A DNA stretch of 64,000 bases from Pristionchus mayeri. Taxonomy: Eukaryota > Nematoda > Chromadorea > Rhabditida > Neodiplogasteridae. Where the stretch lies: the NCBI GenBank assembly GCA_036245805.1, contig BTRK01000005.1, forward strand, positions 24,523,445-24,587,444, written 5' to 3'. Within the stretch, counting starts at the first letter, position 1. Every line of letters begins with the position of its first letter. The position numbers and the translations under genes were made by a program. The notes beneath the pieces are model-generated. The model saw only the letters and a program-made list of their open reading frames with translations. It ran no database searches and was not told where the DNA came from. Positions 1 to 64,000 of the stretch are shown piece by piece.

Positions 1-275
1 TAGGCTATTGAGTAAACCAATGCTGTCTTCGAATTTGGACGGTGTTATTTTGGTGATAGCATGGCTCTTGTCACAATAAACTGGCTATAATTGCGTATAC
101 TAGCAACAAAAATTCGGCAAAACAGTCTACACCAGACTGGAATCGAACCCCCGACAGTTGCAAAAGTAATCCTCACACTACCCACTAGGCCAGCTGTACA
201 CACGAATGAAGCTAGCGAGAGGGTTACACCTGTCGAGGGTACAAACGCGCCGAATCCCCGTCTTTTTTCCGAGGC
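1..275 (-). repeat. Arm of a tRNA-like-bearing inverted-repeat element
   Basis: This is nearly identical to the reverse complement of 11120-11410 and the same orientation as 11465-11710, so it is one arm of a dispersed foldback family. It is cut by the window edge on the left. Homology stops near 275, after the stretch ending in the Lys-Lys-like ctttttt/ccgagg block. On the minus strand it holds a tRNA-like block at 131-196. The open frames across it are shared by every copy of the arm in both orientations and are not genes. Confidence 0.75.
131..196 (-). other. tRNA-like module (A and B boxes)
   Basis: Read on the minus strand this has TGGCCTAGTGGG (A-box-like) about 35 nt upstream of GGTTCGATTCC (B box). 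The acceptor arms do not pair into a clean seven-base stem and the same block recurs at 11234-11300 and 11559-11624. It is therefore a repeat-borne tRNA-derived or tRNA-mimicking sequence and not a functional tRNA gene. Confidence 0.55.
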
Positions 276-923
276 ACAAATGGAGGAAGACGTATTACTC
301 TCACACTCCAATGAGGGAAAGAAAAACTGACGAAGCAATATCGAAAGACGAGAACTTCCCGCTGTGTGACCAAGGAAGATGATAAGGATGCACAACATGA
401 TCAGAGGCGTAGACGCTCTTCTCAAGAGCATAAACAAGTCCTCCAGCACCAGCCTCAACATATTAAAATAAAGCAAGAACTAAATGAAGAATGCATTTTT
501 TTATCAAAACTATGCCCATACATCGATCTCTTCTATAGTTACGTTGTTTATATAAGAAAACAACTAATCTTGCGCATAGGCTCTCTTCGCTCAAGCCTTT
601 ATCACTAGAAAATTTTTAATGCAGATGGTACAAAAATAAGTATATAGTCCTCATTGTAGGCCTAGGTTTCCCATAGGGCCAGAAATAATCTTAAAAGACG
701 GTTCAAGAAAAAGTAACAAAATGAGAGGGGCCACGGATGGGAAAAAATATAATATTCCAGCATTTCTTATGTTACGAATGCAGGCACCAATAGCTAAGAT
801 TCAAGGTAGGTTTTGAAAACGTTATAGACCCACTTTTTGGATCGAAAATTTTGATATCACAGAATTTCACGAGTGATAGATTTACTGGTGTTTTTTTCTG
901 GTCTTTTCGAAGTTTGTCTATAT
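276..923. other. Unassigned non-coding sequence
   Basis: No convincing gene. The part from about 772 to 890 is an inverted copy of about 5840-5940 (both carry the words caccaatagctaag / cttagctattggtg and tgatatcacagaattt / aattctgtgatatca), so at least that part is repeat-derived. I see nothing recognisable in 480-770. Confidence 0.5.
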
Positions 924-2827
924 CACGAGTCTTCTGAGAGATTGCATGAGCCCCCGGCACCAGGAGCCCCGACTTTTAGCACTATCCACGAGATAATTAT
1001 GCCAGAGTATATTGGATACGAGAAAACTTTTGGCGTTGGCCGTTTTTTTTTGGAACCGGCTTTTAGGCATTTTCCGGTTCCGCTCCCGGCTCTACCATAT
1101 ATCGGCTCCCAGATAAGCTAGAGTGGTGGCTTTGGGCTCAAAATGTTCGTAAAATTATTTCCAACAACTTTCCTGTTGATAACAACATCCTACGACAACA
1201 ATATCACATCGAAAAATGTGATAAAGCGATTTAAAAATGAGAAAATAAATTCTAGCGGCTACCCCCCCCCCCCCCCCCCCCCCATTTCGTGTAAACCGAG
1301 ATCAGTTTCAGAATCTACGTACATTACTATATTAAGAAAAAAATAGCGCCGAGCCAATTGTGCCTGGGAATTTGCCCAACAAAGGCGAAAATCATCGAAA
1401 ATTCGATCATTTCAAATATTCGCAATTGTCATTCTTCACGAAACAAAGTCCATTTGTCGCCTTTTTACTGTTTTATTATAATTACTTATATAAAACATCA
1501 AATTCAGTTGAAAAAACCGGAGATGTCCATATTTTAGAAAAATCATATTTTTCACATCACAATTTCTCAAATTTGAACAATGTAAACTCAAAATTTCGAG
1601 ATCACTTGACTCCTCAACTGTAGCCATTTTGTAGCATGCCTCGACGTGAATGAAAATTGGTGGAACATGTCCCTCCAATATCTCAGGTCTCTAGTTTTTT
1701 GAGACCCGAAATTGGCTCAGAAGACCGTGTCGGCAATAATTAATTTCATTTTTTGAAGTTAATTTTGAGAATTCTGATTGGATATGGATGTAAATATTGT
1801 TTTCGTAATATGTTGTATAAACTAAACATAAAAATAAACACCTATTACCGTTTCTAAATTTCTGAAATTTTTGCAATTTGAAAATTTTTGATTTTTGAAA
1901 AATTGTTCAAACGATCACTTTTCCATATGTATTTGATTCATCATATTAGGAAAACATTACTTACAACCATATCCAATCGGAATTCTCAAAACTAACTTCA
2001 AAAATCAATTTAAATATTACCGACACGGTCTTCTGAGCCAATTTCGGGTCTCAAAAAACTAGAGACCTGAGATATTGGAGGGACATGTTCCATCAATTTT
2101 CATTCACGTCGAGGCATGCTACAAAATGGCTACAGTTGAGGAGTCAAGTGATCTCGAAATTTTGAGTTTACATCGTTCAAATTTGAGAAATTGTGATGTG
2201 AAAAATATGATTTTTCTAAAATATGGACATCTCCGGTTTTTTCAACTGAATTTGATGTTTTATATAAGTAATTATAATAAAACAGTAAAAAGGCGACAAA
2301 TGGACTTTGTTTCGTGAAGAATAACAATTGCGAATATTTGAAATGATCGAATTTTCGATGATTTTCGCCTTTGTTGGGTAAATTCCCAGGCACAATTGGC
2401 TCGGCGCTATTTTTTTCTTAATATCGTAATGTATGTAGATTCTGAAACTAATCTCGGTTTACACGAAATGGGGGGGGTCCCCGAGCCGCTAGAATTTATT
2501 TTCTCATTTTTAAATCGCTTTATCACATTTTTCGATGTGATATTGTTGTCGTAGGATGTTGTTATCAACAGGAAAGTTGTTGGAAATAATTTTACGAACA
2601 TTTTGAGCCCAAAGCCACCACTCTAGCTCATCTGGGAGCCGATATATGGTAGAGCCGGGAGCGGAACCGGAAAATGCCTAAAAGCCGGTTCCAAAAAAAA
2701 ACGGCCAACGCCAAAAGTTTTCTCGTATCCAATATATTCTGGCATAATTATCTCGTGGATACTGCTAAAAGTCGGGGCTCCTGGTGCCGCAGGGGTTCCG
2801 TTTTCATGCAATCTCTCAGAACTCGTG
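924..2827. mobile_element. Foldback transposon copy 1, very long inverted arms
   Basis: Two arms of about 865 bp (924-1790 and 1966-2827) are reverse complements of each other around a loop of about 175 bp. The termini read CACGAGT...ACTCGTG. A second copy lies at 22846-24412, where the empty site is known and shows a 4-bp duplication. Here the flanks (atat / ttat) do not form an exact duplication. No transposase is visible, so the element is probably non-autonomous. The arms carry a run of 22 C at 1262-1283, with only a short G run in the matching place of the other arm. Open frames such as 1360-1623 occur mirrored in both arms and are structural shadows. Confidence 0.9.
1262..1283. repeat. 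Poly-C homopolymer tract (22 C)
   Basis: A continuous run of C inside the left foldback arm. The same site in the other arm and in the second copy has only 7-9 G/C, so the tract has expanded or the others have contracted. Confidence 0.9.
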
Positions 2828-3206
2828 TTATATAGGGGTGGTACATACCGTCCTGGAGTATGTGCTCCCACTTTCAGAAGTTTTCCGATGATTAAACGGG
2901 ATCTTCATCCATGGTAAACATAAATCGAGAGCGCGAGACGGTTAGAGCGCACGCTCTCGTATCACTGCATAGCATCACTATGTCCCGGACGCTTCCGGTG
3001 AAAATACATACTGAAAAAAATAAAACGTCCGCAGGCATCCCGGAAAAGGAGCGGGCCATTAAACATAGACTTTCAATGGAATGTCGAGAGAAAAATGCCG
3101 TGCTGCGGTTAGGCCGCCAGATGGCTAAAGCCCGCGATCTCGGGGGGATTGCATTTATTTCATACTTACCTTTTAGACGTTGTAGCTCGCATAAATGAAA
3201 AGATAT
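2828..3206. other. Unassigned repeat-like sequence
   Basis: The first 55 bases (ggtggtacat...cccactttcagaagtttt) recur at 4500-4570, and the words around 3070-3095 (tggaatgtcgagag) recur at 4466-4482. This suggests one older repeat interrupted by later insertions. An open frame on the + strand (2911-3198) is rich in K/R/E, but it has no recognisable domain and I do not call it a gene. Confidence 0.4.
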
Positions 3207-4170
3207 CAGGCCTCTCACGAGAGAAATCGGGACAACGAGTTGACATTGAAAATGAAATTTTTTTAAATTTCTAGTTAATTAGTACGGGTATAGGGTCTAG
3301 AAGATTTTCCACTTTCGATTTGACCCCATTGCATCTTGCAGCTGCAGCAGGATGCTGCAAACTTGAGACGTATGTCATTGGATATTGAGGTTTTCATAAA
3401 AAAAAGTGGTGACGTTTGCACACAAGTGTTTCTACGATCAAATGAACGATTTTGACACATGTTGTTCATTACTCACTTTTGCGACCGTTGCCGCAGACGC
3501 ATGGTAGACCAGTTTTTAATTTCTTAGACGAGCAATGATGTTTTGCCCAACTCCAAACTTTCCCAGTTTGTAGAGCTTGAAATTCCGCACATAGCATATT
3601 TTTCTTTGATTTTATCTCGGTGGTCTTGGCACATTCTCAAGCGGGCGAAAACCTTGTAACGGTTGCACGGTTCACCTTCAGTGGAACTGAGTTCGCAAAG
3701 TCGCAAGTTCGAATCCCATCCATGACAGACAACTTTTTTGCAATGTGATTATATCGAAAAAGCAAGTCAGAAAGTATTGAGTGTCATGTGAATGAGCAAA
3801 ATGGATTGCAAAAAACTTGGGCAAAAATCAGGGTTCGATTGAGAAATTAAAAACTGCTCTAACACGCGTCTGCTGCAAGGGTCGCAAAAGTGAAAAATGA
3901 ACAACATGTGTCAAAATCGTTCATTTGATCGTAGAAACACTTTGTGTACAAACGTCACCACTTTTTTTTGATGAAAACCTCAATAACCAATGGTCTACGT
4001 CTCTAGTTTGCAGCAATCTGCTGCAGCTGCAAAGCATCTAAAAAACCTGAAAATTCAGTTTTAGTCTAATCTAGTCAAGAACTAAATGGAAACATAATAA
4101 ACAAAATTTCCCAAAATTTTAATGTCAACTGAAAATGCCGATTTGTCGCGATTCTCTCGTGAGAGGCCTG
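3207..4170. mobile_element. Foldback/TIR element, 4-bp ATAT target duplication
   Basis: The termini are CAGGCCTCTCACGAGAG and its reverse complement, flanked on both sides by ATAT (3203-3206 and 4171-4174). The inner part is also inverted (about 3275-3530 against 3850-4060). The termini closely match those of the elements at 61795-62809 and 7984 (CACGCCTCTCAtGAGA), so these form one family. There is no transposase. A tRNA-like block sits near the middle. Confidence 0.85.
3661..3722 (+). other. tRNA-like B-box module
   Basis: GTTCGAATCCC (B-box-like) near 3707-3717 is preceded by an imperfect A-box-like stretch in the centre of the foldback element. The cloverleaf is poor, and a functional tRNA is unlikely. 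Confidence 0.35.
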
Positions 4171-4180
4171 ATATAAAATC

Positions 4181-4392
4181 TAGGGTGGCTGAAATGGATC
4201 ACGGTTAACCGTCTTGTTTACTCTCTCATACGGGTCATCCGTGAGTGGAGGGAGAGAGAGACGAGAGAGTCTCTATCTCCACAATGAATAGAGAGGGTAG
4301 GACTGCTAGAGGGGACGGTTAACCGTCTCATCCGTCTCTGATCTGCCGAGGCCCTCTAAATAGCGACCCGTTGATCCATTTCAGCCACCCTA
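4181..4392. mobile_element. hAT-like MITE, TIR TAGGGTGGCTG
   Basis: A 212-bp element with terminal inverted repeats TAGGGTGGCTGAAATGGATC / GATCCATTTCAGCCACCCTA. The eight bases outside are ATAAAATC and ATAAGCTC (6 of 8 identical), consistent with an aged 8-bp target duplication of hAT type. The interior also contains an inverted GGTTAACCGTC pair. There is no coding capacity. Confidence 0.7.
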
Positions 4393-6136
4393 ATAAGCTC
4401 GCTCTCACAACCAAGGATGACAAGGATGACCCAAAAGTCACCGGAGACCAATTCGAAGTCTTTCAATGACTTTAAATGGAATGTCGAGAGGGTTTGTCCA
4501 GGGTGGTACATGCCGTCCTGTAGTATGTAATAATATTTATGCGTTTCAGCTCCCACTTTCAGAAGTTTTCCCATAGACCTTCTAAAAGGTGAGTTAGGAT
4601 GTTGTAGCTTTCATGCGATTTTCTGTAGGCGCAATCCCAGAATAGTTCCCAGGTTTCACTCTCTAGCGAATACTGGCTTGTTAGCCTACTATACATCGAT
4701 ATAAAAAAGTTTGGTCCAATTTTTTTTCGATCGAAATCTGTAGAAAATTGCTCATAAGAAATTTGGACTTCCCTGTGTGGCATGTTTCCATTCCATTTTA
4801 GTAATCTACGTAGTCCCTAACTTGATATTGCATGATTTTACATATTTTTAAAATGGGGGGCTTTTGGGGATTCACATACAACGATAGGACAAAAATAGTT
4901 CTAGCAATGTGGACAAAAAATCCGTGGTCGAAAAGTAGGTAAGAAACGACATAACGTGCCCGGTTTTTGGAGTTCGGACCAATGAAAGGTAGAAAACGTA
5001 CCCATTACTGCATAAAGAAATATCGTAACGTCTGTCTGTCCGTCCATCCCTTTGTGCGTTTGTCTGTCTGTCACATTTTTTCTTCTAATCGCTCTAATTC
5101 GCTTCAAAATCATCCTATGTGCCTAAGACCTCGACCATATGAATTCCATTGGTGAGCACTTTCAAATTTTGATCTTTGATCTTTTTCTTCAAATCGCTCT
5201 AACTCGGCTCAAACACGTCCGTGTCACGTCGGACCTTGACCGTTGGCATTCACTTGGTGAGCACTTTCAGCAGAGCACACAACATGGTGAATTTTATCAA
5301 ATCACGGAAAACTCAAATGAACTCCGTGCACCACCCACTACACCACCCTAACCTGCTCTCAGCTCCCGCAGCGTAAGCGTTGTGAAAGGCTCGTGAGGCC
5401 GAGGGTGATTCGAAAAAGTTGGGATGGATCTTCGCCTTTTTAGGGAATTTAGGTTTGCAATTTTGCTTGGTGGGTGCTATAGCGGAACGATGAATATTTT
5501 TAAAATGGTCCAGACGACACCGGACATTCCGGGGGGGGGGGGGGGGGGGGGGGGGGTTGGTCACACCGTGAACATCGAAACCCGTTTGTAATATTCTTAA
5601 GTCGAGGCACGTCTGGATTATTGATTGATTGTTGAAAAGTAAATAAAAATTTAAAAGCAACTTGAAGAAAAAACAACTGGGAAGCAAATAAATACAATTA
5701 CAGAACAGTTGATAGCTTTTCAATCAGTTCTATCGGCAAACGGTCAAAATTATGATCATATTTGGACCCCAGCGGACAGGTTAAACATTGTTTAGATGGC
5801 ATATATATATTTCGGCATCGCTCATTGTGGTCCCCATGAATAAGAGTGAAATTCTGTGATATCAAAATTTCGAACCCTAAAATTGGAGGTGTCTGGAACT
5901 TTTTCAAAATCGACACAAGCACCTTAGCTATTGGTGCTTGTGTTCCTAACTTGGGACCCTTAGTTCGGAAAAAAAATTATTTAATTAATTACAATAATAT
6001 TAGTTTTTTTTACAATCCGTGACTCCTTCCGTTCTCTTGTGAACGGTCTGATATGGGCCTCCAGGAAGAATTAGCCAATCCGGGCTTCTATCGATAGTAG
6101 TACAGATATCTAATGAATATTATACCAATAACTCAC
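4393..6136. other. Repeat fragments and poly-G tract, no gene seen
   Basis: About 5020-5215 is a repeat starting with a GTCTGTCTGTCCGTCC microsatellite. It recurs at 10245-10400, immediately before the LINE fragment. 5531-5556 is a run of 26 G, and its flanks (acaccgga / ttggtcacaccgtg) recur in inverted form around the C run at 60953-60969. 5840-5940 is the inverted partner of 772-890. Open frames here are short and unrecognisable. Confidence 0.5.
5531..5556. repeat. Poly-G homopolymer tract (26 G)
   Basis: The longest homopolymer in the window. A related repeat at 60953-60969 carries 17 C at the equivalent place. G tracts of this size are expected to form quadruplex structures. Confidence 0.9.
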
Positions 6137-6199
6137 AGCTGCTGCGATGCCTGCTCCGATCGCAATTTTTTTCGTCCCAGCTGCGACTGCGCGCTGCAT
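6137..6199 (-). CDS. Possible first coding exon of an unidentified minus-strand gene
   Basis: On the minus strand an ATG at 6199 opens 21 codons beginning MQRAVAAGTKKIAIGAG, ending in Ala-Ala-Ala at a consensus donor GTGAGT. The start is preceded by a TATGTCAG that could serve as a splice or trans-splice acceptor. The composition (basic start, then Ala/Gly/Ile helix) would suit a mitochondrial presequence or an N-terminal membrane anchor. I cannot find the next exon, because the sequence downstream is filled with repeats. It would be divergently arranged relative to eIF2-beta. This is an inference from one short exon. Confidence 0.3.
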
Positions 6200-7239
6200 C
6201 TTGCGCTTTCCGGTTTACCTGACATAAGCAAACTTCAAATCAAATAATTATTTACAATGATCAGAAAGGCACAAGGATTTAGGTCTAAGGATAACGGTCA
6301 AGCTACACACCCCACACCTAGTTTAGGGTTTCTAGTGCAATAAACAGTATTTTAATTTACAAACTCCTCATAAATCCCTAATGTTTGGAATTCATCATTC
6401 CGAAATAAATTAATTTAAATAATCATTATAATGAGCCTTCCACGCGGCCGTATAGATTATAGACAACAAAACAAATCATCATAATAATTAATATAACGCA
6501 CTAACACGACCACGGAGGCGGAGGACAAACTCTCGACTATCTCTACACCACACACAGCCGTTTACCTTGATTTTCAGACAATTCGTTACGAGAAATAACT
6601 GACGTGTCAAATATCTGTGACTGCATGCACGGTCCCTTGCCCGTCGACATTCGGAAAATCGGACCGCCTAACTGACCCTTTTCTCCAATTCTCTATTTAG
6701 CAGTGAATTGCAAACTGAAATTTGGCAAAAGACGCAGAGGAGAGGTATAAATACTGTAAAATTTGAAGCTTAAATGACCCGCAATTTCCTGATTTCCTGA
6801 GGCAGGGTCAATTTAGGCACGTTTGAACGATTTCCGTTCGAGAAAAATTAGGCGGATTAGGTTTTCTAATGTCGACGAATAAGGGGCCGTGACTGCAGCA
6901 AGCTGTTTGTGCCAGCTGTTTATAAATTTTAAGTTTAAAATTTCTAATTGAATTTCTTACTATTTCATAATTTTGGAAAATCACTCCCAAATTGATGCTG
7001 ATTTTTTCCCAGTCCCATATGCCTACGTTTAAACAATGGGCAGTTATGTGAAAACCAGAATCTCTTTCTATTTTATGAAAAATCTCTTTTCCTAATTTAT
7101 TTATGATAGAAATTGAACAAAATATGTCTCCTCGTTGGTTAACATACCTTTCATATGAGCCCTCCCCTCCCCCTACATCGGCGTATTCTCGCCCGAGGGC
7201 CCTCTTACATGACGAAATCATTGTTGCTGTTTTTTTATC
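6200..7239. other. Intergenic region upstream of eIF2-beta
   Basis: AT-rich sequence between the possible minus-strand exon and eIF2-beta, with no repeat family recognised. It presumably holds the eIF2-beta promoter, but I see no TATA box in a convincing position. Confidence 0.4.
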
Positions 7240-7257
7240 TCTATTTAAGCATTACAG
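7240..7257 (+). promoter_or_regulatory. Possible trans-splice acceptor before eIF2-beta
   Basis: A pyrimidine-rich stretch ends in ATTACAG 20 nt before the initiator ATG of eIF2-beta, with no upstream exon visible. In nematodes such a site would receive a spliced leader. This is inference only. Confidence 0.35.
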
Positions 7258-7277
7258 ATTGCTGGAATCTGTTAATA

Positions 7278-10200
7278 ATGGCGGATGACGATCTGGTGAG
7301 TACGTTTCTTGGTGAATGTATGTTTTAAACTTTTGTTGTAGGAGCTTAACCTGACTAAGAAGAAGAAGACCAAAAAGGTGATCAAACTGGATGACGAGGA
7401 TGAGAGTACTGCACCTGCTATTGTTGACGATGATGGATGTGAGTATGACAGAAATTTTAAAAAAAAATTGCCGCCTGAAACTCATTGTCCCCCCGTGCAC
7501 AACGCGATGAATAAAGCCTACTTGGCCTGAAGGAATTTGATCAATAGACCGCCTAGGCACCTGATCTCTTGATTTCTCGCCAAATGATCGATATTACAAA
7601 TTATATTGCCGGCCAATCAACTCAGGTCACGAGTTTGTAATGATTGAACGGTAGAATTAGTCCGAGAGAAGCTATGAGCTCAGAATGACCTGATTAGGTC
7701 ACAAAGGAACCTGATCAGGTAATTACACCTATAGGTGCACCTATCATTTTAACCTGAACAGGTCTAAAGGGAAATCCTAATTTTCACAGTTTTGGGCATA
7801 TTTTTCAGCCGAGCTAAAGCTGGGTAAGAAGAAGAAGAAGAAGGCCGCAGTTATCGAGGGCGAAGAAGATAATGCAGCACCCAAGGATGGACTTGGTGAT
7901 CTAGGTTCGTTACACAGAACATTTTTTGCACTGATATGGAACGTTGTATAAGCCAGGGCTGTGCGGCAAGCGATTCGGCATATCACGCCTTTCACGAGAG
8001 AATCAAGCTAGAATCGCGATACAATGGGGAAGGAAAATCGGGAAATTGATTCTAACCAGTTTTGGGCACCTTGAGGCATGTCTGACAGTTCCCCCAAAGT
8101 CTTATTTTGCATACTTCATTTTCAAGCTCCCAGCATAGGGTCGGATATCGGCACCTCCTCCTTTCACGGCGGTTATCTCGCTTACCATGTAAGATATACG
8201 AAAGTTGCCCCCCCCCCCCCCCGCTCATGAACTCTCGAATGAATGGCTTGCTCAAAAATACGAACTCACTGGTGTTACTCATGATCATTTTCCTTTTCCT
8301 TATCATTTGAAATTAGGGATGACTATTCAATATCAATACCCAATATTGCTCACATTCAATACTCGTAAGAGAGATGCCGCTCTCTCGCTCAGAATTGACT
8401 CGGAATGGGAATGACTCAATATCGAAATAATCGATTTTCTTGGTCATTTAAATGTGTTTCAATGTCAAAATGAATAAGATCTCGATGTCAATACCCATTA
8501 TCACTTCTGTCGTGAACTCCATACGTGATAACTGCAGTTTGACTCATTAGGCATCGGCTTTATCCTGGGCGGGAATAGTTTACAACGAGATCACCGAGAC
8601 TAAGATTGATCGTAGACGATCACAACAAACGGACAGTAAAAATGGTCTAGAGAAAACGCAAAATTAAAATGTCGAGGGAAGAGAGGAGCAAGGGAGGGGA
8701 CGGAGGACAATGTACAGATGGTACAAGAGAACAAGTGAAAAGGGAGAGGAGACTGAGAGGGTAGGGGAAATGACTACAGGGGAAGGGCGCCTCCCTGAGC
8801 CTTCACCGTGTCGGAGATGTATGGGGCGATCCCTCCAGCCGACTTCCATCTTCCTCTCCTCTGGACAGGCTCTAGTGGGGTTCCTCGTCGAAGGGATTCA
8901 TTGACGCATCCAGACCGCAACTGGTGAGGGGTGATCCTCTCCACTTGGACGGAATCGCAGAGCATCTTGATGTCCTTCCTGAACGTGTCGGACGAGATTG
9001 GAGTGAGGGGATGGGAGAGGGAAGGGAATACCCAGACTGAGTGCGGAACTCTCGCCCGGTACGAATGGAAAAGCGCCAAGGCGGGGGAGTCCTCCTTCGC
9101 GGCAATGAAAGTCTCCCTGCCCTCAGCGAATTGGTCATTCTTCGCCCGGGAAACAGAGATCTTGAGTGTGTCGCCCGACAGCTGAATATCGTCCCAAAAA
9201 GCCGAATTCCTACGTGCTGAATCGGGAATCATAGATAGTATGGCATCATAAGGATATGACATGGGCACTGCAAAGTGAGCAAAAGAAACAGACAGAACAC
9301 GAATGGAAGAAAGTGATTTCCTTTCTAGTACTCTTCTAAGGGTGTAAATGATAAGGGAGGAGGGGCAAGAGGGATCTAGTCCTCTCTCCTTCGCGTATGA
9401 AGACAGCTTCTCCCAGTTCGACGAGTACGCTCGGATGGTGTTGGGTGCCTTCGAACCCTCGATAGCGCCATCGAGCATAACGATAGGCTGGGGTCGACCT
9501 TTGAAATCTTCTCGGAGAGGGCGCGTAAGGTCTCGCCGTTATCACCTGGAAAACGAACTACTGACACTGGTATCTATGTTATCATTAACTACTCTCGTCG
9601 AAACTCGAAGACAGGAGGGTAGGACCAGAGGGGGGGGGGCATTATAATTGGGCGGGTGGATGGGCTATTCCCAGGAAAAAAAGCTAGAATAGAGAAATCG
9701 ATTAGGGAAAGAGGCGCGTCCTCGAGGCCACGCCGATACTCAGCCGAGAGAGTACACGAATAGGAGAGAGACTGTGTGGATGTGAGAGAAAACGGGAGGG
9801 AATTTGAATTTTTTCTTTTACTTCTATTGCCGATACCTTCTTCGTCAAACAACAAATATTACCCAATACTTTCTCATTATCTCTAATATTCGGTCAATTT
9901 GAATTGCCGATTTCCCCGCTCGCTAAATATTGGGTGAGTGGGAAATGAGAGGGTGAGAGAGGGAAATATTGAATATCGAATTGACATCCCTATTTGAAAT
10001 GCATTTTCAACAGAATAGTTCTCTTTCACACCACACTCTTCGGAGAGCGCAGTCCAGCAAGTAACTTGCTGCACAGCCCTCGTACAAGCTAGGGTTGGCT
10101 ATGCGATATCGATATTGAAACGTTGCATCGCGCGCTCGTCTTGATTGCATCGTTTCTAATTTGTGGTATAATTTTGAAATATTAGGTTGGTGGATAATGT

Positions 10201-12988
10201 ATGTCACATTTTTTTCAACATAACATTTTTATTACTGTATACAGAAATATCGTAACGTCTGTCTGTCCGTCCGTCCGTCTGTCCCTTTGTCTGTCTGTCA
10301 CACTTTTTCTTCAAATCGCTCTAATTCGGCTCAAAATCGTCCTATGTGCCTTGACCATATGAACTCCCTTGACGAGCGCTTTCAAAGTTTGATCTTTGAT
10401 GGTGAAAGACCTTGGTTTCGTTATCCAGAAAAATCTTTCTTTTTCCGACCACTCTTCAACCGTATCCACTAAAGCCAAAACTGCCTGCCACACTATCCTC
10501 AGAGCACTACGAACCAAAAATATAGAAGTACTTCTTAAAACGTACTCAATGTATATTAGACCGATTTTAGAAAGCTCTTCTTCCGTTTCAACCCATACCA
10601 AAATAAGGATAAAAAAGAACTTGAAAAAGTACAGAACTACTTCACAAGACGTTTATTTATGCGCTGTTTTAATCACACTTGGGAAAACATGCCCTCCGCT
10701 TTCGATCGCAACAAGAAACTAGGCATTGAGTCCCTGGAGAGGCGTAGAATGGCGATCGATATGAGAGTAGCCAATAATCTCCTTAGAGGCAAATATAGTA
10801 TTTCCAACCGAAAACCCCATTATTTTAAAATTTACTACACTCGAAACGGCATGAACTTCAACAACCCTGGATCGAACTTTAACTATAGACATAATAGTTT
10901 CTTTCCAAGAGCGGCAAGGCTTTTAGTGAACAATGAGAATCAAACCAGTTCCCCTGAGTAGTTTACCCTCCCGTATTATCTAGTTATTCATCATTTTAAT
11001 CGTAATTAAACTATGTTCCATTTTTCATTTTGTATCACGTTATTTCGCAAAAGAAATAGCATAAATATATATATATATATCTTGAAGAGCATCAAAATTT
11101 TTCCCGATTCGACTTGTCACTACCTGCTAATGCTCTCTGTGGTGGCCGTGAGGAGCCTCGGAAAAAAGACGGGGATTCGGCGCGTTTGTACCCTCGACAG
11201 GTGTAACCCTCTCGCTAGCTTCATTCGTGTGTACAGCTGGCCTAGTGGGTAGTGCGAGGATTACTTTTGCAACTGTCGGGGGTTCGATTCCAGTCTGGTG
11301 TAGACTGTTTTGCCGAATTTTTGTTGCTAGTATACGCACTTATAGCCAGTTTATTGTGACAAGAGCCATGCTAGCACCAAAATAACAACGTCCAAATTCG
11401 AAGATAGCATTAGTTACTCAATAGCCTATGGACGGCGAGAAAGAAACAATTGCAGCAGAAAGGTGGTGCATTGTTATTTTGCTGATATCATGGTTGTTGT
11501 TACAATAAACTGGCTATAATTGCGTATACTAGCAACAAAAATTCGGCAAACAGTCTACACCAGACTGGAATCGAACCTCCGACAGTTGCAAAAGAAATCA
11601 TCGCACTACCCACTAGGCCAGCTGGACACAAACGGAGCTAGCGAGAGGGTTTCACCTGTCGAGGGTACAAACGCGCCGAATCCCTGTCTTTTTTCCGAGG
11701 CTCCTCACGGCCAATACAGAGAGAATTAGTGACAAGTCGAATAGGGAAAACTTTTGATGCTCTTCAAAATGGTATATGTCACATACCCCAATCTCTCGGT
11801 ATGAAGTGGCCATTCCCTTGAAAGGTTAATCTTTTATCTTAAGTTTCGGTTGCTCGAAGCCTCCCGGTAATTTTTCAAAAGGCTGCTGTAGTAACTGTAA
11901 TTAATTAATTACTTTATGTGGCTTTTCTAAATTGTATCTGCGACCCTTATTTTCATAACTTTCTTGATTAATAAATAGTTGGAGCAATTTGAAAAAAAAC
12001 CCGTCTGCGGTCCCTATTTATGTAGCGTACTTTCCACTGGAAATTTGCAGGGATCGGCCGTTCTAATCTAATTGATGCATCGATGCCCTGGCCGGATTAT
12101 TCGTATGAGGAGATGCTTACTCTCGTATTCGATATTATGAGAGAGAAGAACCCTGAACTAGCAGGAGAGAAGAAGAAATTCGCTATGAAGCCACCGGAGG
12201 TCAACTATTTTTTTGTTTTTTTTTCTTATCATTTATGAATACGTAGTCCGTGGTGTGGTGTGCGAGAGTTATCACGTTTTGTTGTATTACTCACGGAACG
12301 CGGGAGAAAAAATGTTCCGCGAGTAATACAACAAAATGTGATAGCTCTCGCTCATTACACCACGGACTACGCATTCTCTTCTCACAGTAGTAACTTTTGT
12401 GTATCTTAGGTTGGTCGTGCTGGTAGCAAGAAGACTGCATTCGTTAATTTCAACGAGATCTGCAAGCACATGAAGAGGAATCCGAAGCACGTGCTTCAGG
12501 TTATTATTGAAGTATTTATTTTTTGCTATTATTGAATTTGTTTAGTTCCTCATGGCAGAGTTGGGGACGACTGGATCGATTGACGGAAATAACTGCCTTA
12601 TCGTCAAGGGAAGATTTCAACAGAAACACTTTGAGAGTGTGCTGAGGTGTGATTTATGTTGGGAAATCATCGCTTGAGGGGAAGCATCAAAACTTTCGTG
12701 TGAAAACTTTCCCACTCTCTGAAAATCGTTGTTTTCATTCATGGCTTACATATTCACCAAACGGAAAATCCATCAGTACATTTCAGAAAGTACATCAAGG
12801 AATACGTAATGTGTCACACATGCAAGAACACTGATACCGAGCTGACTAAAGACACTCGACTCTTCTTCCTACAGTGTCAGAGCTGTGGATCTCGCTGCTC
12901 TGTGGCGGCTATCAAGAGTGGTTTCACTGCTATGGTCGGAAAGAGAGCGGCTGCTAGGAGAGCCGCTGAACAAACTGCCGGAAAATAA
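7278..12988 (+). CDS. EIF2S2: Translation initiation factor eIF2 subunit beta
   Basis: Seven exons: 7278-7295, 7342-7438, 7809-7904, 12051-12199, 12410-12499, 12546-12646, 12787-12988. The total is 753 nt, 250 codons plus TAA, and all phases agree. eIF2-beta joins eIF2-alpha and gamma to deliver Met-tRNAi to the 40S subunit, and binds eIF5 and eIF2B through its lysine blocks. Visible features are an acidic/lysine-rich N terminus with K-runs at residues 12-18 and 45-50, the [20 protein letters not shown] block of the core domain, the FQQKHFE block, and a C-terminal C4 zinc ribbon (Cys193-X2-Cys196-X17-Cys214-X2-Cys217). The N terminus is shorter than in mammals, where three K-boxes are usual. 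Intron 3 is 4.1 kb and full of transposons, whereas introns 1 and 5 are 46 bp. The first ATG in frame was taken as start (MADDDL). It is followed at 151 bp by another gene on the same strand. Identification is firm. Confidence 0.96.
7984..8222. mobile_element. Truncated arm of the CACG foldback family, ending in poly-C
   Basis: The sequence starts CACGCCTTTCACGAGAGAATC after ATAT, and runs collinear with the left arm of 61795-62809 (shared words gagaatcaagctagaatcgc, ttctaaccagttttg, ggcatg). It stops around a run of C at about 8209-8222. There is no right arm, so it is a broken copy inside eIF2-beta intron 3. Confidence 0.65.
8223..8665. other. Intronic sequence with no recognised content
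   Basis: Within eIF2-beta intron 3. Degenerate AATATTGGGTATTGA-type repeats occur near 8320-8500 and again in inverted form near 9850-9975. They bracket the recombinase-containing block and may mark its boundaries. Confidence 0.35.
8774..9478 (-). pseudogene. Tyrosine recombinase fragment of a DIRS/PAT- or Crypton-like element
   Basis: A 234-codon open frame on the minus strand within eIF2-beta intron 3. It starts with a SAM-like core-binding region (about residues 9-75, including [13 protein letters not shown]). The catalytic part follows, with K in the beta hairpin (about residue 117), HQLRSG as the HxxR box, GRWKS in the place of the H/W residue, and AxPYISDT supplying a candidate nucleophilic Tyr. 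The segment that should hold the first catalytic Arg, between SMIPDSARR and NSAFWDDI, is missing. The frame is therefore probably an internally deleted, inactive copy. Such enzymes integrate circular DNA intermediates of YR retrotransposons, or move Cryptons. No reverse transcriptase lies beside it, so the class is unresolved. The local GC content is higher than in flanking intron DNA. Confidence 0.75.
9590..10240. other. Flank of the recombinase element, nothing further recognised
   Basis: Includes a G-rich stretch near 9631-9641 and AATATT-rich sequence (9850-9975) that mirrors 8320-8500. No coding signal was seen. Confidence 0.35.
10245..10400 (+). repeat. GTCTGTCTGTCC-type repeat, second copy
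   Basis: Matches about 5020-5200 in the same orientation over the whole stretch, including the words caaatcgctctaa and gaccatatgaa. It runs directly into the LINE reading frame at 10396. Confidence 0.65.
10396..11080 (+). mobile_element. LINE (CR1/Jockey-like non-LTR retrotransposon) 3' end, decayed
   Basis: Carries the end of a reverse transcriptase [20 protein letters not shown] and a [13 protein letters not shown] block (the thumb-region YxxPILEYAS motif) lie in one frame. From about 10630 the homology moves to the next frame ([16 protein letters not shown]...SFFPRAARL), ending at TAG 10961. A single-base frameshift near 10630 separates the halves. The palm and fingers, with the catalytic FADD-type box, are absent, so this is a 5'-truncated dead copy. 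It ends near an AT dinucleotide run at 11064-11079. It lies in eIF2-beta intron 3. Confidence 0.85.
11234..11300 (+). other. tRNA-like module, left arm
   Basis: TGGCCTAGTGGGTAG (A-box-like) and GGTTCGATTCC (B box), spaced as in a Pol III internal promoter. The stems are imperfect. Confidence 0.55.
11559..11624 (-). other. tRNA-like module, right arm
   Basis: Mirror copy of 11234-11300. The B box reads GGTTCGATTCC on the minus strand. Confidence 0.5.
12236..12387. mobile_element. Hairpin MITE in eIF2-beta intron 4
   Basis: A near-perfect hairpin. Arms contain CGTAGTCCGTGGTGT and its complement, around a centre with AACGCGGGAGAAAAAATGTTC. The right end is TTCTCACAG followed by TA, as in the better preserved copies at 21601-21762 and 28121-28463. 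The outer left end has decayed. Confidence 0.8.
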
Positions 12989-13139
12989 GTATTCTCGTCT
13001 TTTGTCATTTATTGTTGGTCCCGATAAATAGTTAACCATTGAAGTAATATTTGTGAAATACGTATGGTTATTCGTCCGTCTTACAATATCAATCTATCGG
13101 GTAACTTGACCACATTAATGTACATTGTTTTAAAGAGAA

Positions 13140-16100
13140 ATGATTCTTCAAAAATCTATGAAGCTTTTACATCTTTTGGAAAAGGAAGATTATGCCGCAT
13201 TTGCGATCGATGTTCAGGCAATGTTTATAAACAATATTTTTCCTGATGCTGTAATCATTGAAGAAATTGGATTTTGATGAACAGAATGGTTTGGTATGCG
13301 ATCTTATCCAGCTCTTGGGAGGAGCGTTCACCTCTCATTCTTCTCCAGATCTTGAGAGAGCACTCGAAGTGAGAAAAGTATATCTATTTTCAATTAAAGT
13401 AGACATTTAAGGTGGTGTGCACCATGTCCACTCCTGAATGTCGGCTGTATCCCATGGTAGATCAGGCTATTGAATCCAAGTTCGAAAATCTTACTCGGAT
13501 AATTTTGGAGGCTCTTGCGAGAGACTTCCAATCAATTGATTATAGGTATTACTTCATTATCAAAATTTGAGTTGATTAGATTTCTCAATGGGGACAACTG
13601 TAGAAGCCCGGGGTAGGCCAGCTGGCCGGCCAGATTGTACCGCAGAATGAGTAGATTCTACATGGGGACTAATACCAGAATCATTTGTTAAAAAGTTGAT
13701 TTCGAGATGCACAAAATCAGGATTGAAGTTACCATCCGAGGACGAAATTGACTCCTATTGTTAATTTTCCATAGGATAGACTAGGCCGGAATAAGTTGTG
13801 AAATAACATAAAAAATGCGAAAAATCAATAATAGCCCCAAGGGATGGCCAGAAAAGGTCAGGTCGAAGTTGCCTGATGCAGCGCTCTCTCATGCATGCGA
13901 AGCGCAGGTAACGCATACAACCTCGGGATTAGGATTTCGTCCTCGGTAAGTTTAATTAAAGTTACCGGACGAGGACGAAACCCTGATCTGACCCTGATCT
14001 GGTCGCGTGTACGAGAGAGTATGCAAAAGTGAGAGAGCGCGGATCATTTCCTGCTTTCCCTTGAGGCTATTATTGATTTTTAGCATTTTTGTTTATTCAT
14101 GCTCAACTAAGTCAGCCATCGGCTATTCGATGGAGGACAAAAAATAGGGGGTCAATTTTGTCCTCGTCCGGTAACTTTAATAAATTGGTTGTCGTTACAG
14201 CCTTCAACACTGGATGCAATGGGATATGGTTGTGAAGGCAGATAGAGAGATTTTGAAGGAATTGGATACTTCCATTTGTTGTTCCCTCCCCAATCATCTG
14301 GTTAACATCATCTTGTTTTTCAATTTACCATATTGAAAGTCAGGATGTTGTGGATCCAACATATTCAAGTTCATCTTTCGATGGCCGATTAAAGCTTTGG
14401 CTATATTTATGCGATTTCATCCAGTCTAAGTATTGGTATGTTTAGTATATTACTTATTTTAAAATATTACCTTTTGAAGTGTTCGCTTACACTATTATGT
14501 TTGAGGATGCGCGGAAGTGTGATCAGCCGATCATATCAATCGCCTCGATCGTTTCTTGAGTATCTCACTCGTGTCGATCCACTCTCTCCAATTGTTGTCG
14601 CAGATTGGATTCATCCCTTCGTCTTCTCGCCCAATTTCGCTTGCTCCGAATTATCGGATCGCCTTTCAGACTATCTCTCCTCGTCCGAACTATTCATTTA
14701 CCTGTTAATTATTGATTTGCAGGAAGAATTTTTTGGAACGCCATGGATATGTTCGCATTATTGTCAATTCCTTGCGTTACATGAGTGGGCTGTTAACAAG
14801 AGAGGATATTGATATAGATCTTTCAAGGATGGAGGTAATTCCACTGGTTAAATTCCCATGTTAACGAGAGTCGCAGAGACTACTTACTACTCTCCTCCCA
14901 CTTCTGAATCACTACGAGTTAGGCGAGCAGAGGATGAAATTCGTCCATGCATTCCGTACTCTTCTACTCTCCTTTCCTCTCAAATATCAGCCGCTTTTTA
15001 TCAAGAGACTCGTCCGAGTTATCAAGGTATCTACGGGACCTCCGGTCGCTACGTGGTTCTGCACGACGGTTTAGACAGTGCTCCGGTTTTCCAACGCAGG
15101 ATGCGCGCCACTTCGGTGTGGACACCTTACAACGCCACCTCACGAAAGTATTCCGCGCAGCTTCGTGAAAGTTGCGGCGCCGCTTCGCGAAAGTGGCGCA
15201 GGGTCATTTAATTAGTTCGCGACACTTTCGCGAAGCTGCGGCGTTACTTTCATGAAGCGGCGCCGCAACTTTCACGAAGCTGCGCGGAATGCTTTCGCGA
15301 GGTGGCGTTGTAAGGTGTCCGCACCGCTTCGCACAAGTGCCGCGCATCCTGCGTTGGAAAATCGGAGAGTGTACACACGCGCCCGCACGGCCCCCGGAGC
15401 ATCGACATAAGAGAGACTATCTGATTGAGCGAACATATTTGTGAAGACCTTTGGCAAAGTAGGAAAAATGGCATTTGCCCTAAATATGTATACATGTAGT
15501 ACTCGGTGAGCATAGCTCAGGCGTGGCTTATTTAGTGTTCTAGATGGCGCGCTGAGAAGTGCGCGACACTTTAGTCCAAAAATTCAAATTTTCGAATTTT
15601 GCCATTTCGGGATGACTGATACCTCAAAACATGCGCACTATTAGGGTGAGTGTATGTGCCAAATTTCATATGAAACAGATTTAAACTCTTCGAGAAAAAT
15701 CGAAAATTCCTTATATTTTGCTGAAAGTTCGTCAAAATAAGGTAATAATTGTTTCAGATGGTTGGGTAGTAACACTTTTTATTTATGATTCGTATAGCTC
15801 GAACTGATTGCTAGCTAATAGGAGAAAACAAGGGAAATTAAAAATAGACTTTGCGAGAATTTTGTGAATAAGCTCGATCAACTTGAAATAAAGTCAGTTA
15901 GTGATGAAGCCAGTGTCCTACCGTACCCCCAAACAGAATCAGAGGGACAATGTTCTAGGGACCACCAAAACTGAAAGTCAAATTTGGAATCCAGAAAAAG
16001 GTCAAATGTTTGGTGGTAAACCTCACCGCCGGCGCGAAGTTAAAGATACGTTGAAATTTTGTTTATTCATATTCTATAGCATAATTTAAGCTCCGCCTTT

Positions 16101-19100
16101 TCATTTTTTTGAAAAATGAAAAGCATTTTATATAATAAATAAAATAGCTAAATAAAAAAAATATTGGTAGTTGCGAAAATTCAGAGTCACTGCATGAACT
16201 TTGCTAAATGCATACTAAATCGAAGCTCTTCTGATTTACTATGTCCGCCTCTGCCTATACCTCTTCACATAGTCCTTCTGTTCCCTGGCAATGTCCTGTA
16301 GAAAAAACAGCGAAATCGTTAGTTGCGAAAATTTTTAAATCGAGGATGAATTTATACATGCAGTGGAAGGATACTGTAGCATGAATCTCGCAAAATTACG
16401 ATTTTCTTTTTGAATTCATTTGTAATATGTGAAAACCACATCTTTTTGATAATTATGTGATGAAAGTAATGCTCCTTGACGGTCTTTGATGAAACTATGA
16501 GCCAAATCGAGAATAATATGACAGCCTGAATATTAGTTGCCCAAGCGCACTGGCGCGCACAAGTGAAATTCAGGCGTCGCGGCTGCAAGCACACCACGAA
16601 AGAGGGGTCAACAAAGGGTGCTTTATACGCTGTGAATTTGAATTTTTAGTGAAATCTGAGCAAATTTCCGGAATTCCACATCTCCGATTACCCCAAACAC
16701 AACATAAAAATATTTTTTAGAAGAATTCTAAATTTTTCGTGGTGCCCCCTAACAATGTTCTAGAGTTAGCCTACACACAGTATTCGATGAGGGAAATCTC
16801 TCAGCATCAATAAAATTTCGATATACATATCTACCGTAATCTCTCGATAATATATAACATCAGCGCTCTGGCGCGCGCGGATGCATACCTCGTCCTCCAT
16901 ACACCGGATACCAAGGGCCAAGGACACAACACTTATGTTTATTATTGTTTTTCTCTTGATTTGATAATTATTTTTTTTAAACTAAAGTGAAAAGTCGAAA
17001 TGGTGTAGGCATAGCGGGGATAAGACATTTGGGAAAAACAAAATCAGAAATTACCACTTCAGAAATTATTTTTCAGAAATTTCATTTCAGAAATGGCCGG
17101 TTCAGATAGGGAGCGCAGGCGGGTTTCTTCAAAATGCTTCTAAAATAAAATGCGCATAGAATCCGATGATTTATGAGCTGCCGATACGATTTCGACAACA
17201 AAAAATTAAAAATTTTGCGAAATAACTTAATTAAGCGAATTTACAAAATTAACGCCGAGGCTAAGGTACCGTACCCCTCCGACCTCAACCATGACCGAAT
17301 TAGCAGCTGACTTTTCCTCTATATTTTTTCATTATTTATTTTTCTTCGTTTTTGAGAATATATGAAAATATGTTTCTCGAATTGATCTAAATGTAGTTTT
17401 GGGAAATATATAACGGGAAATTAGTTTATCTTTGAGATTTAATGGAAACTCGGGTAGAACAACGGTCGAAACAAGTCGGTTTATTTCAGCTCCGAACGGG
17501 CGCGGCTGCCCGAGGTTAGCATTACTAGCCTCTATAAGGTCTGTAGAATGCATTTCTGAGGAGCGCTAACGAGTGCTTCTCAAGAAAAACAAAATATCGA
17601 TCTCAAAACCAGAAAATCGCGAGTTTTCGGCAAACAAAACGGTTTATTTCAGCTCCGAACGGGCGCGGCTACCCGCGGCTAGCATCACTTGGTTCTAGAA
17701 GGTCTGCAGAATTCATGTCTGACGAGCGCTAACGTGTGCTTTTCAAGAAAATCGAAATATCGATCGCGAAACAGGGTCGAATGTAAACAATTTTCAAACA
17801 AGTCAATATGTGGAATATCTGCGCCTTCATAGCAACATTCTACAAGGGGAATATTGGAGGACCTCTGTCAAACTCAGAAAACCGAAAAATACAAGGTTTA
17901 TTTAAGCAAAAACACTAGAAAATCGAGGGATGACAAGGGTCAATCGAAAACTGATGCGAGTTGTGGTGTGCCCACAACTGTCGCTGGGTACTGTCATCTT
18001 GAAATGTGAAAGTGACATAGTCTGCTCTCCCTAGGTTCAGAAATGCCAATTCAGAAAAGGACGTTTCAGAAATTTTAATTATTTGGTGTCATAATATTTA
18101 GCTTATTGTATTTTTATTAACATTTTTGATTTTCTTTCAGCATCATCTGAAGTCTATTTGATAAACAGAAATTAAATAATAATCCTCAAATAATGTGAAA
18201 ATGGCTTCCAAAGACGCGTGCGAGCTCGTGCAACGCGGCGCGTCACGGCTAAAAATTTCAGAAATGTATTTTTCTGAAACGTCCGTTTCTGAAGTGGTAA
18301 TTTCTCAAATGAAATTTCTCAGTTGGGTTTTTCTCAACTAGTGATTTCTGATTTTGTTTTTCCGAAATGTCTTATCCCCGGCATAGCTTTCAATTGTATA
18401 CCAATTTGTGAATTGTTTTGCTCGTTCGTTAACACCGTTACAGTTCCGTGCATGGCCGCGCCACTTCGCAAAAGTGGCGCGCATCCTGCGTTGAAAAACC
18501 GGAGAAATAGTTGCAGCGAAAAGATTATAATAATACGAGCAAAACAACTGGAAAGTACTTGTCATTACGAAATTTATTATGACCTCATTTCAACCCATTC
18601 ACCCCGCCCATGCCGCGAGAAATGATTAGTTCCTCGCCATTTCTCGACTCTTTTCACCACTTCTCGCCGCACGAGCGGGGTGAATGGGCGAAATGAGGGG
18701 TTTCCCTCTAAAAGAATCCACATCCCGGGGGGGGGGGGATGTGGCGATGCGGGGTTTCCGGGAGAAACCCTAAACGCCTGTAGTTTGGGGCCTTGTATTT
18801 GACCCTTTGCTGTCGTCAATAAAAGTGGTGGAATAGGAAGAGGTTGCTCGCAAGAAAAGTAGTGGAATCTTCTGGCCGCGGGACCCAAACTCGCGCCTGT
18901 CGCTCCTCGCACGCACTACTAAACAATGTGCATACTTCTAGAAAATAAGTAGGCAGAGAATTCATTGTTACCCCGTCCTATCCCTAAGCCTTTCGGCTCC
19001 AGTGAGATAGATCCATCTCAGGCTTTTATTATATATGGCAAATGTTCTGTATATGGGCAAGTCTAATTACAATTAGTTTCAAATAGTCTCATTTTTCCAC

Positions 19101-22100
19101 CTCTAAAAAAACTCATACATTTTGCTGAAAACATGTTTTGCTCAAAACAACAGGCGCGAGTTTGGGTCCCGCGGCCAGAAGATTCCACTACTTTTCTTGC
19201 GAGCAACCTCTTCCTATTCCACCACTTTTATTGACGACAGCAAAGGGTCAAATGCAAGGCCCCAAACTACAGGCGTTTAGGGTTTCTCCCGGAAACCCTG
19301 CATCGCCACATCCCCCCGGGATGTGGATTACACTACTTTTATTGATGCGCAGCATGACAATATGTGTCATTGCATGCTGCGCATCAATAAAAGTTTATTT
19401 GGGAATGATCTATCCAAACAAAAATATTCGTTTTTCGACTTTTCACCACTCTGTATATCAGCCAAAATGCTCAGCGCATTTTCAAAAATGTAGCAAAAAA
19501 AATGGCAACCGATCGGATTCGAACCCACGACAACCGCAAGCCAAGCACAGCGTGCAACAACTGAGCTAGACGGGCATTCAGCGCAGGCCTCTCTCGGGGT
19601 GTAGAGAACAGATAGAGTCCCGTCTCCCTACAATCTCTCGATGTGACCATTTTTTACTACTTTCGGCGATCGATAATAAGGAAACCTATGTACCGATTCT
19701 TTCACAAATATACTTCCTAGTCCATCTCGACGAGTAGAATCCATCGCCGGGGGTTAGACAACTGTAACATCAACTTGAACATGTTTATCGCCAAATATTG
19801 TGAATTTCACCCAATTTGGGACTTTTGAACGTCCGTCAAGCTCGACGCGAGTGACCTACCGACCTAATTAGAAGAAGTGAACCTTAGAATTGACCCAAAA
19901 GCTTAACCGCAAAAAACAGAGGTTAGCTCAATGCCGACGGGGTGCTAATAAATAGGTGGATGCACACATAAGGGCCCTATCGGGGTACCTGTAATTCGGC
20001 TCCCAAACATCCAATCGATACGAAATTTGGAATGGAGCCTCTCCAGGCCATGGGCACGCCTATTCCAAAGTTTGGTGAGCTTGCCGACATTTTGAAAATT
20101 TTGGTCCCGCCCTCATCCTTGAGGGCCGAATTTTGGGGAGAAAAAATTGGGGACTGGCCCTAAATGCTGTGGCGCTTCGCGCCACAGCTAATTTTAACGG
20201 TTTTGCACTAGAACCATGTAATGGGATATTTACGGTAGTTTACAGCAAGGGCATATCCAAAATTTGGCTGTTTTTTTGTACTAGGGAAATGAATTTTTGA
20301 AATTGTGGTGAATAAAACGATCGAATTTGCATAATTCACAACCATAGTGGAATCAGATAGTGGAAATCACGAGTGTCACGCTGCAGGGTGAGGATCATGC
20401 GTTGCGTGAAGCGTCGCGGTCAAGGGCTGTGTTTTTCAAATAGGACTAAATTGAATTTCCTTTTGGCTTAGGGTAGTTCAGCATGCCCGAATTCATGAAA
20501 GCAATTTCGATTTATATTTAGAAAAATAATAAAAAAGTTTCGGTGGGTCAGATTTTTAAAAATATAATTTCAACGTGTTTAGAAAAGGGCCATCTTGCAC
20601 AAGGTTGCAGACCATTTTCTGATATTATTTATACATGATAAAATTCTTTGATGAGTGTCATTTGTGCAAGCAAGCAACAAACGTGTAATTAATTACAAAT
20701 ATTAATGTAAGAGCGGTTTTAAACTTCCCAGTAACAGAAATGCTAGTTTTCGATTCGCCAGTTTTTTTCTGTGCTAGAGGCTCTTATGTGGAATATCCTG
20801 CCAGATCAGTCCCTCGCTACATATAGTCAGACCCTGCGTTTTCTACTGCGCGCGATTGTCGTGGAAATAAGCCTAGAACCAAATTTTCATGAATTGTGAG
20901 ACATTTGAAAATAGTATAAATTTTTTTATACTGTATAATGCTAATTGTTTTCAGGCCGAATCAATTTCAACAATCGATAGAGGGGCTTGAGAGCTACCGG
21001 ATTTTGTAAAATTCCCAGACACGATTTTTTGTTGTACTTTTTTTCAGGAGAATTTTTGCGATTCTTACGCGAACGCACTGATATAAGAAGCCTTGTTGTT
21101 TATTGCGTTGTTGGTGCATAATTGTGAACTGTTGAGGATGGGTGCGTGAAGGTGGATGCAGAGGCGCAGATTCTCTCTTTCTTCGTCGATTTGTACAGAC
21201 AGCAGCTGGTGGTGAAGGGAGCCATCAACGTCAGTCCAATTCTTATTTTTATAGTCGAAAAATACGAAGCAACAAATATGGGTGAGGTATTCAACACGGT
21301 GAAAGAGAAAATTTTAGGAAAACCATATTTTTGTGACAAAAAGCTGGTTGTCTAACGCGCGCCAATTAATGTACTTTTAAAAAATTTCAATTAAGGGAGA
21401 GTTTATTCACTCTGGATGCCCTTGACCAGCAGTCGGTCCCAGCCTTCGGAGGGGGCATCTGACTGGCGGACGAGTCGCGAATACCGTATCTCTTCGATTT
21501 TGCTCGCCGACTCATTCCCCTTACCGCAGGAGTGATTGGATCCGAGCTAAAAACATTCGAGGATTAGTGTGGTTTTGCGCAGATGCGGATCAAAATTCTA
21601 CTGTGAGAATGGAAAGCGTAGTCCGTAGTGTGGAGGCGAGATTTAGTACATTTGATTCTAAATATAAGCGGAACGCGGAAGAAAAAATGTTCCGCGTATA
21701 TTTAGAATCAAATGTACTAAATCTCGGCACCACACCATGGATTACACTTTCTGTTCTCACAGTACCGACGCTCGTGCGTTTCCCTAGTCGAGTACTACTT
21801 ATTGAAAGTGAGAGTGTGTGGGAAACTGAGAGTGCAGTAGATTCGTTCGAATAGCCCCGGATCTTCCGGAACATTCCAAAGAGTGCTGCGCTGACCACAC
21901 CCCATTATAATGGCCATAGTTGGGTAGAGAATAGGCTTTGCTAAATGAGAGATCTCTCGCGAAACTCCCATTCTCTCTCGTCGAGAACGCTCTCATTTTG
22001 GTTTATTCGAGAGAGAGATCGGCCTGTTCATTTTCCCCTTTCGCCTCTTGGTCGAGAGGTCTCGCGAGAGATTTAAATTGATTACTCTCGGCGAGAGGAC

Positions 22101-25100
22101 GAATGTCGCGAGACCCTCTCATTAATTTCTCCCTATTGGTGAAAATGTGAGTGGTCGGGGAGTAAAAATCAGAAAAGTAAAGATGTGCTGATTGTCATGA
22201 ACATCTAGTGATTCTCCTCATTGCGACTAGTCGAGGTTAACTGCCTAGGGGGCCAAGCCTAAGTCTGAGTGAGCAAAAATTAATGAAGAGTTTTTTTGCA
22301 AAAACCTCAAAGTTGAATTCGAACCAGCGACTCACTGCGCGTAAATCTGACCCGTTATCCACTCTGCCAGATAGACTTTTGGGAAAGGACACCCAAGATA
22401 AACTAGTAAAACTGTTATAACTGAGCGAAGCGCCATGATCTGCGCCAACCACTCTCGTGCTCAATAACTGGAAGAAATGAATGGCGAGACCACTCGCCCT
22501 CTCGCCGAGACTAACTAATTTGACTGTCTCGCGAGAGCTCTCGTCGAGAGTGACTCTCACATTTAAATTCATTTCGAGAGTTGACCGTTCAACGAGAGCA
22601 GTTTTTGACGAATGATCTCGCCGAGAGCGTCTCACCTCTCGTTTAGCAGAGTCTACTAGAGAAGTGAGAGTGCATTAATCTACGTGAGAAGTTCAGTTAC
22701 ACGTCGCATAAAAGGTCAACAACAATAACAAGATTGGAATTGCCTGGCGACGTGCGATACCGAAGCTAATAATACGAAGAGTGAAGATGATCCCTCATTT
22801 CCCTCTTCATTACCCTCAATGGACCGGCCGCCTCGGAGTATATAACACGAGTTCTGAGAGATTGCATGAAAACGGAACCCCTGCGGCACCAGGAGCCCCG
22901 ACTTTTAGCAGTGTCCACGAGATAATTATGCCAGAGTACATTGGATACGAGAAAACTTTTGGCGTTGGCCGTTTTTTCTGGAACCGGCTTTTAGGCATTT
23001 TCCGGTTCCGCTCCCGGCTCTACCATATATCGGCTCCCAGATGAGCTAGAGTGGTGGCTTTGGGCTCAAAATGTTCGTAAAATTATTTCCAACAACTTTC
23101 CTGTTGATAACAACAACCTACGACAACAATATCACATCCAAAAATGTGATAAAGCGATTTAAAAATGAGAAAATAAATTCTAGCGGCTCGGGGACCCCCC
23201 CCCCCATTTCGTGTAAACCGAGATCAGTTTCAGAATCTACGTACATTAGTATATTAAGAAAAAAATAGCGCCGAGCCAATTGTGCCTGGGAATTTACCCA
23301 ACAAAGGCGAAAATTCGATCATTTCAAATATTCGCAATTGTTATTCTTCACGAAACAAAGTCCATTTGTCGCCTTTTTACTGTTTTATTATAAATACTTA
23401 TATAAAACATCAAATTCAGTTGAAAAAACCGGAGATGTCCATATTTTATAAAAATCATATTTTTCACATCACAATTTCTCAAATTTGAACGATGTAAACT
23501 CAAAATTTCGAGATCAATTGTCTCCTCAACTGTAGCCATTTTGCAATCAGAATTCTCAAAATTAACTTCAAAAAATGAAATTAATTATTTCCGACACGGT
23601 CTTCTGAGCCAATTTCGGGTCTCAAAAAAATAGAGACCTGAGATATTGGAGGGACATGTTCCACCAATTTTCATTCACGTCGAGGCATGCTACAAAATGG
23701 CTACAGTTGAGGAGTCAAGTGATCTCGAAATTTTGAGTTTACATCGTTCAAATTTGATGTGAAAATGTGAAAAAAAAATTTGATGTGTGATGTGAAAAAT
23801 ATGATTTTTCTAAAATATGGACATCTCCGGTTTTTTCAACTGAATTTGATGTTTTATATAAGTAATTATAATAAAACAGTAAAAAGGCGACAAATGGACT
23901 TTGTTTCGTGAAGAATAACAATTGCGAATATTTGAAATGATCGAATTTTCGATGATTTTCGCCTTTGTTGGGCAAATTCCCAGGCACAATTGGTTCGGCG
24001 CTATTTTTTTCTTAATATAGTAATGTACGTAGATTCTGAAACTGATCTCGGTTTACACGAAATGGGGGGGTCCCCGAGCCGCTAGAATTTATTTTCTCAT
24101 TTTTAAATCGCTTTATCACATTTTTCGATGTGATATTGTTGTCGTAGGATGTTGTTATCAACAGGAAAGTTGTTGGAAATAATTTTACGAACATTTTGAG
24201 CCCAAAGCCACCACTCTAGCTCATCTGGGAGCCGATATATGGTAGAGCCGGGAGCGGAACCGGAAAATGCCTAAATGCCGGTTCCAAAAAAAACGGCCAA
24301 CGCCAAAAGTTTTCTCGTATCCAATATACTCTGGCATAATTATCTCGTGGATACTGCTAAAAGTCGGGGCTCCTGGTGCCGGGGGCTCATGCAATCTCTC
24401 AGAAGACTCGTGATAAACCCCTCGCACCCTCTCTCCATTCACTCTCATCCGGATAAAATAGTCTACTCTCTCTCATCTTTTTGGTCTTCAACACAAGAAC
24501 CAACTGGCGTTCAGTCTTCGAACTACGCGGGATCGCCTACAGGTTCTCCCCCCGATACCCCGATTACTGTAGTATCACTTTGGAGATTCAATCTCCACCC
24601 TGACCCCGTACTAGAGACAAAATAGTCTACTCTCTCTCATCTTTTTGGTCTTCAACACAAGAACCAACTGGCGTTCAGTCTTCGAACTACGCGGGATCGC
24701 CTACAGGTTCTCCCCCCGATACCCCGATTACTGTAGTATCACTTTGGAGATTCAATCTCCACCCTGACCCCGTACTAGAGACAAAATAGTCTACTCTCTC
24801 TCATCTTTTTGGTCTTCAACACAAGAACCAACTGGCGTTCAGTCTTCGAACTACGCGGGATCGCCTACAGGTTCTCCCCCCGATACCCCGATTACTGTAG
24901 TATCACTTTGGAGATTCAATCTCCACCCTGACCCCGTACTAGAGACTAAAATATAGCATATCAGATACCGTATCCAAGATGAGCCAACAAAACACCCAGC
25001 AAACACAACCGTCTACACCGACGCCAAGGACATCACCGACAACAGCCTCGACGGCATCGCTGATCAGCACAATGGACCCAGCAATGTCGAGGTCGATCTC

Positions 25101-28100
25101 AATGAGTTCATCGGCACCTCCTCCGGAACGTAGGTTGACCCCCACACCTACAACCTCCAGGCTTAGAGCCGAGGGGTTCCCATCGAGTGCCGATAGAGCC
25201 GGTGGTGTCATATTCCCATCGAGTGCCGATGGTGTCACATTCCCATTGAGTGCCGTTAGGGCCGATGGTGACAGATTCCCATCGAGTGCCGTTAGAGCCG
25301 ATGGTGATAATACTAAATTCAGGCGAAATAATACTGAAGGATACAGTATGAAGTCATCCTTCAGTAATTCGTTGTACAACGTGTTCAACCTTAATGATGG
25401 TGCTGGTACCCCCTCAGCACAAGCAGCACCCACACTGGTAGAAGTACTGTACCAAGGGAAGCCTCCTGGTGCATACCTACCAGGAAGTGATTGGCGCATT
25501 TGGACTAAGCGTCTTGAAAATTACATGAGACTTCGAAATGTCTCAGAAGAGCACAAAAAGTTCGTGTTCTTAGACGAAATCGGTTCTGAAAATTATGCAA
25601 CATTGGAAGGATTACTCCCTGAAAAGGAACTAGAAGATTACACTTATGAGCAGTTTAAGTCAGCAATGGCTGCGCGTTTCCAGCGTAAAGTTTTGATATG
25701 GTCAGAACGATTTAAGCTGACTCAACTTACTCAGAAGCCGGCTCAAAATTTAGCAGAGTTCCTCAATGAAATACAGTGCGCTGCAAAGCTGTGCGAGTTT
25801 GAAAAAATCAAAGATATAAGAAACGCATTCGTAACTCTAGCTTTCATATCTGGTGTACGATCTAACGACACTAGGCTGAAATTGATAGAACAAACGGACA
25901 AAGATTCGTCCCAATTACTCGCATTAGCTGAAGCGCACGAGAGAGCAGGACTAGGAGCCAGAGAGCTCCATCATACCGTACCCAATTCGGTACACCTCGT
26001 GCGTGGCAGGAAGGATGAATACCCTGACCACCGAACACGAAATGACAGTGATGGACACAATCGAAGAGAGCGAACAAAGGTAATGACCCAGCGACAGAAA
26101 TTTTGAATATATTTGTAAAGTGAACGGTCACAGAACCGATGACTGCAGATACAATGGCAAGAATGAGTCAAATCTCGTAAGTGAAGATGAGGCCAGTCTT
26201 TACGAAGAAGATATCGACTACATTCAACTGCACGCTGTGGACCTAATACCTAAAGAAGCTCCGCCCAAATGCCTCATTGAGGCAGTGATTGACAAGACAC
26301 CCATTACCTTTGAGCTGGATACAGGCTCTGGAGCGTCTGTCATAGGCTCCCAAACATGGGAAGCCCTGGGCAAACCGAAGCTGCAAGAAACACCTAGTAG
26401 CTAAGGCATACGGTGGCCAGCTACTGAGATTCCAAGGTATGCTGCAGACTGAGGTTGAGTGGGGATCAAAAAGAATCCCTACGCGATTGTATGTCCTGAA
26501 CAAGTCATCACCCTCACTTTGGGGAAGAGAGTCAATCCAGATATTTAATATGGACCTAGGATTAGTCTACCGCCAAGGAATCAATAAGGCGATGAAAGTT
26601 AAAGGTGTTTTGAGTGGGACTGATCATCCTACGCCCAATAGAGCATAGCTCCACCTCCCTGAACTTCATTGTTGACTATCCTTGTTACCTATTTTTAAAC
26701 ATTTATAAAAAATAACAAGCCATCAGAGCTTGGGGAGGACAACCTCTAATAAAATAAGCTCTATTGAAACAGATTCTTTATTGAGTCAGAGCATAAACTA
26801 GTTTCCAAATAATAACCTCTCTTGAGACAAATTCTTTAGTAAAAGCTAGTGAGTTAGTCTCGTTTCTATACGTTGCTAAATTAGAGCACGATTTATAGTA
26901 GATACTAAATTTGTGACTAGTTAAAGAGCCTCTCACCTCTACCACACCCTTCAAGGCTACAAGCATAACTAGCTAGTGACACTATAAGTTGATCACTAGG
27001 GGGGAGGAGATGGGTAGAGAAGTGAGAGTGCATTAATCTACGTGAGAAGGTCAGTTACACGTCGCATAAAAGGTCAACAACACTAACAAGATTGGATTTG
27101 CCTGGCGACGTGCGATACCGAAGCTAATAATACTAAGGGTGAAGATGATCCCTCATTTCCCTCTTCATTACCCTCAATGGACCGGCCGCCTCGGAGTATA
27201 TAAACCCCTCGCACCCTCTCTCCATTCACTCTCATCCGAGATAAAATAGTCTACTCTCTCTCGTCTTTTTGGTCTTCTACACAAGAACCAACTACCATTG
27301 CGCACTTTCTCCTTATAATCTTCCAATCTTCCAAATGGAGTATAAACATCTAAAATTATGAAAAGAACAATGGGGGATATTGGCAGTAATACGGAATTCG
27401 CGACTCGTCCGCCAGTCGGATGCCCCCTCCGAAGGCTGGGACCGACGGCTGGTCAAGGGCATCCATTGGAGTGATGCCATCCAGAGTGAATAAACTCTCC
27501 CCAAATTGAAATTTTTTGAAAGTACATTAATTGGCGCGCGTTGGCGACAACCAGCTTTTTGTCACAAAAATATCGCAAACTGAAAAAACTTGTAGTTACA
27601 TGACTAACGTCGAAACGATGTAGTATTTAATTATTCTATATATAGCGCACTCTGAAAAATCTGAATGACGTAATCGAAGAAGAATACTAACATAAATCGA
27701 CTCAAGAAGACGAAATCAATTACTGCTCCTGCTCAAACTACGGTAGTTCGCCGAGACAAATCTACAATAATCAGTTTTAAAGTTACCCAACACCCTTGAA
27801 AATGCCTTTCTGTATTATTTAACAATGTAGTAGAACGGGTTCTAATCAGTTCAACTGGAATAATGCAAATAATAGAAAATCAATATTTGCAACTACGTAG
27901 AGCCGCAAAGTTTCAGTCTGAATTGCCTGATCACGCCCGCTCTCTCTCTTTTACACACTCTCTCGCTCGCTTTGTCGTGATCAGGACACTCCCGCCAGTT
28001 CAAATTATTTTCATGGGTGTTGGGAAACTTCAATATCAATATCAATAAATGGGCGAACTGTTCTTCTCATAAAAACTTGTTTTTCTCATAAAAATCGATT

Positions 28101-31100
28101 TACTCATTGTAAACAACATACTGTGAGATTAGAACGCGAAGTCCGTGATGTCGTGTATCGCGTGCGGAATAGTGCATGCTTGTTTTACATTCAACCGCAA
28201 AGTACAAGTGGAACGCTTTATTCTGGCCTTTATTTTTTCGCTTTCATTTTAGCCCCATTTTCCTACTTTCGCTTTTATTTATTTATTTATTACCGTATTT
28301 AGTATATAAAAGCGAAAGCGTGAAAGTGGGGCTAAAATGGAAGCGAAAAAGTAACGGCCAGAATAAAGCGTTCCGCTTGTACTTTGCGGATGAATGTAAA
28401 ACAAACATGCATTATTCCACACGCGATACACGACACCACGGATTTCGCGTTCTAATCTCACAGTACTATAAAAGATCGCATGAAGAGTTCGCCCATTACG
28501 AGATATCTTGAAAACCAAATTTACAACGGTAAAATGTTCAACTTTTGCGGCCTCATTCTCTAATATCTTATATTTATATTAACTAGCCGAGCTCCGCTCG
28601 CTACGGGTAAACCATGAAATTATTTTTAAAAAGTGAATTTGTAAGCTTTTTGGAGTTCTAGCCAAAAATGGGAGAATTTTGAGCGAAAAGTGTTTTGCGC
28701 TCTAGACGCGTCGGGTTTGACTGTTGGAGGGTTCAAGAGCACGCTAGGATACTTTCCGACAGCTCCCCGACACTTTCCGCCCAAGCAAAAAATGCTGCAA
28801 AAGGTTTGCATCCGGTGGGATCCGAACCTGAGCCCCTGGCAGCTCCTTTTCCGACTGCGCCACGCTTAAATCGAAATGTATTAAACGAACAAATAGCCTA
28901 TCCGAACCGCCTCGACGAGAGCTACAAGGTGGTATATAGCACGGATCACGATTCTAACAAAAAAAGGAGCGAGATCATAAAATGTGTTTTCCGGGCACCA
29001 ACATTCCTCCACTAAAATGGATATATCTCACGACTCCGATTACCTACCGAGATGGCGTTGGTCTTATTCGAAAGAGCGGTGTTTTCTACATAAGAATTCA
29101 CTTAAAATTGGTATTTGCAAAGGCCTCTTCTATAAATGCCGCGGGCGAGAATAGGAAAAAGGAGAAACTTTGACCCGCCGTATTTCGCTTCAACGACGTC
29201 CTAGAAGGTCGTCCGTTGAGCGAGTTGCTGTTTTTGCACCGGAGTATTTCGACGAGATCTACAATTTTCTCAACAGAAGCGAAGGGCCAACTTCAAAAAG
29301 AAAAAAGTTACAGACGAAAAACGGCGAAAAATGCGAGTATGCCAAATTTGGAGCCGATTTTGACCTACCTACCGTAATCCTATCGATTCGGTCCCAACAC
29401 GAAAAAGATGCGCCGTCATCTCAAGTACCTTAAATTACTAAATGCCACAGATTCCCGTGCACTTCCCGCCCGCCCCATGAACTTTGCTTCGACCGGTAAA
29501 TTTTCAGTCAGTCGATTGTTTATGGTGGGGGTGAATGAATTTTTTATAGTGAAAACAAATTTTTGTGATAGATAATCTACTTAAACTGAGGAAATGAAGC
29601 TTCAACACTTAAAGTTACCCAACAAGGACGAAACCCTGATCTCACCCTTATCCCGTCGCGTGTACGAGAGAGTATGCAAAAGTGAGAGAGCGCGGGATTA
29701 CGCTGATCATTTCCGGCTTTCCCTTGAGGCTATTATTGATTTTTAGCATTTTTGTATATTCGTTCTATACTAATTCCACCATCGGCTATTCGATGGCGGA
29801 CAAAAAATAATGGGTCAATTTCGTCCTTGTTGGGTAACTTTAATTCTGAAAAAACATATTTTCGAACGCTTCGTGCGTCTTCATTTCTGCAACACGTCTC
29901 TTGTTGTACTGCTTGGTGTTCTTTCAATATGTGTTCATATTCATTCCAATCAACAAAATAATTTTAAAATCACATTAAATATTTTTCAAAAATGTTTTAA
30001 AATATTGAATGAATTTATCTTGAAAAGTACGGTAGTTTGAAAGCAAAAGCGTCGAAAGTAGGCAACCAATATTCCGTACTCAAAAATTCCCGTTGCCGTC
30101 CCTAATAAAATTAACAAAATATAAAAAATTAATCGTTCCCGCGATTTTTTATTCAAAAAATGAGGGAAATGCAATAAAAATGGTAGAAGAATACTGTAAT
30201 ATCAGGGAAAATATTTGAAAGCCCTCCAAAAAAACAGGGTGGCTAGAGTGACAGACTTCGAAATTTTCGAGTCCAAAGTGGCGTGGTGTACTGAGATTTT
30301 TCTCCTAGCACGGTCCCCGGAGCATCGATATAAGGAAAAGAAAAACATCCTGGATCTATCCTGAAAAAAAGCCCGAGCTGTAAAATTTATGCTGCGGAAT
30401 TTGACCGCTAAACGGAATAAAAGACTGTTCGCACGGCGCGTGACGTGACAATCAGGCAATAATCAGGCATTTGATGTTGCAACTCAGGCTTCTCATGCAA
30501 TTCTGACTGTACTTTTTCGGAAAGCGCTCGCATTTTCCTTGATGCCTGCGGACGTTTTCATTTTCCTTATGTCGATGTTCCGGGGGCTGAACCCTAGCGA
30601 GTTTCACCGTGTTAGTGATTATGGTTTAGGTTTTACGGCTTAGGGATCAGGGTTAGTCTTAGACTAAGGTTTCAGAATACATTTCGGTAGTGAAGGGCTT
30701 GAAGACTTCCGGAAAAATTTCCCTTATTTTTATTAGTTCGCGCCACGTTCGCGAAGCTGCCGCGTTGCTAACATGAAGCGGCGCTGACTACTTTCTCGAG
30801 GTGGCTTGATTAGGGTCTGAGTGACCCCCACCTATCCAAATGTCAGGTGATCCCCATTCGTAAAAAACATCATGTGACCCTTTTTTGGATTAGGGGATGC
30901 AAATGTATGGTGCCGAAGCATGTTTTCCTTTTATATACTCGGAATCTTAATTGTTACTAGCGGGCAGGACATTAGTCAACTTTACAGACCTTTTTCAACT
31001 ATTTTCTTTTTCAGGATGTGTACTCATCATATTTGGCCGAGTTCTGGACTGTCATATTTATCAAATACGAGGATTGCTCGCACGCTTCAATGTTCTACCA

Positions 31101-32365
31101 GAGCATATTTCTGCTTGCTGGTCTGCAAGTACGTTCACGCAGAGTAGAGAAAGAGAGGACGAAGCAAGCTTCAGACGAGTTAAAAAAAAACTCGAGATTT
31201 ATCATTCAAATCTCCAATCACAGTTCGCCACTCTAATATGATAAAATATTAATACTAATAAAGTAGAGGCTTTTTTTTATATCAATGAGGAGCGCATTTA
31301 GGCACGAATGTTTCACCGCCTTGACCTACTGAAGGATGTTAAAGTGAACATATTGACTCCACTGCAACAACAACTAGCAGATTATCTTCAATTGAGGAAA
31401 TTACAGGAAAGGGCCGTGCCAGGAACGACTAATATCGATATATCATTCCCTCCTGTAGTATGTTTATTCATTGCATATGACGCACCATGGGTTCCGACGA
31501 CCGGGGGGGGGGGGCGAGTGCCACGCCGCAGGGTGAGGCTCATGCGTTGCGCGAAGCGCCGCGGTCAATGGCTGTGTTTTTCAAATAGAACCAAATTGAA
31601 TAAGGTTTGTGGTTACAGCATACCCGAATTCATGAAAGCAATTTCGATTTACATTAAAAAAATAATAATAAAAAAGTTTCGGCAGGCCAGATGTCAGATT
31701 TTTAAAAAATACAATTTATTTATCGTACACCACGTAGGTGCTTCATCAGTTACAGAAATGTGCGAGAATGAGAGTTTTCAACGCGTTAAGAAAAGGGCGA
31801 CAAGGTCGCCGACCATTTTTTTAAACATTTTTTATACATGATAAAATTGTTTGATGCGTGCCATTTGTGCAAGTAAACAAAAAACATGTAAATATTGTCA
31901 AATATTAATTTAAGAGCGGTTTTAAATCACCCCCGTAACAGAAAAAATAGTTTGCGATTCGCCGGATTGTTTCGGTGGTAGTGGCTCTTATGTGGGAATA
32001 TCCTTACAGATCAGTCCCTCTTTACTTGTAGTCACACACTGCGTTTTCTACCGCGTGTGATTGCCCCCCCCCCCCCTCCCGTTAGGGGCCCCCGCGAAGC
32101 GTCATCTGACTTTTCCCAATTTGGATTTGGATTGAAATTCCACCCACTATGAATGAGAAAGTGCAAAAGTCAGAGGATGATTTCGATCCAAAAATAGCCC
32201 TACCACCCAAATGAACCCGTTTACCCTCTTTAGCGCGTTGTGAGATAAATCAGAGTAAACTATTTACAGGTCGAGGATGATTCGCTCATTCGTCTTCATA
32301 TCTCTCACCGTGTCATGAAGGAGACATTTCAACTGATTCATGAAGCACTCGTAAAATTGAAATAA
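13140..32365 (+). CDS. Unrecognised gene downstream of eIF2-beta (about 498 codons)
   Basis: Exons that join with consistent phase: 13140-13217, 13264-13368, 13412-13545, 13580-13612, 14201-14300, 14344-14435, 14516-14692, 14723-14834, 14877-15026, 21137-21286, 31015-31128, 31302-31457, 32270-32365. The protein is mostly Leu-rich amphipathic helix (for example LLTTLLPLLNHYELGEQ and ILTPLQQQLADYLQL), so a helical-repeat or coiled-coil fold is likely. I see no catalytic motif, signal peptide or membrane segment, and I cannot assign a family. Intron 1 would need a GC-AG boundary and the donor after exon 7 (CTC|GTCCGA) is weak, so the N-terminal model is less certain. A further exon at 21048-21092 is possible but does not fit phase. 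The gaps 15027-21136 and 21287-31014 are almost entirely transposons. The start is 151 bp after the eIF2-beta stop, suggesting cotranscription. Confidence 0.7.
13726..14177. mobile_element. Two back-to-back copies of a TA-target MITE (AAGTTACC termini)
   Basis: Copy one runs from 13726 to about 13950 and copy two from about 13959 to 14177, separated by TTTAATTA. Both have AAGTTACC...GGTAA(C/G)TT ends, and the family recurs at 29612-29839, 57243-57472 and partially at 32993-33110. The pair fills most of intron 4 of the unrecognised gene. Confidence 0.75.
15064..15420. repeat. GC-rich inverted repeat of CTTCGCGAAAG-type words
   Basis: Left (15075-15200) and right (15205-15360) halves are reverse complements built from short units such as CTTCGCGAAAGT and AGCTTCGTGAAAGTTGCGG. 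Both ends carry ATGCGCGCCAC / GCGCATCCTGCGTTGG. Fragments recur at 18446-18510 and 30733-30815. It is a palindromic MITE-like repeat with a strongly GC-biased core. The flank at 15385-15410 (CCCCCGGAGCATCGACATA) belongs to another family seen at 30300 and 60495. Confidence 0.65.
15421..17007. other. Intronic sequence, no recognised element
   Basis: AT-rich intron of the unrecognised gene. 15890-15930 resembles the interior of the hAT-like family (tgatgaagcca). I see no gene and no clear repeat boundary. Confidence 0.35.
17016..18379. mobile_element. TIR element with exact 8-bp target duplication GGCATAGC
   Basis: The termini are GGGGATAAGACATTT and its complement. GGCATAGC is present on both sides (17008-17015 and 18380-18387). 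The length is 1364 bp, including a second element inserted at 17107-18033. The subterminal regions are filled with repeats of TTCAGAAAT / ATTTCTGAA. The 8-bp duplication points to a hAT-type transposase supplied in trans. No ORF supports autonomy. Confidence 0.85.
17107..18033. mobile_element. hAT-like element, TIR TAGGGAGNGCAG, TSD GGTTCAGA
   Basis: Nested inside 17016-18379. Exact 8-bp target duplications GGTTCAGA lie at 17099-17106 and 18034-18041. The ends are TAGGGAGCGCAGG...TCTGCTCTCCCTA. It is an internally deleted, oppositely oriented relative of the 4.1-kb copy at 59276-63397, with which it shares the sequences around 17340-17900. Confidence 0.88.
18716..19327. mobile_element. Foldback element with arms of about 180 bp
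   Basis: 18716-18899 and 19149-19327 are near-identical inverted copies, with outer ends TCCACATCCC / GGGATGTGGA. The left arm holds an expanded run of G (12 at about 18728-18739) where the right arm has 6 C. The interior (18900-19148) is unrelated AT-rich DNA. The open frames (18577-18912 - and 19138-19569 +) are mirror images of the arms. Confidence 0.8.
19333..19394. repeat. Short perfect hairpin
   Basis: ACTTTTATTGATGCGCAGCA is followed after a short loop by its reverse complement, making a stem of about 25 bp adjoining the foldback element. Confidence 0.75.
19508..19576 (-). other. tRNA-like module
   Basis: On the minus strand, TAGCTCAGTTG (A-box-like) and GGGTTCGAATCCG (B box) with typical spacing. 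The T-stem and acceptor stem do not pair well, so this is a pseudo-tRNA or SINE head. Confidence 0.5.
19577..20365. other. Intronic sequence with a small palindrome
   Basis: GCTGTGGCGC-type palindrome at 20168-20190 (CTGTGGCGCTTCGCGCCACAG). Nothing else recognised. Confidence 0.4.
20366..20860 (+). repeat. Dispersed repeat R1, copy 1
   Basis: Shares order and words (GTGAGGNTCATGCGT, CCGAATTCATGAAAGCAA, TTGTGCAAG, GATCAGTCCCTC, CCCTGCGTTTTCTAC) with 31514-32070 and 56263-56780, all on the same strand. The three copies are clearly diverged. No terminal inverted repeats or coding frames are common to all three, so the type is unknown. Confidence 0.7.
21601..21762. mobile_element. Hairpin MITE with TA target duplication
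   Basis: TA flanks CTGTGAGAATGGAAAGCGTA and a mirrored end ...TTCTCACAG. The two halves pair over almost their entire length around AGCGGAACGCGGAAGAAAAAA. Same family as 12236-12387 and 28121-28463. Confidence 0.88.
21940..22656. repeat. Cluster of CTCTCG/CGAGAG and TCTCGCGAGA words
   Basis: Two dense patches (21940-22120 and 22480-22640) of short inverted words, including the perfect palindrome TCTCGCGAGA. They lie inside the left part of the TIR transposon and may be subterminal transposase sites or regulatory sites. Confidence 0.6.
22311..22374 (-). other. tRNA-like module
   Basis: Minus strand: TGGCAGAGTGG (A box) and GGTTCGAATTC (B box) with tRNA spacing. It lies between the two TCTCGCGAGA patches. 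It is not a clean cloverleaf. Confidence 0.5.
22846..24412. mobile_element. Foldback transposon copy 2, inserted in the LTR TATA box
   Basis: Same family as 924-2827 and highly similar. The uninterrupted 3' LTR gives the empty site (tatATAAaccc). Here ATAA stands on both sides (22842-22845 and 24413-24416), proving a 4-bp target duplication and termini CACGAG...CTCGTG. The centre of the left arm (after about 23539) and the loop are deleted. This copy is younger than the LTR element. Confidence 0.93.
24460..24951 (+). repeat. Three tandem 164-bp copies of U5, primer site and leader
   Basis: Units start at 24460, 24624 and 24788 and are essentially identical. Each contains the end of the LTR (ACAAGAACCAACT), the following TGGCGTTCAGTC and the leader to ctagagac. 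The LTR end and primer-site junction therefore occur three times. Confidence 0.9.
24979..26106 (+). CDS. gag: Retrotransposon Gag polyprotein
   Basis: A 375-codon frame. The first 60 residues are Thr/Ser/Pro-rich. Residues about 68-110 contain a fourfold repeat of FPSSA(D/V)RA(D/G)G-type units. From about residue 160 to 320 there is a Retrotrans_gag capsid-like helical domain (WTKRLENYM, YEQFKSAMAARFQRK, LAEFLNEIQ). The zinc knuckle continues in a different frame after the stop at 26106, where only CKVNGHRTDDC remains and the first Cys of CCHC is lost. Gag would coat genomic RNA in cytoplasmic particles. There is no RT partner in this copy. Confidence 0.85.
   Translation: MSQQNTQQTQPSTPTPRTSPTTASTASLISTMDPAMSRSISMSSSAPPPERRLTPTPTTSRLRAEGFPSSADRAGGVIFPSSADGVTFPLSAVRADGDRFPSSAVRADGDNTKFRRNNTEGYSMKSSFSNSLYNVFNLNDGAGTPSAQAAPTLVEVLYQGKPPGAYLPGSDWRIWTKRLENYMRLRNVSEEHKKFVFLDEIGSENYATLEGLLPEKELEDYTYEQFKSAMAARFQRKVLIWSERFKLTQLTQKPAQNLAEFLNEIQCAAKLCEFEKIKDIRNAFVTLAFISGVRSNDTRLKLIEQTDKDSSQLLALAEAHERAGLGARELHHTVPNSVHLVRGRKDEYPDHRTRNDSDGHNRRERTKVMTQRQKF
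26120..26645 (+). pseudogene. Retrotransposon aspartic protease, frameshifted
   Basis: Contains the retropepsin active-site stretch FELDTGSGASVIG at about 26311-26350. A stop at 26402 ends this frame. The family-typical continuation (KAYGGQLLRFQG...LYVLNKSS.SLWGRE) follows in another frame from about 26395 to 26645. The protease is therefore broken and the pol domains that normally follow are missing. Confidence 0.8.
26985..27014 (+). promoter_or_regulatory. Polypurine tract of the LTR element
   Basis: A purine run GGGGGGAGGAGATGGG immediately upstream of the 3' LTR, the expected position of the plus-strand primer. Confidence 0.6.
27780..28030. mobile_element. MITE, AAGTTACCCAACACCC termini, TA target
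   Basis: 251 bp with ends AAGTTACCCAACACCC / GGGTGTTGGGAAACTT. TA precedes it, and the right flank is CA (mutated). The interior carries CCTGATCACGCCCGCTC and GTCGTGATCAGG as an inner inverted pair. A second copy is the outermost layer of the nest at 59093-63471. Confidence 0.8.
28121..28463. mobile_element. Hairpin MITE with TA target duplication, longer variant
   Basis: TA|CTGTGAGATTAGAACGCG...CGCGTTCTAATCTCACAG|TA. Arms pair over about 150 bp each around a TTTATTTATTTATTA loop. Same outer ends as the copies at 12236 and 21601. Confidence 0.9.
28544..29450. repeat. Unclassified repeat with tRNA-like module
   Basis: Begins ACTAGCCGAGCTCCGCTCGC, a compound-palindrome start, and includes the tRNA-like block below. 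The open frame at 29170-29433 has no recognisable domain. I infer a transposon-derived segment but cannot name it. Confidence 0.35.
28805..28866 (-). other. tRNA-like module, near-consensus A box
   Basis: Minus strand: TGGCGCAGTCGG matches the A-box consensus at every specified position, and GGTTCGGATCCC serves as B box. The surrounding stems are weak. Confidence 0.55.
29560..30105 (+). repeat. Dispersed repeat R2, copy 1 (interrupted by the MITE)
   Basis: Collinear with 33755-34075 (GAAGCTTCAACACTTA, TTCTTTCAATATGTGTTCA, AAGTACGGTAGTTTGAA, ATTCCCGNTGCCGTCCC). The MITE at 29612-29839 lies inside this copy only. Confidence 0.75.
29612..29839. mobile_element. MITE, AAGTTACC family, TA target duplication
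   Basis: TA on both sides. The related uninterrupted sequence at about 33795-33815 (acacttagttctg) shows the empty site. The element is 228 bp, about 90% alike to 57243-57472 and to the second copy at 13959-14177. Confidence 0.88.
30300..30610. mobile_element. TIR repeat with CCCCGGAGCATCGA termini
   Basis: The left block GGTCCCCGGAGCATCGATATA (30305-30325) and right block CTTATGTCGATGTTCCGGGGG form inverted ends about 300 bp apart. The same pair bounds 60495-60925. The outer boundaries were not resolved. Confidence 0.5.
31514..32070 (+). repeat. Dispersed repeat R1, copy 2
   Basis: Second copy of the R1 family, filling most of the last intron of the unrecognised gene. It is preceded by a short G run and followed by a short C run. 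Confidence 0.7.
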
Positions 32366-33531
32366 TTATATATCTTTTCATTTAATGTTTGTGTTGTACA
32401 CGTTGTTTTTTTGTTGAGATGTGTTTTTTCCTCACTCTCATCCGAGATAAAAATAGTCTAGATACTCACTCTCGTCTTTTGGTTATCACAAGATACAACC
32501 AACTTGGGGCACCATGTGAAATTTAGAACTTCATCGGCTATTATTTTGGTATCATACACCGTGCAATCGAGGGTGATAAATTGCAAAATTTAACCAGAAC
32601 CTGTAAAACTCAAGATACCTCAAATACGCCTCTGCAAATCGTGCTGTGCGTGCGGTTCGTTGGATTCGTTGGTTGGATCATGATCAAAGTTGTCCAGCAC
32701 TGACGACGTATTGCAAGTCGAAAAAATCCGCGACCCCCTCTATACGTTGTATCTTTGCTCAATTTGTCAGTCAAAAAATCGACGTTTAGGTCATGGTCGA
32801 TAATGTTGTGGTAGGTCATGGTGTAATCAGGTCCAACTACAGTGCCATCTTACACTATGGAACTACAGTAATCCAACAGTGATTCGATTACCGTAACCCC
32901 GGTTCCGTTGAGCAACTTTAGTACTAGCAACTCAAGTCAAACTTTTTAGAAAATCATCATTCAATATTACAAAATCATCAATCAATACTTTAAAGTTACC
33001 GGACGATGAAAAAAAATTGACCCCTATTATTAATTCAGAAACGGATAGGGGATGGCTTAATTAGCAGGAACGGAACAAACAAAAATGTTAAAAATCAATA
33101 ATCTACCCAGGGCGTGACCTAGAAGCATCAGGCCCAATTTAGGGACGGCAACGGTGTTAACAAATGAACAAAACAATTCACAAATGGGTCCCCAATCGAA
33201 GAGTATGCCTACCCCATTCCGACTTATCACTTTAGTTAAAAAAAATAATGATCAACTAAAGAGAAAAACAATAATAAACATAAGTCAAAATGCCGACGCT
33301 TTCAGTCCAAGTGGAGCGCATCTCAAGTCACCCCTTCACTCCGAATTATCGCAAACTGAAGTAGCTGATTTTTATTGAAGTAACGCAAAACCATTTACTG
33401 TATGGTTTTTACTTGTGAATAGCACTCTAGCAACCACTAATTATCAGTTATAATTACAAATACGGAGAGAAATTATTCTAGGCACCTTGAAGCCACACTG
33501 AGAACCAGAGATTACGGTAGTTGCAAATTCG
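32366..33531. other. Intergenic, LTR and MITE fragments
   Basis: 32430-32510 matches the R-U5 part of the LTR family (CTCACTCTCATCCGAGATAA...ATACAACCAACT). 32993-33110 is a partial AAGTTACCGGACGA MITE. No gene seen. Confidence 0.5.
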
Positions 33532-33662
33532 ACGTTCATTTTCTCTGAGGACGACATTCGTATATTTCTGATTTTGTAATATAAGATGCGCATCGATGTC
33601 TTGAAATACATACTATAAAATCTCAGATATACGAATGTCGTCCTCCGAGGAAACATTGAACG
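33532..33662. repeat. Hairpin MITE-like repeat
   Basis: The left arm GAGGACGACATTCGTATAT and right arm ATATACGAATGTCGTCCTC pair around a 60-bp centre. The outer words are cgttcatttt / aacattgaacg. Confidence 0.75.
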
Positions 33663-33754
33663 CTCATTTTCGTAACGGTAAAATGCTCTATTTTGACGGC
33701 CTTATTCTCTTTTATTTGATATTTATATTTATTTTTATGTTGAAAAACATTTTT

Positions 33755-34075
33755 TGCGCTTCATAATCTACAAATACTGTGAAAACGAAGCTTCAACACT
33801 TAGTTCTGAAAACACATGTATTTTCGATTGCTTCGTGCTTCTCCAATTCTTCAATATTTCTATTCTTGCCATGCTTGGTGTTCTTTCAATATGTGTTCAT
33901 ATTCATTCCAATTAATAAAATAGCTTAAAAATAACATTAAATATTTTTAAAAAATGTTTTAAAATATTGAAAGAACTTGGCTTGAAAAGTACGGTAGTTT
34001 GAAGGAAAAGCGTCGGAAGGAGGCATCCATTATTCCGTACTCAAAAATTCCCGCTGCCGTCCCTAGCCCAATTGC
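33755..34075 (+). repeat. Dispersed repeat R2, copy 2
   Basis: Collinear with 29560-30105 but without the MITE insertion, giving the pre-insertion state. Confidence 0.75.
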
Positions 34076-34225
34076 ATGATCTGAGAAAAGTGACCTAAAT
34101 TCAAACACGAATATCAGAGAAATAAAATTTTTTGTCACACACCACGCGGAGCAAAAAAATACCCAAACGTGGAAACTGCAGAACGAAATGATGCACTCCC
34201 ATTACACCCCAATTTAAATTAGTAG

Positions 34226-34535
34226 AGTTGATTACTGTAAAGCCTTGTCTCCGCCGTTTTTGTTGCGCATTTCATATTTTTTTATCAGGGACGCTTGATA
34301 AACACTCCGACGCTTGATAAACGCTTCCCTATACAGAAAACAGCACCAATAGTTGAGCCAGGAGCGGGAAAATATAAACGCGCGCGTACGTGAAAGAGGC
34401 GGAGCGATGAGAGCCGGAGATAAAACACGGAACCTCTTTGCACGGCTCTCACACCATACACCATTACACCGTCCGTGGTTTTTACACCGGCATACACCGT
34501 CCGTAGTTTTTTATTTCACTAATACTCGAAATAGC
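34226..34535 (+). repeat. Direct repeat flanking the giant element, left copy
   Basis: About 290 bp nearly identical and in the same orientation as 47246-47491 (CTTGTCTCCGCCGTTTT, GGGAAAATATAAACGCGCGC, GGCGGAGCGATGAGAGCCGG). This copy has an extra 19-bp internal duplication around GCTTGATAAACACTCCGAC. Confidence 0.85.
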
Positions 34536-34799
34536 ATGTCTGAACTGATTCATGAAAAAATCAAGTTTCATCTTGGACACGTTTTTTGTAATGTGTGAAC
34601 TAAATTCACCCAGGGCTCTTGCAACTGTTTAACCGTTTCAACCACTGCGAAGTGAAGAAAGTCCACTGTTTTGGGAGTTCAACCGTTACACCAAAAAATT
34701 GAACTTGTTTTTCGCCTGTGTAACAGAATCACCCTGTATGAGGGGTAGATGTTACCCCTTGCCAAAACCAGTGCATGGACTTAAAAAAAAGTGTGTTTT

Positions 34800-35280
34800 T
34801 AGGCCGATTTGTAGGGTAGAAAGTTCCGATAAATTAAGTCTCATTTATTGTAGGCGACAAATAACATCGACAAATTAGTAGGCACAGGGCCTTTCGACGA
34901 GCTTCCTACGATACGGAACAACGCATTAGTAGGCTACAAATAGAGAAAGTAATTTTGTAGGATGGGGTGACAATCGTGATGATGCTACGAATATGAGCAG
35001 TAAAATAGTAGGCTACTAATTGAGTCGAAAAATTTGTAGGGACACGGTTCGGAAGGTGTGTCCCTACAAATAAAGAAATCAAACAAGTAGGCCTACTTAT
35101 TTGATTTCTTTATTTGTAGGGATCACCTTCCGAACCATGTCCCTACAAATTTTTCGACTCAATTAGTAGGCCTACAAATTGAGTCGAAAAATTTGTAGGG
35201 TTTTTTTGCCTCCCGAGGACCCTACAAATTAGCATCTCAATTTGTAGGCTAAAACCCTAATTTGTAGGGAAATTTTAAAA
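34800..35280. repeat. Left subterminal TTTGTAGG repeat region
   Basis: Repeated TTTGTAGG and TTAGTAGGC words in both orientations. They are likely transposase-binding or hairpin-forming subterminal repeats of the giant element. Confidence 0.8.
35010..35173. repeat. Large palindrome in the left subterminal region
   Basis: Two arms of about 80 bp with almost no loop (GCCTACTAATTGAGTCGAAA... mirrored by ...TTTCGACTCAATTAGTAGGC), with a few mismatches. Confidence 0.85.
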
Positions 35281-35310
35281 AATAAAGTTTCAGTCTAAAA
35301 ATCGATAAAG

Positions 35311-35823
35311 ATGGATATGAAATTCGGAAAAAAAGCCTGTGGCGTCATCGTTGAGGTCGTAAGATTCCTCCCAGCAATTTTGGAGCGAATCGGTTGTGGT
35401 CGCCTGAGGCTGAAAATTGAAAATTTTCGAAATTTCGACAAAAGTTTTTTTTCGTTTTTTCTTCATTTTATGATGGAATATGATGAATTAAGGTGTTTTC
35501 TCACATTTAGACGCTTGTTTCAGGTTAGATGTCGTCTGGAAGTCGTCGCCAGCTCGCCGGCCGGGGGAATTCGACCCACTGCAGAGTGTTTTTGGAGTGA
35601 TAAAACCACGGTGATCTGTACTATTATGATAAAATGTTACTTACGTCGTCTCTGTGTGTTCCTGAGCTCGCGGAAGTTGGTTGCTCTCAGTTGGCCGGTG
35701 AGATTTGACGATGGCTATCTGAAGAATAAAGGCGATAGATCTCATGTGGCACTATGTCTCTACATGTCTCACTCTTTTACATGTTCGTTAATACATATCA
35801 ATAGGGACAACTGTATAGTTTGA
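35311..35823 (+). CDS. Open frame of unknown status between TIR and satellite
   Basis: A 170-codon frame just inside the left subterminal region. No domain is recognised, and parts are Phe/Leu/Arg-rich as expected of chance translation. Acceptor-like TTTCAG at 35517-35522 precedes a second short start (MSSGSRRQLAGRG), and GGTGAG donors occur near 35697, so the true structure may be small exons of a cargo gene. There is no homology evidence. Confidence 0.2.
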   Translation: MDMKFGKKACGVIVEVVRFLPAILERIGCGRLRLKIENFRNFDKSFFSFFLHFMMEYDELRCFLTFRRLFQVRCRLEVVASSPAGGIRPTAECFWSDKTTVICTIMIKCYLRRLCVFLSSRKLVALSWPVRFDDGYLKNKGDRSHVALCLYMSHSFTCSLIHINRDNCIV

Positions 35824-35840
35824 AGATAAGATTCGGTGGA

Positions 35841-38800
35841 GTGCCGCCGTAAGTTTGCAGAGAAATCAGACCATTTTGGCAATACCTGTCACTGACCTCT
35901 GGGAGTTAGGGGAGTCATGTCAACCCAAAATAGGTGTGAACGTCATGGTGGGGGGATTGACTTGAGACTTGGCAGGGATGATCACTAGGGTATATTTAGT
36001 GCCGCCGTAAGTTTGCAGAGAAATCCGACCATTTTGGCAAAAACCTGTGACTGACCTCTGGGAGTTAGGGGAGTCATGTCAACCCAAAATAGGGGTGAAC
36101 GTCATGGTGGGGGATTGACTTGAGACTTGGCAGGGATGATCACTAGGGTATATTTAGTGCCGCCGTAAATTTGCAGAGAAATCCGACCATTTTGGCAATA
36201 CCTGTGACTGACCTCTGGGAGTTAGGGGAGTCATGTCAACCCAAAATAGGGGTGAACGTCATGGTGGGGGATTGACTTGAGACTTGGCAGGGATGATCAC
36301 TAGGGTATATTTAGTGCCGCCGTAAATTTGCAGAGAAATCCGACCATTTTGGCAATACCTGTGACTGACCTGTGGTGGAGAGGGGGGATATCTGGCCGGA
36401 GTGAGAGGGTGGACATAAACGAAAAATCGATGGTCGCCAATAGGCTTAGGACTTTGCAGAGATGATCACTAGGGTATATTTAGTGCCGCCGTAAGTTTGC
36501 AGAGAAATCCGACCATTTTGGCAAAAACCTGTGACTGACCTCTGGGAGTTAGGGGAGTCATGTCAACCCAAAATAGGGGTGAACGTCATGGTGGGGGATT
36601 GACTTGAGACTTGGCAGGGATGATCACTAGGGTATATTTAGTGCCGCCGTAAGTTTGCAGAGAAATCCGACCATTTTGGCCATACCTGTCACTGACCTCT
36701 TGGAGTTAGGGGAGTCATGTCAACCCAAAATAGGGGTGAACGTCATGGTGGGGGATTGACTTGAGACTTGGCAGGGATGATCACTAGGGTATATTTAGTG
36801 CCGCCGTAAATTTGCAGAGCTATCCGATCATTTTGGCAATACCTGTCACTGACCTGTGGTGGGGAGGGGGGACATCTGGCCGGAGTGAGAGGGTGGACAT
36901 AGACGAAAAATCGATGGTCGCCAATAGGCTTAGGACTTGGCAAAGATGATTACTAGGGTATATTTAGTGCCGCCGTAAATTTGCAGAGAAATCCGACCAT
37001 TTTGGCAATACCTGTGACTGACCTGTGGTGGGGAGAGGGGATATCTGGCCGGAGTGAGAGGGTGGACATAGACGAAAAATCGATGGTCGCCAATAGGCTT
37101 AGGTCTTTGCAGAGATGATCACTAGGGTATATTTAGTGCCGCCGTAAGTTTGCAGAGAAATCCGACCATTTTGGCAATACCTGTCACTGACCTCTGGGAG
37201 TTAGGGGAGTCATGTCAACCCAAAATAGGGGTGAACGTCATGGTGGGGGATTGACTTGAGACTTGGCAGGGATGATCACTAGGGTATATTTAGTGCCGCC
37301 GTAAATTTGCAGAGCTATCCGATCATTTTGGCAATACCTGTCACTGACCTGTGGTGGGGAGGGGGGACATCTGGCCGGAGTGAGAGGGTGGACATAGAAG
37401 AAAAATCGATGGTCGCCAATAGGCTTAGGACTTTGCAGAGATTATCACTAGGGTATATTTAGTGCCGCCGTAAGTTTGCAGAGAAATCCGACCATTTTGG
37501 CCATACCTGTCACTGACCTCTTGGAGTTAGGGGAGTCATGTCAACCCAATATAGGGGTGAACGTCATGGTGGGGGATTGACTTGAGACTTGGCAGGGATG
37601 ATCACTAGGGAATATTTAGTGCCGCCGTAAGTTTGCAGAGAAATCCGACCATTTTGGCCATACCTGTCACTGACCTCTTGGAGTTAGGGGAATCATGTCA
37701 ACCCAAAATAGGGGTGAACGTCATGGTGGGGGATTGACTTGAGACTTGGCAGGGATGATCACTAGGGTATATTTAGTGCCGACGTAAGTTTGCAGAGAAA
37801 TCCGACCATTTTGGCAATACCTGTCACTGACCTCTGGGAGTTAGGGGAGTCATGTGTGACCTGTGAGGTCTATGGCCTCACAGGTCAGTCACAGGTATTG
37901 CCAAAATGGTCGGATTTCTCTGCAAATTTACGGCGGCACTAAATATACCCTAGTAATCATCTCTGCCAAGTCCTAAGCCTATTGGCGACCATCGATTTTT
38001 GGTCTATGTCCTCCCTCTGACTCCGGCCAGATGTCCCCCCTCCCCACCACAGGTCAGTCACAGGTATTGCCAAAATGATCGGATAGCTCCTATTTTGGGT
38101 TGACATGACTCCGCTAAGTCCCAGAGGTCAGTGACAGGTATTGCCAAAATGGTCGGATTTCTCTGCAAACTTACGGCGGCACTAAATATACCCTAGTGAT
38201 CATCTCTGCCAAGTCCTAAGCCTATTGGCGACCATCGATTTTTGGTCTATGTCCTCCCTCTCACTCTGGCCAGATATCCCCCCTCCCCACCACAGGTCAG
38301 TGAAAGGTATTGCCAAAATGATCGGATAGCTCTGCAAATTTACGGCGGCAATAAATATACCCTAGTGATCATCCCTGCCAAGTCTCAAGTCAATCCCCCA
38401 CCATGACGTTCACCCCTATTTTGGGTTGACATGACTCCCCTAACTCCCAGAGGTCAGTGACAGGTTTTGCCAAAATGGTTGGATTTCTCTGCAAACTTAC
38501 GGCGGCACTAAATATACCCTAGTGATCATCCCTGCCAAGTCTCAAGTCAATCCCCCACCATGACGTTCACCCCTATTTTGGGTTGACATGACTCCCCTAA
38601 CTCCCAGAGGTCAGTGACAGGTATTGCCAAAATGGTCGGATTTCTCTGCAAACTTACGGCGGCACTAAATATACCCTAGTGATCATCTCTGCCAAGTCCT
38701 AAGCCTATTGGCGACCATCGATTTTTGGTCTATGGCCTCCCTCTGACTCCGGCCAGATATCCCCCCTCCCCTCCACAGGTCAGTCACAGGTATTGCCAAA

Positions 38801-41800
38801 ATGATCGGATAGCTCTGCAAATTTACGGCGGCACTAAATATACCTTAGTGAACATCCCTGCCAAGTCTCAAGTCAATCCCCCACCATGACGTTCACCCCT
38901 ATTTTGGGTTGACATGACTCCGCTAAGTCCCAGAGGTCAGTGACAGGTATTGCCAAAATGGTCGGATTTCTCTGCAAACTTACGGCGGCACTAAATATAC
39001 CCTAGTGATCATCTCTGCAAAGACCTAAGCCTATTGGCGACCATCGATTTTTCGTCTATGTCCACCCTCTCACTCCGGCCAGATATCCCCTCTCCCCACC
39101 ACAGGTGAGTCACAGGTATTGCCAAATGATCGGATAGCTCTGCAAATTTACGGCGCACTAAATATACCCTAGTAATCATCTCTGCCAAGTCCTAAGCCTA
39201 TTGGCGACCATCGATTTTTGGTCTATGTCCTCCCTCTCACTCCGGCCAGATATCCCCCCTCCCCACCACAGGTCAGTGAAAGGTATTGCCAAAATGATCG
39301 GATAGCTCTGCAAATTTACGGCGGCACTAAATATACCCTAGTGATCATCCCTGCCAAGTCTCAAGTCAATCCCCCACCATGACGTTCACCCCTATTTTGG
39401 GTTGACATGACTCCCCTAACTCCCAGAGGTCAGTGACAGGTATTGCCAAAATGGTCGGATTTCTCTGCAAACTTACGGCGGCACTAAATATACCCTAATG
39501 ATCATCCCTGCCAAGTCTCAAGTCAATCCCCCACCATGACGTTCACCCCTATTTTGGGTTGACATGACTCCGCTAAGTCCCAGAGGTCAGTGACAGGTAT
39601 TGCCAAAATGGTCGGATTTCTCTGCAAACTTACGGCGGCACTAAATATACCCTAGTGATCATCCCTGCCAAGTCTCAAGTCAATCCCCCACCATGACGTT
39701 CACCCCTATTTTGGGTTGACATGACTCCGCTAAGTCCCAGAGGTCAGTGACAGGTATTGCCAAAATGGTCGGATTTCTCTGCAAACTTACGGCGGCACTA
39801 AATATACCCTAGTGATCATCTCTGCCAAGTCCTAAGCCTATTGGCGACCATCGATTTTTGGTCTATGTCCTCCCTCTCACTCTGGCCAGATATCCCCCCT
39901 CCCCACCACAGGTCAGTGAAAGGTATTGCCAAAATGATCGGATAGCTCTGCAAATTTACGGCGGCACTAAATATACCCTAGTGATCATCCCTGCCAAGTC
40001 TCAAGTCAATCCCCCACCATGACGTTCACCCCTATTTTGGGTTGACATGACTCCCCTAACTCCCAGAGGTCAGTGACAGGTTTTGCCAAAATGGTTGGAT
40101 TTCTCTGCAAACTTACGGCGGCACTAAATATACCCTAGTGATCATCCCTGCCAAGTCTCAAGTCAATCCCCCACCATGACGTTCACCCCTATTTTGGGTT
40201 GACATGACTCCCCTAACTCCCAGAGGTCAGTGACAGGTATGGCCAAAATGGTCGGATTTCTCTGCAAACTTACGGCGGCACTAAATATACCCTAGTGATA
40301 ATCTCTGCAAAGACCTAAGCCTATTGGCGACCATCGATTTTTCGTCTATGTCCACCCTCTCACTCCGGCCAGATATCCCCTCTCCCCACCACAGGTCAGT
40401 CACAGGTATTGCCAAATGATCGGATAGCTCTGCAAATTTACGGCGCACTAAATATACCCTAGTAATCATCTCTGCCAAGTCCTAAGCCTATTGGCGACCA
40501 TCGATTTTTGGTCTATGTCCTCCCTCTCACTCCGGCCAGATATCCCCCCTCCCCACCACAGGTCAGTGAAAGGTATTGCCAAAATGATCGGATAGCTCTG
40601 CAAATTTACGGCGGCACTAAATATACCCTAGTGATCATCCCTGCCAAGTCTCAAGTCAATCCCCCACCATGACGTTCACCCCTATTTTGGGTTGACATGA
40701 CTCCCCTAACTCCCAGAGGTCAGTGACAGGTATTGCCAAAATGGTCGGATTTCTCTGCAAACTTACGGCGGCACTAAATATACCCTAATGATCATCCCTG
40801 CCAAGTCTCAAGTCAATCCCCCACCAAGACGTTCACCCCTATTTTGGGTTGACATGACTCCGCTAAGTCCCAGAGGTCAGTGACAGGTATTGCCAAAATG
40901 GTCGGATTTCTATGCAAACTTACGGCGGCACTAAATATACCCTAGTGATCATCCCTGCCAAGTCTCAAGTCAATCCCCCACCATGACGTTCATCCCTATT
41001 TTGGGTTGACATGACTCCGCTAAGTCCCAGAGGTCAGTGACAGGTATTGCCAAAATGGTCGGATTTCTCTGCAAACTTACGGCGGCACTAAATATACCCT
41101 AGTGATCATCTCTGCCAAGTCCTAAGCCTATTGGCGACCATCGATTTTTGGTCTATGACCTCCCTCTCACTCCGGCCAGATATCCCCCCTGCCACCACAG
41201 GTCAGTGAAAGGTATTGCCAAAATGATCGGATAGCTCTGCAAATTTACGGCGGCACTAAATATACCCTAGTGATCATCCCTGCCAAGTCTCAAGTCAATC
41301 CCCCACCATGACGTTCACCTCTATTTTGGGTTGACATGACTCCCCTAACTCCCAGAGGTCAGTGACAGGTATTGCCAAAATGGTTGGATTTCTCTGCAAA
41401 CTTACGGCGGTACTAAATATACCCTAGTGATCATCCCTGCCAAGTCTCAAGTCAATCCCCCACCATGACGTTCACCCCTATTTTGGGTTGACATGACTCC
41501 GCTAAGTCCCAGAGGTCAGTGACAGGTATTGCCAAAATGGTCGGATTTCTCTGCAAACTTACGGCGGCACTAAATATACCCTAGTGATCATCTCTGCCAA
41601 GTCCTAAGCCTATTGGCGACCATCGATTTTTGGTCTATGTCCTCCCTCTGACTCCGGCCAGATATCCCCCCTCCCCACCACAGGTCAGTCACAGGTATTG
41701 CCAAATGATCGGATAGCTCTGCAAATTTACGGCGACACTAAATATACCCTAGTAATCATCTCTGCCAAGTCCTAAGCCTATTGGCGACCATCGATTTTTG

Positions 41801-44800
41801 GTCTATGTCCTCCCTCTCACTCCGGCCAGATATCCCCCCTCCCCACCACAGGTCAGTGAAAGGTATTGCCAAAATGATCGGATAGCTCTGCAAATTTACG
41901 GCGGCACTAAATATACCCTAGTGATCATCCCTGCCAAGTCTCAAGTCAATCCCCCACCATGACGTTCACCCCTATGTTGGGTTGACATGACTCCCCTAAC
42001 TCCCAGAGGTCAGTGACAGGTATTGCCAAAATGGTTGGATTTCTCTGCAAACTTACGGCGGCACTAAATATACCCTAGTGATCATCCCTGCCAAGTCTCA
42101 AGTCAATCCCCCACCATGACGTTCACCCCTATTTTGGGTTGACATGACTCCGCTAAGTCCCAGAGGTCAGTGACAGGTATTGCCAAAATGGTCGGATTTC
42201 TCTGCAAACTTACGGCGGCACTAAATATACCCTAGTGATCATCTCTGCCAAGTCCTAAGCCTATTGGCGACCATCGATTTTTGGTCTATGTCCTCCCTCT
42301 CACTCCGGCCAGATATCCCCCCTCCCCACCACAGGTCAGTGAAAGGTATTGCCAAAATGATCGGATAACTCTGCAAATTTACGGCGGCACTAAATATACC
42401 CTAGTGATCATCCCTGCCAAGTCTCAAGTCAATCCCCCACCATGACGTTCACCCCTATTTTGGGTTGACATGACTCCCCTAACTCCCAGAGGTCAGTGAC
42501 AGGTATTGCCAAAATGGTTGGATTTCTCTGCAAACTTACGGCGGCACTAAATATACCCTAGTGATCATCCCTGCCAAGTCTCAAGTCAATCCCCCACCAT
42601 GACGTTCACCCCTATTTTGGGTTGACATGACTCCGCTAAGTCCCAGAGGTCAGTCACAGGTATTGCCAAATGATCGGATAGCTCTGCAAATTTACGGCGA
42701 CACTAAATATACCCTAGTAATCATCTCTGCCAAGTCCTAAGCCTATTGGCGACCATCGATTTTTGGTCTATGTCCTCCCTCTCACTCCGGCCAGATATCC
42801 CCCCTCCCCACCACAGGTCAGTGAAAGGTATTGCCAAAATGATCGGATAGCTCTGCAAATTTACGGCGGCACTAAATATACCCTAGTGATCATCCCTGCC
42901 AAGTCTCAAGTCAATCCCCCACCATGACGTTCACCCCTATTTTGGGTTGACATGACTCCCCTAACTCCCAGAGGTCAGTGACAGGTATTGCCAAAATGGT
43001 TGGATTTCTCTGCAAACTTACGGCGGCACTAAATATACCCTAGTGATCATCCCTGCCAAGTCTCAAGTCAATCCCCCACCATGACGTTCACCCCTATTTT
43101 GGGTTGACATGACTCCGCTAAGTCCCAGAGGTCAGTGACAGGTATTGCCAAAATGGTCGGATTTCTCTGCAAACTTACGGCGGCACTAAATATACCCTAG
43201 TGATCATCTCTGCCAAGTCCTAAGCCTATTGGCGACCATCGATTTTTGGTCTATGTCCTCCCTCTGACTCCGGCCAGATATCCCCCCTCCCCACCACAGG
43301 TCAGTCACAGGTATTGCCAAATGATCGGATAGCTCTGCAAATTTACGGCGACACTAAATATACCCTAGTAATCATCTCTGCCAAGTCCTAAGCCTATTGG
43401 CGACCATCGATTTTTGGTCTATGTCCTCCCTCTCACTCCGGCCAGATATCCCCCCTCCCCACCACAGGTCAGTGAAAGGTATTGCCAAAATGATCGGATA
43501 GCTCTGCAAACTTACGGCGGCACTAAATATACCCTAGTGATCATCCCTGCCAAGTCTCAAGTCAATCCCCCACCATGACGTTCACCCCTATTTTGGGTTG
43601 ACATGACTCCGCTAAGTCCCAGAGGTCAGTGACAGGTATTGCCAAAATGGTCGGATTTCTCTGCAAACTTACGGCGGCACTAAATATACCCTAGTGATCA
43701 TCTCTGCCAAGTCCTAAGCCTATTGGCGACCATCGATTTTTGGTCTATGTCCTCCCTCTCACTCCGGCCAGATATCCCCCCTCCCCACCACAGGTCAGTG
43801 AAAGGTATTGCCAAAATGATCGGATAACTCTGCAAATTTACGGCGGCACTAAATATACCCTAGTGATCATCCCTGCCAAGTCTCAAGTCAATCCCCCACC
43901 ATGACGTTCACCCCTATTTTGGGTTGACATGACTCCCCTAACTCCCAGAGGTCAGTGACAGGTATTGCCAAAATGGTTGGATTTCTCTGCAAACTTACGG
44001 CGGCACTAAATATACCCTAGTGATCATCCCTGCCAAGTCTCAAGTCAATCCCCCACCATGACGTTCACCCCTATTTTGGGTTGACATGACTCCGCTAAGT
44101 CCCAGAGGTCAGTCACAGGTATTGCCAAATGATCGGATAGCTCTGCAAATTTACGGCGACACTAAATATACCCTAGTAATCATCTCTGCCAAGTCCTAAG
44201 CCTATTGGCGACCATCGATTTTTGGTCTATGTCCTCCCTCTCACTCCGGCCAGATATCCCCCCTCCCCACCACAGGTCAGTGAAAGGTATTGCCAAAATG
44301 ATCGGATAGCTCTGCAAATTTACGGCGGCACTAAATATACCCTAGTGATCATCCCTGCCAAGTCTCAAGTCAATCCCCCACCATGACGTTCACCCCTATT
44401 TTGGGTTGACATGACTCCCCTAACTCCCAGAGGTCAGTGACAGGTATTGCCAAAATGGTTGGATTTCTCTGCAAACTTACGGCGGCACTAAATATACCCT
44501 AGTGATCATCCCTGCCAAGTCTCAAGTCAATCCCCCACCATGACGTTCACCCCTATTTTGGGTTGACATGACTCCGCTAAGTCCCAGAGGTCAGTGACAG
44601 GTATTGCCAAAATGGTCGGATTTCTCTGCAAACTTACGGCGGCACTAAATATACCCTAGTGATCATCTCTGCCAAGTCCTAAGCCTATTGGCGACCATCG
44701 ATTTTTGGTCTATGTCCTCCCTCTGACTCCGGCCAGATATCCCCCCTCCCCACCACAGGTCAGTCACAGGTATTGCCAAATGATCGGATAGCTCTGCAAA

Positions 44801-45302
44801 TTTACGGCGACACTAAATATACCCTAGTAATCATCTCTGCCAAGTCCTAAGCCTATTGGCGACCATCGATTTTTGGTCTATGTCCTCCCTCTCACTCCGG
44901 CCAGATATCCCCCCTCCCCACCACAGGTCAGTGAAAGGTATTGCCAAAATGATCGGATAGCTCTGCAAACTTACGGCGGCACTAAATATACCCTAGTGAT
45001 CATCCCTGCCAAGTCTCAAGTCAATCCCCCACCATGACGTTCACCCCTATTTTGGGTTGACATGACTCCGCTAAGTCCCAGAGGTCAGTGACAGGTATTG
45101 CCAAAATGGTCGGATTTCTCTGCAAACTTACGGCGGCACTAAATATACCCTAGTGATCATCTCTGCCAAGTCCTAAGCCTATTGGCGACCATCGATTTTT
45201 GGTCTATGTCCTCCCTCTGACTCCGGCCAGATATCCCCCCTCCCCACCACAGGTCAGTCACAGGTATTGCCAAAATGATCGGATAGTTCTGCAAATTTAC
45301 GA
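35841..45302. repeat. Satellite array, units of about 158 and 169 bp, with internal inversion
   Basis: About 58 units. Type A (about 158 bp) contains GGGAGTTAGGGGAGTCATG and GTGAACGTCATGGTGGGGG. Type B (about 169 bp) contains GGTGGGGAGGGG and GAAAAATCGATGGTCGCC. Both share a core (CCGACCATTTTGGCAATACC, GGGTATATTTAGTGCCGCCG). Units 35841-37857 run in one direction and 37888-45302 in the other. In the second part, variant markers such as GGCGACACTAA recur at about 41735, 42695, 43350, 44157 and 44810, spacing of about 655, 807 and 960 bp, i.e. higher-order blocks of 4-6 units. Open frames in it are repeat shadows. Confidence 0.95.
37855..37890. repeat. Palindrome at the satellite inversion point
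   Basis: TGACCTGTGAGG and CCTCACAGGTCA pair around a 7-bp spacer exactly where the array changes orientation. Confidence 0.9.
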
Positions 45303-45474
45303 AAATGTGAAATGGAGGAAGAAATGGGACAGATTAGGTCGTGAAAATATAATTAACCTCCGTTTTCCAGCTCGAGTGCAGTCCAGGTGCGACAACGAAA
45401 GACGACTTTGGAGGCAACAACGGATGAAAGGTTCAAAGCCACTTGATGATTATTCTAGTTTTTATCGCCTTTGA
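45303..45474 (+). CDS. Possible exon between satellite and right TIR
   Basis: Immediately after the array an open frame reads on to TGA at 45474. Its last part (ARVQSRCDNERRLWRQQRM and onward) is polar and basic and is preceded by TTTTCCAG, an acceptor-like site at 45365-45372. It could be the last exon of a cargo gene whose start lies left of the satellite. This is speculative. Confidence 0.2.
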
Positions 45475-45849
45475 TTGTTTATGTGTCATACATGTCATAT
45501 TTATCACAATTTGTATTTTCTATTTCACTACTAGCCTATAATCATAGCTAAACGTAGTTACTATGTAGCTTCACAAATTCCATACTAGCTCCCTAACCCC
45601 TCCCAACCACTCATATACGTCTAGTTTTACAGTTTAACAGCTCTAGAGCCAGTAACTTTAGAAAAAATCGACTTTTCTCGAAATCGTCCTCTGACCACCA
45701 CTTTTTCATGCCCCTGGACGATTTTTCAAAATTAATCAAAAAGTCTAGTTTTTTTGCTTAAAATAGACCCCCTAGGCCCTAGGACTAATAAAACATCATT
45801 TTGTTAAATTTAAATAATTTTGAAAATTAATTCAAAATTAAAGTTTTTT
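45475..45849. other. Giant element interior, right side
   Basis: AT-rich non-coding sequence between the possible exon and the right subterminal repeats. Nothing recognised. Confidence 0.4.
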
Positions 45850-46265
45850 GCCTACAAATAATGGCTTAAAAATAGTAGCCTACAATCCGTCTCTCAAAAT
45901 TTGTCGGCACACCCCCTCCCTACAAATTACAAATGTCTGGCGGATGGTGTCTACAAATTTGGAGCTCCAATTTGTAGGGAGGGGGTGTGCCGACAAATTT
46001 TGAGAGACGGATTGTAGGCTACATATTTTTAGTCTTTGTTTTGTAGAAACTACCCCGACCCCCCTTCACCCTACAAGTTTGTTGCCTTCGATTGTAGCCT
46101 ACTATTTTCTTCTTCTAATTTGTAGATCACCTTCATTTTGTTGTACTTCCTACAAATGCAATCGAATAAAAAGTAGCCGACTTTATTCATTGTACAAATT
46201 GTAGCAACAGGGCGAATTCGGTCGATGCCTACAAATCGAGTCGACTTCTTTGTAGGAAGCGAAGA
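45850..46265. repeat. Right subterminal TTTGTAGG repeat region with palindrome
   Basis: Multiple CCTACAAA/TTTGTAGG words. 45876-46022 is a palindrome with arms of about 60 bp (GTAGCCTACAATCCGTCTCT... mirrored), different in sequence from the left palindrome but in the mirrored position. Confidence 0.82.
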
Positions 46266-46345
46266 GCCTACAAATCGGCCTAAAAACACACATTTTTTTA
46301 AGGCCATGCACTGGTTTTGGCAAGGGGTAACATCTACCCCTCATA

Positions 46346-47242
46346 TGTTCAACCATTGCTTAGCAGAAAAAAAAGAGTTCAGACATGCTATTTCGAGTAA
46401 CGCACCCCCCTTATATGGATACCAAAATTTTTGGTCCTTTCTCTGAGGGGAGCAAACAGGAAGAATTTAATTCTATCGAGTATGGTGTCTCCATACATGA
46501 TTCTGCGGGCCAGACTAGATCATCACCTCTCCTCTCAAAAAGCGTCCGCACGTTGGCTCGAAAAAATTCGCGCCAGCAAAGAAATTTATGGGAGAGAAGG
46601 GAATTTAGAGCTAATTTCTACTACTGAGAAAGAGAGGGAGAGGGTTCAGGGAAAGAGAGGGAGAGGGTTCAGAGAAAGAGAGGGAGAGGAGAGAGATAGA
46701 CGGGACATAGGAGAGGCCATAAATTGGTAGAAGGGATGTCAAGAGACGATTAATGAAGAGAAGGGGTTAGAAGTGAAGATTTTGAAGGATAATTGGGCCA
46801 TTCACTCTAGAGGGTAATAATATGTTATTCAAGGCGGGATTAATCTTACATTTAGAAATATACAAAACATCTCCGATAATCACACCTCTTGTCCACTGAT
46901 GATCACACCTCTTGTCCACTTTTCTAACTGCACGAAAAAATAGATGTGCATAGAACATCGTTCATAGAGTAATCATGTCACCGTTACTTTGCGATTTCGT
47001 TTCTTGAGGATCGATAAAATCGATTTCCATTCCACATTTCAAAACATAATCAATTCATTGCAGGTGAAGCGCAACCTTGGCAAAAAAAATTCACAGTTTG
47101 AGAAGAACCACGTAAAGGTAAAACTTGACAAAATGAGAAGCGGAGAACGGTCATCGAACCGGCGACCAAAAATTCGATAGGTTTGACAGACCACGCTACT
47201 GAGCCACGCTATCTAGTAGACGCTAAAAAATTAGGAGAGTTG
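46346..47242. other. Sequence right of the giant element, no gene recognised
   Basis: 46376-46402 is an inverted copy of 34530-34556 (GTTCAGACATGCTATTTCGAGTA). 46620-46710 is a GAGAGGGAGAGGGTTCAGNG repeat of about 26 bp in tandem, which creates Glu/Arg-rich open frames. 46895-46925 contains a 20-bp direct duplication (CACACCTCTTGTCCACT). Confidence 0.5.
47143..47212 (-). other. tRNA-like module, weak
   Basis: Minus strand: a B-box-like GGTTCGATGA and an A-box-like TGGCTCAGTAGCG. Imperfect. Confidence 0.35.
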
Positions 47243-47245
47243 CTT

Positions 47246-47491
47246 ACTGTAAAGCCTTGTCTCCGCCGTTTTCGTTGCTCATTTCATATTTTTTTATCAG
47301 GGACGCTTGATAAACGCTTCCCTATACAGAAAACAGCACCACTAGTTGAGCCAGGAGCGGGAAAATATAAACGCGCGCGTACGTGAAAGAGGCGGAGCGA
47401 TGAGAGCCGGAGATAAAACACGGAACCTCTTTGCACGGCTCTCACACCGGCATACACCATTTGTCCGTAGTTTTTTATTTCACTAATATCG
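47246..47491 (+). repeat. Direct repeat flanking the giant element, right copy
   Basis: Same-orientation copy of 34226-34535, 13 kb away, lacking the 19-bp duplication and part of the 3' end. Confidence 0.85.
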
Positions 47492-47618
47492 GATGCCTTT
47501 GACTCCGCCCACTCTTCCGAGTCTTGATAATTGGATTATCTCTCTTCGGCATAGTTTCGAAATTCAAATCCCTTCTCTGCATTGTCGTTTCTCTTTATTC
47601 ACAGCAACATATTGTGTA

Positions 47619-50141
47619 CAGTCCTGTTGGTTTCCCATGTGAACACGTTGCGCTCCGAGTAACCCCCAGTAACCCCCACTGACCCCACGGGTCTAGCACG
47701 TTCATTTTTGAGAGAATCGTGCTTAAATTGGTTTTGTTGTGTTCTGCATGCAATTCTGCATCGAATCATATTCAATTTGTACTATTAAAAGTTGAAATAT
47801 TTCGGGAAATTAATTTTGAAGTTGTCGAAAAGAAAAAAATCACTTCCCGGTTCACAATACGGTACTCAAGAAAAATCAGTTCGCGGTTCGCGTTTTGGCA
47901 ACTTGCCAGCTGGCTACGTGGATTAACTTCGATTTTTGCTTTCAATGCGTATCTTCACTGTTTTATTAATTATTGTCTACTTATTGCCGTCTCAGAACAT
48001 TGGCGACTCGTACTGCAAGCTGATCCAAGGCGGACATCGACTGGAGTAATCTGTCAGATGAGTGATTTTCCCATATTTATATTTCCTTTGAACGGTTCAG
48101 TAAAGGCTTGTGCTGAAGGTTGTAGGTGACCGATGCCTTCTTTATCGATCGAGGAACAATGGAACAGGAATACAACACGGTTCTTCTTCAACTGGACAAC
48201 AATGAGATGAGTAATTTTGTACAATTAATTTACACAATGATTGCCTAGTTATCATCTGTCTCTTGAGAGTTTCAAGCTGTTTCTAGCATTAACATCTCTT
48301 ACGGATCAGTATTGACACATTACAAACGAGAGGAGAGGGAGGAAACAGGAGAGGGGAAGGAATATTGGTTAGCATTTTCTACTCAGGAATTTTCTATCGA
48401 TTGAAATTGAACTGCCTTTTGCTCAGTTCCTATATTCTTGGAAATCGCACTGAGGAGGTTGCGGAGTTAGTGAAGCAGTTATGTGAAGAAGAGAGGGATT
48501 CAGATGAAGAGCTCGAGACAGAGCAGGATGAAAGTTGGAACTTGGTTTCAAGAATGAAAACACTCACTTTAGATTATTGACGAGTTGAAGGAGGAGTACG
48601 GAATCCCCATCACCCGATATGTCCTAAGGAGGTTGATGGAGATGAAGGGAGTGAAAACATACTCTGAAAAGTGAACATTTCGATATGATTATATTCTGCA
48701 CCAAGATATTAATGATCAATAGAATATTCGTAGAAAAGTCCCGACCATCAATCCAACCCAAATGCAAAAGCGATACAAATATGTCGATGATCTCATGGCC
48801 TCTAATGAAACTTTCGCCAATTGGGTAATAGTTAGGTCTTCTATATACTTTATTAGTAAAAATACTTTTAGATTTGGAGTGACGAATGTACTGTACAGTT
48901 GGGCGGAAATCGTCGATTCATTCGTTCATCAAATCAGTATGATAAAAGAAGATTTACTAGCATTCATAAGTTCCCTAAAAAGGTACGCTACAAAATTATT
49001 AGAAATAGTAAAGTAAATCTATTTTGCAGTATATGATTTGGGGAGCCATCACTTGGGATGGAGCAGGCCCTCTTGCATTCATTGAGCCGGGAGAGACTCT
49101 AAACGGACCGGCATATATGGGAATAATGAAGGATTTCTTGCTCCCATTCATTGACAACTGGAGAGGAAGGAGCGAGGCTGTCTATCAACAGGATAGAGCT
49201 CCATGTCACGTTGCGAAAACATCACAAGCTCAATTTGCCAATTGGGGGATCACGTTGGCTCCGTGGGCTCCGTCCTCTCCAGACATGAATCCCATCGAGT
49301 ATATTTGGAGGGATTTGAAGATCTGGGTAAGGACGAATCGCAAGCCCAAGAGCCTATCTGATTTGAAGACTTCTATCCTACACTACTGGACCCATATCCT
49401 TAGTAAAGACATTTGTAGGAAGTATATTAACCACGTTAAGAAGAATATGACATTAGTTCATAAAGTTAAAGGAGGCCCCATTATTGATAAATGGAAGTAT
49501 AACAATTAACTATAATAATTTATTGTGTAAATTAATTGTACAAAATTACTCATCTGATTGTTGTCCAGTTGAAGAAGAACCGTGTTGTATTCCTGTTCCA
49601 TTGTTCCTCGATCGATAAAGAAGGCATCGGTCACCTACAACCTTCAGCACAAGCCTTTACTGAACCGTTCAAAGGAAATATAAATATGGGAAAATCACTC
49701 ATCTGACAGATTACTCCAGTCGATGTCCGCCTTGGATCAGCTTGCAGTACGAGTCGCCAATGTTCTGAGACGGCAATAAGTAGACAATAATTAATAAAAC
49801 AGCGAAGATACGCATTGAAAGCAAAAATCGAAGTTAATCCACGTAGCCAGCTGGCAAGTTGCCAAAACGCGAACCGCGAACTGATTTTTCTTGAGTACCG
49901 TATTGTGAACCGGGAAGTGATTTTTTTCTTTTCGACAACTTCAAAATTAATTTCCCGAAATATTTCAACTTTTAATAGTACAAATTGAATATGATTCGAT
50001 GCAGAATTGCATGCAGAACACAACAAAACCAATTTAAGCACGATTCTCTCAAAAATGAACGTGCTAGACCCGTGGGGTCAGTGGGGGTTACTGGGGGTTA
50101 CTCGGAGCGCAACGTGTTCACATGGGAAACCAACAGGACTG
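47619..50141 (+). mobile_element. Tc1-like DNA transposon with 620-bp TIRs
   Basis: Flanked by TA (47617-47618 and 50142-50143). The TIRs run 47619-48238 and about 49525-50141, start CAGTCCTGTTGGTTTCCC and are almost identical. A duplicated 136-codon open frame lies in each TIR on opposite strands and is a TIR shadow. The transposase gene fills the centre. The near identity of the arms suggests recent movement or arm homogenisation. Confidence 0.95.
48426..49509 (+). CDS. Tc1/mariner transposase (DD34E), spliced
   Basis: Coding blocks read by phase: about 48426-48543, 48575-48672, 48738-48823, 48872-48981 and 49030-49509, separated by introns of 31-65 bp. The enzyme cuts at TIR ends and integrates at TA. 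Catalytic residues: first Asp in IWSDEC (about 48883), second in YQQDRAPCH (about 49193), third Glu in PDMNPIEYIW (about 49298). Exactly 34 residues separate the last two. WGAITWDG and the basic C-terminal tail are typical of the family. The N-terminal DNA-binding part is shorter than the usual paired-type HTH pair, and the true start is not found. It may lie within the left TIR near 48160, or the N terminus may be damaged. Confidence 0.85.
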
Positions 50142-51789
50142 TACGTAACATAAGCAATGGTCTGACTCTCACAAATCCAAACTATCTCTCTGGTCAGAGC
50201 GCACAAAACGAAGAGAGTCAGAAATGTGCATGAAATGTTCTTTATTGAAGCGAACGATAAACATATGGTCATAGAAACAATTGTAGATGAACCGTTACAC
50301 TCTATGTTCCGATCTTTCCGTGTTTGAGCCTTCAGTAGAGAGAATGGAATGAGCAAAAGAAGCTGAACGACTGGTCATGGAGAGAGATGCTCAGTTTAAG
50401 GTTTTTGATCATCCTGTAGCTCACCTCACCAAGACCTGTGGCTGCGGGAAGTGCAGTGAATCTCCAATTGGGACTCGTCCCAATTACTGCTGTATCATAC
50501 ATTCAACTTTCAACGGTCGCATGATAGAAATGAAAGAGTCTGAAACTTTCAAAATCTTTCAAACCTGTTTCTTAGATGTAAAGCCAATTTTCGGTATCCA
50601 ATGATAGCTCATTCGAAAGAGCATGCACACGGCGGGTTTTGATGAACAAGCCCTTTGATATAAGCACGTGGGTTCAACCATGTATAAAAAGTCGTACCCA
50701 GAAAATAATTTTGAATGATTTTTGCCCGCCTAATACCGTATGTAATGCTGCGAAGGTACTGTCACACCGTTACACCATATTTGCTCAGTTCGCGGTAGGG
50801 GGTGTGCCTGAGTAGATGAGTTAGCACGGGCGTGAGTCGATACTCAGGTAAGGGGATTTATATCACATTGTGATCTGTGACTGTTGCATGTTTTTTATGT
50901 TTTGAAATACGGTCAAAATAGAGTAGTTAGTAAGCATCCACCCTGTAATAATCATTCAAGGTAAAATACACTCAAGGAATTGACTACACGGATTAAGGGA
51001 GTTTTTTCAAATCGACAGAAATGAAACGCCATACCTTTGGCTCCAAGCAAAAAATAGTGCTCCGCTCACCAGATTGAGAGCGCAGCTTCAAATGTGTACG
51101 ATTCTTTGCGTGGCGTGATCTCGGCGGGTTGCAAACGTGCAGCCTGGAATCACCATCAATTTTACATGCTTATAAAAACGAATATTTCGAAAGCTCGCGA
51201 CTGCGATGGCTGCTCTCCACGAAAAATCGTCTCTGTTCTTTGTTCAGCATGAATTCACCGGATACCTGATTTATCTCTTAATACTGGAAGGAACATTAAC
51301 AACACAGATATCGCGTGTCCCTACCGTATCCTATGAGTAATAAACGTTTAGTCTATTGAATCAAGGTTTGACAAAAATGAACAACTCGCTCTTTTAGGGA
51401 AAGGCTCGCTCTTTTATAGGCGAGAAGACATGGTAATTTTGATGTTAATATCCATTGTGCTCTCACTGCATTATTGGATAATCTATTCTCATTTTCGAGT
51501 GATTTGACTAGGGACCGCAGAGCATGGTCATTTCAGAATTCCAACTGACAGTACATGGGAAATGTCGACCACGCACCAATTTTCTTTTCAGTTTACGATT
51601 CCAAATCGTTTGAGAACTTTTGAAATCATTTTTCAGTTGTTTTCTACATTTTATTTTTGATACAGATTATTTTTTTCTTTTCCAAATGAATTCTCCCTAT
51701 CTCAATTATATTCTCAGATCATTTTGACCACTGTGAGGCCGGTATAATGCGGTTCATAGTGAAATTTAGAAAAGTTTATTTCTAATTTC
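50142..51789. other. Sequence right of the Tc1 element, no gene recognised
   Basis: Contains short inverted words (GTCAGAGCGCACAAAACGA), fragments shared with 58300 (GTGGGTTCAACCATG) and an open frame 50377-50604 of unknown nature, with CGCGKC-like cysteines but no recognisable fold. I call nothing. Confidence 0.35.
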
Positions 51790-51799
51790 CACTCAATCG

Positions 51800-52135
51800 A
51801 CCGATTATTGATTTGCTCCCTCTGCCGCACCTTATATTTCGTTACGCATACAATTTAGGGACTCTAGAGCACACAATCCCGCGATTTGCGTTAATGTGGC
51901 AGAGGGAGCATTGAAGATACGTCGAATTTTTGCCGCCAAACACGCGTTTTTTCCGACTTTAATTTTCCTCGGCCGATAATTGATTTGCTCCCTTTGCCAT
52001 ACCTTATATTTCGTTACGAATACAATTGATGTACATGTTACGTAGTACATGTTACGGCGAATAGTACATGTTACGGCGAAGTGCGTTAATATGGCAGCGG
52101 GAGCATTGAAGTTACATAGAGTTTTAGACTGAAAA
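51800..52135. repeat. Two-copy tandem repeat of about 175 bp
   Basis: TTGATTTGCTCCCT...CACCTTATATTTCGTTACG...GTTAATNTGGCAG.GGGAGCATTGAAG occurs twice head to tail (about 51807-51930 and 51982-52115). A third partial copy sits beyond the MITE at 52525-52610. Confidence 0.75.
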
Positions 52136-52147
52136 CCCGCAACATTT

Positions 52148-52493
52148 GGCACTCCTGCAGAAGCCCAGATCGGGGTAACAATAGTGGTGTTAGGGGTAGA
52201 CCCCAGTCAGGTAAGTCGTACCTTGAGACTGCCGAACCCTTAGACATGTTTGTATTGTCGTACTGTTTAGCCTACACGCGGAGGGAGGCCGCGAACTGAC
52301 GCTATTTGAGGTTAGGCATCATTCCAGCAAGCGCTCGAAAAGACGCTATATAGCGACAGGATTGAGCATTTAGGCTAAAACTTTCTTTAGTATGTCTCAG
52401 GGTTCTGCAGTCTAAGGTTATGGCTTACCTGCTTGTCCTCCCGATACCATTAACCACTATTGTTACCCCGATCTGGGCTTCTGCAGGAGTGCC
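52148..52493. mobile_element. hAT-like MITE, exact 8-bp TSD CAACATTT
   Basis: 346 bp with termini GGCACTCCTGCAGAAGCCC and its complement, paired for about 40 bp. CAACATTT stands on both sides (52140-52147 and 52494-52501). No coding capacity. Confidence 0.92.
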
Positions 52494-52799
52494 CAACATT
52501 TTGTGATGCCCACTTTCCTTCGATCGATAATGTACTTCCGTCCTTCGACACACCTTATATTCGTATTCCAATTCAATCTACTGATCCTAAAGAACGTGTT
52601 TTTGCGTAGTAAAGCCATGTGTCATCGAACGGAATGTTACTTTCAAGATCTGAAAGCCGAACACGCGATGTTCCTTTTACAAACAGTGAGAAGCTAATTG
52701 AGAAGCTATTTTTTGGTCTGTGATTCCCAGAATGACATGTATCAATTCGAAAGCATATTTTCATATAATTTCAGTTTAAAAATGAGGAAAAATAAATAA

Positions 52800-53025
52800 T
52801 GAAAAGTATGAAGATAAAAAGTCAGTTGCTGATGAAGCCAATGTTGGTAGGCGGAGCGTACTGTATCCTAGCCTCGGCGTTAATTTTTTTAATTCGAATA
52901 ATTAATTTACTTCGTTAATTTTTTAATTTTTTGGTGTCGAAATCGTATCGGCAGCTCATAAACTATCGGATTCTATGCGCATTTTATTTTAGAAGCATTT
53001 TGAAGAAACCCGCCTGCTCTCCCTA
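52800..53025. mobile_element. Right-end fragment of the TAGGGAGNGCAG hAT-like family
   Basis: Matches the last 200 bp of 59276-63397 (GTCGAAATCGTATCGGCAGC, AAGAAACCCGCCTG) and ends CTCTCCCTA at 53025. The other end is missing. Confidence 0.75.
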
Positions 53026-53845
53026 GATTTGACTAACATTTGTGGGAAAATTCTTTCATTTGCTTTTGCACTTTACTAATGCTCCATTTTAGAGGTATCG
53101 AGTGGTATGTTTCCTTTCGCTAAGTTGCGATAATCCACTTTCTTTATCTGCTAAGCTCGCTAACGGTTGAACCACTGGCACTACGCGAGTTTTCTTTTCC
53201 TCAATTCCTGATTTGGCAGGTAAGTATGGGATTCGCGCGCTTCAACGTTCCTTTGTCTTTAGTTTTTTCTTCTATTATTACGGGCTCTAGTTCTGACTGT
53301 TTCTTAGTCAACATAAATTCTTCACAGTTTTCCCACAGTATTGTAAGATTCAAATGCACAGCTTTTGCAATTCTCTGTTTAGCATGCTCCGCCTCCAATC
53401 TGCCCAAATTGTTAATTAACGGAACGCTTTATCAGTCGCACTTACAATTTCGATGAGCGATTTTTTTCATTCGCGCAATTTACTCAATTTACTAAGCTTC
53501 TGCTTAAAGTAGTATCTAAATCGATGTAAATCGAATTTCAATGTGTCAACACAACACGAAAGAACGAGTTTGGCGCAGTTTGCACTGCCGCGCACAAATC
53601 GCACTCGCACGCACGATTATTGAATTCATGTTCCGCCCCTTTTCACGATGCGTAAGCTTGAGAAATGCGCGGAATGGTTTATTTTCTTACAGTACCCTCG
53701 CTGGCTCGGCCCGTGAGGAGTATCACGGGGGTTCAGGTGGTGAACAAAAAGTCGTGCCTCATTTTCAAATGTAAAATGGGACACGGTAGGACGCGGGCTA
53801 CCGTAGTATATCGTCTCTAGATCGCATGATCTATCGTCGGTCAGA
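53026..53845. other. Possible decayed exon, otherwise unassigned
   Basis: On the minus strand 53201-53395 gives a Glu/Lys-rich frame (containing KQRIAKAVHLNLTILWENC) behind an acceptor-like TTGGGCAG and a consensus donor GTAAGT 47 bp upstream. The upstream part has stops in the matching phase. It may be a broken gene. Confidence is low. Confidence 0.3.
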
Positions 53846-54105
53846 GAAAGTGAGAGAGTACGTGGCGCGCTTGCACATCGAAGGGAGGAAGCGAGACTGT
53901 AGGGTAGAGGGCGCGCTCTAGTCGCCGCGGGTTAGAGAAACGCGGGGGGAGGGGAGAGAGAGCGCGTGGCCCGTCCTCTGTGCAATTGCGTGAGCCCTCG
54001 TGGGTATATAAATCCCTCTCGTCCCTCTCCTCCTCACTCTCATCCGAGATAAACTAGTCTACTCTCTCTCGTCTTTTGGTTATCACACGATACAACCAAC
54101 TGGAA
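53846..54105 (+). mobile_element. Solo LTR related to the LTR element at 22657-27293
   Basis: Begins AGTGAGAG, contains TATATAAATCC and CTCACTCTCATCCGAGATAA, and ends ACAACCAACT. No internal region or second LTR is adjacent. The right border breaks repeat R3 (ggaaataactcg). The left flank does not show the expected duplicate. Confidence 0.7.
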
Positions 54106-54552
54106 ATAACTCGTAAAACTGTTCAAACTTTTCAAGGCTCATTTTGGCATGTTTATCGATTTTTTTCGGGATAATTAATGATATTTCGGGAAATCCAGCG
54201 TGCTGAACAACACTAAAACAGCTATAAAATTATATTTATACGTCTTTCAACGTATCGATCCATTCCAAGCTGTGTGGCTACGCTCGTTAGCAGGCTTCCC
54301 ACACAGACCTTTTTACGCGCTATTTTTGAACACCTCATATCGGTACCCGCCGTGCTGCATATCAAAGGGCTTGTTCATCAAAACCCGCCGTGAGCTTCCC
54401 GCAAAGTTTTGAGGCTCGCACTTCAGACCCTCGGAAAATGCCTTAAAAGTGCTTCAACTAGCATGAAATTTGGCATGCAGGTATCAATTATGACCAGTTA
54501 TGACTTCCCTGAGCCTTTTAGAGGTAGGTCAAAATGGGAGGGCTGAACAGTT

Positions 54553-54982
54553 CCATTCCTTTCCTTGTTAGTCGTCGCGAGCGGTCCCTCTCCCTTTTCT
54601 CTCTGATTTGGATTGGTTTCTCCTAATACCCCTCGCTTCCGCCTTCGGCTCATCAAGAAAAGAATCCCCATCCAAGCCGGAGTGGTTACAGTGTGATGGG
54701 TATGACCTACTAAGATGTTTGGTTCTTCAGAAACTAGACTCGATCATCTCGTTGAAAGATTGATCATCGAGTCTGGAGGGTTCGAGCAGAGAAGAGTCTA
54801 GAACACGCAAGGCTTCGTTTACGACCCATAGTGAGATTCTACCTATGCAGTGCAATCCAACATCCTCTCGTAAGCACACCGCAAATGACCATCTTGAAAT
54901 GAGAAGAACAACCTTTTCAGACCCCACATCTTGATCTGCGCCCAGAAAGCGATAACAGATAAATATTTCATTGTATTGTATT
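54553..54982 (+). mobile_element. tRNA-derived SINE, TSD GAACAGTT
   Basis: 430 bp flanked by GAACAGTT on both sides (54545-54552 and 54983-54990). The mirror arm at about 55612-55625 shows the uninterrupted site. It contains GCCGGAGTGGTTA (A-box-like, Leu/Ser tRNA style) near 54676 and GGGTTCGAG (B box) near 54778, and ends in an ATTGTATTGTATT tail, the short tandem 3' end expected of SINEs. The tRNA-like part is not at the very 5' end, so the family may be composite. Confidence 0.75.
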
Positions 54983-55135
54983 GAACAGTTTTTGTTGAAT
55001 AACTTTATTAGATCGAAACATAAACATTCGAAATTTTTGCATCGTTTAGAGAATTCAATTCTGCATCTCCATGATTTTTTATACTATTTGTTCTTGTATG
55101 GTTTTAAAGCCAAAAACAACGAAGTTTCGCTCCAG

Positions 55136-55205
55136 CTCTGCGAGTAGAGGGTGTAAGACGTTACGCTCTAGAACCAGATGTCGAGGGTTCGAATCCTCAT
55201 GGTAG
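55136..55205 (+). other. tRNA-like module in foldback arm
   Basis: GGGTTCGAATCCTC (perfect B box) after a GAGTAGAGGGTGTAAGACG stretch. Mirrored at 55370-55437. Confidence 0.5.
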
Positions 55206-55369
55206 CAAACATGTTTTGCCATCATTAGAATGTCATATACATGACGTTCGCCCGTGAAATAAGTTTGGGAGTATTTGCCGAAAATATTCGCGTGCAGAGC
55301 ACACAAAAAGCATTAAATCATACCAATATTTCAGAAATAGCATTTTAGGACAACCAAAACATGTTTGCT

Positions 55370-55437
55370 ATCATGAGGATTCGAACCCTCGACATCCGGT
55401 TCTAGAGCGTAACGTCTTACACCCTCTGCGCGAGAGC
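55370..55437 (-). other. tRNA-like module in opposite arm
   Basis: Inverted copy of 55136-55205 with the B box preserved. Confidence 0.5.
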
Positions 55438-56262
55438 TGGATCGCGTTTCGCGCGAAATTTCGTTGCAAGGCGTCTAACGCAAAATCCGCGGTTTTTGGC
55501 TTCGAAACCATACAAGACCAAATGGCAAAAATCTGAAAAAAAATCATGGAGATGCAGATTTGAATTCTCTAAACGATGTAAAAATTTGGAATGTTTATGT
55601 TTCGAACTAATAAAGTTATTCAACAAAAACTTCTCAGCCCTCCCATTTTGACCTACCTCAAATGGCTCAGGGAAGTCGTAACTGATCACAATCGATGCAT
55701 GCATACCAAATTTCATGGTAATTGAAGCACTTTTAAGGTATTTTCTGAGGGTCTGAAGTGCGAGTCTCAAAATTTCGCAGCAAGCTGCTGCATCCGCAGA
55801 TCGAGATATTACAGAAATAAAATGGTTCGAACAATTACACCACGTCCACCCTTAACACCGAAATGTGTATGCCAACTTGTTGTAATTCAATGATAGGCAG
55901 CCGCTCGACTCGGAATCGGATTGGGAACCATAGATTACCCCTAGAACTGCCAAAAACTCAAAATCTACTTTTATGAATGCACCACGATATGGTATTCTTT
56001 CATGAGAGCCGTGCTATGGGCACCATTGGAGGTTAGAAGAAGGCCTATCCACATGGTTTGGTCAAATTTACATATTATCAATTTTTGTGTTCTACCGCTT
56101 GAAATTGACGTATCTCATTCAATTTTCATCGCATAGTGAATAGACGTTTCTGGACTTGATTATTTTTTGAAAGATTTCGTATTTTAGTCATATCTCGGTT
56201 CAACGTGGTGTATTCGAGCACTCAAAAAACATCAATCGATAGCTCTCAACAAGGTCTACACA

Positions 56263-56780
56263 CGAGTGCCACGCCGCAGTGTGAGGCTCATGCGTCGCGT
56301 GACGCGTCGCGGTCATTGCCTATATGCTTCAAATAGGCCTAAATTGAATTTCCTTTTGGCTTAGGGTAGTTCAGCATGCCCGAATTCATGAAAGCAAATT
56401 AGAATTATTTTTTAAAAATATATAAAAGAAGTTTCCGCAGGTCAGATTTATAAAAATAAAATTTCAACGTGTTTAGAAAAGGCCTATCTTGCACAAGGTT
56501 GCCGACCATTTTTTTTATACATGATAAAATTGTTCGATGCGTGTCATTTGTGCAAGATCGCAAAAAACATGTAAATATTCACAAATATTAGCGTAAGGGC
56601 GGTTTTAAGCATTTCCGTAACAGAAATATCAGTTTGCGATTCGTCACTATTATTTCGCTGCTAGAGGCTCCTATGTGGAATATCCTTACAGATCAGTCCC
56701 TCGCCACTTGTAGTCAGACCCTGCGTTTTCTTCAGCGCGTGATTGTCGTGCTACAACCTCGTCGAAGTGCTTCCAATCGC
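56263..56780 (+). repeat. Dispersed repeat R1, copy 3
   Basis: Third R1 copy, nested in the inverted-repeat mosaic. It ends near CTACAACCTCGTCGAAG, which is mirrored at 57730-57760. Confidence 0.7.
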
Positions 56781-57242
56781 TACAATTCTTCGTTTTCAAG
56801 TTATTTTAAGAAAACCGTTTTAAATGGGTAAAAATGGATATATGATCAGATATGTCCAAACACATTGCTAAGATGCAAAACTAGTGTGGAAACGCTTCTC
56901 ATGCGATACCACGGCGGGTTCCGATATGTGTTCAAAAATAGCGCGTAAAAAGGTCTGTGTGGGAAGCCTGCTAACGAGCGTAGGCAGACAGCTTGGAATG
57001 GATCGATACGTTGAAAGACGTATAAATATAATTTTATAGCTGTTTTAGTGTTGTTCAGCACGCTGGATTTCCCGAAATATCATTAATTATCCCGAAAAAA
57101 ATTGATAAACATGCAAAATGAGCCTTGAAAAGTTTGAACAGTTTTACGAGTTATTTCCTTAATTAATGGTCTTCATTATTTATTTCTGTATTACCTATAG
57201 ATTCATTGATGCTATTTCCCCACCTTTGGAGCACATTCATTA

Positions 57243-57472
57243 AAGTTACCGGACGAGGACGAAATTGACCCCCTATTTTTTGTCCTCCATCGAATAGCCG
57301 ATGGCTGAATTAGTAGAGAATGAATATACAAAAAATGCTAAAAATCAATAATAGCCTCAAGGGAAAGCCTGAAATGATCAGCGTAATCCCGCGCTCTCTC
57401 ACTTTTGCATACTCTCTCGTACACGCGACGAGATCAGGGTCAGATCAGGGTTTCGTCCTCGTCCGGTAACTT
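57243..57472. mobile_element. MITE, AAGTTACCGGACGAGG termini, TA target duplication
   Basis: 230 bp, TA on both sides, perfect 16-bp inverted ends. Best-preserved copy of the family. Confidence 0.92.
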
Positions 57473-58681
57473 TAACGCACAAACTATGTTAAACGAGAAA
57501 GATGAAAACATGTCAAAGCCGGCGATTTGGTGTAGCGTCTACAGTAGTTTTAACTAGATCTACACATTCGCTACACCGTAATCTTTTCTTCCTCAACTGC
57601 ACCATAATTCCCTGCATATCAAAGACGCTTATTCATCGAAACCCGCCGTGATACGTGTTGCTGAAAAATCTCAATTTTACCCATTTAAAACAGTTTTCTT
57701 AAAATAACTTGAAAACGAAGAATTGTGGCGATTGGAAGTAGTTCGACGAGGTTGTAGACCTTGTTGAGAGCTATCGATTGGTGTTTTTGAGTGCTCGATT
57801 ACACCAGTTGAACCGAGATATGACTAAAATACGAAATCTTTCAAAAAATAATCAAGTCCAGAAACGTCTATTCACTATGCGATGAAAATTGAATGAGATA
57901 CGTCAATTTCAAGCGGTAGAACACAAAAATTGATAATATGTAAATTTGACCAAACCATGTGGATAGGCCTTCTTCTAACCTCCAATGGTGTCCATAAACC
58001 AAGTTTAGTAAAAATATACTATTATAACTATTTCTCATTACTATTTCTAGTGTCCAGCGTTCCTACGTTTTTACAGGAGACACGTGATAGCAAATGTTTA
58101 CGTGCTCTACATTTATAGCCATCGGTCGGATCCCTATGTCTACGTTGCCCAGAGTTACATTTTGCGCTTTTCTATTGATCCGTCTAGACAGACGTCTGAT
58201 GAAAAATCAAAGTATCTATCGGTGCGCCCTGTCTTTATGTGACTAAAAGATGCGCCCTGTCTTTATGTGTTTGTACACTATTTGGAACTATTTTAGAACA
58301 TATCAAAGGTTGCACGTGGGTTCAACCATGGATAAAAACATGGCGTCGGTCAAGCCAATTGAATTTTTTTGCCGCGCTCACCGTAATGTGTCTGCGAATT
58401 TACATTTTGCACTTAGACGCGCACTTAGCATCGGTAAGTGCTACACTAAATGCAGGCTCAACAGCCGGTCCCCACGACAACCCGACCGCACGCGAGCTCT
58501 TGCGTCGCGGTTGGTGTACGGAAGTCCGGTTGTGTAGGGGTATCTATTCCACTTAATTTCTAATCTGCACAGCTGGCGCGCGTCCCTCGCCTGGAGAACT
58601 TTATTTGCCTTGCGGAAAATAATTTAAGCCCCCGTGGGTTGAGATGTCTTAAAAATCTGAAGTTCCTTAATATTCTGCACA
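57473..58681. other. Upstream region of ALG10 with repeat remnants
   Basis: 57570-57990 mirrors 56030-56245 and 56740-56850. 58225-58275 holds a tandem pair of TGCGCCCTGTCTTTATGTG. No gene recognised before 58682. Confidence 0.45.
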
Positions 58682-59074
58682 ATGATTGATACCAAGCAAC
58701 TTCTAACAGATTATGGTGAGGATTATGGCTACATAGGTCGTACTAATTGTCGTGTTACAGGTGTACTTAGTATAATAGTCGGAATTGTCCACTGCTATCT
58801 TGTGTCTATCGTCTACGATGTCGTTCCTGAATCATACATGGACGAATACTTTCATTGCAGACAAACTAGACGATATTGTCAAGGTATTTTGAAGTGTTAA
58901 GCCATTGTTTGATTTGGCGAAATTTTTCCGTTTGTTAGGCAATTGGACATGGGATCCAATGATAACTACTCCGCCTGGTCTATATCTTCTCGCTGTTCCA
59001 TTCTTCTGTGGAAATGAACGTTATCTCAATTCTCTTATATACCCTTTCCTCTTCCTTGCAGCATGTAGATTCCG
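58682..59074 (+). CDS. ALG10: Dol-P-Glc:Glc2Man9GlcNAc2-PP-Dol alpha-1,2-glucosyltransferase, 5' part
   Basis: Two exons: 58682-58883 and 58939-59074, phase 2 at the second donor GTGAGT. The rest lies beyond the window. ALG10 adds the third and last glucose to the lipid-linked oligosaccharide in the ER membrane before N-glycosylation. Diagnostic sequence: a first hydrophobic segment (VLSIIVGIVHCYLVSIVY) followed by PESYMDEYFHCRQTRRYCQG and WDPMITTPPGLYLL, matching the luminal family signature (YMDE.FH.PQ..RYC.G...WDPMITT.PGLY). The Pro of the usual HxPQ is replaced (HCRQ). A second hydrophobic stretch begins at the end of exon 2. The first ATG was taken as start. The second intron is at least 4.9 kb and hosts nested transposons. 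Confidence 0.93.
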
Positions 59075-60494
59075 GTGAGTTAGGCCTGTTTAAAGTTACC
59101 CAACACCCTCGAAAATGCCTTTCTATATTATTTAACAATATAATAGCGGGCTCTAATTAGTTAAACTGGAATAATAAAAATAATTGAAATTCAATATTTG
59201 CACCAGGGTAGAGCCGCAAAGTAAGAGTCTGAATTGCCTGATCACGCCCGCTCTCTCCCTTTCACACACTATCTCTAGGGAGAGCAGACTATGTCACTTT
59301 CACATTTAAAGATGACAGTACTCAGCGACCGTTGTGGGCACACCACAACGCATCATTTTTCGATGGACGCTTATCATCCCTCGCACGGCATTTCGCGGTC
59401 CGAATTACAGGTTGACGAAACGACTTACAGACCCCCAAACGCACCCGCCGACTTTTGTTCACACCACCGAGGGAATAATTAAAAATTTGAATGCTACCGT
59501 ATCCATTAACATTGCACAAGGGATGTCGGTATAGGACCAAAAATCAATCGATAATTTCAATCGATATCAGGGTTTCTGCGATGACTTTTTCCCGGCTCCG
59601 GTTTTGTGTACGGCGGCCAGGTGCGCGCACCATGCCGCAACATGGCGGTGGTGTAGTGGGCGGAGTCTTGGTTTTGTGTGTACGCAAAATGCCGTGCCTC
59701 GACACGTAGGGACCCTCATGTGAAACACTAATTGGGCTTCTGAATTTTTGTTTTTGTCAAACCCGGGGCAATTGAGGGTGTAGAATTCATGTGAAATATG
59801 TAAAATTGCATGAAATTCTCAATTCGCATTGTAAACAGTGCATTCAGTTTGCATGCGTTGGCTCCGCCCCTTTGGTGTAGTTAGTAGTTCATCGTGTCAA
59901 CTAATTTTCAGTATGTCATATTCCTTATGAGCCGACATCTTATATTTATTTTCATTTTATTTGATATCTATCATTTACTGAAGAAAAATATAAATATAAG
60001 GAAACAACAAATTACAACATCATTGCATTAATACTTAATTTATTATACTCATTTTAAACTTCGGTAGTTTTCCGGCTCTGCGTTACGGCTGTGAGTTTTG
60101 ACGGATATTATGAAAAATCCCATTTATAAATTCACCTACATTTCTGAATATAGGTCATGCACCTACCGATCCTCATGTTCTTATAAAGTCTTGAATGAAC
60201 ACTCTCTTGTTCATTCGCAAATAATTATTGTGTCAAGAAAACGGAAATTTCCGGAATTTCGAAAGGCTTACAAAAAATCCCATTGATAGAAACGTCTCAT
60301 TTTTGACAATTTTTGCTGACTCATCCTTATTTATTCGCTGCCGGAAATGCTGAAGATGAACACTCTTTAGAAAGCAAGAAAATCGAGAAAAATGAAATTT
60401 CAACGTGACGATGTTTACTAATTTGTCAACAACCTTTTTGCCGGTTTTGATTTTGTAATTCCCGGTTCGGTGGACCCTACTCGACACGGCCCCC

Positions 60495-60925
60495 GGAAGA
60501 TCGACATAGGCCTATTCAAACTGTGTTGCGCTGTAAAATTGCGCTTAGCTAAACATAGAAATGATTTTATCAGTTCAGCAATAATTAGCGAAAAAATCGT
60601 CCAAACTCTGCCTGGCATTTGCGTGTGCGTTAAAAGTTGACCGAATAAATTAATAAATTAAAATTTAAATAAGTTTTAAAAATTCTACGATCGCCGATCG
60701 CGAACTGAAATCAATGTTTGAAAGGAATTGGTCACTGTAACTTGACAGTCAGGCACAATTTCTTACTGTAACTTGACGAATCAGGCAATTCATTACTGTA
60801 ACTTGACGAATCAAGCAATTTTGACTGTATAATATTTGAACGAACGCGCGTTTTGCCTGATTTCCCCTGATTGGGTGACACATTTTCATAAGGTCTATGT
60901 CGATCTTCCGGGGGCCGTGCCTCGA
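60495..60925. mobile_element. TIR repeat with CCCCCGGAAGATCGACATA ends
   Basis: Inverted ends ACGGCCCCCGGAAGATCGAC and its complement about 400 bp apart, related to 30300-30610 and a fragment at 15385. The interior contains three tandem TTACTGTAACTTGAC(G/A) units near 60730-60810. Confidence 0.6.
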
Positions 60926-60952
60926 TTTTATAGTGTTTCACGGTGTGACAAG

Positions 60953-60969
60953 CCCCCCCCCCCCCCCCC
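60953..60969. repeat. Poly-C tract (17 C)
   Basis: Lies in an inverted relative of the sequence around the G tract at 5531-5556. Confidence 0.85.
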
Positions 60970-61794
60970 TAAACGTCCGGTGTCGATTTGACGACTTTAA
61001 AATAATTCATCGTTCCGCTACAGTAAATTAGTTACAACATTCCGCGCGCGACATTTAGAAAATATATGAAAGTCGCTTGAATTACCGTGATATTCAAAAT
61101 AAAATCTTGGCAAAAGTCCAAAAATGGTATCTTACACGGAATACCCTGAAATTTGGATCCAAAAAAGTGTCTTTTGAATTTTCGCGCCTTGCAATTCACT
61201 GCACGTTTTTATACATTCAAATGCGCACCGGACCGCTTGTCACACCGTGTGTTTTTAAATAAGCCTTTTATTTTTTGGTTTTCTGAGTTTGACAGAGGTC
61301 CTCCAGTATTCCCCTTGTAGAATGTTGCTATGAAGGCGCAGATATTCCATATATTGACTTGTTTGAAAATTTTTTTACATTCGACCCCTGTTTTGCGATC
61401 GATATTTCGATTTTCTTGAGAAGCACAAGTTAGCGCTCCTGAGACATGAATTCTGTAGACATTCTAGAACCTAGTAATGCTAGCCGCGGGTAGCCGCGTC
61501 CGTTCGGAGCTGAAATAAACCGTTTTGTTTGCCGAAAACTCGCGATTTTCTGGGTTTGAGATCGATATTTTGTTTTTCTTGAGAAGCACACATTAGCGCT
61601 CCTCGGAAATGCAGTCTACAGGCCTTCTAGAGCCTAGTAATGCTAACCTCGAGCAGCCGTGCCCGTTCGGAGCTGAGATAAGCCGACTTGTTTCGACCGT
61701 TATTCTATCCGAGTTTCCATTAAATCTCAAAGATAAACTAATTTCCCGTTATATATTTCCCAAAACTATTTTTAGATCAATTCGAGAAACATAT

Positions 61795-62809
61795 CACGCC
61801 TCTCATGAGAAAAACGAGCTGAGCTTGGGAACGGTGAAATGAGTTCTAACCGGTTTTGGCCACCCTCAGGCATGCCTGAGTGACCCCAGAAGTATTAAAG
61901 TGCACGCTTCATTTTGGAGCTCCCTACGTAGGGTCTGATGCAGGCATCAATCACTTTGAGAGCTGTTTTCTTGGATACGTTGATAGATAGGGCAAAATTG
62001 ACCTCTGAGTGACCCCAACTCATTTTTCGAGCTCTATCGAACTATCCAAACCATTTTCTCTAAAACCAATTTTTAATAGTGTTACACTTCAGGCCAATTT
62101 TATCAAAAATGTAGGTGTAGTTGCAGCTCAAATATTCACACTAGATGCAGCTCAGCGAGACCTTTAAAATGAGTGGTTTGCGAAAAAAATACGAACACTC
62201 CTGTGAGCGTTTCGCCGTTTTAACTCCGTTTGGATCGTTTGAAATTTATTGTCAACATAAGATTTAATGGAACCTCGATCATTTTCGACCGCGCTCTTCG
62301 AAAAGTGCGGTCTGAAATGAAATCTTCTGTTGAAAAGAAAGTTCAAACGATCCAGACAGAGTTAAAAGGGCGAACCTCTCAGAGGAGTGTTCGTATTTTT
62401 TTCGTAAACCACTCATTTTAAAGCTCTCGCTGAGCTGCATCTAGTGTGAAAATTTGAGCTGCATCTTCACCTACATTTTTGAGAAAATATGCCTGAAGTG
62501 TACTACTGTTAAAATTGGTTTTAGAGAAAATGGTTTGGAAAGTTCGATAGAGCTCGAAAAATGAGTTGGGGTCACTCAGAGGTCAATTTAGCCCTATCTA
62601 TCACCGTATCCAAGAAAACAGCTCTCAAAGTGAGTGATGCCGGCATCAGACCCTACGTAGGGAGCTCCAAAATGAAGCGTACACTTTAATACTTCTGGGG
62701 TCAATCAGGCATGCCTCAGGGTGGCCAAAACCTGTTAGAACTCATTTCACGATTTCCCCACCATTCCCACGAATTGCGATTCTAGCTCGATTCTCTCGTG
62801 AATGGCGTG
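61795..62809. mobile_element. Foldback element, CACGCC termini, 4-bp TSD ATAT
   Basis: 1015 bp, two long arms (about 61795-62280 and 62285-62809) that are near-perfect inverted copies. ATAT stands on both sides (61791-61794 and 62810-62813). The empty site is visible in the homologous hAT-like copy at about 17365 (complement of aaacatattttc). Open frames on both strands across the arms are mirror images. Innermost layer of the ALG10 intron nest. Confidence 0.93.
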
Positions 62810-63471
62810 ATATGTTCATATAATTTTATTTCAAAAAACGAAGAAAAATGAACAATCACGGCATTTTGCGTACACACAAAGCCAAGACTCCGCCCACTAC
62901 ACCACCGCCAAGTTGCGGCATGGTGCGCGCACCTGGCCGCCAGACACAAGACCGGAGCCGGAAAAAAGTCATCGCAGAAACTCTGATATAGATTGAAAAT
63001 ATCGATTGATTTTTGGTCCTATGCAGAAATCCCTTGCGCAAAGTTAATGGGTACGGTAGCATTCAAAAATTTAATTATTCCCACGGTGGTGTGCACAAAC
63101 GTCGACGCGTGCGTTTGGGGGTCTGTAAGTCGTTTGGTCAACCGGCAATTCGGACCGTAAAATGCCGTGACAATAAAAAATATAGAAGAAAAGTCAGTTG
63201 CTAATTCGGTCATGGTTGAGGCTGGAGGGGTACGGTACCTTAGCCTGTGCGTTAATTTAGTAAATTCCCTTAATTGAGTTATTTCGCAAAATTTGTAATT
63301 TCTTGTTGTCGAAATCGTATCGGCAGCTAATAAATCAACGGATTCTGCGCTTTTTATTTTTTATAAGCATTTTGAAGAAACCCGCCTGCCCTCCCTAACT
63401 ATCTCGCTCGTTTTGTCGTGATCAGGGTACTCCCGCCAATTCAAATTATTTTCATGGGTGTTGGGAAACTT

Positions 63472-64000
63472 TATAAAAACATGGTTCTGCATTATCAAAA
63501 TATTTTTTTTATTATTAATAACTAGTCCGGCTGCCCCCTTCGCTCTGCTAGGACGGGGCCCCCGCCTTCGACGGGGGCCCCGTCCTAGCAGAGCCCAAAA
63601 ATAAATTCAAATCATAGTTCTGACCCACGGAATAAGAGTTGACCCAATGCTAAATATTTATTAGAACACGATCCTCTAGTGCACCCCACGGAGGGTTTCG
63701 AAATTAGGCGTTCAAAAATAGCGCGTAAAAAGGTCTGTGTGGGAAGCCTGCTAACGAGCGTAGCCAGACAGCTTGGAATGGATCGATACGTTGAAAGACG
63801 TTTAAATATAATTTTATAGCTGTTTTAGTGTTGTTCAGCACGCTGGATTTCCCGAAATATCATTAATTATCCCGAAAAAAATCGATAAACATGCCAAAAT
63901 AAGCCTTGAAAAGTTTGAACAGTTTTACGAGTTAATTACTTAATTAATGGTCTTGATTATTTATTTCAGTATTACCTATAGATTCTTTGTTGCTATTTGA
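63472..64000. other. End of window: GC hairpin and repeat R3
   Basis: 63542-63594 is a very GC-rich hairpin with 23-bp arms (GCTCTGCTAGGACGGGGCCC... mirrored) and a 7-base loop. 63712-64000 is repeat R3, the same as 56930-57220 and the reverse of 54106-54330. Still inside the ALG10 intron. Confidence 0.7.

Follow-up and report, generated by a model that had tools for sequence, protein, structure and literature searches.

A satellite array forms the core of an 11,609-bp element (hereafter E1) in the window, the whole 64,000-nucleotide stretch that we analysed (C5:24523445-24587444), and E1 is very likely a non-autonomous DNA transposon of the general cut-and-paste type. A second complete element on the same contig, E2, encloses a longer array of the same two monomer types between matching ends. 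The two elements are a clear example of satellite dispersal together with a mobile element. Satellites inside TIR transposons are already known from Jozin and Tetris; size and confinement are what is unusual here, and E1 and E2 are a new, extreme variant of this kind. The whole analysis rests on one assembly (290.8 Mb, 73 contigs), in which both complete elements lie inside C5, a chromosome-sized contig of 50.3 Mb.

Architecture of E1

E1 occupies positions 34737-46345 of the window, which contains no N. The first 79 bases recur inverted at the opposite end with 77/79 identities (BLAST E about 7e-32), and both ends carry the terminal sequence TATGAGGGG...CCCCTCATA. Matching termini had already been proposed in a sequence-only reading of the window and are borne out by this alignment. 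The mirrored subterminal repeats of that reading correspond to TTTGTAG/CTACAAA sites: the left arm has 12 and the right arm 10, compared with averages of 0.24 (left) and 0.20 (right) and maxima of 3 and 2 in 500 mononucleotide shuffles of the arms. Several palindromes lie within these zones of the E1 arms. The 9.5 kb of enclosed satellite that the same reading had described is likewise present, as an array of 9,462 bp (35840-45301) making up 81.5% of the element. Its orientation is mixed, with two segments meeting at a short palindrome (Table 1). A search of the window against Rfam gave no match at the gathering threshold. A protein search with a gag-like frame gave one unnamed protein, from a source labelled lgn, among the 7992 candidates scored, those with the most words in common.

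Table 1 Features of E1 and its insertion site, in window coordinates
Feature	Positions	Strand	Remarks
End of interrupted MITE-like target repeat, 24 bp	34523..34546	+	inverse copy at 46376-46399
Left TSD copy, TG	34735..34736	.	single TG in 4/4 unfilled copies; flank matches overlap by 2 bases at C5:24322083-24322084
Left TIR, TATGAGGGGTAGATGTTACCCC...	34737..34815	+	77/79 identical to right terminus
Left arm	34737..35839	+	TTTGTAG/CTACAAA zone to about 35270; inner part closer to E2; arm 85% identical to E2
Array segment 1, 157/169-bp monomers	35840..37855	+	
Head-to-head array junction, 12-bp palindrome	37857..37887	.	TGACCTGTGAGG at 37857-37868, CCTCACAGGTCA at 37876-37887
Array segment 2, opposite orientation, class A (157 bp) and class B (169 bp) monomers	37879..45301	-	
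Right arm, subterminal repeat zone in outer part	45302..46345	-	83% identical to E2 right arm
Right TIR	46267..46345	-	
Right TSD copy, TG	46346..46347	.	basis: unfilled copies and flank matches

Insertion site and target duplication of E1

The insertion of E1 interrupted a MITE-like repeat and led to a duplication of the dinucleotide TG. The left flank finds a 99% match at C5:24321787-24322085. Extended to 575 bases, the left-flank query matches C5:24321509-24322084 (99%), and 880 bases of right flank match C5:24322083-24322990 (92%), the two matches overlapping by exactly 2 bases. This unfilled copy of the locus (L063) lies 236 kb away on C5 and is free of both the E1 ends and the array. When the two E1 flanks are put together with a single TG between them, they agree with C5:24322050-24322250 at 198/201 positions, ungapped at the site. 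Three more copies of the target repeat (on C1, C2 and C5) read uninterrupted ACCC-TG-TTCAACC. A single TG is thus present in all of the unfilled copies read across the site (4/4), and because all four are unfilled, this state of the target is very probably ancestral. The repeat is MITE-like: 100 or more of the 300 left-flank bases have counterparts at no fewer than 24 other places, in a search that gave 43 matches in all and in which 40 of 68 candidates were scored.

The unfilled sites rule out TA as the target duplication, the duplicated TG lying outside it. The flanking TA therefore belongs to the element, which is 11,609 bp long and reaches two bases further at each end than the 34739..46343 first proposed. 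The TA flanks of the sequence-only reading accordingly stand as bases on both sides and fall as a target duplication, and an empty site of the kind that it had proposed to seek in another strain exists in the same assembly, with a single TG in place of the TA.

With matching TIRs and a short TSD that is single in unfilled sites, E1 has the marks of a TIR transposon. Several known groups can be set aside. A TA target duplication is defining for Tc1/mariner elements, and membership in that group is ruled out by a duplicated TG with the TA inside the element. Helitrons and Helentrons, the latter being rolling-circle elements, are not known to have a target duplication or TIRs of the E1 kind; E1 has both, which rules out this membership as well. 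Nor is E1 a classical foldback element, in which the tandem repeats lie within long inverted repeats, since its array is the core rather than part of the 79-bp TIR and the E2 array has one orientation. CACTA-like elements carry dense subterminal repeats, and in these and in the 2-bp duplication they resemble E1 and E2, in which the CAC start is absent. Some CACTA/CMC members combine a 2-bp TSD with CAC...GTG termini (in the available text of PMC6004678); the TG duplication agrees with the former, but the termini, TATGAGGGG, differ from CAC.

The second complete element, E2

Searches with the TIR, the arms and the satellite led to E2 (C5:938823-993344, 54,522 bp), which we read as six separate pieces, all free of N. 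It has matching TIRs at both ends and arms alignable to those of E1 (Table 1), so a search for further copies with the same termini, as the sequence-only reading had suggested, does recover a second one with the same two monomer types. The E2 array extends from C5:944419 to C5:987993 (43,575 bp, 79.9% of the element) and keeps a single orientation throughout, unlike the partly inverted array of E1. Four 10-kb pieces of the E2 array (L046-L049) contain no open frame of at least 110 aa.

The flanks of E2 read TG[TATGAGGGG...CCCCTCATA]TG. Its left flank matches five other places, the best two of which were read across the site; joined with one TG, the E2 flanks align ungapped at the site to both of these unfilled paralogues (2/2), which are diverged (77-80%) and carry TT at the insertion point. 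What this alignment establishes for E2 is the length of the duplication, 2 bp, and not its letters before insertion. Comparison of four core pieces of E2 reveals internal duplication (8 pairs, 0.9-3 kb, 97-99.5% identity), which indicates that at least part of the E2 length is recent and arose in place. The left interior of E2 also holds duplicated arm sequence.

Genome-wide distribution of ends and satellite

A 24-mer from the TIR, searched with at most 3 mismatches through the whole genome, finds 7 sites: the E1 pair, the E2 pair and one unpaired left end each on C1, C4 and C5 (27.44 Mb). The termini are thus not scattered as short MITEs, a pattern that the sequence-only reading had named as counting against it; there are two satellite-enclosing pairs and three single left ends. 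The latter start TGAGGACAAG rather than TGAGGGGTAG, and the terminal TA is kept only in the C4 end, where AA precedes it. Since the single left ends lack the TG context, they give no further support to the TG duplication. Another relative, the fourth, lies on C3 and is without the outermost 151 bases, and the relative at 27.44 Mb on C5 has E1-type ends and a different interior. In 20 kb of sequence around each of the C1, C4, C5 (27.44 Mb) and C3 relatives, satellite was looked for and not found. Matches to the right arm are found at E1 and E2 only, and complete elements number two, both on C5, in DNA searches with a first-look filter by which copies can be missed.

For the satellite, a 26-mer with at most 3 mismatches has 292 sites in the whole genome, 281 of them forward and 11 reverse, and none in the control. 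Counts within E1 and the E2 pieces account for 280 forward sites and all 11 reverse ones, and the remaining site lies across the edge of a piece; every match (292/292) falls within one of the two elements. No A/B satellite free of elements was found genome-wide under these settings, which cover sequences close to classes A and B. Satellite without the termini, the other observation named as adverse, was therefore not found for A and B in this search, but a diverged relative (class C) does occur outside E1 and E2, with about 82 bp of the core about 76% alike. Class C sits in a foldback-like element distinct from E1 and E2, and also forms an array of 8.4 kb at C4:9658831-9667238. The immediate flanks of this C4 array (86 and 92 bases) match neither the arms of that foldback-like element nor E1 or E2.

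Monomers and shared history of the two arrays

We cut 57 monomers from E1 and 257 from E2 (314 in total), and 296 of them fall into two length classes, the remaining 18 being left out for length. Class A (157 bp) and class B (169 bp) are both present in both elements, in mixed order. With monomers above about 100 bp in a long, homogenised tandem array, the repeats have the properties of a satellite. Within-class identity is about 95-97% in E1, and in E2 it is 95.7% for class B and 88% for class A. Between the elements, class B averages about 94% for the minus-strand segment of E1 and 92% for the plus-strand segment, and class A averages 87-88%. The monomer tree separates A from B without error (support 1.0) and places the E1 monomers in a single group within each class, with support of 0.90 in A and 0.88 in B.

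This grouping by element indicates that the present arrays are largely products of the time after separation. A core of about 80 bases common to A and B is near-identical within an element and different between elements, a sign of continuing homogenisation in each array. The monomer types found in both E1 and E2 make it probable that the element already contained the array when the two copies separated, and the presence of both classes in both elements implies an ancestor with more than one monomer. Identity between E1 and E2 is 95% (left) and 90% (right) in the inner arms, and 79% (left 525 bases) and 74% (right 500 bases) in the outer arms, the latter being the motif zone. The similar divergence of array and inner arms fits joint descent, and the subterminal motif zone, presumed to hold binding sites, either diverged faster or was exchanged.

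The interiors differ next to the arms. In E2 and in the C4 and C1 relatives, the left arm is followed by the same non-satellite interior, about 98% identical across 0.9 kb; the E1 satellite begins where this interior would, with 2 bases of shared sequence at the junction. On the right, the E1 arm joins a monomer directly, whereas in E2 about 4.3 kb separate the array from the arm. E1 would best be read as an internally deleted, partly inverted derivative.

No transposase was recognised among 19 open frames from the elements and their surroundings, none of which has a Pfam match above the curated cut-off; this test takes in open frames only, the gene-like interior being split and spliced genes lying outside it. 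About 8 kb inward from the left end of the C4 copy there is an open frame of 252 aa, which may or may not still belong to the element, as no right end of this copy was found. The frame gave neither a Pfam match above the cut-off nor a homologue at E <= 0.001; a second match to it, weak and interrupted, occurs about 1.3 kb away. The interiors of C4 and E2 have three blocks in common (76-82% identity), which suggests that a gene-like interior may be ancestral.

A possible history and its alternatives

We propose that an ancestral element already carrying an array of A and B monomers would have spread as a unit, its TIRs and subterminal repeats presumably recognised by a transposase supplied from elsewhere, and that, once in place, each array would have become homogenised and changed in size through unequal exchange. 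E1 would be the shortened derivative, having lost the interior still present in E2 so that its array came to adjoin both arms directly, and part of its array may have been inverted through a fold-back event. The sequence-only reading had the whole 11.6-kb unit moving; the unfilled sites and the second element support movement of the unit, and since arrays can grow after insertion, the arrays may or may not have moved at their present length. A bolder version, which we regard as possible though rather doubtful, is that this satellite family exists in the genome only as transposon cargo, in elements of 10-55 kb that are about 80% satellite and moved with their long arrays intact.

The size of the array at insertion is where the main alternative lies. 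E1 and E2 may have inserted with a few monomers or a short array that then grew in place to 9.5 kb and 43.6 kb, in which case the transposon seeded two loci and never moved a large array. The high identity of monomers within each element, their grouping by element and the internal duplications of E2 all accord with such growth, as does the model of Scalvenzi and Pollet, quoted in the part of PMC7492417 available, in which long arrays go with lower mobility; but the two monomer classes shared in mixed order require an ancestor with more than one monomer, and nothing restricts the ancestral array to a small size. We consider in-place growth quite possible, at somewhat under an even chance. It overlaps our preferred history, which leaves the array size at insertion open.

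It is in our judgement unlikely that ectopic recombination or gene conversion carried the array from one element to the other, or into both from a third source, when E1 and E2 already stood at their loci. The location of both elements on one contig would allow such exchange, and the greater divergence of the outer arms (79%, 74%) than of the inner arms (95%, 90%) and class B (92-94%), by which ends and core may differ in history, the duplicated arm sequence in the left interior of E2 and the E1-type ends on another interior at 27.44 Mb on C5 could be its traces. The step in identity, however, coincides on both sides with the inner edge of the subterminal zone (about 525/500 bases from the ends) and fits fast-evolving transposase-binding ends equally well, and inner arms and array are similarly diverged, as under joint descent. 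Long arrays are hard to assemble, and arrays and ends might have been mis-joined; against this, E1 and E2 lie inside a 50.3-Mb contig, contain no N and have flanking TGs and paralogous unfilled sites, which makes an artefact highly improbable. That two solo MITE-like ends came to flank a pre-existing satellite by chance, as the three single left ends elsewhere might suggest, has a negligible likelihood given an unfilled site without ends or array, at which the flanks meet at one TG, and given the same architecture found twice.

Relation to known systems

How satellites disperse is a long-standing question, and the cases in the literature, as far as the accessible texts describe them, are mostly short arrays in elements or arrays without ends. 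The two loci described here have complete ends, duplicated target bases, unfilled landing sites and no close satellite copy found elsewhere in the assembly, and their two defined insertion sites make satellite dispersal testable in strains and relatives. If the arrays were long at insertion, this would count against a poor mobility of elements with long internal arrays. If the satellite does exist only as cargo and moved in long arrays, transposition would be its main route to new loci, ahead of in-place birth and unequal exchange between chromosomes, and a long array would not strictly prevent movement. Among the matches listed from the open-licence literature, mostly seen as titles and starts of abstracts, there is no TIR element with a 40-kb satellite array.

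The closest counterpart is Jozin, a CACTA-like element of Chenopodium, as presented in the available part of PMC8978399: a 16,523-bp C. quinoa element includes 5,550 bp of satellite in 32.5 copies of a 171-bp monomer, and CACTA-like elements on three other C. quinoa scaffolds also carry the array. Like E1 and E2, Jozin is a TIR transposon with an internal satellite, and monomer length and plan are similar. According to the same text it differs in its Transposase_21 domain, the position of the array near the 3' end and its CAC termini, whereas E1 and E2 have TATGAGGGG termini, no recognised transposase and an array that fills about 80% of the element; the E2 array is about eight times longer than that of Jozin.

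Tetris, a foldback element of Drosophila virilis, has repeats of about 220 bp in satellite-like arrays of up to 66 copies (PMC4079207, in its accessible portion). It shares with E1 and E2 the character of an apparently non-autonomous TIR element with tandem repeats and rearranged forms. Its repeats are part of the TIRs, and their amplification is suggested by the authors to disrupt the element, whereas in E1 and E2 the repeats make up the core, and the searches found A/B satellite only inside complete elements. In Xenopus, Xstir and the Scalvenzi-Pollet model have internal tandem repeats of MITEs seeding satellites (as summarised in the review PMC12628747, in the part available); the point of likeness is the model, in which an array arises inside an inverted-repeat element. 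Long arrays in that model can lose the termini and become classical satellites, but the 43.6 kb of E2 are still enclosed by termini. Among nematodes, the Mutator/foldback element Tm1 of root-knot nematodes has composite TIRs and a putative transposase in one member group only (abstract of PMC3169594). Tm1 resembles E1 and E2 as a TIR element carrying other sequence and differs in its 9-bp TSDs, and its abstract mentions no satellite core. Helentrons of the Pacific oyster are, like E1 and E2, non-autonomous mobile carriers of satellite-like repeats; these are 140-180 bp long and mostly form arrays of up to 5 monomers, the longest having about 29 (PMC7492417, text available in part), as against 57 monomers cut from E1 and 257 from E2.

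Related ends and satellites elsewhere in the genome

Ends like those of E1, the 11,609-bp TIR element of the window, also occur on a 1.9-kb relative on C5 that is broken up by ~1.45 kb of other sequence. Its likeness to E1 stops ~430 bases in, inside the motif zone, and this relative carries E1-type ends on a different interior.

Class C satellite, a diverged relative of the E1 monomers, was found in two further settings. At L020, on C5, 3-4 direct copies and one inverted copy of a 158-bp monomer, whose ~82-bp core is 74-77% like the E1 satellite, are flanked by inverted arms of ~160 bp, with a third arm copy adjoining; this locus is another foldback-like element with satellite in its interior. 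Among the monomers of the C4 array, the full-length matches are 85-89% like L020. Neither the L020 arms nor those of E1 and its sister element E2 were found in the ~90 bases outside each array edge, and the class C satellite on C4 may be free-standing. An additional partial copy lies at C4:9675795. Within E2, the 229-bp tandem repeat showed no match to the satellite consensus.

Features in the window and at related loci
Feature	Location	Strand	Remarks
Relative with E1-type ends	C5:27435765-27437648 (L051:1765-3648)		ends 95-97% like E1
Class C satellite-bearing foldback-like element	C5:13283792-13284544 (L020:1129-1881)
Class C satellite array, 8.4 kb	C4:9658831-9667238		edges L069, L070
229-bp tandem repeat in E2	C5:988860-990242 (L050:1860-3242)		between satellite and right arm
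~930-bp repeat	window 33137-34066		numerous copies throughout assembly
163-bp-unit short arrays (two)	window 17469-17772, 61392-61693		1.9 copies each
Mariner-like element	window 47617-50144		DDE_3 frame at 49012-49506
Tyrosine recombinase open frame	window 8774-9538	-	PF00589 domain
Three 164-bp tandem copies and gag-like frame, 387 aa	window 24455-26106 region		weak Retrotrans_gag match, below cut-off

Other mobile elements and repeats in the window

The mariner-like element has inverted ends of ~620 bp, and near-identical (98-100%) copies on several contigs suggest that it was active recently. The tyrosine recombinase domain is of a kind found in DIRS- or Crypton-type elements. Three copies (99%) of a 164-bp tandem unit immediately precede the gag-like frame. 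The top copies of the ~930-bp repeat are 92-99% identical, and several copies of this repeat are clustered at 21-26 Mb on C5 and 23-26 Mb on C4. The two 163-bp-unit arrays lie 44 kb apart, and by eye their consensus units resemble mutual reverse complements.
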